DNA of 64,000 nucleotides from Ascidia mentula (Eukaryota; Chordata; Ascidiacea; Phlebobranchia; Ascidiidae), in assembly GCA_947561715.1 (NCBI GenBank), contig OX387200.1, positions 20,214,501 through 20,278,500 of the forward strand, written 5' to 3'. Every line of letters starts with the position of its first letter. The first letter of the stretch is position 1. A program made the position numbers and the translations under genes. The notes beneath the pieces are model-generated. The model did no database searches and was not told where the DNA came from. It worked only from the letters and a program-made list of their open reading frames with translations. Below, one piece after another: positions 1-64,000 of the stretch.

Positions 1-207
1 TAACCTAAAAAATGGATCGGTTTAGTTTCGTGTTGGCTTACAATTTGTCACGTAAATGTTTGTGAGGAAAACGATATGGCTCTGCTGTTATCTTTAGAGG
101 TGGACAAGCAAACTATACGAGCCCATCATCTGACCACTGTAAATGTACAAATTGTTGTTCCATACATTACCCTCGATGAAAAGTTTGCTTCTAGCTTCGG
201 GACTTAC

Positions 208-2717
208 CAAGTTATGCAGCAGACTCCAAACCTCACTATTAACACTGGTTCACGACCGATCTTTTTAAATGTCGCCAAGACACCTAGCGGTGTTTCGGAA
301 ACAGATTCTTGGAGATCTTTCACATCTACAGGTTCCCGTTTGTTGAGTTTTGCGATTTTTTCTAGGATAGCTTGAGCCTTTTGTTCATTTTTGGAAACGA
401 GCAACCAACGAGGACTCTCATCAATATACCTTAAAATGAGAGGGCAACCCTAAACTTCTTTTGTACCACCACCCTACATTGACAGCTGCATTTTGCTGTT
501 TTAAAATTCATCCTGAATTCGAATCCAGGTATAGAAATTGTATTAATATTCAAGCAAACCAATATTGGCTGTGGAAGGTTGGTCAAACCCAGATAAATTC
601 AAATTAATTTTGCTTTGACCAGACTGTGACATGAATACGACATATCTCGATCATGGTTTTTCATGGTGGTTTTCACCCTTTACTTACCATATGTAGGGAA
701 TGTAAAAGATTCCTATTAAGCCAGAGAAACGCAGAAACCATCTCCAGTCACGAAGGAAGTAGGAGATGGGCGCCAGGCTCACGTATCCAATCGAATAGCC
801 CATTGTAAGAGAAAAGTACAAGAAAGTTCGGTGCTTTGGTGCGACGATTTCCGAACCTTAATAGAAAGAAAACTTTGCCCAGCTGCGTTTTCAAAGTTGA
901 TTTGTCATTTTTATTGTTGGTAGAATAAAATACAAATTGCAAGTGGCTTTATTATACTAAACGGGCATATAACTCCATTTTGCACTTGCTCTTAAGTACA
1001 TTTCACCCTTTCGCATTTTCTTTTGTAATGCTATATAAGCGTCCAACAGATAGACAAATTAGGTTCTAATCTGCGTACCGCTAAAAAAATGCCCCGCCCC
1101 ACCGTTTGGGGTTAGCATGCACCTATTATGAAACAATATGCGATTATTTTATAACAACAGTATGCTATTGCTGCATAGCCTCTATATGTCGTTTGGGATA
1201 AGTACAGTAACCAAACTGACAGAATAAAACATACCTAGGACCGATGCAACGGCGAAGTTAACAAGATTTCCAATACCAACCAGGATGCATAATATTGCAT
1301 AAGAGATTTCGTCTTGTGCAAAACTTTGCCCAAATACTGCCAAGAAGGACCAAAACGTGAAGACAAGAAAAACCGGTTTTCGACCATACCTAAAACATTT
1401 TTTTTTTAAAGGTTCAACAAAACATGACTTATTTTTTTTCGGGAGCCCGTAGGCTAGACGCCAAGCAGGACGAAGAGGTGTTTGTCGACAAAACCAATTT
1501 GTTGGCATGAGAGCCTGTTTTTGATCATGCTCAAAACCCAAGGACTGTTGCAGAGATAGCCCCAAAGCAGCAAAGCACCAGCGCTATAGGGTTGGTCATT
1601 AATCTTACATGTCACTTGCCGTTCCTGCCACCACACAACCAACTATCATTCCAACGAATACGAAGGATGTGAAATACGGTTTCAACCAATCCCGATCGCA
1701 CACGAGACCAAACTGTAAAGTTTAAAAAAGTGTTTCCAAATCCGTGTTTAAAATAGAAGCGGGAAAAACATTTCACTTTCAAATAATTTCGAGCTGGTTT
1801 TCTTCGAGAAAAATTTTCTAGAAAACATTCTGTCGAAAAACGATTTAAAACTTACCGCAGTTATCGCCGACTTTTCAGGTCCTTCGAACCAGTATGACTT
1901 ACACGGAATAACTGATGCATTTTCCGGACCTAAATGTTTAAAATAAACTTAGAAGTTGAAGATGGTTGGGTAACTTTCGTTTTGCATTTTTCGCATCCTT
2001 ACAAATGGGAGGCGCCAGGACATGTGGTTTGCGTTGTTGAATATATGAAACCCAATGCTTTACAATCTGGGCTATTGCTGGGAAAAGGGAGGCAACAGAA
2101 ATGTGGATTTTGTTGTAATTAAATTGGTTGTGAATGCAAATATTCCCACCCAATATGTGGATGTATTAAATTTAACAAATTATGAGCATTGTTTTTCAGT
2201 TTTATAATGACAACAGTAAACCGCAAGTAGCATATACTTACGGTAACTATAATTTCCTGTCCACTGCGTGAGGTTGTATTGATGGCATTTACTCAATGAC
2301 ATTTTCCCGTGTTCATCTTCTTCCCAAGGAATGCTAACATTTAAAGCTCGGTCGAGTGCGTTGCTTTCGTTTCTCACCTTAACAAAGAGTTATTTGATAA
2401 CATCTTGAGTTTACCAAAGTTATAGATTCATTCGCAAATGCGCTCCATTAAAAAACACACACCGGCAAGTGAGTGGCTATAACATTATGTGAACACATTG
2501 GAACTACTGGACAATCAAACGTTACCTTAAAATATTCTACAACTTCAGTGACGTCACAATGGTAGTTCGGGGTAAATTGAGTGATGAGAACCTGTAGGCT
2601 TAATAAAGCATTTGGTATGGATGAGAAGAACATCAACCAACAGAGTCTTTTGTCGTAGTATCCCATCCCAGATTCACGTTTACTTCCATTCTCTCCTATG
2701 GTATTTTCTTCTGTCAT
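208..2717 (-). CDS. SLC22-family (organic ion transporter-like) MFS protein, 3' part outside window
   Basis: Seven exons join in frame: 2526-2717, 2242-2377, 1856-1929, 1609-1712, 1235-1389, 688-856 and 208-429 (about 350 codons; the family is usually ~550). The start is ATG 2717. Hallmarks appear in the family order: first membrane segment near residues 20-45, a large extracellular loop with cysteines and N-Y-S sites, then FGLVCDRDWLKPYF, then ASDMYGRKPVFLVFTF (the MFS loop 2-3 signature), then SEIVAPKHRT, and YIDESPRWLL before the central cytoplasmic loop. These fit SLC22 organic cation/anion/carnitine transporters of the plasma membrane. The substrate cannot be read from sequence. The rest of the gene (last membrane helices) should lie left of position 208, beyond the window edge. 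All exon junctions keep phase, so the copy looks intact as far as visible. Confidence 0.9.
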
Positions 2718-5700
2718 TTTGTGAGTGCAGATAATAATAGATTCTACGAATTGACACCACCAACACCTGACAATTTCCCCTTTTCTGTAGCTACCTGTTA
2801 AACAATACTATGCAGTATTGGGACCTTTCCAAAGTATAAACATAATTACTTTTTTGTAAACAAAACAAAAAAAATTGTAAACAAAACAGCCAGCTGTCAT
2901 TAAAAGTTCATAAACATATCTGGTAAGAACAAAGGGCTTTCTGTCAATCACACTCAAACTAACACTTTAGTGCATAGTTTGGAGAAGGTATTCTTAAGTT
3001 GCTTTTGACGATAGACGTACAACAAAGTATAATAAAAAACAAGGAATAAAGCCTGAATTAAAACTGGGGCTATGTTATTTAAATGGTCGCAAGGTTGTTA
3101 CGCGAGCAATGCGATAAACAGGACAAGCTAAACTTGCTCAGTCACTGCATAAGTTCGCCTGGGACATCACAAGAGAACGCAGTTTACAGCACTGGGGATT
3201 TAACAGAGGCTAAATATGGTTAGTTATTCGTTGAGATGTTTGTAAAGAAGGTAGTTTCGGCGTATGGCGTTTGCGGATTTTTTTCTTTGTCGGCATTTCG
3301 CTTTTCAAGCGGAGATTTTTCACGCATCTTTACAGCTGCAAGTCTTTAACAGTTATCCAAACTTTTGCGTACACTTTTCTGAAAATTTGAAATGCAGGAT
3401 TCATTTTGCGCTGTCCACTGCAATATCGCAAGCAGCACTTGTTGTTCCTGTTTATCGTCGAAAATAAACTTCTGTTGCTCTAAACTTTAGCGACAAACGA
3501 AAACATTAATTAGCAAGTTTGTACTTTACCATAATTCAAAAATGCACATTGCCGCTATTGACGCAATCTACGCTAATGCTATTGCCGCTATGCTATTTTA
3601 CTATTTAGGGGCCTTCTTGAAATTCATAGCCTTGACGGAAGTTCATAGAACACCGGTGCTTATAAAATACGCATCGAGCAATTGACAGGGCTTTGGGTGA
3701 CACACCTGGATGGATATTTTGAAAAGGAAGAAGGCACTTTACCTTTCTTGGCTTTCTCTCTCACCGTCATGCGGTAAAGCGTTGTTTGGTGGGAACCTTT
3801 AGACTAGCGGTCGGGAACATCTGGCTCGGCTCTTTTGACGGCATCTGGCTTACATACAAATCTTAGTTGGCACTTTTAGCACGATTGTTACGAATAAAAC
3901 TTTTTCTGTAATTTTCTATAACGTAAACAATCGTGGTAAGAAATGCCAGGCGTTATTTCGATCGCTTGAAATATTATACCGCTCTCACAGAAATACAAAT
4001 AAAAATATTTAGCTTCCATGGGTCCTTTAGCCAAAAAGGTTCCCGATTCCTTTTTTAAGCCTACAGCCTGCGGCGTCTGCATATATCTTTGATTAAATCT
4101 CTAACTTCACACGATGTATTAACAGATAAACCACTGTAAATAAATATAGCACTACGTTACCAAATATCTTAATTAACTCAGTGTGGCATTGGCTTACTTT
4201 CCGTGTTAAGCAGAACGACGAGACATTTGCGCAGACGCCACAATTTCCAGCCAAACAAAGCTGCCCATGGATGAGACAAAAACGGACGTGCTTTCATTTT
4301 TGTCCTGGTTTGTCTCACCCGACTTGTATACGTAAGTGTATTGATCTTGTAAGGTTGTGCACTCTCTCACCAAACATATAACCTTCAACAGCTATGTACC
4401 ACCAGTGGCGACGGGAGCTTTAAACAAGAAAATTGATTGGTTTTAAACTTTTTTATAACTGAGCAACAAATTGGACATATCGACAAACCCAAACTTATAA
4501 TTCTTTAACTCATATATTTTTGGGGGATCCACAGCACCGTTGGCCCCTTTCCCGGTTACGCAAAAATTTACCACAAAGCTACATATCAAGGGCACGAATT
4601 TTCTCGGTAACGAAATAGATTTTGAACAAAAGGAAACATAATCCAGTTTGCAAATATGCAGATTCTGTTTAAGGGAAGATTATCGAGTGCAAATAAAGTC
4701 TCCTAATCAACTTGTTGTTGTACGTTTTCTCTGCCACCTACAACGCCATGGTTTTGGGTAATTTATGGTTGACTCTCCGCTTGGAGACGCTCATAATTCG
4801 TTTTGCTATTATGCGCATATTGACGTATCAAGAGGACGTTGTGCCATCTTTCTTTACAAGTTTATGGAGAAAAACGTTGATTGTCCCTTGCAACAACTGA
4901 TGAAATTTACAATCCGGATTCAATTTCATGTTAGCCGCAATCTTCTTGCTACGTGCTTGAAATTTCAAGGGTCCAAAACCCGGAAATTTATACAGCTATA
5001 GCGTCCTTAACATAACACACTTTCTAAACTTTGTGTGGATGTCTGTTTAGAGAAAGTTCACGGTATTTGTTGTGGTATGTTCAAGTTATTTAATTTTTAT
5101 GCACTTTTAAATTTTCATTTTTGTGAAAAGAAGCGTGCATTTGTGACATTCCTATGCTACTGTGTGTGTTTTTGTTTTATAAAGAAGCGTTAACATGGTC
5201 TGTTGTAACGATAGAAATCAGTATCCTGTTTATGTTCCAGCAATAAACCTGGATTGGACGCGGTCAGTTAAAATGGGTACTTTTTCATTTCGAAAATTTT
5301 TTCTGTTAATCTAGGTATTTAACGCAACCGAAAAAAACTAGAGAGTGATTTTGATGTTCGTTTTTCACTGTCGGATTACGCTTTGACAGAAGTAACCTGC
5401 CAATAAAGATTTGTGTCTCGGGCGTAAATAGCGGAAATTACCTTCACTTCTTGACTAATTGTCTCTAAACACAACCTCGGCAGTCCATCAGCGACACATT
5501 ACTTCCATTTACTGTGCAGAGAATATGTGTTGGTTACACAGGCTTTCACTTGTCTTAGGATTTCTGTCCGTCGTCGACTTGGCGTTAGTAAACAACATTA
5601 TCGTTCTTTTACTGGTACTACAGAATGCATTTGCGAACGATAAAAGGTTCCGACTGTTTCTAATTATTTGTTGCGAAAACTGTAGGTTCGTCACGCGTTT

Positions 5701-7804
5701 ACAGTACCGGCATTTTAAAAGAGATTTGGTCTCAAAAGGTTTAAATTAACTCAATTCCGAATAGCCCTCATTCTGTTTCACTCGGTAACAGCTTAATTTT
5801 CGGATTCCTCTTGTGGATTTCGTAGGATCCAACTTAAAAGCATGCAAGTTATCGGGGTTAATGCTCTCTTCTCAACTCACTTCAAGCACTGGTACATTTT
5901 GTGTTCTTGTTACAGTTAAACCTCTGACACCGCAACTCTCTCCGGCTGTGGTTCTCAGCTTTTTTGACCCAGGTCGCACTTTCGTTTTCGAAATAATCTC
6001 AAGCCCCACTGGAAACACTACACGTCGTAAAAGCCTTTCACAGCCCCTCGCTCCACCAAAATTTTGACACGCCCCACCAAAACCTTCGTGACTCACCAGA
6101 ATTTTGACACGCCCCACGTTAAGAACCACCACTCTTGAGGTGTTTTTCTTTCTTACCTGACTTGTGAAGAGCGGGTCTTGTTTCTATCGGTGTGGCATCC
6201 AATATGTGTAGAGATACCAATGCATTTGGTGAGAAAGTGGAGAGTTGTTCGAAATGACGAAACAATTAACCTCTGCCCCGTCTGTCGAAACCAACAGTGG
6301 GAAGTGGAAACGTCATGGACCGTGTAGGCGTACAAACCATGAGAATACGTATCTTTTCCAAGCCATATTGTACCTCATCGTGTTCATTAACTATTTGTTT
6401 TAGTGACTTTCTGGTCAGGTTTTGATTTTGTGAGGTGGAAAAATTTTCATTCGTTCAATGTTAAAAATGTATTGCGTTTGCACCAACTACCCCTTGGTAT
6501 TAAATATACAATAAACCTAAACGCTACTGTGTGTATTTTGTGATAATAAATCATCAGTCATTGGTTTCGGTAACACCCACATTATACGCCCTTTGGTCGG
6601 ATCTTCTGCAGCAGTAACACATTTTGCTTTAAAAGCACATTGCTGTTTTCTTTACCACATACGGCATTCAAGACGTTATTGTTTCTCTTTGGGCGTCGAC
6701 CGCCCGTGAAACCGTGTTCTTGGTAAAGGTGCGACTTTCACCACTGCAGTGGTCGACTCGCGGGTCCTGCGCTGCATTCGACTTCCTTTGTTAATTGTAT
6801 CGGGTCGCCTTTCACGCCTCGCGGTTGCAGACTGTACACAATCTAATCACGTGGTTCGATGCGGGGTTTGCTTACCGTGGTGGGGATGTGAATACGTTGT
6901 CCAATTACTATACGTGCCGTCTGCGTCTTTAGCAGGGATGTTTTGCAAAAATGTCCCTCACCAGTGTTATACAGCACTTGCCTAGAATGCAAGAACAAGC
7001 CAAACGTTATTTACTTTCTTCTGTGTTCAATATTCACCACTGTGTTGAAGTAGCTGTTCGAAAATATAAATGCTTGGTGATTGCTAAATGTACCGTGTAC
7101 CTTATTTTCAAGCGTTTGAGACTTTCGTCCTTTTTTCAACGAATTGCCGGCAGTGACTATTTTGCTGTCAAAAGTGGTCTGCGGGTTTGTGAACATGTCT
7201 ATCGAAGCCACCACAGTCGGTTGTTTTTGCTCCTTTCTTTCTGGACATTACAGTTGCATATACAACAATAGCGTTTAGATGGTTGCTTCTGACATACCGA
7301 CGTGTTGTTATGACCGTGCTAGATTGAGAGAATATAAACATGCAAGTACTAAACAAACAGAGGAAACGAGTCACAACATTCCGAGAACTCGCACGGAAGA
7401 TTGCATGTTGGAACACCTGGTATCAGAAAAAAGCGGACCGTTTCTCCTCCTATAGTTTCCTATACGTCCCGGTGTTGTTTTGCCTGGCGCTGCACAGGCT
7501 TAGAGTGGCAGTTTGCAACGCCAGCCGCTTGCTGCGTATTTTGGGGTTTCAAGCCATGTGTTTTAAGTCCCGTTGTGGACTTGGTGTTGCAGCTATAGCA
7601 CCATTATTCATACTTCAAAATGTGCATCTAAACAATGCGTTTTCTGATAATGTTATCCAATTACACTAGCGTAACCTGAAATAACCTGACGAGGTTTGTA
7701 ATGATTACAACACAACCGCTGTTTTGTTTTGTTCGGTTGCGCTTGAATACAAGTCGAAAGCGCGACCCTGAACAATGCACACAACCCTTTCACAGTTTGA
7801 GAAT
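2718..7804. other. Intergenic stretch, no supported gene
   Basis: Upstream of the SLC22-like gene no set of exons with shared frame or a recognisable protein was found. Short open frames here have no conserved motif. Two copies of a motif ending TTTTGACACGCCCCAC lie at about 6060-6120, in GC-richer sequence that looks like a decayed repeat. At about 3815-3860 a stretch reading GCGGTCGGGAACATCTGGC resembles hAT-type non-autonomous element ends, but I could not define its borders. Confidence 0.4.
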
Positions 7805-7870
7805 ATGAAACTCAGGTATCTTGTGATTTTATTGCCAACAATAGTGCCCTTATTTGTTGCTGATTCAGTG
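7805..7870 (+). CDS. Possible signal-peptide first exon of an unknown gene
   Basis: ATG 7805 opens a 22-codon stretch with a basic start and a hydrophobic core (MKLRYLVILLPTIVPLFVAD). It is followed at once by a consensus donor GTAAGT, in phase 0. This is the composition of a secreted or type I membrane protein leader exon. No matching downstream exon was recognised, and receptor genes R1 and R2 use a different phase (1) after their leader exon. It could be an orphan or decayed exon, or chance. Confidence 0.25.
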
Positions 7871-10800
7871 GTAAGTGGTTGTTTTGTGTCTGACCTCTAG
7901 ACAAAGATTGTTTTCGGAGGTGCGTTTTTATCAACTTGATCCGATTGAGTTTTTTTATCTGAATGTAATCGAGTACTCTGTATTGCGTGAAAACAACATT
8001 AATTCTCAGTGATTGGCGGGAGAAGTTAAGCGCACAGGGCAATGTTAATCTGTACTTATAGAGAGGTCGAAACAACCCAACAGTAGTGGTTGCTACGCAA
8101 ATCCACAATTCCCATTGTTATACCTGAGAAATTGTTTTTACAATGGGCCAATGCTGCCGATGAATATGAGCGGGGATACTTTATGTGTGCATGTGTGGTT
8201 GTCTTGGCGATATTCATTTATTCGTACAGGAAGAGGTTAAACTATCTGTGAACTTGCGCGTATCAGATGTAAAACGTTGTGGTTTTGTCGCGCATGATTG
8301 ATCATGGGTTTCAGGCTATTGCAACACAGGGAAATAGTGCATTAGCATGGAACAGTAGGTGGTATTGCGGAAATTCCTAGACCATTACATGTTTGAATGG
8401 GTTCACTTACTCCTTGATTGTTTTGGCTCAGTATTTTCACTTTCTTCCTCCACCCGGCTTGAGAACAGCCGGCTTGTCGTCACATGCCAGGCTACGCAGA
8501 AAGACCAACCGCCACCCATGCTTTAGTTGGAAAAAAATCCTTTTATCAACAAATACGTGGGTAAAACAACACAATATAATAAACGTCATGATGTTTTAGC
8601 TAAGCCTTTTTTTGCAGAATTAAACGTCATTTTATAGTACTGGACCTTTCACAGTAGATTTCATTTCAAATTTGACAACATGGTTAGTCAATATGGTTTC
8701 AAATTTCCTTTTCTATGTCGGTGCAGATGCAGGAAAATTGATCCCAACTTAAAAAAATATTGAGTTTAAGTTTTTTCACCTTTAAAAAGAATCCGCGGAA
8801 AGGAGAATAATACCCGCGCCTCGTGGTAGAAAGGTGACCTGTGTAAGTGAAACCGACGTGCATAAAGTCAACGCCCAGATGTTTTTTTTGACTATCCCAA
8901 AAAATATGCGTTGCCTAAAGGGCGGCCTGAGTGACATTTCCGTGATAATATATGGAGCTTATCTTCTCCACGGTTAGTCGACGAGACCGGCCTAGTCTTA
9001 ATCCCATCGAGGCCGGGTAAGGTGAGAGCCACTTTAAAGTTGTAGACTCGAGTAACTTTTCTGTGAGGGAAATTATATTGGTGCGTAGGCAATTGAGCAT
9101 TAAATTCTGTAGAATTGCATCAAATTAACATTGAACATCGCAGATCGCTGTATTAAAGCAGGATCGTGGAAAGCGTTAAAACTGAAGTGATTTTTTTTCA
9201 TTTTGTTTGAGACAGATTATGTATTGGACGCCAAATTACGGTCAAACTCGTTTAAAAAACAACGACATGTTTAAACTGCAAATAGTGTAAGTCAGGTCCA
9301 TAGTTTTTGTTTAGGTTGCTTGACGTAAGATTGTGCATGATTTATGCAGGCCCCGAATCGATATAATGCAGCTAATGAGTTGACCTGCTTCTGTAACATC
9401 CTCGGTGCTGTGTAATCACTTTCTCCTTCCAGACTTTGACAGAAATTTAAGAGCCCCGCTGGCGTTGTAGCGGTAATACTCAGCCAAAACCACGTGTTAG
9501 TTTAAGAATAAACCACGGTGACGCGTTACCAATACTTGGTGGCGGGACCAGATCAAAATAATTGCAAGCTTACAAGCAATCTGCTTGCGGGACTCAAAAA
9601 AATGCGAATTTCATAGCACGCTGGAAATTAAAATATTTCACGTTCTTGAATCGCAAATTGCTATGACAACTGGACCGCTTTGTGCCCCAGACTTGTTCAA
9701 AAGAACAATACTGGTAGCTGTTGACTGTTTGGATTCAGCACCAGTTGCAAAAAATCCAGAATTTTTTTTAAGAACTGCAGAGAGTTTTAGTCATGCGATT
9801 TTGCTGCATCATGTGACCTTTAGATAATTTCTACTCCGCGAGTCGAAATCCCACTCTAATTTATATCATGCTTTTCTTCCGAAAAAATCCTATAATTCGA
9901 AGTTTAGACAATTCGAACCGTAAACATTTGGTTTTCGACCTACGTTTATCGTTCCCAAATTGTCTTAACCTGCGGTTTGTGAAACGCACACTTGTATCAA
10001 TAACAATGCGAACAACTTACTCTGTCTGCGTACCGATGCGGATAATTACCTACTCTCGGCGTACCGACACGTTCATAGTACAATTAACTGTGTTGGCCAA
10101 ACATTTTGTTTCGATGAATCATTCCAAATTTCCAGTCAAGATTTTTGCTCTTGAAAGCTTCAATGGAATCTATTTGATGTTGATATTGATCGGCGGCAAA
10201 AGCATTGTGCGTCATTCAGGTTATGCAACGTCGAAACGTTAACGTGGGTGTGAATAGTTGCATCATTTCTTGCTACCAAGAATTTGGAGCTGACTTCAGA
10301 AAGACATTTTTGCATCGGCTGATTGAAAATTTACATTTTTCGGGCATGCTTTGGATATGCTGTAATTCCCAGCTAACGTCTAGCACTTCACTAACTCTGC
10401 CGTTATTGTGAAACTGATGGTCCGTGTAGTTTTCTTACTGAAACACCAAATCCTGCTGTTACGTCACTAATCCTGTCTGTACTTTTCTGCTTCATGCTCA
10501 AGATGGTGCTTAATAAACCGTGTCAAACGATCTGTCAGCATTTAAATCCTTTTGGTCATAGCTGGACGAATGTGGTGGTTCGCTGGAGTTGTGTTATACC
10601 GGCACAAAATGTTAGGATAAAAAGTATCGCATTGCGCGAAACATTATGGACAAACAGTTGTAAATCCTGATGCGGAATTGGAAGCCGTCAGTCATGCAAA
10701 CACTGTTTGCATCTGAAATCACGGTCACGTTTGTTTGTGCAGAAAAATGGCTTGGTATCAAGGGATAATACACTTGGGATCTACTATCAGTTTAAATCTG

Positions 10801-13800
10801 CAGATACGTTTGGAGTGCTAATGCATTCAACGTGATTGCAACATCTGTTTAAACCCCCGTTACATGCTTATATATAATGACATAATCTGCATATTTATGG
10901 TAAAAAAATCGCAACTTTTTTTCATGGCGATTGTTACCCAGTGTAAACCACGCTTCCAGTCTAACATTATAAACACCCAAGCCCCACTATATTACAAATT
11001 ATAGCATTAATAATTAAATGAAACTGTTTTTCAATAGGCACTGAAACGGCTTGCCAAATGCATTCCTTAATAATTTATCGCTTGATGAAATGGTTTTGAT
11101 ATGTCTTTATTGGTACCTGTAGGTTTTATCGTTTTTCCTCTCAATCCGACAAAGCGCGATCGAAGCTAATGCAATATGCGGCTTGGCGGTCGCTTTGGAT
11201 AGGATCGAATTTATCTCGCATTAAGCCAGGCGGAGTTCGTCTTTTTATGACTTGAACATCCTGTTTTCTACAAAAGATAAACGCGACAAAACGACAGAGC
11301 TACCGTTATATCTCGCTTCACGCGTGTGGAAGTTCGTCTTTTTATGAACTCGATGAAGTTAAGCTGGGGGCGGTTGTCGGATCGTTGTCACCGTCTGACA
11401 CGTCTTGTCAAAACGTCGAGACATTAATCGTTGGCGCATTTATACAGATTGAGTGACAATCATTTCAAATGTAGTCGTAACTTTAGTTCGGCGAAATCCT
11501 GGTCCTCAATGTTTGACAGTTGCCTTTAATGGGTTTTTGAATTTTACTTCAATATTTGGTTGCGACGTTGCACAGGTTTACATTAATCGTGTTACCATCG
11601 ATTTGTTGCGGAACGTCAGTAGTCTAAAGGCGCACATGATTGACAGCCGACGTCATTATCATAAAATTACAGCAGTTCTATCTTCATAATTATGTCCGTA
11701 TTGATCGATGATAACAACATGGCGCGTCATTCAGGTTTTGCAAAAACAAGTGAACGTGGGTGTGAAAAGTTGCAGCATTTCTTGCTACCAAGACTTCGTA
11801 GCTGACCCCCGAAAGAGATTATTGTCTTGTGTTGCTTTGGTTGATTAAAACTTTGAAGATACGTTTTCTGCACATGCTATGGTAAATTGACGGGCGTCGT
11901 CATCATTATAAATGACAGCAGCCCTATCTCTATATTAATTTTTCATTCTGCAATCCCTTTTGCGAAACTGCACGATAGTATAGTACGATGACAAATGGCA
12001 AGTGTGTACAACGTCATCTTCAGGTAAACAGCAAAAGCAACCATTCTGTGTGTTTAGTCTTCGATGGTGACTATATACACGACTTGTATGTAACCACGCT
12101 TTTTTGGTTTGCCCAAAGTTTTTTGAGGCTGTTAAAAAACCTCAACGTAGTTTTTAAAAGCCAAGGGTTAAGTGAGCAATCCAACCTTAAACTATGACTA
12201 GGAGTCGAATAACTTGTGGTAGAGAAAGCACAACACAAATATCACGATTCGCGTGTGTTTCCTCAAATAATCAAAGGCCTTTTTAACTTCGTGTTTATGA
12301 GGAAAACCGTGTTTGTGAACACGGTCTGTCGATAAAGTGCTTTTTGCCTTCTAAGTTGAAAACTTAATTCAATCATAGTAATAATGCCGTAGAAACTTAT
12401 TTCTCATTATGCGTCTGTTGTTGAAAGGATTTAATGCCATATGTGCGGGTTAGGATATTACTTCGTCTGAACAGTGCATTTGTGACACCTGAATTCAGTT
12501 TCAGATGTTATGATAGATTTATGCCCGCCACAAAGATAGAACTGTCACATTCAAGCTTATCTATATCTCCTCTGTTTCCTGTTTCCCGCATCTAGCGTGC
12601 AAGCTTATAGCGAAGGTACACGTAAAGTGACTGCAGGAACACGAAAATATTTTTTGCGAACGACATGCTAACTAATTAACATTATTCGAAACTATATGTT
12701 TGTTGTTGCTACAGCACAGAAACGCTTTCGCAACATTTAAGTGTTGGAAGTGTCTAGGTGGGAGGGGGAGACTTTTTTGTACCCAAGCATTCGGTCGTAA
12801 TTCTTGTTATTTTAACTAACCTCGTTCGGTTCGTTGATAATTCGGACCAGTTTATTGCAAGCACTTCAGTTGATAAGTACAGGAATCTCAGTGCTATTTT
12901 TCAAGTTAATGTGCATTTTCATTAAGTTAGTGTTGAATGTGCAAATTGACGATACATACATTTAGCGACCTCGTTCAATGGCATCTTTTTCAGGGTCTTT
13001 ATCAATTTTGATTTCAGGAAAGATATACAGTCAGCAGTTATAAAAAATGCTACTTTAAAGATTGCGACAACGAATGAAATGACAGATTTGTGCCAACAAC
13101 GTCTCCGGATGTTAGCGACGAACCGTGTTACGTCATGCTGGCACAACAAGTAAAAGGCAATGTGCACTTGCCCGATGCATAACAGCTAGCTCTGAGGTGG
13201 TCTCTCTGTTAGTTGTAAAGATGACAGTCAACATCACAGTGTTCGGAGGCAGTATGAACAGGACTTCAGTTGTTTTAAGCAGATCGCTTTATTTTGTAAG
13301 ATTCTAAAAGAAGCGCGAAAACCGCACGCGTTTTACATCAAAGCATATTTTAACCCCAATGGCCGTGTTTCCTATTTCACCAAAGGGAGACGCCGCGAAT
13401 CCAGCTCAATGCAAATGTCTCAGACCTAATGTGGGTTAGAGACTTGCGCATGTTTCCTGTGCTGCGGTAACGTAAAACACGTTAAAATCGGCTTTCGAAC
13501 GCTTAAAATGGTTACAGAGACCCTCTCGCTGAGTAAACAGTCAACTGAAAAGATGCACAAAATGTAGACAATTAGGCAAAAAGGAAAAATTCCAAGTGTA
13601 TTTTAAAATTCGGAAAAATTCCTCTAGTTGGGTTTATCTCACGCCCGCAAGTCTTGCTAACGTCCCCATTGATTTTCCCATAATACTGAGGACAAGTGCT
13701 TCTTAAAGTGGTTTATGTCATGCAGAATCAATGGAATTTAGAAACAACGGGTAATCGTTCGTATAACGTTAATGGTGACAGAGAAGGAGGTAAAACTTGT

Positions 13801-13883
13801 GGCTGAATGTTACCACAATGATAATACTTTACTTCCCGCAGCAACACTTGTTTAATGCTAATGAAAGCTTACAGGACAGCGAT
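7871..13883. other. Intergenic stretch with weak local duplications
   Basis: No coding exons are supported here. About 180 bp at 10183-10360 is repeated in diverged form at 11698-11890 (both contain GCGTCATTCAGGTT and AGCATTTCTTGCTACCAAGA-like text). A ~100 bp degenerate tandem pair around 11205-11350 shares AGTTCGTCTTTTTATGA. The last part, 13.4-13.88 kb, is the presumed promoter of receptor gene R1. Confidence 0.4.
13454..13470 (+). promoter_or_regulatory. 17-bp element shared upstream of both receptor genes (R1 copy)
   Basis: TTCCTGTGCTGCGGTAA lies 430 bp before the R1 start codon. The identical 17-mer lies 417 bp before the R2 start codon. The flanks are only loosely similar, so this may be a conserved promoter element, a 5' UTR piece or a duplication relic. 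No known factor site is claimed. Confidence 0.3.
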
Positions 13884-16800
13884 ATGAAAATCCAGATCGG
13901 TAGTTTGCTTTTACTTCTGCTCACTGATCGCTCGCTTGGGTTTTACAAAACAGAAGAGTGTCCGAAAAAATCCCAAGAGCGCCTGTGTATGAATTTATGC
14001 GTATGCGATACTTTCGGCCACTCCATACGCAAATCCGCAGGTTTGTAAGATAATGTGTAAAACCAATATATACTGCACTGATATGTAATTATATAATAAT
14101 CCGTATCAGTCTTTTGACACTGAACTGTAAAAGAATCAGTCTGTTTAAACAATGCCAAAATATCAAAGTACATGTAATATAAATAAAAAAAACAAGGCAA
14201 GATTTTGGGGATGACGCATGTGCTTCTTTAATTGTGGCAGTGGACTTCGGTAAATTGGCAAATCTGGTTCACCTTTATATGAAGTTTGAAGAAAGCCTTG
14301 AACAAGGTGAACTCTCTTGGACATTTGACGCACAGAAGGTGGCAGACATAGCAGCCAACATGACGGTCACAGTATTTTACAGACCAAAGTAAGTGGGTGT
14401 TTAAACAGTAAATACCAACGTCATGTCATTATGGCTTGGGACCGCTTACGTTTTTGGCGTTAAAAATACCCTGTAAGAAAAATACCCTGCTATCCGCTAT
14501 AATTGCTATGACTGGTTTTAAGACAGTGCCACATCAGAGGCTTACCCTGTAAGAACTGTCAAAAAACTTAAATCCTGCGACAAATGACCAGATGTTGTTT
14601 TGAATCTTCCAGTGTAGATGGGCTTTCGGCAAAATACGCAACTCCTGTTTCAAGCTGTTGTCGTGTTCCTCTCACGAGAAGAAAATGTGCCTTAGAACCC
14701 GAGCCTAACGGGATTTACAACGTTGGCCATTCTTTGAACGAAGAAATGCTTGTAACGAGGAAAGAAATTAACGTTTCAGGTTAACCTTATTGCCTATAAT
14801 TCAGTGATTTTTAAAATGTGCGTCACGACCCCCGTGTGTGTCGTCGTGAATTTCCAAGGGCGCGTGACAATTCAAACAAAACAAATTGAATTTGTTTGAG
14901 GAGAAAGCAGGCATACAAGAAGCCAGTTTAGCCTTACGCAACTAAAAATTTGAACAACTCGTCCTGATTGAATATAATTGGTGCGTCGTAGTTTCCACGC
15001 ACAGAAGTTTGAGAACCTCTGATTCAATAGTTCACAAACAATTGTTCAAAACCTGTCGGCGTCCAGTAAACAATTAAAATACAGTACTTACTTTAAAAAT
15101 TTTCAAGGGTAAAACAAATTTAAAACATTTGTAATACTGATAATTACCATAATTTTCAAATATGAAAGCTGGAATAGAATGAAAATTTAGAACGGAGAGA
15201 TTAAAACAATCCGTTTTCGAACATATTGCTTCTTTCGAAAACATCTTCCATGTATGATCTTAAAGTTTCAGAGATTGTGGAAAAAAAAGAGCTGATATGC
15301 AGGTGGATGGACAACTCTACCCAGTTCTGTATCTACTTCAACCAAACTTCTGGTGCCATGAAAGCTAAAAAACTAACCAAGGAGCATGGCGGAATCAACG
15401 GCCATACCTACACGAAGGACCGAGTACAACAAAAGATGTTTTGCGCGTACCAGCTGCCCGAAAGTAAGCTCCTTGTTTTATTGAAAAACATAGTTAATCA
15501 TCTCAGTTGCTATGACAACGATGAACGGTCAGGTGCACGATCAACGATTTTTTTCACATAAATTGTTTCTGATGCTGCCAGGCATATTTTAATGCTGAAT
15601 ACTGCCCTTCTGCCAAACTTTATTTTATTTACGTTTCACAACGTTTCGGCTGTCATGCAACAGCCTTCATCAGGAGAAAGAATGCAAGTTTAACAAAGTG
15701 GACACATTTTACAATGATTTTTTTCACATTGTAATCCACAAACACTAAAATGCAGGATATTAATTATGACAAATCGCCATACTTCAAAAACCAATATATT
15801 ATATAGGTCTGGTGTTAACGAAGAGCACGAAGCTTGCCGAAAACCAGCTATTGAACGAGTTTTTCAATAGAAATGTTTACGATATCACGACGTACTGGCG
15901 AATGGAAGCGAGAAACAACTGCACGCGCCATGAGCTGGAAGTGGACGAACATCTGTACTTTGAGACCGAACGTGGACATCTGTTGTGTTTCCGCTTTGGT
16001 AACATTGAACAAACTGAAGAAGCGAAACACTACTGCATGCCTGGAAATGGTAAGAGGTAACACTATGTTAAAAATATTCCACAGTTGCAACCCATTGGGT
16101 TAGTAGAAAGTATGTATTTCCATCCGTTCCCAATTTCAGCATCTTATATCAAACTTTTAGAAACAGGCATAAAACCAATGAAAGCCACAAGGACAGAAAA
16201 TCCAGCTTCAGAAGTCACGACAATTTTATTGGTGATCGGAGGTGTCATCTTGGCCGCTTTGCTGGGGTTTGCTCTGTTCGCTTTCTCAATGCGAATCCGG
16301 AGTCACATGAAAAGCGTGAAGACCCTCCCACCTAACCTGGTAGGTGGATATGCGTGTTCCTTTTTAGGCACGTTTGGAATATTCTGGTTCGGCCACGTAT
16401 TTTCTTTGTTAAAAAAGTGCCACCTTCATAACTCATTTGCATCTCTCCAATAAGAAAATGAAATTCATTTGTTGCTTGCGCCCATTTTCGCCTTTTCAAG
16501 TGTCTTTGTGACTTTTATGCGTGTGCGAAAAAAGTAATCCTATGCACATTTGTAGTCGGAATTGTACAATGAAATCGATCGGTTCCCAAGCTGGGATGTA
16601 ACCACTGGAGAAGAAGGCGGTGAAAAGGTGGACCCTTTTTCTTGGAAGAAGTTTGTTGCTCTAGGTTAAACCTTTTTCTTTGAATACTAGTGGTGTTGTA
16701 ACTACTTAGCTCTCAGAAAGGTTATAAACAGTTTGGGCAACACAGGCATTCGAATCCTCAAAATTAAAACTCGAGGTTAAACACAAAACGCATGGGATAA

Positions 16801-18811
16801 AAAACATCCTCCATACTACTTAAAAAACAGGAATAAATTGTTAAAACTAAAAAGTTTCAAAAATACCGGTGTTTAGAAATTGTCTGCGGTATTAAGGTCC
16901 ACTGCCATTACAGCCAAGCTGGATCAGCCACTTTTCCGGACAAATGGGAGCGAGATCTATAAAGATTAAGCTTCAGGTCAGGTTGAACTCTCGACCCTGG
17001 GCTAACCAGGCCCAACGCTCTACAAACTGAGCGACAGGAGCTTAGCGGTTTCACGGGGTATGTTGTGGAAAAGCTACACTAGAGCGAAAGTGCAGATCTT
17101 GTATTCGCAAATACGTGGGGATCTCCACTAACGTAATCAGACAAAGCAGAAGTGTTACCATTCTTTCGCATAAAAGGAAGGATCGCCTCACCTTATCTGT
17201 GGTCCAAGAAATTAACAAGAAACATTAGTTGCAGTAAAAGCCCCGACTGTCACTCTTCTGACTGTGAGCTGTCAAAACGTCAGTAGGTTTTGTCTTAATT
17301 AGGAAAAAGGGGACGAAAAGTTCACCAATGACGACACAAATGTTAAAGGAATTTATTTTGCAACAAAAGCCTTTCTCCAGTCGATGTCTTCTGTCACTGT
17401 CGTCACTGGCACATGCACTACTTAGATGCGAATCAATAAGCTTATCTCAATTTAAAACAACGATACCAAAAATCTAAACTTTAGTTTCCATAGGAACACC
17501 CATCGATTTAATGGATCGTCGGCGCCTGTAGTTACGGTCGCTCCACCACCAAAATAATCTATCACATTATTATAATGTACATACAATAAGCATTTGTTTA
17601 AGAGACACTGGATCGACTTAGAATCACTCGCCAAGATTTGTGCAGAGCAATTTCTTGTTTGGTTTCAAGACAGGATATTTACACGGGGTGACAAATCTAC
17701 TTGGCTGCATCCGGCATTTCATTTCAAGATTTCAACCCTGTTGTTTACATTGGTTTATATTCAGATGATGGTTCCACAAATAAACAAAAGTCTACGTTAC
17801 GAATTGACAAACATACAGGGTCGGATCTTCATTGTGCTGAGGAGACGTTTCCCCTACAAGGTGGGAGTTTGTAAGCGATGGTAAATAAATGCAGAAGCTT
17901 AATTCGTCGTGGTAGTTATTAGAAAATTGTTTCTTGGTTCGTTACCACTCGGGGCGTATTCTGAGTACCATATATCACATGGCGATCACCCAAATGAATA
18001 GATGCTAAGCGCTCTGTGCTGAGTGAAACGTTTTTCGTGTTTTTTCATAGATGTATAGATCTTATCCTTCAATGTAATTAATTTGGTTTCTTCTGCATAT
18101 GCTACAGTGATGAAGCAGACAAGTGTTCTTGAATTATTCTGCTTATTATTTATCATTAGTGAAAAAAGTGATTGCTAGGACTGACCTAGATTATCCAAGA
18201 TACTGTGTAATAATCTAAGTCAGTTCTAGCAATTACTTGCTTTATATCCCCAAGACCAATCAAAGTTGGCAGTGGGAGATGCATGCTTTGTATAAACATT
18301 TCTAAATAATGTTATTACTATTATGAATATCATTACAGAAGCTTGATTACTTCCTTTACATGCAGGCGGTATTTACTATTATAGTCAACAACCAGAACCA
18401 GTTGAGGGGGCATACACAGCGGTTTCCGACAGTGGATTGCAAACCGACACAAGTTCTGGCGCCGACTCATCTGGATCCAGTGGAAGTTTCTCTCAACAAG
18501 TGTGTTTATCAGAGATTTCTGAAGACACTGGACGCGGGTCTTCCACCACTTGCAGCGACATCGAACTTGATGCGTGCGAACATCGGTACAAAATCCTAAA
18601 ATCCACCGACACTAATCAATTTGATACCGGCCACCAACCGAAAGCTTTCCCGAGCAATGACGACGTGTTTTTGCCAGTTGTGCCCGATGTCACTTGTGTT
18701 GGAGATTTTCCTGAGCCTGGCACGGAGTTACAAATATTTCAAACACTTTTTCTTAAACGAAGCGGCGCAGACTTGGCTCCCGGCCTCCTGCCACAATGCG
18801 ACCACATTTAA
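13884..18811 (+). CDS. R1: class II cytokine receptor-like type I membrane protein
   Basis: Nine exons join without a stop: 13884-14040, 14241-14388, 14613-14779, 15272-15463, 15807-16049, 16161-16339, 16556-16664, 17765-17860 and 18366-18811 (578 aa). Residues 1-19 form a signal peptide. Exons 2-3 resemble the first FNIII domain of interferon/IL-10 receptors: ELSWTF, then NMTVTVFYRPK at the exon end, then paired cysteines in SCCRVPLTRRKCALEP before IYNVG. Exons 4-5 resemble the second domain: YDITTYWR, then LLCFRFGNIEQTEEAKHYC. Membrane helix about 322-346, box1-like TLPPNL at 357-362, conserved DPFSWKK, then a Ser/Asp-rich tail with a YSQQ (YxxQ-type) and a YTAV tyrosine site. Intron phases are 1-2-1-1-1-0-1-1. 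There is no WSXWS motif, which argues against class I. Ligand unknown; JAK/STAT signalling is inference. The ATG at 13884 was chosen because the signal peptide follows directly and R2 matches it. Confidence 0.6.
15605..15676 (-). repeat. Repeat with hammerhead-ribozyme-like core, R1 intron 4
   Basis: Read on the minus strand, CTGATGA is followed by the hairpin GGCTGT/ACAGCC, then GAAAC, then the short hairpin ACGTT-GTGA-AACGT ending in GTA. This is the order of a hammerhead core: CUGAUGA, stem II, GAAA, stem III, UH cleavage site. One extra A lies next to stem II and stem I is weak, so the copy may be inactive. Such cores are known in Penelope-like elements and retrozymes. Its left flank (15564-15595, TGCTGCCAGGCATATT) recurs at 44517 in the MS4A-like gene. 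Confidence 0.4.
16975..17045 (-). repeat. tRNA-derived sequence (pseudo-tRNA or SINE head), R1 intron 7
   Basis: On the minus strand the D arm is perfect (GCTC..GAGC, A-box-like TCGCTCAGTTTGTAGAGC). An anticodon arm follows, with TGGGC/GCCCA and loop CTGGTTA (GGT, Thr-like). Then comes GAGAGTTCAACC, a weak B box. The T stem and the 3' acceptor strand do not pair, so this is not a functional tRNA gene as read. Confidence 0.4.
18168..18236. repeat. Near-perfect 26-bp inverted repeat (hairpin) in R1 intron 8
   Basis: Left arm 18168-18193 (starts GTGATTGCTAGGACTGACC) and right arm 18211-18236 are reverse complements with about 3 mismatches around a 17-bp spacer. It is AT-rich and lies in the intron before the tail exon. 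It could be a MITE core or an RNA hairpin. Confidence 0.7.
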
Positions 18812-19003
18812 GTTCTTCACTGTAAATACGGGGGTTACAGTGTCTTTCAATGTTATTACAATAGTGTAAAAAATGTCCATGTCTTGCCACCTGTCTTTGT
18901 TGCGCTTTCGCTTCTGTTGTAAATTTTTCTCTGCAAACAATGTTGCCCTCACGTGTAAACTTTAGTATAACGTTTACGAACCATATGACATGAGCCAATG
19001 TTT

Positions 19004-19009
19004 AATAAA
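19004..19009 (+). terminator. Candidate poly(A) signal of R1
   Basis: AATAAA occurs 193 bp downstream of the R1 stop codon, a plausible 3' UTR length. It is the first consensus hexamer I see after the stop. Confidence 0.4.
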
Positions 19010-22000
19010 AAGATATCGCTGCTTGGCAGAGCCAGGCTTGCACTGTTAAATTTCCAAAGCGCCTTCTCTGCTCACAAATTTATTCTGCATCTAAGGTATT
19101 TCTTCTCGAAATTTGCTTTTATTGAAAACTTTAAAGCAATGCCGCAGGTGACACGTAGTTATGTACACAAACATTTTTAAGTCATACAGTTTCCACGAAT
19201 GGTAAAAATCTTGTACATTTTTGTGGAAAATCTTCGTGTTCAACGTATTGAAATCTATAAATTGAAGTGTGTTTTTTTGTGATTTAAAAGGAACGTGAAA
19301 AGGTTTCCAACATAGCAAAGTAACCAGACTCAACCATCAGCTGCATTTGTGAGAGTTTATAGGTCGAAAAGTTGTGAACTACCTGCAGCTCAAACACACG
19401 GTTGTTTTGTAAGCGAATGGAATTTAACAGAGAAATTGATGCAAAATACAACACTTGCATTCAATTTTCTCACTTGCAGTTCGCGCCGCAGAAATATGTG
19501 GGTTCAGTTAAAAGCAACCATTTTAAACGTGACGCGTGAAATGACAGTGGAACAAATGTTGTGGCTACCAAGCTCTTGTCAATGTTTGTCAACTAACTAT
19601 CCAATGACCATTTTGTGTCTCGACTTCATATATTTTACGTAATCTAATTTATTACGCTTGATTTTTGGTTACCAGCGGCTTGTGAAACTGATTTAGTGTT
19701 TAACCATGGAGCTTTGATGTAGCCTTTCTCCCACATGAAACTTAACCAAATTTCGGTTTAGAAGCGATTTTTACCAAGTGTGAATGCTTCGCGGGCGCTG
19801 CGTAAAATTCGATTTCTATTGTGAATTGTAAATCGTATCACGTGACAGCACAGACGGCGGAAAATAAATTTTACTCCGTTCAGTACAGATTTTTTTTCTT
19901 TACCAGGATACTGCTGGTCTTTTACTCACTCGATCCCGAGGCGCAGTATCGTTGCCAAATCAATAATATCGATGAAATGATTTTTTGCTGCCTAAAAAAT
20001 TGCTGTGCCAAACAGCTGTCTTTGACCATTATGTAGAAATCCAAACCATTATGGATGCACGAACCATGTGGCAGTACCAGCATAATCTCGGGAAATAAAT
20101 TGGCTTAATTTATACGTCAATGGTTTTCAAAATCGAACTAAAACGTTTTGTTTAATGTTAACGTTCAAAGATCAAATAAATTACGTTCTGCAATTTGTTT
20201 TGAATATCCCTACTCGCGCCTAACATTGTGCTAATTAACCACCGGCCAAGCGCATTTGTCTGTTCATTGTAGAAGGTAATAACCTTAAACAGAATTTGAC
20301 GCGAAGTATTCCACGATTTGGGCGATTGTAGGAGTGCGAAACAGTTACACTTTCAGATGATAACCTGCATTCACGGAAAGTTATGCAGGGTAAGTTTTAC
20401 GGTTGAAATCATGCAGTGGGTCAATGAGTGATGGATTGACACACCAGTAGCCATTGAGTGCATAACAAACAGCGGATGCAACTCACATATTTTTGCTGGG
20501 AACCTACGCGGAAGGCAGGATGTCACAGCACCTGGTACATCGGTTTTCTTTCCTTCATTGTGGTGTTGTTTTTCACAGACCCTCGGACTCGTTTCGCCGC
20601 ATTTATGTCCTCATGATGTTATTTTACACAAACCTGAGTGCTGTGTGGATGCTCATACTATCAAAAGCAAGACAATCAAAAAACAAATGCTCGCGTTTAG
20701 TTTTATTGTTTGTAGTTGGGTTTGACGTACGTGTCCCCCTAACTTTAGTAACACAGCACAGGTTGTCATGTGAATACCTTCATACATTTTATAGTATTAT
20801 GCATAAGCGTTGCAGTGTTTACTGTATATCATTGTACTGAATCGTTGTTTCAGGGTTTAATATATTTTGTTTAAAACATTAGCAAATCTTGATATCGGTG
20901 TGTGTTTCTGTCGTCTTGGTTGTTTTCATAAAACCCAAGCGGCGCAGTTAGAAAGGGGGCCCGTTGTTACGTACTAATCTTTCGTTCGGGGCAGAAATGC
21001 CGTTCTTTGACTCAGCTTGACATAACATGTAATTTACGGCTATTGTCAAAAGCCAATTTTTTCGTACCATTGGGAGATGCATAGGACACACACCTGTTTA
21101 CTGCGTAAGGAGTGATGGCCCAACTACCAGACGTGATGTCTGCAGGAAGTCAAAGGTATCGCGTATAATGTGGTCAATTGAGTACGGATACGAAGGAAGA
21201 GACATGCTGTTATTCTATTCGCACAAATTATCAGACATATTCAATGCTCTATCCACGTGTGTGATATAGATGGCCCGCTCAGTTTTATCGCAATGGGAAA
21301 TGGGTCGTTAGCGTCACTGCGCTGATGCAAAGCACAGTATTAATAGGGACTTTTTATACTTGGGATTTTCCACCGCTTGTCAAACGGTTTTGAATATACT
21401 TATAATGGGCTTCGTCTTGCTCATATTTCCGATGGTCGGTGGACACATCAGTGTTTTCCTCCGCCTGCAAACGGGTTTACCCAAACCTGGCTTTATTCAT
21501 CACGCCTCGTTGAAAGTTACTGACGCTTGTCCGAGGTGAGACTAGGCCTACACACTCTTCACCCCTTATTAGAAACTGTTTGGCAGACACCCACCTGCAG
21601 GCATTTAGTTGATAAGTGTTTCATACATAAAAAACTGCCCAATTCTTATTCCATGCTGCAATGCCTAAGATTACTCGACTTATAAATGCATTAAATAGAA
21701 ATAATAAAAAATAAATTAATTTAAAGTATAAATGTCAAAGAGACATTGTAGGAAATGAAAATGAAAAAAGAGTCTACGTGAAATGCCAACCCGGTCGTAT
21801 TCCCGCGCATGTTTTTTGGATCGACGATAATGTATGGACGGGTCGATGCGACGGCCAAAAATCAGCACCGAAATAAGATTATCAAAATAACACGCGAAAT
21901 CATTTAGTATTAAGTGATCAACGCAAATCCAATTATAGTACCTGGGGTTGCAGGTGCACCCCATGAGTAGGTAGTAACAAATCAACCTGAACATGTTATT

Positions 22001-23188
22001 ATCTATAACAACCTGCAATTCGAGCTAACTTCAAGCCCGACTGCATCGACGCAGCATTCTAGACGCATGACGCAAAAAAGGCGCGTGCGTCACCACTTCG
22101 AAGCGAATTTTTGTTTCCGTGCAAGGTTACCCCATTTAACTCTGATCCAGTAGCGAGATAAAACACATAATCATTTCAGGTTCGAGTTGCCTTTACTTTT
22201 GGTGCGTGTGGTTCGACGTAATATAGCATTAGAAAGTTACAACTGAGCTTCAGTGTCTGATACTTTTGGGACCGCAAAGAGTTCTTGTCGGAAGAGTCAA
22301 ATAGCTCGTGTCAAAAAACATTTGATAAAATCCTAGACAAGGAAATGCGTCTGAGAATCTGAGATTGATCACTGATCTTTCGCTCGGTTAAAGCAGTCAG
22401 TGAGGCTTGAAAGGTAAAAGTTACTTTCATGAAAACAACAGGTTGAGCGTTATGTGCTGATATTCCGTTTGCGTTGATATGTTTCTCGAGAGATTTGTCC
22501 AGTAAGGGAAGCACTAAACGCATGTAGACCGAGATCCAAGTAAATGTACTGGATATATTTTGTATCCTATTTGAATTTGTAACTGAACACTTTTGTGCCA
22601 CGTCCGAATTTCACTCCAGTGTAGACCATAAAGAAAAAAAAGAGTTGGCCACTTAGTGGGGGTTTACGAACAATACAAGGAAGTGGTGGTTGACTTGCTT
22701 GGTTTTAAGTCGACAGGTTACATCACTCAACCATTGCGTGGCATGTTGTGTTAATCATGTTCTCCTTCCTAACCCGCGGTGTTATATGCCGCCAAAAATC
22801 GAATCCAACCACGACTTGCATTGTTACGGTTCTTATTAATGATGGGTTTATATTGAGGCGCAATTTTTCCATGCATTAATAACCGCTACCACGCGCTGGA
22901 AACAGCAACGGGAAGTTGTAGCAATTATCGCAACCCGAAATCAGAAATGATTTCCATAAAATAGGCTACAAACCTCAGTCGTACGTTCGAATCGATTGCT
23001 TTGTCGATTCTTTGCCGGTCATTGTCGATCTGTTGGGTATGGGTATGCCCTATACTGAATACCAAACAACAGAGACGAACCACTGTGGAGCGCACTACGG
23101 CCAACAGATCGACGTTGACCGGAACGGTACCACAAAGTGGATTTTAGTGTGCCTGCTAGTGTAAAAGCCAGCACAGTGCCACTGCAAC

Positions 23189-23248
23189 AGCTGCACTGAT
23201 GAGACCTTACAGGTCGAAACAGTGCGTGTACACACCCTGTCTGCAGCT
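23189..23248 (+). ncRNA. Type I hammerhead ribozyme, well-formed copy
   Basis: All hammerhead parts are present in order. Stem I is AGCTGCA (23189-23195) pairing perfectly with TGCAGCT (23242-23248). The catalytic CTGATGA follows. Stem II is GACCT-TAC-AGGTC, then GAAA. Stem III is ACAG...CTGT, closed by a long loop, and the cleavage triplet GTC ends at 23241. Self-cleaving type I hammerheads of this design are known from small animal retroelements (retrozymes). It sits between the receptor genes inside a dispersed repeat whose other copies in the window are mostly damaged. Activity is predicted from the core only. Confidence 0.8.
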
Positions 23249-26193
23249 CGCCAATATCTTTGACATGACTTATTGACATATGTTAGCTATGGCGAAGTAA
23301 ACATTCTAAACTTTGGTTGACTTTGGCTATGCAAAGGCTATTCCAGAAAATACTGACGAAATTATTGCCGTTAGTAAGCACACTTCGCTTCGCATCGGAA
23401 TATACTACGGGTAACGGGCATTGGTGTACCGACTGCTATTGGCAAACTATTTTTTACGGAGAACGACTTTTATCTTGACCAAAGTGTTGTTTCGTTTGCT
23501 GTGATCGATGAATCATTTAAAATTCCAGGGTAATATAGATTAGGACTGCTGGCATTTCGAAATCCAAACTTTCCGCACGACCGAGCGTAAAGATAGGGGG
23601 TCGCCTATTGTAACCTCTTAACTTTACAAGTAACAACATGTTCAAGGTAATGCTGGTGCCTAAAAAAGACCAATCTTCAAATCGGGTTTACTGTAGATTT
23701 TCAAGTCAGGTTGTACTGTAGACTTGTAAACTTATATAACCGCGAGTTATGTGGCTAGGTTTACTGTGTTACATATGTACTCGTTAATAATTAAAGCAAG
23801 GTGATGGAAAGCCTATCACAAACGAGGAAACGAGAGAAACAAAATCGCCTTATCATTTTTATACAAAACAAACTCGTTTCTTGTTAATAATTCATCATGG
23901 CGAAATAATTTTGACAGTTTTGTTTTCGGCTTGTACCTGACACTATAACCCATCTTTCCCTACAAATCGAGGGGCCAAAGCTGACGTAACGTAAGCCACT
24001 CGTTTTGCTTCGGCCTCAGGAAAACCTCATTCATTTTGCTAAATCAATTGAATTGGGTGAATCACGATACGTTGCAATGAAGTTCGACGAATGAAGTAAA
24101 TATTTGGTCAGCAGTGTATGGAGGCCGGTGAAAGCGACTTGCCTTTTTCATCATAAAGAACAGTCGCTATGGAATGACCGATGCCGCTATTTATTAAGAT
24201 AGGTTTGGAGCAATGACGCGACAGTATGTTTGTGAAAGAACAGCACTTGTACCAAGATGTATAACCAACAGTGGATAACAAACAAATACCGCCTGGTAAC
24301 TTGTAGTCATTGCAGAGATTCAGTATACCTGCACATATAATCTATAAATGTGAGTGTGTTTTCGCATAGCATTACAAAATCGGTTAGGAAGTCGTCTTTG
24401 ACAACAAGGCTGCGGTTAGCTATCTTTGGCTTCTGACCTATGTTGTAAATTATTCAACCCAGACACACCTTTGTGGTTGACGAAACAGGTCTTAGTCAAG
24501 CCGAAGGTAAATGTAAGTGTTGTGAGGGATATTGCTTGTATGCGTGTTGGTTTTTATATTTCTTCCAATGCTCATACCAAAGTCAAAAATACAAATCTAG
24601 TATTGTTGCACCGTTATCTTCAGCACCCATCAAAGTTTTTCTGAAACATGGTCCCAAACCGTATCCTTAGGCTTGTCAATTATCGAATACAAAACGCCTT
24701 CCGAGGTTTTCGTTTGCCCAGTAATCGGATTAGTGACATTCGTATGGTAATCTGACGCCGACTGGTACCTCTTCCTCGTTGTTGTGCTCAAAAGTTGACC
24801 CACGTTTGCTTTTCGTGTGGTAGCCTACAGGTTGAAGTTTCTCTGCGTCCAAATGTTTTACAGATACAGTTAAATGTTCCAAAACGCAACAAGAACAGAC
24901 AACGGTCGCGTATATCGGTAGTCTGAATCAAATTATAAGCAGTCAGGTTTCATTGCGCAATTGAGCTGCTGCATTTTTTGCAAGTGGTCAGGTGTGCTAT
25001 AGATCATGGACAATCAGAACATCAAACGAGAAAGTACATTTCTGACAATAAGTGATATGGTATCAGAGAGTTATGTCTCAAGGATCTCTCAAAACACATC
25101 ATTTAAACATGAAAGACAACATTGACCTACTCGATTACGATTTGTCTTTTCCACAGAGAGCGATTCCCAACGGAATTCTTAGAGTTGATTTAATTGCCAC
25201 TTGTGAGTTTGTAATTAGCTTCGTCTCGTCAATAATGTTGTAGGAAAATCGTTCCTTAATATAATCTGAGCTCCGCCTTCTCTCATGTGGTTGCAGCGCG
25301 ATATTATATTGTGGTATCTGCACGGTTGCGGTCAACCCTTTGCAATCTCTTCCTAAGTTGAAATTTAATTCGGTAAACACTGCATCAATTCCCATGGATC
25401 ATGGATGTTATCTACTTGCCCAGCATGAATTAGCGGTGACAACACGTCAAATATCGCTGTCTTTCCGTGAAAAAAAGGTCACGATGATGTACCTTACCCC
25501 AAATATGCCTAAATACCGGTTACCGCATTTTTGATGGACAAAATGATACAAAGGGAAGTGATTTGAAACTTCCTCCTCATTTCGCACATCAAATGCATCT
25601 GTTACCTTATTACAAAGTTATGATACAATTATTGTTGAAAAGTCACCCAGTTTTATTTCCACATGTTGGCCACACGTTATATATATATATAAGACTATGT
25701 AAAATTAGAGATCAGAATAAAAGATGGATAAAAGAAGGGAATGCGTTAAATGTTTTTCGTGTTTCCCTGGGGGAACATCTTTTAACGCGACACATACTTT
25801 GCAAGCGGCAGTCGTCATTAGTGTCAGTAGCACGTCGATACGCACTTTGTCACTCTCATTACGTGGTGCATCACTCTACACAGCGCAGGTAAAAGGCAAA
25901 GGGATTCCTTAAATGTGCTGCAGAACAGGCTACGTTGCGTTCTTTCTTCAGTTGTGGTGAGAGGACAGTTAAAAACAGAGAAGCGACGATATCTCTAATT
26001 TTTATATATTCTGCATTGTAATATGGAACGCCACAGTAATTTTAAAAACATGCGCAAATAAAGTATCACTATGTATAGACATGATGCGCGTCTACCCACA
26101 AGCAAACAGCAATTTCTTTGTAGTTGCGCATAGAACAGAAAATTCGCAAAGCAAATACCACATACCTTGCTGTGCGACGGCAGTTGGATGCGC

Positions 26194-26210
26194 TTCCTGT
26201 GCTGCGGTAA
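26194..26210 (+). promoter_or_regulatory. 17-bp element shared upstream of both receptor genes (R2 copy)
   Basis: This is identical to the element at 13454-13470 and stands at nearly the same distance (417 bp) before the R2 start codon. Confidence 0.3.
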
Positions 26211-26610
26211 AGCAAAATACCCTCGAAAATTACGTGGATGGTGATCAGGGTTTCTTTGTGTGCTTAACGGTAGCTATTCTACCATCCTGCTGTGCGGTAT
26301 GATTGTTCAAAATTGAATAGTGTAGTTACGTATCTAAAGGAGGTAGAGAAAATCTCCATATTGCCATAAATTACTTTGGTAAGTGTGCGGACATGTTGGT
26401 GTTGTAGTGTTATGAAAAGACCAGTCATAATGTTCTGTTCAAATCAACAGCTTCGCTTTAATGCCGCCAAGTAGCTGCATGCTATACGTAAGTTAGGTTA
26501 CAGTAGTTGTGATTAGCTTCTAGTGAGCGGCTAAATCACACCCATACCTCGCGATGTTATACTGCTAACGATTATTTTTATTTCTTCGTAGCCGTATTGC
26601 TTACAAAGAA

Positions 26611-29600
26611 ATGAAAATTCACTTCTATTACCTGTTTTTGTTTCTAATGATGGCTGTAAAGCCGTCGCGTTCTGGGGGATATCGCGAAGTAAAGGAATGT
26701 CCGAAAGGAGTTCAAAGAAGCCGGTGCGCCAACCTTTGTATGTTCAGCCAAAGCACCAAGCTGTATTTAAACAACAGAGGTTTGTTGTGTTTTTGCGTTT
26801 GCTCATCAAACCCGCACTGTACCTTAAAACTGTTTTCTCTCACTCGCTTGTCGTTTACAGCAAAATCCTTGTATTTTGCGGAAAAAACAACCACGCGGAC
26901 GAACAGAATTTAAACGAATGACGTCTGTCTTTTTGCGTAAAAAAACTACTTGAAACAGTTCTTGTGCCTTGATGTATTGGCAAAAACTCTTAAAGGTTCA
27001 CATTTACGTTACATGCGTACACGTAAAACTGTTTAAAATAAGGTTCAGGGGCTCAGTAACGATTTTGCAGTTTCTTTAAGCCAATCGTTTACTATAATTT
27101 TTAACAGCGGACTTCGGAATTCTTGTTAGGACTAACAATAAGATGATGTTTCGGAGTCGCCTGAATAATAGCGAGGTCACGTGGAGATTCAAACATGTCT
27201 CAAGTTTAGTGACCAACATTTTGGTCACAGTTTTTTTCGAATCAAAGTAAGTGTGCTTCCCTTTTTACCATTTTATATACCATAAACTTGGTGTCGCTGT
27301 TACTTTGCCTGGTTTTCTTGCATGGGGAACTTACATCCCACACTTTTTCAGAAAAAACTAGATCTCTGCAAACCATTCCATATATATCCAAAAACGACTG
27401 ATATCACCTCATGATTCTAGGGCCAAACTGTATAATTTGCATCACATTTTCTTTACCCAGGTTCGATGGAAACCTGGCAACATACGGGACTCCAATTGCA
27501 AGCTGCTGTCGTGTGCCCATCGAACACGGGAAATGCAATTTGAAAGCTGACCAATCTGGCTTCTATTACATTGGACTGTCTTACAATAACGAAACGTTTG
27601 CACTTGCAAACCCATTCCACGAAGTGGGTAGGTACTGGTATTTAAAAAATCGTGCTTCACTCTTAATACGTTTACCGGTCGAACGTTATTAAGTAGACCT
27701 AAACACAAGACGCTATTCCAATATAAACACTCTCCATTTGGGGTCTCTATACAACTATTAAATTCTTGTGTTTGTCAATGCAGAGGACTTGGCAAAGCAT
27801 GCGGTTGGGTGTAGATTAATCGACAACATCACCAAGCTGTGTCTCTTCATCGACCAAAAGTCTGGTGCGATGCAAGTGAAAAACCTCACCGTTAACTTAA
27901 TCGCTACCAACGGCCAAATATACAGTCGGGATAGAATTGAACAAAAATTGCAAGACTTTTGCGCATACCAGTTGCCAAAAAGTAAGCGTCAATAATTTGA
28001 TATTCGTAAAGATACAGAGCGTTTTTCCCGATTTGTCGTAAACGAGAGGCTAAACACTGTTCAATATCAGTTAAACATAACTATTCATTTTCTGTTATTT
28101 TCTCGTAGTTATCATTGAGCGGTTTTTATAAACTCCTAAATCGATTGAGAGAAAGTTTTCATGAGAGAAAGCGGACACCGAAACGTACTTATCTATGTAT
28201 TGTGCAGATGTGGTACTGAAGAATGGCATGACGCTTGCTAACAAACACCTCCTGAACGCGTTTTTCAATAGAAATGTTTACGATATAACAACGTACTATC
28301 GTAAGGAGGCGAGAAACAACTGCACGCGCCATGAGCTGGAAGTGAACGAACATCTGTACTTTGAGACAGAACGTGGACACCTGTTGTGTTTCCGCTTTGG
28401 TAACATTGCACAAACTGAAGAAGCGAAACACTACTGCATGCCTGGCAATGGTAAGTTATGACAGCAATACAGCAACCACCTGTGTTACATAACCTAGCAA
28501 ATACGTCACGTATTCTTTTCTTAACACTGGCTTCCTAATTTTGCCAGAATCTGTCTTCTAGGCATTTGCCAATTTAACAATTTATGTTGATAGTAGCCAA
28601 TAATTATTGTAATGTGGTTTGAGCATATAAGTTAGTCACGCTTTAAATTACTTTACAGAAACAGGCATGGGCGAAATACCGTCCCCCAAACCCGTAAATC
28701 ACCCGTTGGAAGTCACAGTAATCCTATTGGCGATTGGAAGCATCGTCCTGGTGACTTTATTTGGGTTTCTACTTTGTTCTTTGTCGTCGCCAGTTAGGAC
28801 TTACCTTCAAAGCCTGAAGACCCTGCCACGTAACTTGGTATGGTTTTTATCATTTATTACTTGAATCTCAATGTTCTCTGACTCTGTTTGCAACGGGTTT
28901 CTGCGCATTACATTCCGAATAGTGTTGATGCTCATTTCGTATACAGGTGGAATTGCAGAAAAGCATGGACGACCAACAGAGTTCAGATCGGTTTTACGAA
29001 CACGAAAAAAGCGACGAGTTCGAACCTTTTACTTGGAGAAAACCTCTTCCAACAGGTTACGACTGCTTTTAAATGCGAATGGAAATTTTGTACTAAGGCT
29101 AGATAATTGCATACAATAGTTTTGTGCTCAATAAAATGGATTTTACGCTAAAAAATTGGTTTTTACGCTAAATACAATAGTTTTGACGCTGAATAAAATG
29201 GTTTACGCTTCCTTCGTAGGCTTTTAGTTGTAGGACTAACATTCAAACAAGCCAAACGCAAATGCTCATAGCGTAACTACGTTACTACATGAACCATGAT
29301 TACACGGCGTGATTTTGGCGCAACAACGGTGTATGTACCGCAAACAGTAGAATTGCTGTTTGTACAACGAAGAGAAAACCGCAGTGCATTTGGTCGTAAC
29401 AGCGCAAAACATTACGGTTTGCAGTTCTTGGAAATATACTCTTGCGGGTTAGAGAGGTTTAAATCGACGTGAAGGTTCAATGCACGCAATTCCGGTCTGA
29501 CTATACACAAAAAAGCATTCTATTCATTTATTATCTTGTACCATTCACGATTTGCGCAGCGTTGCCCATAACCGATGTCATTTGGGGATAACTCACAATC

Positions 29601-30483
29601 TGAGGTTTTTCGTTTGTGTCTTTTCGGTATTGTTCGCAACCACGACCGACTGGGTGTGAAACCCATTCACATTCGCACGCAAGAAATTCGCAAATAACGG
29701 ACAAATCATTTTTTAATAGATGACCAAAGTAGCTTCAAGTTCTCTGTAAACGACGATGAGAAAACCAGAATACAACCTGATTATGCCGAAGAGGTTCCAT
29801 CAACAAGAGGTGGGTGATTCGGTTTTTATGTAATGTTTGTGAAGAGTTTTATGTTCTTGATCTACCCAAAGAATTTAAACGCCTTACGTGTGTAGAAAAC
29901 CAAAGTTCACAGTTCTGGAATTGACTTAAAACCAACAATGGTCCATAGGCCGGCGTTTCCAAACCAATAAACGTACGCACTGATTGCATGTTTTGCAGAA
30001 AGAAGATACATTCGCTGCCAACAACCCGAGCCTGTTGAGGGGGTTTACACAGCGGTTTCCGACAGTGGGTTGCAAATCGACACAAGTTCTGGCATCGACT
30101 CATCTGGCTCCAGTGGATGTTTCTCCCAAAAAGGTCGTGGAAATCGAGTCTGTTTATCAGAGGTCTCTGCAGACACTGGACGCGGCTCTTCCACTTCCTA
30201 TAGCGACAACGAACCTGATGCACCTGAACACCAGTTTAAATCCATAAAATCCGCCGGCTTAAACACCCTTGATACCCGCCACCAACCGAAAGTTTCCCCG
30301 AGCAATGACGACGTGTTTTTCCCAGTTGTGCCCGATGTCACTTGTGTTGGAGATTTTCCTGAGCCTGGCACGGAGATCAAAATATTTCAAACACTTTTCC
30401 TGAAGCGAAGCAGTGCAGATTCTGCTGTGGGGTGTGTGTCGCAAAGTGTGAACATTCCAGACTATAGCGTACTACAACACTAA
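26611..30483 (+). CDS. R2: class II cytokine receptor-like type I membrane protein, paralogue of R1
   Basis: Nine exons: 26611-26779, 27108-27246, 27461-27627, 27784-27981, 28208-28450, 28659-28837, 28947-29055, 29720-29809 and 29999-30483 (592 aa). The exon order and every intron phase are the same as in R1; exons 3, 5, 6 and 7 have identical lengths. Leader about 1-24. Domain 1 shows EVTWRF, ILVTVFFESK and SCCRVPIEHGKCNL; domain 2 shows YDITTYYR and LLCFRFGNIAQTEEAKHYC. Membrane helix about 325-348, box1-like TLPRNL at 360-365, EPFTWRK, and tail tyrosines in DYAEE, VYTAV and DYSVL near the end. Exon 2 and the first half of domain 2 differ strongly from R1, whereas exon 5 and part of the tail are nearly identical. 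Intron 7 carries a repeat copy (29130-29415). Type II cytokine receptor is my best call; an unrelated tunicate-specific receptor with FNIII-like folds cannot be excluded. Confidence 0.6.
29130..29415 (+). repeat. Copy of the ~410-bp dispersed repeat inside R2 intron 7
   Basis: The stretch containing AGCGTAACTACGTTACTAC, CAACAACGGTGTATGTACCG and GTAGAATTGCTGTTTGTACA matches units at 40.6-40.87 and 41.03-41.28 kb with few changes. It contains the hairpin AAACAG..CTGTTT. No coding capacity is seen. Confidence 0.75.
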
Positions 30484-32164
30484 AATCCCCATTGGCCCTT
30501 AACGGCAAAGCAGTTGTGCTTTCCATTTGCGGGACCAGACGCGAGTCTGCGTGAACTTTATCGTTTAAACGTCTTGTAATAACAAGTTAAATATTTTTTA
30601 CAGATTTGGGAACTTTCCAGCAATCCGTCTGTACAATGACAGCCACATTAGGGCATTTGATTTGACCATGGCTTTGTTATTGAAGCAACCATTTCCAACG
30701 GTAAATTGCGCCAAGAGAATACAGAAATAATCGTTTTCAGAATATACGAAATTTTATTAAGTATTGACAAATGAACTTTGGAAATTGAGTCGGTCAGAAT
30801 TTTTAGAGCAGCTTCTTCATGGTGTGTTTTTCATAGTTTTTTTTCAAGTTTGGTTGCTTGTGTTTGAGAACCGCATTATTGTGTTTGAGGTGTACAGTGT
30901 ACATATGTTCATAGTTGCTTCGCCCAGTTTTAGCATGTCTATACTATGTACATACTCTAACTTCTGGGGACATAGATCCTCATATCGAGATATTTTTTTC
31001 CCAATAGTGCGTCAAACCCAGTCAATCTAAACTCTTATAGTTTTTTCGCCTAAAATCTCAAACAGGCGCAAGATTGCAAGAACCATGTTATAAAAAAGCG
31101 ACAGCCGGGACTAGCGAAACGTCACACATACAATTAATTATTACATCATAGACGCGGAACATGACATCATTGCTGACAACCTTAAGCATCACAGATCGCC
31201 TGACGTCGAAACAAGTTAAATTTACTTACGAAACCATTTTAAATCGAATTACTGGGGCGGTTTGTTGCAACAGTGTATCGTTGTGCAATCAGTTTTATAT
31301 CTCCATATCGTATCGCTCCCCAGTGCGGTCGTCGCAGACCCAAGTTTTGCAAACCATGTCGTCATTTTCATTTAAATATATTTGTCCCAAAACTTGTTAA
31401 AATTTGATGCTTTTTAAAATTCATTCATTTTCAGTTTATCGATTTACTTGCGTTTTTGTTTTCTCGTTTCTCTCTTGCCAGGTTTCTATATCGTATCGTA
31501 GAAGAGCAACTTTTTCGTGCATACAATTCTCGGATGTATTGGTATTCTGTGATTTTATGGCGTTGATGTAAAGTTATTCCGAAAATAACTGTTGCCTGTT
31601 TACTATCGTATTATCGAATTTTGTGCGTTCTCTACTATATACAAACCACTACTTCTATCTTGTCTCGTCTGGAAATATTATTTTGGTTTGTGCGGCAAAA
31701 TGTCATAGTAACATCTAAAACAAAGCCATTGCCACCATAAAGTGATATTTATTAGAAGGTCGATCAGCTGTTTTTAGTACTGTGGTTTGGGCGACACCTT
31801 GCGGTATGTAGCGCAAACGACTTTAGTGATAATAATAGGCATTTCTTTGTCAAATGCACGTCATTAATAATGCGTTAGAGTACATACACGTAACAAGGAA
31901 ACTGTTAAGTTACATAAAAGATAAACCTGTGTTATAATTGTTTTCAAAATATTTGCAAGGTGTTAAAGAGCATCGATTGTCCGTTTGCATTTTAGTAATA
32001 ATTATTAATCGATGCTATGATAATTCCAAAAGCAAATAAATGCAATTGCAAAAACACAAAAAAGTATGTACAATTATTTCAAACATAAACGAAATTTTAA
32101 GCAAATCAAACAACGCAGTAAGTTGACACATAATCAGCAACAAGCCGACGTGTGTTAAGGCTTC
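30484..32164. other. Spacer between R2 and GTPase gene A (converging genes)
   Basis: This 1.7 kb separates the 3' ends of R2 (+) and gene A (-). It is AT-rich and no further exon is supported. It should hold both 3' UTRs. Confidence 0.5.
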
Positions 32165-35100
32165 TTACGAAATGACGCAACCGTCGTTCTTTCTTCTCTG
32201 CGAGAAAGAACATGTGTAAACAAAATTAAAAAAAAACATAAAAAACTCAAAATTTGCGAAATCAAAACAACAATAATTCAGCAAAAACAACAAAATAAAA
32301 AAAAACAACTAACCTTATTCATTTGATTCATTTGTTGACGCATCAATTCGAGACTTTTTTCGGTGCGCTCCCTTGCTGCTTTTGCATCCTCATAACGGCG
32401 ATCGTCTTGAGCCTTAATCGCATCGAACATCTTTTGTTGCTGCTGTCTCGCAGCCTGTGAGTCTCTTTCTCTGGCTTCTTGCTGTTGTTTGAATGCTTCT
32501 TTTTGATCTTCGTAGCGTTGGCGATCACGTTCAGCCTCCTGTTTGCGATTTTCCTCCTGTATTCTGTATCGCGCCTCCATTTCCTTAAACTGCTTTTTTG
32601 CTTCTTCCGCTTGTTGCGAGTTGTCATCTGCCATTCGACGAATTTCTTGTTTTTGCTCCTGAAACCGAAGTTTTGCCTCCGCTGCTTCTCTCTTTCTGGC
32701 AATCTCAGCTTCTTTGTACAATCGCTGTTGTTCCTCCAATAGCCTTTTTTGATCCTCTGCATCCTGTTGTCTCTTTTCCTCTGCTTCTTGAAATCTTCTT
32801 TCCTGCTCTTCAAGACGTCTCTTCATTTCCATCGCCTCTTTAGCATGTTGCTCCGCCGCTTCTTTCATTTGCTCCTCTTGCTTCTTCATCATTCCGCTCA
32901 ATAGGTCTTCGCGATGCTTGGCAATCTTCGCTTCGTCTTCCCGTCTGTTTTCCGAGTCTTGCAGCTCCAACTTCTTGGCATAATACGAGGACATTGCGTC
33001 GTAAATTTCGGCGATATCGATCTCTAGCATGTTTCGGTAATCAACAATCACATCCCCTCTTCCAAACTTGGAGATGTTGTCAAATCTACCCAGTGTTTCA
33101 AGAAGAAGGAGTTGGTGGTATTGATACAGATCTGCCAGCGAGCCAGTGAAAGTTTCCAAAGTCTGTTTGCAATTATTACAATTAATATTCTCAATAAAGG
33201 CTTTTAAAAAAAGTTCTGCATACTAACGTTTTTCATGTCACTTTCGTACTGTTTCTTTTCTTGTTCCATCAGTTTTCCCAGTTGAAACTTTGCGACGGAC
33301 TGAAATACATCAAATTATCAGTTGGTACAACCCCAAAACCGTTTCAACTTGTTACATATGAAAATAAAATCATTTTTTACCCTTTAATTATCTTTAAATG
33401 CAATACAGTTTTTTTATTCTCAAGTCCTTCCATGTCTTACTATACCTCACTGAGTGTATAAGGATCTGGAACTTGATCACTTAGAAGATTGTCACAACAA
33501 GTCGAAACATAATCGAAGAGCTGTTCCCCATTCATTGGCTTTCCATTTAAATCAAGTGGAGTAAGATTGGATTGCAGGTACTTGAACAGATCTCCGGCGT
33601 GTTGCAGAAATTGATTTCCGGCGGCTGTACAGTAAAGAAATAGCCAGTTAATGAGTATAAGATTATTAGCAGTATTACGTATGTTGTTACAGCCTAAATC
33701 GATTGGCTTGTCTTCCTCCTTCCGTGACGTCACGCTTTTGTCGGGGGTCGGCATTCCAAACGCTTTTACAGAGGTAAAAACATGTCTCAAATTACGGATA
33801 TTTTCGTTCACCGACGCAGTTTTGTCGTCCGACTCTTTGAGTTCTTCCTGAAGATAACGTTCCCCTGCTTGGATTCCAAACCCGTAATCAGGAAAAGGGA
33901 AATCCCGTATCAGGAAAAGCAAATTCTGGTGGGGATCGACAAAATGTTCAAGGTCATAGATGTGCTAAACAAAACGAATCACAAACCTGAAAAAACGCTT
34001 CGTCTGCTCCGCTGTTCACGTATTTCGCTGTCTGTGTCCAAAACTGTAACAGTAAAAAATACTGGTGTATTAGTCACGTACGAAATAATCATTAAGGTCA
34101 TTTATGGTGAAGAGAGTACCCCCCAACTTTCTCCATATATCACAGTTGCACGTACAAAGAATACATGACAAATAGCCTGTTTTTTTTGTACCTTTCTGTA
34201 AAAATACCACGGTAAGGAAACACATCACGGTCAGGTATTCTAAACAACTCTACTCTGTAGGATGTTTCATAATTAGGATGTGGTTGCCAGTAGCACAAAA
34301 GATACTTGGATTAACAAACAAACAACAAACCAAGTGTGTGAATCTCTTGGTATAAATCAGTATTTCTCTTTTTTTCTGTACCGCCTCCCAAACACCTTAG
34401 TCATTTAACAACGCCAAACAGAACAGACAAAAAACACAACGAATATATTTGTTGCTTGTAAATTATTGCGATGAGTGAGGTTAGTGCAATGACACCAATT
34501 TCTCAATACAAGGTTTCATGTCGGACAAAAACAATCGTAAGTCTCCTCAATTGTCGATATCAAGACGATTTCTTTTCCATCTAAAAAAGTGGTGAATGCG
34601 CTGAACGCACGTTCCACCAAGTAAGAGCTGAGAAAATTACGGAAAGGTGCTCGCGTACCACCTGGAATGCGGTTATACATACCACTAGTGGTAAACGTAC
34701 CACCGGTTGGGAAACACAGACTTACGCTATAAGAGAAAATGTTCCACTTTCTACGTATTTTGCAGTTTGTGTCCAAAACTGAAAGGATAATACGATTGCA
34801 AACTCCCCCAGGGGGGCTCAGGCGCCCACTTTGGGAACCACTGGTATAAACGGTACATCACTTACGTCAAGGTATTCGAGGTCGTTCGCTTGTATTTGAC
34901 GCATCAGGTTGAACACGAGGTGTGAGCTCATGAGAGTGGCGAGAGCAAATATCTGAGAACATTCCTTCTTCGACGTTTGGCTGTCGAACATCCCTTGTGT
35001 GTCCATCAAATACAATGCAACCTAACAAGCAAATGTTATGCATTATTGTGTGTCTATGAGTAATAAAGCCACCTCGAACCAAAGCAAATGTTGCAAGAAC

Positions 35101-35799
35101 AACAAGTAACGAATTTCTATATGACACATGAAAAATGCTGTACATATAACAATCAAGCAATAATACGCTAGGTGGTGACCATGGGCTTTTGTCAAAGAGG
35201 CGCATCAAAAGCCATCTATTGTCAGATAGTAAATATTGATACACTACTTTCTCGTTAGTCTGCTTATGTTTAAAATTTAATGACTCACTTGGCCATTCGA
35301 TGTGTTCACCATAATAGGTCGGTTTAAAATCCATATTCCTTCAGTGTTTCGCTTCGGGCCTCCTCTCCAATCAAACGCTGCATGCAGACCTACTTTGCTG
35401 CCCCACATGTACGACAACGTAGATTTCTTCGGCAATCCCTGAACACGTGTTTTTTTGAAAAAAATAGTTGTAAAGCTTGTTCTTGACACTTCTCTGCCCC
35501 CAAACCAATTGTAGAGTAACGTAAATACGAACCAACATGCTCACCTTGACAAGGAACTGCAAAAACATGTTAAGAATGAACGACTTTCCTTTTCGTTTAT
35601 CGCCACATATAGCTATTAGAGCAACCGGTTTGTCCCAGGTCTTCTTTAAAACTGTTTTAAGTCCTAATGTGTTGAGCTCTAATACATCATCCGGGCCCTT
35701 CACGAGCACCTGAACAGTATCGTATTCGTCTGCGAACAAAAACTTGCTTTAATCGAAGGTAACAACAACATAGGTTTAAAATGTGCACTTACCTTCCAT
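32165..35799 (-). CDS. Gene A: atlastin/GBP-like large GTPase with coiled coil and CaaX tail
   Basis: Ten exons: 35793-35799, 35545-35729, 35289-35438, 34866-35021, 33987-34043, 33691-33925, 33446-33624, 33228-33299, 32314-33162 and 32165-32197 (640 aa). GTPase motifs: P-loop GDKRKGKS 45-52, WRGG..RNTEGIW about 88-100 (switch I), DTQG 121-124, and the RD guanine-specificity motif in LLFLIRDF near 192. Spacing and WRGG..TEG are atlastin-like; the fold belongs to the GBP/atlastin dynamin superfamily. Residues ~350-630 form a Glu/Arg/Gln-rich coiled coil in place of atlastin's membrane hairpin. The last exon adds RRKNDGCVIS, a polybasic CaaX box like those of prenylated GBPs. The first coding exon is only 7 nt. 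Intron 4 contains a hAT-like insertion. Likely role (inference): prenylated, membrane-binding, nucleotide-driven oligomerising GTPase, possibly immune. Confidence 0.85.
34358..34843 (-). mobile_element. hAT-like insertion in gene A intron 4, with a stray exon-5 copy
   Basis: The minus-strand end reads CAGTGGTTCCCAAAGTGGGC, typical of hAT terminal repeats. The other end starts CAGTATTTCTC (8 of 11 matching). Flanking 8-mers GTATAAAT and GTATAAAC look like a target-site duplication with one change. Inside, minus-strand frame 34516-34700 encodes FLSSYLVERAFSAF, resembling the hAT transposase C-terminal dimerisation region. The block also holds a second, broken exon 5 (FWTQTAKYVESG, about 34737-34784) closer to gene B than to gene A. 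A second TIR-like GTTTCCCAACCGG near 34703 suggests nested insertions. Confidence 0.5.
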
Positions 35800-37046
35800 T
35801 TCTACAGATGCTTTACAAGACTGGGCAGCATGTAAAATATTGCTAGCAAAAAAATCCTCTGCAAAACACGAAAGCGCTTAGCTATGGTGTCGCCAAGTGT
35901 ATATTTCTCCTTACCACGCTTGTTAACACACGTCTGGCCGCTTGGAATGATTTCGCAGCGACTCTTAAAGGCTGACAAGAGGAACCAACACTCTCAATGA
36001 AAGGAACTGAAACCGCTGTTTCGCCAAAGAGCGACGGCGATACGGGAGGAACCAAGATAGTCATGTGACTGAATGTTTGTGCGCCGCATGCGCAATTCGC
36101 CCATGTGCGAAAATACGTCACGTGGTATCTCGTGACAGTTTATGAAACAATCCTTTAAAGGTATATACAATCGCCCTAACGATTCTAAAACAACTGCTGC
36201 CGTTAGCAAAGGGACATAAAAGCAAACTCGAGATTGGATGGGTAATTAAACCACCCATGGTAAACTGTGAAAATGCAAGGCCTGAAATCAATATCGTTTA
36301 TTTACTGCTGTTTGTAGGCCACAAGTGATATGGAATTTTTAGTACGTTTTTTTATTTTCGGGTGCACTGCTTTCAAGGACTTTTGCAATTCTGTACCTGG
36401 CGACTGTTCCGCTTGTTTGCCTATAGCGACTTCTCGTTCTGGTGACTTAAGTAGGGGGCATAATATTCCTCGAAATTAAAAAAATATATTATTGCATGGG
36501 GAGATACACAGCAAGGTTTGATGAAGTCCCTGAGAAGATGCTGTAACCAACAGTGGACCATAGGCTACACAGACCTGGGGTAAACCAACGAGTTTCTGCA
36601 AATACCTTTCTTGCAAAATCCCAATTGCTTTTTTATTTCCCTTTATTGAAGTTTGCCTATCGATTGTTTGGATATCGAAACTTGATTTAATGGAGGTGGA
36701 GATATGACGCCTTAGCACCAATTTGTACAACACCGTTCAAAGTGTATTTTTCGAAGCAGAAGCCGAAGATAACAACAAACAGATCATATCAATCTTTGGT
36801 TGCTAGCGAAACAACAAAATAATAAACATTCCGCTGCATAACATCTGTCTGATAATTATGAAGTTGTTAATTTAGCAAAAGATACCAAATTATCACAAGG
36901 CAAAGACAGTGTACCAATACAGAATTGTAGCAATATTTACATACAACAAAGTAACCACAGAATGAGGAACCAAGTCGTACTGGATCAAAATGCGCTAAAA
37001 CGTGAATCAATGTACACATCAAAAACACTGTGAGACACATAAGCGT
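35800..37046. other. Gene A promoter region and spacer to gene B
   Basis: No coding exon is supported. This contains the 5' flank of gene A with the ISRE-like motif at 35999-36012. The right end (around 37.0 kb) is the 3' flank of gene B, whose AATAAA (minus strand, 37045-37050) overlaps the stop codon. Confidence 0.5.
35999..36012 (+). promoter_or_regulatory. IRF/ISRE-like element upstream of gene A
   Basis: GAAAGGAACTGAAA contains AANNGAAA, the core bound by interferon regulatory factors, and a second GAAA half-site. It lies 200 bp upstream of the gene A start codon. AAGAGGAACCAA stands just before it. Gene B has both motifs in the same order in its own upstream region. Confidence 0.4.
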
Positions 37047-39885
37047 TTATTTTCCACCGAGGAATTTTCCAACCAACCAACCAACAGCTTTTCCGATTCC
37101 GTTTCCGACATTTTCCGTCTGCAACAATCGTAAACGGAACCAATTAGCTCCTGAATGAAATATAAGTTCATATCATAACTTTACCTCCATGTCCCTTTTT
37201 TGTTTTTCCATTTCCATTCTCATAGTTTCGAGCTGTTTGTCCATCATCTCCCGATTCTCTTTTGCGTCTTTGTTACGTTTTTCCTCCAGTTCCTGCAGTT
37301 GCTCCCATTGCTTTTCAGCCAGTGTCTTTGCTTCCTCCGCCTCTCTTTGTCGCATCTCTTCCATCCGCTTAAATTCCATCTGTTGCTCTTCGAATCGTCT
37401 GCGTGCCTCCTCGGACTCTCTCTTACGCTCTTCTTCCTGTTCCCGAAACCGTTCTTCTTGTTCTGCGTATCGTTTCCTCGCTTCTTCAGCCTCCTTAGAA
37501 TGGTCATCCGTCATTTTTTGAATTTGTCGTTTTTGCTCGTTGAGACGGGCGGCTGCTTCTGCTGCATCCTTTTTCCTGGCGATTTCGGCCTCTTTATACA
37601 ACCTCTGCTGATCTTCGAGTTGTTTGCGCGCCTCTTCTGCTTCGCGTTTTCTTGTTTGTTCCAATTCTTTGAAACGTTGTTCCTGTTCTTCAATGCACTT
37701 CCTTAAATCTTCTGCGTCTTTTGCATGCTTTGCGGCGGCCTCTTTCATCTGTTTCTCCTGGTTCCCAACAAGCTTCTTTAATTGATTCTGTCGTTCTTTT
37801 GCGATTCTTGCTTCTTCCTCTCGCTTGTTCTCCGAATCTTTCAGTTGTAACTTTTTCTCATGGTATGAAGAAAAGACCTGATAGGACTCCATGATTCCAA
37901 GCTCCAGCATACTTCTGTAATCCAAAATCACTTCTTCTCTTCCAAACTTTGACGTGTTGTCAAATTTCTCAAGAGATTCTTTAAGCAATTTTGTGTGCAT
38001 GTTGAGCACTTCAAGCATGTTGCCCTTGAAGTTTTCCAGCATCTAGAGTAAACAAAAGTATTGGAGTAAACCCAGTAATAGAATTGCTACACCTCGAAAA
38101 TGTTAATATATACTTACATTTTGCATTGTGCTTTCGTAAGTCGCCTTTTCTCTGTCCACCAAACTTCTCAATTGAAACATAGACACCGACTGAGACACAA
38201 AACGATTCTGATACAAAACTGACGATTAAAGCAACCAGTACAAATATTACCTCGCTTAAGGTGTAAGGGTCGGGTATATGGTCACTGAACAAACTTTTGC
38301 AGCAATTAACCACGTAGTCGAACAATTCTGAGCCTGTCATAGCATTTCCATTTAACTGCAGTGGACTGATGTCACTTTTTAGGCATTTGAACAAATCGGT
38401 GGCAGACTTTAGGAAATCCTTTCCAGCCGCTGAAAAACATTAAAGTATGCTATTCAAAGCCAGTAAGTGTTAGCTTGGTCTGGTGAATTACTTTGCAAGT
38501 TAATTGGTAAATCTTCTTCTTTCCTGTTCGTCACTGTCCTTTCGGGTTCAGGCATTCCAAACGCCGAAACGTTGAAGAACACATTTTTGAGGTTGTTTAT
38601 ATTTTCGTTTACAGCTTTGTCCTTGTCATGTGACTCGGTAAACTCCTCATTTAAATATCTTTCTCCAGCCTCCAACCCAAATCCGTAGTCAGAAAAAGAA
38701 AAATCTCTTAACAGGAAAAGTAGGCTCTATTGAAAAATATTATCAGTGTATAATCTTGAGCAATAAGAACCACGAAGTAACATTTATCAAGCGGTCACAT
38801 ACAACTACACATGGCCTGCAACGTTTGAAGGTCAACACATTAAACTGCTTCTGTTGTGTCGTTGGATCGAAAAGCAGAATTCATCACCACAAGTTACCTG
38901 AAAAAACGCTTCGGATGTTCCACTTTCCACGTATTTTGCGGTTTGTGTCCAAAACTGAAAGGATAGTTTGATTAGCCATCAAACAACAAACCATTAGTGC
39001 GAATCTCTTGTTATCAACGGTATATCACTTACGTCAAGGTATTCGAGGTCGTTCGCTTGTATTTGACGCATCAGGTTAAACACAAGGTGTGAGCTCATGA
39101 GAGTGGCGAGAGCAAATATCTGAGAACATTCTTTCTTCGACGTTTGGCTGTCGAACATCCCTTGTGTGTCCATCAAATACAATGCAACCTTAAAAAATAT
39201 TTAATTCGGAAAACTGTTGATGATTAAATAATCCGTGACACTACAGCACCTCTCCATCTGGAGTATCAATCATGAGAGGACGATCCAGTATCCAAATCCC
39301 TTCTGTGTTTCTTTTGCTTCCACCCCTCCATTCAAACGCGGGGTGAAGTTCTTTTCCGACCCAACGAAGTGGGTTCATCGAACTTATTTGCTCTTTTCCA
39401 GATCCAGTCTTGATTTAATACATACAGTTTTCGCATGCAGTCATTTAAGACAGTAAAATTGTACAAGGTATTTGTCCTTTATATGTGCAAAAACAACATA
39501 ATATTTGAGAGCTGCAGATAGAGTGAAACACGCACTGTTTCAAACTGTCCGGTCTGCAGTATTTGTCCTTACTATAGGGGTAACAAAATCGTACCTGTTG
39601 CAGATATCGCAGAAACATGTTCAAAATGAACGACTTGCCCTTGCGTTTGTCTCCGCATACTGCAATAACAGCTACCGGCTTATTCCATGCATGGTGCAGA
39701 GCTTTTTTTAAAGCAGATTCCTCCAACTGGAAAACACCGCCTTTTCCTTTGGACATTATTGACAAAGATTCTCTTTTTTCTGAAATTTAAAGTCAAAACA
39801 TATCCACGTTTATATGCTATCTTATAGATAATGTTTAACTAGTTGTATTTGCTTGAGTAAAATAAAACAACTCACCGTTTGCCAT
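37047..39885 (-). CDS. Gene B: atlastin/GBP-like large GTPase with coiled coil and Gly-rich amphipathic tail
   Basis: Ten exons: 39876-39885, 39595-39779, 39250-39408, 39033-39188, 38898-38954, 38492-38726, 38251-38429, 38118-38189, 37185-38042 and 37047-37118 (660 aa). Same structure and phases as gene A. Motifs: P-loop GDKRKGKS near 46, FEWRGGSKRNTEGIW, DTQG in exon 4, LLFLLRDF in exon 6. The coiled coil spans about 352-637 and is very rich in EE/RK/Q. The last exon encodes TENVGNGIGKAVGWLVGKFL then GGK and stop: no CaaX cysteine but a glycine-spaced hydrophobic/amphipathic helix with a GWLVGKFLGG core, so membrane attachment is probably by helix insertion. The AATAAA overlapping the stop predicts a short 3' UTR or use of a later signal. 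Confidence 0.85.
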
Positions 39886-40147
39886 GATCCCAAGATTTAT
39901 TTGCGTCTGAGTACAGTTATTCGGTCAGTTACTAACTAATATCTGAAAGTCATGCAAAATACTTGCTGTAACCAAAACGAGAACGAATGTACGAAGAACT
40001 AACTCTGTCCAGGACACATAAAGCTTCAGAATCACATGACGATAGTATCAGCTGAAAGGTGGCAAGCACATTCCACACCAAAGAGGAACCAAAACCAAAG
40101 TTTTGCACTGCTTTGTCGCAATCGCAATTCCCTCGTGACAAGCTGGC

Positions 40148-40162
40148 GAAAAGGAACCGAAA
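40148..40162 (+). promoter_or_regulatory. IRF/ISRE-like element upstream of gene B
   Basis: GAAAAGGAACCGAAA is close to the gene A element GAAAGGAACTGAAA, with one inserted A and one C/T change that leaves AANNGAAA intact. It lies about 263 bp upstream of the gene B start. AAGAGGAACCAA is at 40081-40092, as in gene A. Confidence 0.4.
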
Positions 40163-40470
40163 TTAATCTCGCTTGCTCCGCAATCAAGTATATTCGACAT
40201 CCAATTCTATTAGCTTATCAAAACACTCAGCTTAAACTGATATGTAATATTATAATATCATTCCTTATGAGATAATGTTTTCACAAGCTGCACAGACAAA
40301 CACTCGCATTTTCAATACTTTCGGTGGCTATGATATGCTTGTAATCATGAGCCTATGTTATGAGCAAATCGTAATAATGGCTTCTTTGTATCTCACAACA
40401 GAAAGGATACCGCGACCAGACCATTTCTCTCCAATGCTAACATCGCGTAGACACTCTCCATACAGAGAGA

Positions 40471-41432
40471 AGGCGACAGCTTTACGATGACGGCATTTGA
40501 TAAGGATTTTCGATATCTCTCGTGTATCTTCAGCTCTTGATCGCACTTAATCGTTTCGGTTCCTGTTTGGAGTGCTTGCACCAAATAGGGACATGTCAAA
40601 AGATAGATGATTGGTTCGTTTCCACGCTAAATACAGTATAGTTTTACGCTTCCTTCATGGGACATTATGAGGCTTCTAATTGTACCGCTTATATTTAAAT
40701 AAGCCAAACGCAAATGTTTATAGCGTAACTACGTTACTACTTGAACCATGGTTCCAAGTCGTGGTTTTTGCGCAACAACGGTGTATGTACCGCAAACAGT
40801 AGAATTGCTGTTTGTACAACGAAGAGAACTCCGCAGAGCATTTGGTCGTAACAGCGCAAAAGACTCTTAAAAAACAAAGGCGACAACTTTAAGATGACGG
40901 CATTTGATAAGAAGGCTTTATGGGCTTTTAATATCTCCCGTGTAACTTTAGCTCTTGGCGGTCTCAATCGTTTCGGTTCCTGTTTGGAGTGCTTGCACCA
41001 AATAGGGACATGTCAAAAGAGAGATGATAAGTTCGTTTCTACGCTAAATACAATATAGTTTTACGCTTCCTTCATGGGACATTATGAGGCTTCTAGTTGT
41101 ACGGCTTATATTTAAACAAGCCAAACGCAAATTTTCATAGCGTAACTACGTTACTACTTAAACCATGGTTCTAAGTCGTGGTTTTTCCGCAACAACGCTG
41201 TATGTACCGCAAACAGTAGAATTGCTGTTTGTACAACGAAGAGAAAACCGCAGAGCATTTGGTCGTAACAGCGCAAAATACTCTTAAACAAAGGCGACAA
41301 CTTTACGATGACGACATTTGATAAGGAGGCTTCATGCGCTTTTAATATCTCTCGGGTAACTTCAGCTCTTGATCGCTCTCAATCGTTTCGGTTCCTGTTC
41401 CACCAAATAGGAATATGTCAAAAGATAGATGA
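40471..41432 (+). repeat. ~410-bp tandem repeat, about 2.4 units
   Basis: Unit starts marked by AGGCGACARCTTTA occur at 40471, 40878 and 41292 (periods 407 and 414). Each unit includes AATCGTTTCGGTTCCTGTT, a CACCAAATAGGRAYATGTC stretch, TTTTACGCTTCCTTCATGGG and GCGTAACTACGTTACTAC. A single related copy sits in R2 intron 7 (29130-29415). Open frames inside are shared by all units only because of the duplication and match nothing known. Confidence 0.8.
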
Positions 41433-41570
41433 TTAGTTCAGACCACAAAACAAGACTCAACGATTACCTGATTTGCATTTATACCATAAACCATCCTTCT
41501 AATTTCGGATTAAATTTAACAACCTTTGATACAACTGAAAGATGTTATAAACTGTTTTGTTTTACAGTGG

Positions 41571-41620
41571 GCTGCAGACAGGGGCACTGTTTGGACCTAA
41601 TAGGTCTCATCAGTGCAGCT
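41571..41620 (-). repeat. Hammerhead-family repeat copy with mutated core
   Basis: On the minus strand it reads AGCTGCA, CTGATGA, stem II GACCT-ATT-AGGTC, then CAAA in place of the required GAAA, then stem III and GTC, and TGCAGCC. The G-to-C change at the conserved GAAA should abolish cleavage. About 100 bp of downstream-related sequence (41621-41725) also matches the 52.9-kb copy. Confidence 0.7.
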
Positions 41621-43076
41621 ATGGTGTGACTTACAACGATTTTGTCAACAAAATAGCGAAGCTAGAGTTCCACTTTGTGGTGACTACACAGCCACCATTA
41701 CCCATTGGGTACCAAACTAGGTGTAAACCGACACCGACAATCATTTGTTCATTGCTTTTGATAAAATGGTCTGTTTAACCTACCTAGCTATACAGGCGCA
41801 GTTGTAAGAATTGAAAAAACGATTGGGTTCGGTCATGACTCGTGATGTCATCAATACATAGAAAGTCAAAAAACAACTTTTCCACTCAATTATCGACGTA
41901 TATTAAGCGAGTATTTAATACGCATAGTCGAATGGCGAGCAGTTTAGGAGAACCACCCAGTGTGTCTGGAACGAAGAAGGCAAAATATGTACAGCGATAC
42001 AATTCCCTTCGGGCGGTGGAGCGGCTGCAAGAAAGAAATATGTTGAACCATGTGCGCCCTCCACCGTCGCAGTTTTTACTTTAGGGATTTGATGCAATTC
42101 TCGCATTCAAGGCTTGTTAAGTGTGGTATGCCAACTGCTGTGGGTTCAAGCCATATTATTCTTGTACTCTTAAAGCTTGCCAACGTGTCACATATATCTC
42201 CGATCAGGCGTCGATTCTGTCCGTTTTCGTATGTATTATGTTTGTGAACGTCTTTCCCAACGCAACCTTAACTTTTCGTTGCAATTTCGCTGCTGCTGTT
42301 TTGCACATTTAGTGCACTTTACACTTAATGCGACTCTTTCTATGTGTTATTACTCTGATTTTGCTATTTAGGTAATTTAATTGTTCAACATCCATTTCAG
42401 GAAACAATATGACATATTGACTATTTCCTGACAGGACATTATGCATCCTGTGGGTGCATACATGTCACTTACTCACTGAGTGGTAGCATTCATACAAGCG
42501 TGAACATAATAAAACCAGTTTGAACAGGCATTCTTGCCACAGTTTGACAAAACGTTAAGCAGGATAAGTGCAAATATTTAAAACTTTTTTCAAACAAGCC
42601 GTGCTTCTAGACGTAGCAGAAAACAGCTGCAAAGTATTTTCACTGCAGCAGAAGTGGCTAATTTTAAATGGTGTTGACAAAAAGATCAGTGCATGTCCGG
42701 TGTTTAAACCTCCACAGCTTTTAAACTAACGATCCAGCAGATGAAAATGTCATTGCTAAATGTTTACATTGTTAACTGATTGATACAGCCGCTATAAATT
42801 CGATGTAATGTCCAAATTTAATGCTTAACTTATTTATCTTAAGTACGTAAGAAAACGTGACTGGTGAACGTGCTATAGTGTGATTATTTCCGTAGTAGTC
42901 TGATCTTAACGCGACATTAGGCTGTATAGTATTCCATGAGTATGCTTCATAGTAAAATTATATCCAACGGGTATCAGTGATAATATTTAATCAAAGAGCC
43001 AAGGTAGTAGGTGTAGATAGCAACAAACAGAAACATTTAAATTGCTACTTGGACGTTTTCTCTGAAAAGCGGTAAA

Positions 43077-45171
43077 ATGATGGCTGCTACTACTACTGCG
43101 CAGACAGTTCAACCTCAGCAAGCGGTAACGGTACAATTACATCCAGCAAACACTTTGACCAGTTCTCTAAACCTACCACAATACAAAAAGATATTGTTTG
43201 GTTTGGGGGTAAGTGTGTTGTAACTTTGAACATATACCATTGTGTTTACGACAGTAGTTGGTAGTGCTGTATTGACCCTTCGAGGCAAAATTTGACTGAA
43301 AATGCAAAATGCATGCGCTCACCAAGAATAAGAGTAAAGACACCAAAGAACAAAATACTCCAGCGAGTTTTTAAAGTTTGTGAAGGAATTAACTTTTGCT
43401 GCTAAGAAGGCGTTGTTGACTATGAAGTTCTTTGGTGGCCAAAATTTTTTGGGGGACCTAAGGCACGTGCCTTGTTTTCCCATTAGTTAATCCGGCACTG
43501 ATAATTGCCTTGAGATGGTCAAAAGTAAAATCTAAACCTATTTTTTTACTTTCAGATTACCGAGTTTTTGGTGGGTTTGTTATGTTCCTTTCTCGGTATT
43601 ATTGGCCTGTCAGTTGCGTTTGACAAAAGGATAGCGGAATATAACTACACTCAAACAAATTTATACATCGGCCAAGGATTATGGTGTGGAGTTTGGGTAT
43701 GTGCACCCGAATGAGTACTTAGAAAATATACTTCAGACCTTAAGTTGTTGTACCTTTTTAACAGGTAACCATCGCTGGCCTGCTCGGTATTCTGAGTGGA
43801 CGAAAGCGCGCGTCACCACACATGGTGTGTGCTTTCACTAAGTTATAGAAAATTTCTGCTCTACTTTCTTTATTGTGAATTGAAGCAACTTAAGTAAATA
43901 GTTGCTCTTCCGCGCTTACATTGATATTCTGTTCAGATTAAAGCTCACATGGCTCTTTCGATCGTATCGGCAATATTCTCTGCATTCATGTTTTCGCTTG
44001 CCATTCCCTTTGCTCTCGTCCACTGGAACGAAGGTGTAAGTAGTCCGTGCAACAAATGCCTATATTAGGAAAATATCACATTTGCAAGTTTTTCTTTAAT
44101 TTCGAATCGCACGTTTTGAATAACTTTTTTCTACGTTCACATGCATTCAGCTCAACATCTTTTTAGTACATCTCCGTTCTTCTCAGCAATATTGAAATCA
44201 CCCTTGCTGTGTTTGGATTTTCCGCCTTTATTTTGTGCATTGTGAGCGCCAGTTACTCATGCTACGCAATGTCGGCATCCGGCTTTGATCCGTGCTGCCG
44301 GGATTGCATGTGCTGTGAATGTTGCACTCCCCAGGTACCTTTAGAAATTCGCTTTTATACTCATGGTACGTTTGTCGTGGCACTGTAAGGTTCTCTGTCG
44401 GAACATAGATAATGGTACCGATGTAAAACACTTTATACAACCTATACCCAGCAATCCCTCGCAGCGTGCACTAGGGTTAAGGATTGTGGACAAAGAAGAG
44501 TTTAATGTTTCTGTTGCTGCCAGGCATATTGTAACTTAATAATCTGTTCTTCTGTCACATATAAAAAACGTAACTTACGTTTTTTATATATGCCAGAAGA
44601 ACAGATTATTAAGTTAAAGAAGAGTTTATACAGTACTTCTGATCAATAAATGATAAATGATGTAGTTGTTTAATTTTAGTAAATTATGTTTACAAATTTA
44701 ACTCAATATCTATAATCTAGTGCAAACGTGAATGTAAAACATTTTTTTGTGTTTAACTAGTAACATTCAATAATTGCTATGCTTTCTTCGTTCTAGCACC
44801 AAGCGCAAGGTCAAGCTTACTACATTGTGCAGCCCACAAACCCAAACCAGCAACTTGTACAAGTTCCCGTCCGTTCATTTCCTGGTATGTTCCAGCATAA
44901 CTAGCATAAGTTCCCTTCACTTTTCTTTAGGATAATTAAAACGATGCAGGCTCAAGGAAATGTTTTTCTGGTGTCCAGAAAACATGCAGACATTGCAACG
45001 TTATTGTGTTAAGGTGGAAGTCAGTATCCTAACACAAGTATGGCCGTGCAAATCTCCCCACAACAAAACCCAAACCCCATGCAACATCCCAAGCAAATAG
45101 AGGCTCAATCTGCTGCTTTAACCCAAGAAGGTGCAACACATCTCGAACTTCCACCGTCTTACAGCAATTAA
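43077..45171 (+). CDS. MS4A/CD20-like four-transmembrane protein
   Basis: Seven exons: 43077-43208, 43556-43696, 43765-43824, 43937-44035, 44167-44334, 44797-44884 and 45014-45171 (281 aa; MS4A proteins are typically 200-300). A Thr/Gln-rich cytoplasmic N terminus precedes YKKILFGLG. Four hydrophobic segments follow at about 45-66, 82-104, 115-139 and 150-175. The G-x-x-W-C-G-V-W motif before helix 2 and the short loops fit the CD20-like family. After helix 4 there is a cysteine cluster (CCRDCMCCECC) that may be palmitoylated. The Gln/Pro-rich tail ends in LELPPSYSN, a PPxY site for WW-domain (Nedd4-type) ligases. Two ATGs lie at the start; the first was taken. Intron 5 holds a long hairpin. 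Confidence 0.75.
44531..44617. repeat. Long hairpin (~41-bp arms) in intron 5 of the MS4A-like gene
   Basis: The left arm begins AACTTAATAATCTGTTCTTC and ends AAAAAACGTAA. The right arm is its reverse complement with about 2-3 mismatches and only a few bases between arms. The sequence just left (TGCTGCCAGGCATATT at 44517) matches the repeat in R1 intron 4, so this is another member of that family in palindromic form. Confidence 0.8.
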
Positions 45172-46111
45172 AACTTTGTAGTTTAATGAACCTGGTAAAG
45201 CAATCACATGTTACTTGTGATCATCGTCTCCACTGCCACATTAGGTATGTTTAGCGGAACTGGTTGCCAGGTTTAAAGTGACGGGCAAAGCCATTTTGCT
45301 ATTTCTTTGCTTGCCTTCTTTGTTCTCATAAAACTTTAAATTGTTTCGATGGACATTAAAATCTGAATGAGGCAAATTGAGTTAAATATTGGCTAACCCT
45401 AGACAAGGCCTCAGTAAATCCGTAGAACTGCCATCTACACAATGTGTTTCTCAACCACCTCCACAATAAGCTTTTACCTGTCCCAATATGCATTATTTTT
45501 AAATTAATTGAAACTGCACGGGGCAGTCTTGTGGTTGTTGTTGCCAGTATTTCTTGTATTAAGCAAAAAACGTTGTAGATCTTCGCATATTGACAAATTT
45601 TCAGTCTGTAGCGACTACTGCGTATTTATCGAACCGTGACAAACGTCGATTGCTTTTCTCCACATGTGTCTCGATTTGCTGCTGATTGGAGGGCCCTGGC
45701 AGTGTGCTTTGTCGGCGCCTGAATAAACATCGCCTCAAGCCAACGTTAAATCATTCGCTGTGCTTTTAACAACTGGTCCCGTCATATTACTTCAGATAGC
45801 GTGATATCTTGTGGTATTTTTAGATAGCGTCTAAGCTAGTGTGTATTTTGTCACTATTTCCTTCTTGGAACTACGACTTTCGTATCAGTAAACTTGCAAC
45901 AATTTAAAATTAATGAATTGTTCCAAAGAAACTACACCGTGATCAAATTAGTAAACGTGCCGTATCAGTCTATATGTGTTAAATGCCAGGATGTATTTGT
46001 TGTTTTTCAACATCTACAACTACTTCAATAACTACAATGTTATCAATGGTTGTGTTTTAGTATCTGCCGTTCAAATTTCGCTCACCGGTCGTCCTTTTAT
46101 TTTGTTCAATA

Positions 46112-47565
46112 TCTTGAGTTTCTGGTTGGTTACATTTGTTCTTTCCGCGGTGTAATGGGCCTTTTAGTGTCTTACCACCCAGGAACTACGTGGCATTGCA
46201 GTACATGGAGTTAAGGACAAAGTTTGTGGTGTGGAGTTTGGGTAAAAGATAGGATACTTATTGTAAATTTTCAGATTAGCGTCGCTGGATTACCTGGTAA
46301 TTTATGCGCTACAAAGAGCGCCTCTCTCCATGAGGTAAGTTTCTGTTTCTTTTCTATTTAATAGATTTGCAGGTTTGTGTTGCAATGAAAGGTTAAGTTA
46401 AAGTCAACTTTTTCTTATTGTTTAGGTAAAAGGTTACATGGCACTTTGTATTATTATGTCGACATCCGCTGCTATTATGGTTTCACTTTTATTTCCACTC
46501 ACTGCTGTCCATGTGCATGAAACTGTGAGTATTTCTGATCTTAAACGCGTGGAAAACTGCTTGGTTGTTTGTCATTGCATGTGTCAGCGTGGCGATATTT
46601 TGTTCTTCATTTTTAATATCTTGGAATGTTCTGTAAAGCTTTTGCGACGAATTAAGCAACTCAAATGTTTCTTGTCTGTATATTGAGTAAATCACTGGAG
46701 TGGTTGGCATAAATGCTTCAACGTAACATCAGATGAATTTGGCCTCTTATCGGCATAAATGTATAACAAATATACAATGAATAGATGATTTCTCAAATTG
46801 GAACGAAGGCAAAGTGCTTGCGACGCAATAATAAGTTTTCTTTTCAGTACGTTTTTTTTTATCATTTGCGGAAATCACAGCTATCACTTTGTGCATTGTG
46901 ATTGCCAGCTTTTCCTGCTATGCAATATCGACTTGCGGCTTTGATCCCAGCTCTGACAACCAACAGACGTGTTTTGATTGGTGTACTTTCCAGGTGAATA
47001 AGTTTATCATCTTTTGTCGCACGTTTGTGAAAGCAGAAACACGTAACTATTGAAGTCTTTTGAGAAGAATTTGAAATGGTTTTTAGCTAATACCTAATTT
47101 CAAATTTCGGGTTTGGTAATTTCGTTTTCGGATGTTATCTTTTTTTGAAACAGCTTCAACCCCAAGAGCAAGAATATCAATGGCTACCTATGCAAGCAAA
47201 AGGTACAAATTACGCGAGTACAACGTTTTTAAGTCTTCCTGGTAAGATTTGCACGATTATTAAACATTAGAAATGTGCCAACACCTAAAACACCCTTGTA
47301 GTCTGTATTCGGAGAATATTTTTTGAGGTAATCTGAAAGTATAACTTTGTAAAAATAAAAGAACTACTGCTTTTTAACCGAATAAAGCCGAACCCTTGCC
47401 TGTTTAGTCACCAACCGAATACTAACAATGGATGCGAAGACAACACTGCAACAATGTCTCGAAACACCCTATGCCAGAACTTGACGCAGTCGAAAATCAA
47501 TGTGACACCGCAACGCAAGGTGGCGCAACCGAGCTGGACTATTCATTGTCGCGAAATTAATATAA
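46112..47565 (+). pseudogene. Broken tandem copy of the MS4A-like gene
   Basis: Five or six exon-like blocks follow the order of the intact gene. Exon 2 (about 46117-46241; LEFLVGYICSFRGVMGLLV then GQSLWCGVW) has an in-frame TAA at 46212-46214. Further blocks are exon 3 (from 46276), exon 4 (from 46426; VKGYMALCIIMSTSAAIMVS), exon 5 (from 46848, missing ~45 bp and out of phase; ITLCIVIASFSCYAIS is still legible), exon 6 (from 47152) and a terminal block whose last codons GGATELDYSLSRN align with the intact C terminus only after a frame change. No exon 1 was found. The stop plus frame changes make it a pseudogene. Confidence 0.7.
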
Positions 47566-48619
47566 TTTCGATGTAGGTTTGACATATGTCTGTATCAGAC
47601 GCCTTTATTAGTTTAGTCCTTTATACTGTGCCCTGCATATAAGTAACAGATAGCGTATCAATGCTTTTAAAATTTAGCGTTCAAATTATGACGCAGTTTG
47701 TGTGCAGTTTGTGTTGGAACAAGTTATTCCATGCCTTCTGCCCTTATGTGACAATCGTAAGACTTGTTCCACCTGTACATCATGCGGATACTTCAATATT
47801 TAAGCGTTTAAGCTACAGCTGCGTAAACCACACTCCAGGAATTCTTCACAGGATTTCTTCGACATGCGTCGAATCGCAGTTTGCTGTAAACATGTCCTTT
47901 TTTTCAAAAAAAGTCTGTACGAGGCTGGCTCCCACGCGACATTTACCTCTCTTTCCGTTTGTGTTTGAACAGTTTGGTAAAATGACTTTTTTTCGTCTCT
48001 TTTGTTCGATGTTATTTGATTAACCGCCCGTTTAAATATAAGGGTGCTACAATTTTTCCATTAGATGTTGGCAACGTGTCACAATTCAGTGGTCTTGGGG
48101 ACCAATAAAAAAGTTTTTTTTTAACACGTGAGTTACATTCGTCCTCTAATATTTTGTCTAACCCTTTAACGATCCCAGTTTTTGACTACAGCTGGCCGAA
48201 AGAAATATGAAACCCTCGCAAAACTACGAACAAAAGAAAGACATTTGATCTCTTTTTTCAACACGGGCTTTTATATTTTAAATCACGGCAAAAGCACAGC
48301 AAGCAAAAGGCACAGCAAGCATTTAATTTAGAATCATTTCGTATGTTAAAAATCATATTTACAACAAACAACAGTCTGAACAATTTTGAACACATGACGC
48401 CGAAATTATTTGCGCAAGTAAAAGTATGGCTTCATTGTGAAACTGATGATGATGATGCCGATATATTCTTATCTGTGACTTGATGATAAATAATCAGTTT
48501 CTGTAATAAAAAACATATATGATTATCTTTGAACATTCAGAGTGTTTATAATGTGCGTACACACATCACGGTAAAGAATTTTTAATACATGTGTACATAC
48601 AATCCTTCATACCTTTAAG
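47566..48619. other. Spacer between MS4A pseudogene and gene C
   Basis: AT-rich. A short (GAT)n tract lies near 48445. No supported exon. The right side is the 3' flank of gene C. Confidence 0.4.
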
Positions 48620-51600
48620 TTACCAAAGTTGTTTCCATAATGTTCGTATCGCACCCACTTCTTCTGGCTAAAAAATAAATTGATTAGTGATTTAGTGTAG
48701 CGTTTAAGTAAGCATTAGTAAAAGCATTTTGGAAAAACAGCCACAAACAGATGAACTTATACCATTTGCCTTTGCACCAGGGGTTCGAGACAAATGGTAG
48801 GTTTACAATCAACTACAATATTAATAACTATATGCCTACAAATAATATTTGAGTTTTGGGGTAACTTACTTTCTTTTCAGTTAAGTGTTGAAGGAGTATT
48901 CGGTTTTGCTTCTTTAATTCTTTTGCCTCTTCCGCTCGCCTTTCTTCTGTCAACTTCAGTTGCTCTAAATAAGCAGTTTGCTGCTTATGTGCGTCTTGAA
49001 TTGTCCTTTCTAGTGATTCTTCCCGTGCTTTGAATGCACGTTGTTGTTCCTCATATAGTTGACGATTCTTTTCTGCATCTTCTTTGCGGTCCTGCTCTTG
49101 TTGACTGTATCGTTCCATCATTTCTTTAATCGTTTTCCTGGCTTCCTCCGCTTCTTTTAAACCTGCATCCACTTGCTTTTGTAACTCCTTTTTCGCCTTT
49201 TCCATTTCAATTCTTGCTTCCATTATAGCATTTTGTCTTGAAATTTCAGCTTCTTCTATTTTTCTTTTCGCCTCCTCCAAAGCAATTTTTGCGTTTTCAG
49301 TTTCCCGCTTTTTTTCTTCCTCTGCCTCTCGGATCCTCCTTTCTTTCTCTTCCATCTCTTTCTTCAGCTCATCTGCTTCCTGTGCGTGTTTTTCTGCAGC
49401 CACCTTCATTTCCTTTTCTTGCCTCTCATTCACTAACACTAGTTGAGCTTCTGTTTCTTTCGCGATTTTCGCTTCTTCCTCCAACCGATTTTGCGAATCT
49501 TTAATCTCCAGATTTTTTTCGTGCATGGTATACAAAGTATTGAAAATTTCTCCGATGTCCTTCTCAAGCATTCTTCTGTAACTGCTGATCACTCCTGCCC
49601 TTTCGAACTTTGATACATCGTCATACCTCAATAAAGCCTCACATAGCTGACATTGGTGATATTCACAAAGGTCATCCCCACAGCCGTCGCATTTTTGGAC
49701 CACCTATCACACAAATTAAATAACTAGAGTACTTGCTGGAGCAGTGTTTTGATAAGATACTGACTATTAAACACTTATATTAGCACGAGCTTTTGCGAGC
49801 TTAATCTCGCTTCATCCAAGTACTATAGGTATAGACCCAGAGACTGACGTGGCGCATTGAAGGAAACAAATTAAATACAATTTCCATGCCCCAAAAGATG
49901 AATCAATGTTCAGTAAGCTACGGACAGTGCACACTTTTTCTACTTATTAAGTCGTTACTGCAAAGTACCACAACGTGGAAAGGCATTGGCCTGGTTAGTT
50001 AACCACATTGCAAGCAATGCTCATCACTATCTGCACTGATTAAAGCCAACAGGTCGAAACAGTGTCCACTGTCTGTAGCTCAAGAAAAAAGTACTTTGCA
50101 ATTTGAAGTCTCACCTCTCTCAATGCTTGTTCATATTTTTGTTTTTCTTCTTCCAGGAGCTTTTCCAGTTTGAATTTTGCGACGGACTAAGCAAAAATAA
50201 CGCATTCACACATTAAAAATAACACAGTTATTGGCATAGCATTGGTGTTAAAAATTATTTTAAAGCGAAGCAAGTGATTCTTACCTCCCCAAGAGTAATT
50301 GGATCAGGGACTTGGTCACTAAGAAGTTTGCTACAGCAAACTACCACGTAGTCGTACATCTGAGCACCGCACATGGGGCTTCCATTTATGTTTAGCAGAG
50401 GTGTGTTGGTTTTTAAGTATTTAAAAAGGTCCTGTGATTTCTGTAAAAACTGGCTACCAGCATCTTAAAATAAACACAAACAATACTACCAAACATTGTA
50501 GCGTTTACAGCTTAAAAACGCAATTCTCACTGGCTAGGTTTATTGCCTTATCTTCCTCCTTCCGTGTCGTCACACTCTTTTCAGGCTGGGGCATTCCAAA
50601 CGCTTCGACGGTTTTGAATACGTTTCTCAGGTTACGAATGCTTTCGTTTACTGTCGTAGTTTTATCGTCTGACTCCTTGAGTTCCTCCTGAAGATATCGC
50701 TTTCCTCCATCAATGCCGTAGCCGAAATCCCGATAAGGAAAATCCCGCACAAGGAAGAGAAGGTTCTGTACATGGAAAAATGTTAAATAATGCCAAACTA
50801 AAAGCAACACGCATTGAAAAAAGATAGTTTTATGTGGTTTATGTAACCTGAAAGAATGCTCCAGAGCCTTCGCTGTTGACAAACGTTGCGGTTTGCGTCC
50901 AGAACTGTAAACAAATAACACAACCGGTGAACAAGAAATGTTTTGTACAGACACTTACGTCAAGGTATTCGAGATCGTTCGCTTGTATTTGACGCATCAG
51001 GTTCAACACGAGGTGTGAGCTCATGAGAGTGGCGAGAGCAAATATCTGAGAACATTCTTTCTTCGACGTTTGGCTGTCGAACATCCCTTGTGTGTCCATC
51101 AAATACAAAGCAAACTTATAAGCAAATGTTATTCATCATAAAAAATGTGTTTTGGGTAGTTTTGAAATAACGGTATCTGCATAAATGAACGGAAATCAAC
51201 AAAGACGACAAACTTTGCCACCCAATGTCAAACTTTAAAGACCCCCACCAGTTGACACAAAATTTATGAGGATAACTGTAACACACAAAATAGTTGTTTT
51301 CGTTAGAGTAATGTACCTCTCCCTTATCCTTAGTTTTTATTACGATAGGTTTGTTGAGAATCCAGATTCCTTCAGTAATTCTCTTTGAACCTCCTCTCCA
51401 GTCAAACGCAGAATAAAGTTTTTCCTTTCGGCCAATGGGAAATGATTTTCCGCTGGGGACTCCCTTCGGAATATTCAAGAAAAAAATGGAAATACATGCT
51501 TTTTTATTTTTATTCATGTTTAAATGGCCAACCACAATTAGCTACAGTTTTTTCCAATGGAACATAAATGTTCTTCAATTATAAACTCTTTGCTCTACAT

Positions 51601-51916
51601 GTCCATAAGTTCAAATTTTTCATATGTTTTACAAAACAATAAAAGGTGTTTTTACCTCAACCAAATAACGCAAAAACAAGTTGAGAATAAATGATTTTCC
51701 TTTTCTTTTTTCACCACATATTGCGACAATGGCTATAGGTTTGTCCCATGCCTCGCTCAAAACCTCTTTCAGTCCGGGTTCGTTAAGTTGAAATTCATCG
51801 TTTCCAGTTTTTGTCAAAACCTGGACTGTAGTGTATTGATCTACAATATTGGGCAAAAGAATTGTCTTAAGTTTATGAACTGTCAAATATGACTATTAGC
51901 CGAACCTACCTGCCAT
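48620..51916 (-). CDS. Gene C: atlastin/GBP-like large GTPase with coiled coil and Trp-containing amphipathic tail
   Basis: Ten exons: 51910-51916, 51656-51840, 51317-51463, 50959-51114, 50848-50904, 50531-50765, 50285-50463, 50115-50186, 48870-49703 and 48620-48667 (639 aa). The structure and phases equal those of A and B. Motifs: P-loop GEKRKGKS near 45, FDWRGGSKRITEGIW, DTQG, LLFLVRDF. Exon 9 starts with a cysteine cluster absent from A and B (CDGCGDDLCEYHQCQLC), which could bind zinc or form lipid-modified or disulfide sites. A charged coiled coil of ~260 residues follows. The last exon, less certain than the others, gives PEEVGAIRTLWKQLW and stop: a short amphipathic end without CaaX. 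The gene lies ~9 kb from B, with the MS4A-like pair between them on the other strand. Confidence 0.83.
50030..50080 (+). repeat. Decayed hammerhead-family copy in gene C intron 8
   Basis: It reads CTGCA, CTGATTA (conserved G changed to T), a broken stem II, an intact AGGTCGAAACAGTG, then CTGTCTGTAGCT. The 3' half is well kept and the 5' catalytic half is mutated, so no cleavage is expected. Confidence 0.6.
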
Positions 51917-52905
51917 CTTTTTATTTTCTGTACTTCCGATACCTATTTCTTTGCAAGTAGAAGTCTATTCAGCAGAAACATATATGTTTGCTAATTTGGG
52001 ATTTGAAACCCTTCCTCGCTTAACATCCTGTATGAGTAACGTATTACATTTGCGCTACACCCAAGCATTTTTCACAATTTCAACAATCAACTTGTGACAC
52101 CACGATATTGAAATGAAGAACAATCATTCAGATATTTACGTTATCAGTACCGGTAACTAGAAGATTCAGTTCGTATCTAACTTTTGCCTTTTTCAGAGAA
52201 ACAGTTACCAATAATTTAGCAACAGTTTCTACTCCGCAACAGTATTTACCCCCGACAGAAAGTAATTGTTTAGTCCGTTCATGTAACTTTTTATAACAAA
52301 CTCTTTTGTCCTATTGTTGAGGCATCTTATTTCAACACAACAACCACCGACGCTTGTACGCAATAATTCCTGTAGGGTACGCATTATGAGTCTGAGGACA
52401 AAGGACAAAGAACATGCTTTATCAACCCATTCATTCATTTGTATTGATTGCGGTGGGAAAATCTCAGCGTGAATGAAAGCAGAATCGTCGGGAAAATAAT
52501 TTTATTTAATGTTCGTTTTGAAAACAACGCTATGGGTTTATACATGTACTTCTGCAATAATCACAAAAACAAAAGACTACCGAGTTGCAAAAATAAATCT
52601 TTTAATTTGAAGAAGATTGGCAGGGCTCCAAAGTGTTCGTTTGTCATAATTGTTGTGAGAAACAGCAATTGGATTAGAAATTAAACGAAATGTGGACAGT
52701 CAAATGTCATCATTGGATGTTCAGACTTCCATTCATAACTGTATCTGTTGTTCATAGGGTATAAGCCTAATATCCGAATATTCGATTGAAATACTTTTCA
52801 TAAAAAAACCAGAAACCAGCAGTTTTGTGCCACACACTGTTGTTACTGTCGTTTTTGATGACAACAAACCAGCCGATCACCAAGACATTACATATGTCCT
52901 GTGTA

Positions 52906-52956
52906 AGCTGCAGACAGATGGCCACTGTTTCAACCTAAGGTCTCATCAGTGCAGCT
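52906..52956 (-). ncRNA. Hammerhead ribozyme copy with intact catalytic core
   Basis: On the minus strand: AGCTGCA, CTGATGA, a short stem II (GACC/GGTT with a G-U pair), GAAA, stem III ACAG..CTGT, cleavage triplet GTC and TGCAGCT. Stem I is perfect over 7 bp. The weak stem II may lower activity. The adjoining 52957-53065 matches the flank of the 41.6-kb copy. Confidence 0.7.
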
Positions 52957-53185
52957 GGTGTGACTTTCAGACGACTTTGCTGACCAAACGGTCAAAAAAA
53001 GACTTCCACTTTGTGGTGACTATACAATCACCGTCATCCGTTGGGCACCAAACTAGGTGCAACTTTACGGAGAAAACAAGATGGAAACACTATGGCCAAG
53101 CAAAGCTCTACCAATAGTGCCGCCAGGCCCCGTGTCACAATAATCATAAGATAAGAAAAGTGGAGCCAATAATATGAATTGTGTA

Positions 53186-53268
53186 AGCTGCAGACAGATG
53201 GCCACTGCTTCGACCAATGAGGTCGCTTGTCTTTGCTGGGCCGTTTGGTCAACAAAGTCGTCTAAAAG
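53186..53268 (-). repeat. Truncated hammerhead-family fragment, inverted against the 52.9-kb copy
   Basis: The outer part (AGCTGCAGACAGATGGCCACTG) matches the 52906 copy, but the CTGATGA strand is missing. The following CCGTTTGGTC/ACAAAGTCGTCT matches the flank of the 52.9-kb copy in reverse, so the two form a composite. It abuts the SINE A tail. Confidence 0.55.
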
Positions 53269-53269
53269 C

Positions 53270-53430
53270 TTTTTTTTTTTTTTTTTTTTACCACACCGGG
53301 ATTTGAACTCAGGATGTCCTGAGCACGAATCCCGATCAGGTTTTCTTCTTGGCATATAGGTCGGGCGCTTGGTCAATGCTGCCAGTCGCCCGCCCAATCT
53401 CACAGTAGCTTGTCTTCTGTCTCTGCTTTG
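53270..53430 (-). repeat. tRNA-derived SINE with A tail
   Basis: Read on the minus strand, an A-box-like GGCAGCATTGACC region and a good B box (GAGTTCAAATCCC) precede GGTGTGGT and a 20-base A tail (T20 on the plus strand, 53270-53289). The 5' border is uncertain. Confidence 0.6.
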
Positions 53431-54779
53431 GTAGACAACTAACGTCACCTAGCGACCAATATGTATTTGAAATAAGGCCGCATGACCGGCAAAGTTGCTT
53501 GGCTGTGTGGTATTGGCAACATCGGTTTGAATACCTATTATGGCAAATTTCCAAACTGGGATTTCCATTATTTAATTCCCTGGAAAATGACATCAGAACA
53601 TATCGTTTCCTATGAAATTTTGAACTTTGTCGCCTTCGTATGACGCACGCACTTTACCAATATAGAGCAGACTAAACTTATCTATATTGGGCTTTACAAC
53701 ACAAATTTTAGGCAAGTTTTTGTGCTGCGTTATTGTTCCTTGTTCGCTACATGTGTATCCGAAATTAGTCTGTCCCTATTACTTTTAACGCCTGGGCTAC
53801 TCTGCACTAACGACCTATCGCAGAGACCTGGAGTCACACGACCAAGGTGCTGGCTCATTTTGTAATAAAATAGAAAAAGTATAAAAGAATAAAACGATAA
53901 AAGTGCAAATAAAACAACGTTTGTTCTAAAACTTGCACAAAAATGACGTTTTACTACAACTAGCGTTCATCAACAAATACATCATTCGATCTCCCACAAA
54001 AACAGTGCTCTCAACAAGCCACCACCAGAGAACTGTCTGGCTTTTCGCTCATTATTTCTCTCGTCAGCACTTGACCAATCATCACTGCCCGTGTTTGCCA
54101 GGCAAGCATGATCGCTCGAGCGTATAAAATCAAATAAACCGAAACAATCACAAATATATTATAAAAGGTGAGTGAGACAGAAAACAAAGAAAAACATGTG
54201 AACTAAAGTGAAAGAGAAGTGAAAATACAAAAAGAAATAAGGAAAACAAAACGAACAAAGACGTTTACAAATGCTTGCAAATATCTTAATTGTTATTTTG
54301 TTATTCAGGATAATGTTCAAACGAAACCATTCACAAACACCGTTGCCATGGTGGAGGATGCTGTGTGTAATGTAACACCCCCGAAACCAACTTCTTCTTT
54401 GGTGTCTGCACCAACAACTTTTTGGTGCTTTGCGATACAAAAAAAACATGTTTTGCATTTTTTTCTCGATTCACGAAGAAACATATTCTTGTTTCAAAGA
54501 GGAAAACAGCAAATACATGGTTTTGTTTTGCTTTATAACACAAAATAACAAACGTGTTTTTACCCTATGGTGTCGATGACGACTCACATTGCTGGTCAAC
54601 GTTTGTTTTGCGTTTGCATTGCCGCACTGGGGTGCTAGAGAGCAGGTGTAAGAACCAATACTGTTGTTACAACTGGTGGACATTGGTAAACTATTTTTTA
54701 CTGGGCCAACTTTTGTTTTTACGCAACACATGGTACATTAATACTCAACAGAATACAATGTTTCGACTCATATGTTCCC

Positions 54780-54857
54780 TCAGTGCTGATGGCGTTGACT
54801 AATGACGAATATGTGCGCTAAGCAGTTTGACCGAAACAGTGTGCACTGAATGCAGCT
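54780..54857 (+). repeat. Decayed hammerhead-family copy
   Basis: GACCGAAACAGTGTGCACTG and ATGCAGCT preserve the GAAA-stem III-stem I side. The 5' side (TGCTGATGGCG) is degenerate. Confidence 0.45.
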
Positions 54858-55527
54858 CTTTAATTGTCTCTATCATTTCAATGGTTGTTGCATCATTCAT
54901 CTTAAAAGGTTGTCCATTGAGATTTTCCCCGAATGGCTTTGTTTCGCGCAAAATGTGATCTTCTATATCCCTTTGTTTGGTATCATTTTTTTATTGGCCT
55001 CACGAAGCCGTTTATTGTGTCTGTGGGTAGCTTATAGTGTTAATTTAACAGTGGTAATCGTCAAAAATTTTATAGCGTGCACTAATTTAGTCTAAATAAA
55101 ATTAAGTTCTTTCACCATAAAAATGTTTACTTTGAGAGAAAATTGCAGAAATTCTAGTGACCGATTTTGTTGACCATCAATCTAAAAATATCACTGAGTG
55201 CAAATAAAATCTACTATTTCTGGGAATGGATTCATTACAATGTTTCACGCAAATGTATATGCTCTTTGCTTAAGTTTGTATCGCAAAAACTCAATGGACT
55301 TCTAAAAAATGTGGACAAAACATTTCAAACAAATCTTTTTGTGTCTTATGCGTCGATGGAAATCAATCTGTAACACTTCAGTTCACGTTTGTTTTGGACA
55401 TGATCTCCCAAACTTACATTTTGGTTGATTTCTGTCAGAGAAACACACCACAACGTAAACAACTTGTAATACTGCTTTATTTAGAGACACAGTGTATGCT
55501 TGTCCAACAAATAGACACAGCCAAACG

Positions 55528-55674
55528 TCACATTACAACACATTTACAACCACAGCATTCAGATTCTTCAACGTCATCTACGCCGTATTTGTCCACCAAA
55601 TCCACGCTCTTTTGACCACCCCGTATGGGTAAACCGCCTCGACAGTTAAAGGCGGCAGGTTGTTCTTTAAAATC
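55528..55674 (-). CDS. Terminal exon of an unknown protein ending in CaaX (CVVM)
   Basis: After the acceptor TTTTGCAG a 48-codon frame runs to TGA: it contains FNCRGGLPIRGGQ, then VDLVDKYGVDDVEESE, and ends CCGCKCVVM. The last four residues form a CaaX prenylation box with upstream cysteines that could be palmitoylated, an arrangement typical of membrane-targeted signalling proteins. Phase 0 at the acceptor is inferred. No upstream exon was recognised between here and 64 kb, and I do not recognise the family. Composition and the clean acceptor support coding. Confidence 0.45.
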   Translation of the reverse strand, partial: DFKEQPAAFNCRGGLPIRGGQKSVDLVDKYGVDDVEESECCGCKCVVM

Positions 55675-58600
55675 CTGCAAAAGACATGAAAATTAAGCAA
55701 AAAAATATTACCACAGAAATCTGCCAACCTGTGTTGCTGATAAGGTCTTACACTCCCAAACTTCCATGTTACAGTTTGAAATCAGTTGTGCTTAATACCA
55801 GTTGTCGTAGCTAGCATACGAAGCATCAAACTCTATAGTGACTTTAGCAATTAACAAACATTTTTTCGAGTTTGGGTTTTAAGTAGACCCTGTGCACGTG
55901 TGTCAGTTTAGCCTCTTTGTCGTTACGCCTTTGCCCTTTTTTGAAAAAGGCTTTCCACTGTTTTTTTTCAAGGAAACGACCCAACGGTTTAAACGTTGCA
56001 GTGAACCTATTCAAAGCAAGAATTCCATTTTGCTTTTGTTGTTTCAACGGTCGGCCATTTTTATTGAAGACCCGGAACAAGTTCTCACGAGTCAGCGGGT
56101 GAAACCGAATACTTGAGAACTTTAATCTAAACACAAACATGTTTTTTGTCACGTCGGGGCCACAATTTGTTCAGCTGTTTGAGAAAAACATGCTGTGAAA
56201 CGCCCAACAAACCGTGAATACAACGATAATTGTTAATTGTAGCATACCAATTTTTCCAAATTTGTTAAAAAAAACGTTATTGATTTGGAGAAAAATGGTT
56301 CATAAAAATGTTTGACAGACTGGTTCTTATGCGTGGTATGTAGCAATGTTCTGGAATTGTATTTGTTCACCATTCGATTAAAACTTTCCACTAATCAACA
56401 AGCTACTCTAATTAGTTGTTTACTTCTTGATTGTAATTAAAACACAGTACACAAAAAAGGTTTTACAAACAAAATGTTTCCCACCGTTGACTGACAAGCA
56501 GAATACAGCAGTCTTACACAACTATTGACAACATGTTGCTTTCTTACAAAGTTTTTTTTCATACTTCAACTAACTTAACACACCAACGGTTTCCAGTCAG
56601 CTGTTTTTTTTACAAAGCAAAGGTAAATAACAGGGGTTAACTCTTTACAAAACTTGTGTGCTGAGTACTGGGGGGAGTTGGCGTGGAGACTGTCTTGGTT
56701 GTCAAACCACGTTTAAGCGGAACATAGCACATAGCCTAACTGTACAAAATGTTAAATTAATGTTGCGTAATGAATCAAAGCCACTTGGAACTGGCACCGG
56801 CTGTGCTTTTTACCACACAAGCAATGATCATTAAATAAACATACGGCATTTGACGTTTTTCTTTATTTGACGCTTGTGATCGAAAATCAAATTATTTGTT
56901 GAATCACACCACGTAGTAATATTTCATGCAATGGCATGATTGGCAGGATCGCCCCACTGCGCAGGTCCTTGTTTGGCGATCACAGCTAACGTATCACTTG
57001 TCAGGAAAAAGTGGCTGATCCAGCTAGGCTGCAATAGTATAGCTGCCAAGTCAGCAAACCTTGAAGCACACGATTTATTTAATTTGCGTTTACCCATATT
57101 CGGCAAACACTTCACGAAGGTCAATTAAATATATGTGCAATGTTCAACACAATCATGCAAACCATGATTTGTGGTTAAGCAGAATTATGAAGAGGAAGTT
57201 TGGGTTTAGTCATACTTAACACAATATTTTTTCTATCTTAGCCAGCAATTTCCATTCCAACCAGTAAATTGGTTTCACGGAATAAGCAGCAAGATGGCTG
57301 ATAACTATTTGAAACCTTTTTCCAGGAGCAAAGGCGAAATATTTGTTGTAATAAAAGTTTCCAGCAAGGAGCGTATGAGATTTTGAAACAACTGAAAGAA
57401 TTGATCCCCATGGTGGAATGTTTTGTGACATGGGATGCTTGACAATAGGGTTGTATCTGTGTTGAAAAGTCATGTGAGGCTTTCCGTTGGGCGATAAAAT
57501 TTCTTTTGTAAATATTTTAGGGGCCCCTGGGAACAGTTGGTAGCGTAAATGAATCCTTTGTGAAAAATCCACCTACGCTTTCACCGCATCCACCACCTGC
57601 GCCGAGATACGCGGGACAACACGACCCTAACACGGCTTGAAAGAATGCCGCTGTGGCAGAGACTGCAAAATATTTACACGTCGCCATGTCGCCACTTAAA
57701 AATTTAAGATCTGCTCTTTGAAAACAAGCTGTTTAAATTTTCCTGTGGATGTGTTATTAAATAAGAATCACTAATGGGCTTGCATGAATAATAGTTGGAC
57801 AATTCGACAAACATTAAAAAGCACCCGAATTTCTAAGAAGATAATTTTACTTCCAAACACATTTATATTAAGGATTGAATATTTTTAGCAATTAGTCAAA
57901 GCTGGGAATTTAGTGAAACCCAAACAATATTTCAATTATGTGCTACATTTCCGATTATGTTTTCGTTTTTTTAGTTTCTTTGTCCGAATAATAAATCAAC
58001 TGATAGATTTTTTAAATAAATATCGGAATCGCCGACAGGTATATGGGCAACAAAGACTCCGTATCTAACTTTTTGATAAGTTAATTAGGAAAAAAGTCAT
58101 TTGTCGCTATAACAATTCAACGTAGAGTGTGACACACAACTGTTGAAGGCAACGTTAAAACACACACCATCAGTCCATGGTAAACCAACGTTACCGCTTT
58201 TGTGATTAACGGTCTTTTCTAACGAAGACTCGGAACAAGTTTATTTAACACGTGCAGAGTGCAATTAAATCCTAGACGGCTTCGTGAACGACAAATAACG
58301 CTTGTGTCACGTCGCGATCACAGTTTGCTTAGGCTGTTTTGAAAACAACAAAGCACGGAACGTCGGAGAAAGCGTGAATGAAACGATTGGGATCTCTGGA
58401 ATTTCTAACTGACATCTGTTTGTGGAAAATTCAAAACTAAATGCTATTGCAAAATTGATTTTTTAAACAAACCATGCATAATTTTGCGTTTTTTTTGCAG
58501 GTAGCTACTATTTCAAGAAATATTTCACGATTCAAGTGCGTTTAGTTAGGTGCGTTTTTGCAACGAACGCCTGAAACATTTTTTTATGCGTTGATGGACA

Positions 58601-61560
58601 TTTGGGACAACTTAGTAGGCGGGTCCTCTGTTGTCACACAAGACGACGTAATTGTAGTGAACGTGGTTCCCTGTTGTCACCCTTTTTTTGTTCGCCATTT
58701 TGTTGTTGGGCTTTTCTAACGGTGAGCGAGTAACAAGACTTTAGCATTAGGATAAATCATGAGCCTGAAGGTTTGATTAGCTACCAAAACAAGTTCTATT
58801 TATTTAGGCCATGTTACACGACAGGTTAATTCCTGTACACAGACGCTAATCGGTCACATACAAACGGACACATGAAATGTTGTAACGCCCACAGTTTCAA
58901 ATTGAAAAACGGTGATTTCAACTTATGCTTGTCACCAAGAAACAATATCGTAAGGTAAAAAAATATGCTGTTATCAGTTTTTTCACTCTTAAATATTTTG
59001 ATGTGACGGTAATCATTTTGAGGACAAAGATACAACCGGTAAAAAGGCAAAGTTGTGAACATGCGAACAAAAATCATCCACGCAAACGTCGATCTGCCTT
59101 TCAAACCATCGCCAGAATTGCCACAACTTTTTGGTTTGAGAGTCTTGTCCACGCCTTCTTTTTTCGATTGGGTGTCTTGTCCTCATCAGACATGTTTACC
59201 CTTAATTAACGTTATGTCACATAACAAATACACCGTTGGCGCAGGTAAAAGTAAGTGAAACGACAGTCAAAATATTACTGGTAGCTATGGAGACATATAA
59301 ACATGGTTTTCAAAAGGAACATTCTTTCACTTTGTGTTAGTTCGTGATATTGGAAATTACATTGTTTCTTTACAAGTATTGTAAAAATGTACTACCCTCT
59401 TAAATGCTAATTCATATTTTGACAATTTTTTAAAATGGCAGTAAGTGCGTTTTTGTAACAAGTATGTGAAGCCTTATTTCATGAACATTCAGCTTAGTGT
59501 AACTTTATACTTTTTAACGGTTGGCCATTTTTTAAAGAAGACTCAGAACAACATTTTTGACAGTTGAAGGGGAAATTCGAATTCCTGACGTCTTCTAACG
59601 ACAAACGTATTTTCCTTGTTTGTTTGCTTGCCTACCTTAGAATTAACATTCTACGAAACTCAAATCAAACAATTGGCATTTTAGCAATGTTATAAACCGC
59701 TGTTATTGATAGCCTATGGTTCCTCAAACAAACCACGCGTTATTTACCTTTTGAGAAAATACTTTTATGCCCTCAACAACTATATTAAAAAAGTATTGTA
59801 AAAATGTACTACCCTCTTAAATGCTAATTCATATTTTGACAATTTTTTAAAATGGCAGTAAGTGCGTTTTTGTAACAAGTATGTGAAGCCTTATTCCATG
59901 AACATTCAGCTTAGTGTAACTTTGTACTCCAAAAATTTTGTGATTAAATTTTGTGTACGTAACAAGGTGAAGAGCTGATTCTTTTGAAACTGTTCGAACG
60001 GACAAGATGACTTTGTAGTGGGCGTGATTCCCTGTTTTCGCCCTAGGCGTACGAGCGCCATTGTGTTGTTGAGCTTTTGTAACGATGAGCGAGGAACAAG
60101 GTTTTAGCATTAAGGATAAATCGTGAGACTGAAGATTTGATGAACTGTCAAACACTTTTGTTTTATTTAGGTATCGTTACATGATCTGGTTAATTCCTTT
60201 ACACAGACGCTAATCGATCACATTAAAACGAAGACTTGAAATTTTGTAACAGTTGTAAAGTGCACAACAGAGATTTTAACTTAGGCTTGTTACCAAGCAA
60301 CAATACCGCCAAATAAAAAAATATGGTATATTGACAATGTTTTTCACTCTTAAATTTTTTGATGTGACGGTGATCATGTTTAAGACAAAGTTAAAGCCAG
60401 AAAAATTGTAAAAATTGTAAACAAAAAAAAAATCATCCACACACACGTTGATTTACTTTCTCCCCCATTTCCAGAACTTCCACCACTTTTTTTGATCGGG
60501 AGGCTCGTCCACATGGCTTTCTCCCGGCATTTTTTTTTGTACTCTCCCGACAACAAGTAAATCACTTAATGGTGAACGATAATTCCGACGATATCTGTTT
60601 TTCAGACATATATTTTTTTATTATAGAGTAAAACGCATTAGTAATAGTTTACTGACCACCAATTTCCGAAACTCCTCCAGTCAGGCGCTCTCCGTTCGCA
60701 CTTTACACTGACCAGGAAAAGATGTTTCTAGTCAAGCGCTTTCTTGCCTTTTGTCGAGAGTATTTTTATCTTCTGTTTCTCATTATGGTCTTGCCCATGG
60801 AAACAGATGAGAGTAGCGTAACAACATCAAGCATAACATTGTTTGTAGGTGGTTCCTCGTCACCCTTACCTTCCCTGTTTCCAACAACACCGGTGACGAT
60901 GCCTGTGCATGCAACACGATACCGACCCCCACCGAAGAAACGGTGGACAACGATCTTCGAAATGTATACGAGAGTCTTTGGAATGTTGCTGTTGTTTAAA
61001 AACATTTCCCATGTAAGAAGTTGTGGACATTTGCATTGACTTTGCCTACTTCCTAATTTTTAAACACGCAAATTAGCATTGGAATTTTTTCCAAAATTTA
61101 GTAAAAGCCGAGCATATTTTGCACAAAAGTAAGGCCTACAAAAGTGAAGCTCTCGCCAACAGACTGGGAAAATTCCGTTAACTACTTTGTTGTTGACGAC
61201 CTTTTCTATCAAAGGAACCGGATTTTTCGAGTTGAAACCAAATGCCGGATTTCTTTGTCAACGACAAACAGTTCTTTTTTGGTTGCTTTTCGCGTCGTGT
61301 TTACTCAGCTGTTTTTCGACACAACGAACCACGAAGCTCAACTAAAGCGAATGGAATTTCACCAATTTCTTATTCGTGTGCGTTTTTACCACCGTTTACA
61401 TTTGAACAAACCAAACCTACAAGCTTTGACCTTCGGTGAATTCGATTGAAAGCAACAAAGATATTTTATGCACAACGGAAAATGCTATGTTTTATAAACA
61501 GTCTGAAGTAAAAGGCAACAATTTTTATGAGGCTAGGAATATAACTCTGTCCATATTACG
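55675..61560. other. Repeat-rich region with diverged duplicated blocks
   Basis: Blocks around 58650-59000 and 60010-60330 are diverged copies of each other (shared ACACAGACGCTAATCG). A further motif, CGGTYGGCCATTTTT followed by GAAGACYCRGAACAA, recurs near 56050, 58215 and 59520. Candidate leader-like frames at 57505-57687 (-) and 60722-61013 (+, ends at a donor) have hydrophobic starts but no partners. I do not call a gene. Confidence 0.45.
59375..59927 (+). repeat. Pair of 136-bp direct repeats, 417 bp apart
   Basis: 59375-59510 and 59792-59927 differ at about 2 positions over 136 bp (both begin AGTATTGTAAAAATGTACTA). This is a recent local duplication of non-coding sequence. Confidence 0.85.
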
Positions 61561-62195
61561 ATTTATCCTGTGTAGTGTCTGTTATTTGTTGTATTTTCGC
61601 ATGTTTACCACGAATGCCCAAAGTATTTTTCCTTTTTCCCAACTGAATGTAATCCTGGTGTCCAACGCTTATCCGATCAGCTGTTCAAAAGGAATCTTTT
61701 TAAACCGTACACAGGTGCAGGATGACGTTGAATCGAGCTGCGTGCTATTGTGTGACGTAAAGCGAACGAGCGCCATTTTGTTGTTGTGAGAAGTGAAGCT
61801 TTTTGGCGATGGACGCGGAACAAGACTTTAGCATTAGGAATGGATCGTGGGCGTAGGGGCTTCGTTAATTGACAAACCACGTTTGTAACTCAGACAGGCT
61901 TGAAAAGTCTTTTTCACATTAATGTTTTAATCATTCAGTGTTGGATGGTGTAGTACGGCAATACAAACCTCGACCGAATCTGGAATTTTATTAAAATCTA
62001 ACATTTATGCTAATGACTGTTGCCAACGGGCAATCTTTTGTAACTTAACAAAGTGCATTTGTCACTGTTTTTTCACCGTTAAATCTGACACATTTGTGAT
62101 AAAGAAGCATTCAATCACTACTATTTATTGAAAAAACATTTCTAAAGCAGGTATGTGCATATTTACAGGCAAAACACAACACACATAGTTTCACA

Positions 62196-62548
62196 TTACT
62201 GAATAACGCAGTTTTTTATTTTTTTAACAGCGTCGATTTCATGCTTCACCAATTCCTGTACTTTTTCAACTTCGTCCATATTCCTTCAACAAGTTAAAAA
62301 AACACATTTATTCGTCTGGTTTTTGCCACAAATACATGTTTCCAAAAAGTTTTTAAGCAAGGGTAAATTTTCACAAAAAAACTTGTATGCATACTTACAG
62401 TTTTAAAACTCTGTCCTGCAGCTCGTATAATTGCCTGATATTGATAAGCGGTGTAGGAAAAGCTATTGTTGCTTCTCTGCCACTGCGAACGCAAATGTTC
62501 TGGGGAACGAAACAAGTAATACGATTCAGCCAGACCTCTTGTCGTCAC
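62196..62548 (-). CDS. Last two exons of an unknown coiled-coil protein ending in CaaX (CVIQ), copy 1
   Basis: The terminal exon 62196-62283 (phase 2 acceptor) encodes NMDEVEKVQELVKHEIDAVK then KIKNCVIQ and stop. The preceding exon ends at donor 62399 in a matching phase, with frame ...LINIRQLYELQDRVLKL, so the join makes a continuous heptad-like helix. Its upstream part includes QEVWLNRITCFVPQN; the exon start is uncertain. Polybasic plus CVIQ suggests prenylation. Family unknown. The tail resembles in principle the prenylated end of GTPase gene A. Copy 2 supports coding because its terminal exon has mostly synonymous or conservative changes. Confidence 0.45.
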
Positions 62549-63217
62549 CTCACCCCCACGAACTTGTAACTGGAGAAAAAATATCAGGCTTCTGTGTAAT
62601 GTATGTGATTTGGTGGAGTTTAGCGTGTTTACTACGAATGGCCAACGTATTTTTTTTCCTTTTCCTAACTGAATGCAATCCTGGAGTCCACGCTTGTAAA
62701 GTCAACTGTTTTAAAAAGAATCATTTTAAAAATCGTACACAGGTGCAAGATGACGTTGAATTGATCGGTGTGCGCTGTTGTGTGACGAACGAGCGCCATT
62801 TTGTTGTTGTAAGAAGTGAAGTTTTTAGTAATGTGCGTCAAACAAGATTTTAGCATTATGGATCGTGAGCGTGGGGGTTCGTTAATTGACAAACCACGTT
62901 GGTAACTCAGACAGGCTTAAAAGGTCTAATTTCTTTTTCACATTAATGTTTTAATCACTCAGTGTTGGATGGTGTAGTACGGCAATATAAACCTCGACCG
63001 AATCTGGGAATTTATTAAAATCTAACATTTATGCTAATGATTGTTGCCAACGGGCAATATTTTATAATTCAACAAAGCGCATTTGTCACTGTTTTCCCCT
63101 ATTAAACCTGACACATATGTGATAAAGAAGCATTTAACCACTACTATTTATTGAAAAACATTTTTGAAGCAGGTATATGCATATTTACAGGCAAAACACA
63201 ACACACATAGTTTCACA

Positions 63218-63660
63218 TTACTGAATAACGCATTTTTTCTTTTTTTGAACAGAGTCAATTTCGTGCTTCACCAATTCCTGTACTTTTTCAACTTCGTCCA
63301 TATTCCTTCAACAAGTTAAAAAAACACATTTATTCGTCTGGTTTTCACCACAGATACATGTTTATAAAAAGTTTCAAACAAGGGTACTTACAGTTATCAA
63401 ACACTGCACTGTCGCTTATAGAGTAGCCAGAATTTGGAAAGGAATACTGGAATAGATTAGTTGCTTCTTAGCTTCTTGCCGCACCAATGTCAAAAACAAA
63501 ATGTCTCCGAGGGCAAAAGCAACTCCCAAATAGCAACGAGGTACTGAAACCCAACTAGAAACACAATCCTGTTCACGATACCCGTTCCCATGGTATCAAA
63601 CGACATAGGAACTCCTTTTGTTGGATGTAACGCTGGTGAAACGAACCAGCATCACCTCTT
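63218..63660 (-). pseudogene. Copy 2 of the CaaX-tailed gene end, probably degraded
   Basis: The terminal exon 63218-63305 is intact (NMDEVEKVQELVKHEIDSVQ then KKKKCVIQ). The penultimate exon, ending at donor 63392, shows stops in the frame that matches phase 2, although CQQEVMLVRFTS still aligns to copy 1. Either this copy is a pseudogene or it uses a different penultimate exon further right. Confidence 0.4.
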
Positions 63661-64000
63661 GCTGACACCAACCTCACGAACTCGTAAACGGAAACACAAT
63701 TAGACATATCAGGCGTCAAAAAAACTGTGAATTAAATAAAATGCTGTCAAATAAAAACACAGCTTTTCAAGTTATTAGTTTTTCAAATGAACTAATAAAT
63801 TTGACAAGCAGTTGAATATCACTTACTAAGATTTGAATTATGCAACAGTGTAACAATTTCAAACTAAAGAACTGATGTTATATCACTCAAACCAAACCAT
63901 TTTTTTTCGAGCACAATACTTTTCCGTTGAGCAATCTCTTCAGTTTAGTCTCTTACCACAGATGAAAGATGCTCCTGGGAGCAGGTTGAAGCAGTTGTTT
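63661..64000. other. Right window edge, nothing supported
   Basis: AT-rich sequence with no recognisable exon. It may hold introns of the CaaX-tailed gene on the minus strand. Confidence 0.4.

Follow-up and report, generated by a model that had tools for sequence, protein, structure and literature searches.

Two tandem genes on the forward strand of the Ascidia mentula window (the whole stretch of 64,000 nucleotides analyzed), R1 (13884-18811) and R2 (26611-30483), are, judged from their sequences, single-pass receptor-like genes of a small family in this genome. We hold with moderate confidence that this is a fast-evolving family of tunicate receptors, probably coupled to JAKs and perhaps a distant cousin of the D200 cytokine receptors. 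Since this reading overlaps with derivation from class I or class II receptors, the likelihoods given for them below are not mutually exclusive. The tandem single-pass architecture of the original prediction was confirmed (+ strand frames, splice sites, and one membrane helix), while its assignment to class II was not supported by sequence.

Each gene consisted of eight coding exons, the edges of which were picked by hand from the DNA alone rather than from transcripts. All 14 introns had an AG acceptor and a GT donor, and the frames were intact up to a TAA stop, giving proteins of 546 (R1) and 562 (R2) amino acids. The exit phases of both genes were 1-2-1-1-1-0-1: the six phases previously proposed (1-2-1-1-1-0) were recovered, and one further phase (1) was added at the seventh intron. 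Exon 1 (13884..14040 in R1 and 26611..26779 in R2; exit phase 1) encodes the leader and an N-terminal Cys stretch; the predicted leader was seen by eye, but a 19-residue hydropathy scan flagged one in only two of the six family members (P3 and P1), neither of them R1 or R2. Exon 2 (14241..14388 and 27108..27246; phase 2) carries the first half of ectodomain part 1 with an invariant Trp, and exon 3 (14613..14779 and 27461..27627; phase 1) carries a CC-x8-C motif. Part 2 begins in exon 4 with a C-x9-C pair (15272..15463 and 27784..27981; phase 1), and its best-conserved portion, with three invariant Cys, lies in exon 5 (15807..16049 and 28208..28450; phase 1). The stalk, membrane helix, and juxtamembrane motif are in exon 6 (16161..16339 and 28659..28837; phase 0), followed by the proximal tail in exon 7 (16556..16664 and 28947..29055; phase 1). 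Exon 8 (18366..18811 and 29999..30483, each ending with the stop codon) encodes YTAV and a C-terminal DFPEPGTE in both genes, together with YYSQ/YSQQ and DSGLQTDTS in R1 and DSGLQIDTS in R2; the tails bear tyrosines, as predicted. The dN/dS value was below 1 (0.27-0.62) in all eight R1/R2 exon pairs, a sign of selection, and nine of the 12 Cys in the R2 ectodomain were invariant across six family members.

At least three further loci of the family were found on contig C71 of the same genome. P3, P4, and P5 gave complete exon models with the R1/R2 phases, and P3 and P4, once spliced, read open up to the stop; a P1 model with the same phases reached the membrane-helix exon, its tail not being found, and P2 was limited to exons 1 and 2 (modeled) and exon 3 (by tblastn). 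Because the phases were imposed during modeling, their agreement among paralogues represents consistency, not independent proof. The order of Trp and the C...C pair in part 1, and the C...C pair closing part 2, were conserved within the family. A conversion-like tract surrounded exon 5 (15794-16054 in R1 and 28195-28455 in R2), and positions 18386-18771 of R1, within exon 8, were 82% identical to R2. Exon 7 was 28% identical between the two genes. Exons 5 and 8 look homogenized by gene conversion.

R1 and R2 each contained one strong membrane helix (hydropathy: 2.87 and 2.84, respectively), followed by the predicted box1-like LPxNL motif (LPPNL and LPRNL, respectively). One helix with a juxtamembrane [LV]PxxL/V was found in all five members with modeled tails (R1, R2, P3, P4, and P5; the call in P5 hinges on the chosen end of exon 6), and the modeled part of P1 lacked the motif. 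Since 6-21% of shuffled juxtamembrane 40-mers also contained it, the motif is weak evidence by itself. The C-terminal DFP[EQ]PGTE was shared by all five modeled tails, suggesting a functional tail. Other tail motifs were not uniform: R1, P3, and P4 had YxxQ, which R2 and P5 lacked, and, among the modeled tails, DSG was confined to R1 and R2. The gene plan comprises a leader exon, a pair of exons for each half of the ectodomain, a membrane-helix exon ending in phase 0 after a box1-like motif, and exons for the tail; this layout suggests that the genes descend from the D200 cytokine-receptor superfamily.

Genuine membership of R1 and R2 in class II (interferon/IL-10 type), with sequences drifted past profile recognition, appears doubtful. 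They share with class II (IFNAR, IFNGR, IL-10R, and tissue factor) a leader, a two-part ectodomain, one membrane helix, and the order of the Cys pairs in D1 and D2. LPxxL resembles the class II box1, the conserved Trp lies in the presumed strand B (assigned by eye), C-x8-C-x-hydrophobic in D1 resembles C-x7-C-[DN]-hydrophobic in class II, and part 2 has a C...C pair at its end. Class I and class II genes may not be distinguishable by intron phase. Vertebrate class II genes have phases of 1-2-1-0-1-0 according to the available part of PMC8863823, and the predicted single-place difference was confirmed against this pattern: R1 and R2 agreed at five of six introns, with phase 1 instead of 0 at intron 4. 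Furthermore, one apparent class II receptor is named in each of Ciona and amphioxus in the accessible text of PMC3210801, and a class II receptor in an invertebrate would therefore not be the first claimed. Set beside R1 and R2 by description only, those receptors have in common with them an invertebrate chordate host and the claimed class, and differ in having no apparent DSG in that text (PMC3210801), R1 and R2 having one each.

On the other hand, the sequence comparisons did not favor class II. Searches of Pfam, PDB, and protein databases with the family proteins gave no relevant match, the PDB rows being chance only (one with E 1.7, and two with E 0.54-0.57). PF01108 and PF09294 matched none of the six members with the E limit set at 10, filters removing most matches above 0.1. 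A genome search with PF01108 found nothing, the R1/R2 place included, its controls being silent too, and one with PF09294 gave no match at R1/R2 and two weak matches elsewhere. The latter, at C71:19.81 Mb, were considered as a second class II gene and rejected, since the frames, read by eye, looked like repeats of an FN3-rich gene. In the profile-profile (HMM-HMM) comparison by hhalign, in which the family alignment was shallow and the yardstick of 12 class II ectodomains was human with none from a tunicate, the whole ectodomain gave a z of 0.55, not above shuffles (27 of 100 column shuffles were as good); D1 and D2 alone gave -0.04 and 0.16 in local mode, and -1.28 and -0.17 in global mode, respectively. 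As positive controls, human IL-17RA/B against Ascidia mentula IL-17 receptors gave a z of 20.8, and class I against class II gave 10.3 (D1) and 18.4 (D2). The family-like Cys positions of the original prediction held in order but not in spacing: the D1 gap was 9 in all six members versus 8 in all but one of the 12 human class II chains, and the gap of the last D2 pair was 12-16 in all six (split by an extra Cys in P3) versus 20-25 in 11 of 12 (the exception being IL-22RA1), ten of the 12 human sequences being presumed correct. In addition, the ectodomains were longer (258-306 residues as cut versus 201-228 in the 12 human chains) and carried an N-terminal Cys stretch, and the conserved Cys exceeded the four of class II by five to eight. 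A crude count of secondary-structure propensity for the putative fold gave 35% strand and 16% helix in the family, and 34% and 5% in the class II set; exon 5 modeled alone had a pLDDT of 37.

It is unlikely that R1 and R2 belong to an unrelated family of tunicate type I membrane proteins, for adhesion, recognition, or allorecognition, with LPxxL present by chance. The lack of homology in the searched libraries and the frequency of the motif in shuffled 40-mers suit such an origin, and rapid divergence with gene conversion may be expected of recognition genes too. However, the motif was kept in every modeled tail while exon 7 diverged, the conserved C-terminus suggests that the tail functions, and the gene plan resembles that of D200 receptors.

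Derivation from class I receptors (gp130/dome-like) is improbable. The class I gene plan is similar to that of R1 and R2, as is the idea of a box1, and the C-x9-C pair of exon 4 has a class I-like gap (class I receptors including gp130/dome, EPOR, and PRLR). Class I also gave the best hhalign score of the three classes compared, although an insignificant one (z 1.51, 6 of 100 shuffles as good; D1 z 1.71, 8 of 120 as good), whereas D2 gave -0.91. Moreover, WSXWS was found in none of the six members, and the Trp of the class I C-x9-10-C-x-W was absent after the exon 4 pair. An IL-17 receptor-like ectodomain that had lost its SEFIR domain, raised by the Cys layout (N-terminal Cys, and C-x9-11-C opening part 2, by eye like C-x10-C in Ascidia mentula SEFIR receptors) and by a length near 290, is very improbable and was rejected on profile scores (z -0.80 and -0.92, against the 20.8 of human IL-17RA/B with the same tunicate set), SEFIR being unmatched in all six members (the P1 tail not found) and the eight Ascidia mentula SEFIR receptors read being long single-exon frames, unlike R1 and R2.

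The reading of R1 and R2 as JAK-coupled receptors of a tunicate family draws on the gene models and their phases, dN/dS, the paralogues, the single helix with its juxtamembrane motif, the Trp/Cys order, and the JAK and STAT genes of the host; the profile results for all three classes, the chance frequency of the motif, its absence from the modeled part of P1, the missing WSXWS, the variable tail motifs, and the low pLDDT count against it. Two JAK frames were present in the genome, each with FERM matches and two kinase stretches and one also with a Pfam SH2 match, and STAT exons were found. The Cys-rich two-part ectodomain would bind a secreted or cell-bound ligand, and the resulting pairing of chains would bring JAKs, docked at the juxtamembrane [LV]PxxL, close to one another; the tail tyrosines, once phosphorylated, may recruit STAT or other SH2 proteins.

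Few cytokine receptors have been described in Ciona: two of class I (PMC1963337) and one of class II (PMC3210801), as far as the available parts of these sources go. Tentatively, R1 and R2 might represent an expanded JAK-coupled family of the tunicates' own, as an early branch of class II or an independent D200 branch, in which the ligand-binding half diversifies while the membrane-proximal half and the tail stay uniform through gene conversion, and which, adjoining guanylate-binding-protein genes, would form an interferon-like module outside vertebrates. As tunicates are the sister group of vertebrates, a multi-gene receptor family that they possess together with JAK/STAT genes would provide a direct test of the origin of interferon/IL-10 signaling; if unrelated, the genes would represent an uncharacterized tunicate recognition family.

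A genome search with PF00726 (the IL-10 ligand) gave no match, its controls being equally silent, and Rfam and tRNA scans of the whole window gave none. GAS/ISRE-like motif counts were 33 versus 20.8 ± 4.9 and 17 versus 4.7 ± 2.3; since the null was only a mononucleotide shuffle within 1-kb blocks, no conclusion was drawn from them. The Ciona-type spliced leader, in the sequence that we take it to have, had 1,684 exact copies in the genome, which marks it as that of a tunicate, in agreement with the predicted invertebrate chordate host. An acceptor-like site was located 42 nt 5' of the ATG of R1, a possible trans-splice site, and another 19 nt 5' of that of R2.

Two tandem plus-strand genes, R1 (13884-18811; 546 residues spliced) and R2 (26611-30483; 562 residues spliced), were found where the original prediction had placed them in the window, which lies on contig C67 of a genome of 195.8 Mb, and each consisted of eight coding exons ending in an in-frame TAA stop. 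With exon borders placed by hand from the DNA sequence alone, AG and GT were present at 14 of 14 introns, and the exit phases were 1-2-1-1-1-0-1 in both genes. Pairwise dN/dS values (Nei-Gojobori) were below 1 throughout (in order from the first exon to the eighth: 0.27, 0.62, 0.27, 0.29, 0.27, 0.45, 0.52, and 0.40), and the exons are therefore coding and constrained. R1 and R2 are real genes in a real family. Acceptor-like sites 42 and 19 bases upstream of ATG in R1 and R2, respectively, are compatible with trans-splicing.

When the genome was searched in six frames with R2, 23 places matched with an E-value of at most 1, and every one of them lay in the window or on contig C71. The weakest (E 0.017-0.026) were those near 12.1 Mb of C71 and a single exon at position 2.384 Mb. 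Exon modelling on C71 gave the paralogues P1 (2.38 Mb; 2.381-2.387 Mb), P2 (near 2.39 Mb; part 1 only), the tandem P3 and P4 (2.39-2.41 Mb; both open to the stop), and P5 (12.11 Mb); their phases were imposed during modelling, such that agreement represents consistency, not independent proof. P3 and P4 differed by a dS of 0.045 and dN of 0.035 (ratio 0.78; 555 codons). An ectodomain and membrane helix were found in P1, for which exon modelling gave no tail: P1 could be a decoy, or its model may simply be incomplete. The P5 query revealed an extra partial locus at 10.25 Mb of C71 (83% identity over 111 tail residues), which also gave a 48% match containing two stops, and the sole addition by the P1 query was one weak place on C69 (E 0.047). 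The other five members of the six-sequence alignment (A1) were 24-54% identical to R2.

Between R1 and R2, exons 5 and 8 had dS values of 0.33 and 0.44, respectively, against 0.92-2.20 in the remaining six exons. DNA identity was 87% between R1 15794-16054 and R2 28195-28455, a tract with borders at most 13 bases from the edges of exon 5, and 82% between R1 18386-18771 and R2 30019-30419 (exon 8), unlike the N-terminal part, which diverges. From divergence alone, we infer that exon 5 (membrane-near ectodomain) and the tail exon have probably undergone gene conversion, or else strong homogenization at the DNA level.

R1 and R2 had originally been assigned, by inference, to the class II (interferon/IL-10-type) cytokine receptors, and this membership, when tested at the sequence level, was not recovered. 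No relevant Pfam family matched the single sequences or the members of A1, PDB gave chance rows only (best E 1.7 and 0.54), and no protein at E up to 1 was found among 4,785 and 5,186 word-sharing candidates from 5.8 billion, a collection of uncertain tunicate content. By hhalign, the probability against 12 human class II ectodomains was 0.1%, and that of the control, class I (gp130/EPOR-type) against class II, was 96.9%. Comparisons of the first (D1) and second (D2) ectodomain halves with those of class II, using a shallow family alignment (Neff 2.6) and human class II chains alone as the yardstick, remained at the shuffle level: local z was -0.04 and 0.16 (56 and 49 of 120 column shuffles as good) and global z was -1.28 and -0.17, respectively, against 10.3 and 18.4 (local) and 11.1 and 22.3 (global) in the class I-class II controls. 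For the whole ectodomain, z was 1.51 against class I (6/100 shuffles as good), 0.55 against class II (27/100), and -0.80 and -0.92 against IL-17R. Human IL-17RA/B compared with eight SEFIR receptors of the same genome gave a z of 20.8 (0/100 shuffles as good); the profile method therefore sees a shared family across the tunicate-human distance, and saw none for the R1/R2 family. This negative is tempered by the shallow alignment and the human-only yardstick, and also by the comparison of IL-17R with class II ectodomains, which was equally silent (z -0.44 local, 0.60 global, and 0.34 for the whole ectodomain) although both are built of FNIII domains.

Of the family-like cysteine positions proposed previously, the order was retained, whereas the spacing and number differed from human class II. 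The D1 gap was 9 in 6/6 members, against 8 in 11/12 human chains, and the corresponding D2 pair had a gap of 12-16 in 6/6, against 20-25 for the last D2 cysteines in 11/12 (the sequences of 10 of these 12 human chains being provisional). The R2 ectodomain contains 12 cysteines, and nine columns were invariant across the six members: two N-terminal, the adjacent pair CC together with the cysteine that partners it, a single one in exon 4, and three in exon 5. Exon 5 modelled alone (mean pLDDT 37) was uninformative on fold, and by propensity counts the family had 35% strand and 16% helix, compared with 34% and 5%, respectively, in the class II set. Since class I genes show similar intron phases, phases may not separate class I from class II. 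The pattern 1-2-1-0-1-0 is given in PMC8863823 for most IFN-upsilon-R1 genes and likewise for other IFN receptors; R1 and R2 depart from it at intron 4 only, in agreement with the single difference originally noted for 1-2-1-1-1-0.

A single membrane helix is followed by LPPNL (R1), LPRNL (R2), VPPEL (P3 and P4), or LPVMV (P5, subject to the chosen exon end). Such a motif occurred in 6-21% of shuffled juxtamembrane 40-mers, and its weight therefore rests on retention in 5/5 modelled tails, all of which also bear C-terminal DFP[EQ]PGTE. R1, P3, and P4 carry a YxxQ motif in the tail that R2 and P5 lack. The family is receptor-like, and coupling to JAKs is plausible. Two tandem JAK frames without introns (C71:8024001-8034000; 1,143 and 1,104 residues) each had FERM matches and two kinase stretches, with a Pfam SH2 match in the first only, in contrast to the one JAK (with two STATs) reported for Ciona in PMC3296744. 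STAT exons were located on C71 and C2.

Guanylate-binding proteins are interferon-inducible in vertebrates, and guanylate-binding-protein-like genes, probably three, with PF02263 matches lie on the minus strand at 32278-52000; PF02263 was over the cut-off in five of 10 frames scanned (nine from this cluster) and below it in one more. Three long frames nearby had a coiled-coil look by eye and no Pfam match.

According to PMC8218723, conservation of the IFN-mediated antiviral response does not extend to tunicates or amphioxus, and two class I receptors are described for Ciona in PMC1963337. One apparent class II receptor each in Ciona and amphioxus, without apparent DSG motifs, is reported in PMC3210801, which also quotes the consensus DSG(X)2+nS; the R1 and R2 tails, in contrast, bear DSGLQxDTS, which fits this consensus, and P3, P4, and P5 are without DSG. 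No comparable tunicate receptor family was described in the titles and abstract openings among the matches listed, in a search outside which most subscription papers fall.

SEFIR gave 21 matches, at C69 18.85-19.27 Mb (in long single-exon frames), C73 8.67-8.77 Mb, and one place on C1, and these are, judging from domain matches, an expanded IL-17 receptor-like set. A leader sequence, which we take to be the Ciona spliced leader, with a GTA donor directly after it had 1,684 exact copies in the genome (846 + 838) and none of the reversed pattern, marking a tunicate genome with a Ciona-type leader. The matches at the head of the listing, every one of them on C1, were mostly spaced 719-720 bp apart, and a long array with units about 720 bp apart was located near 15.24-15.33 Mb of this contig.
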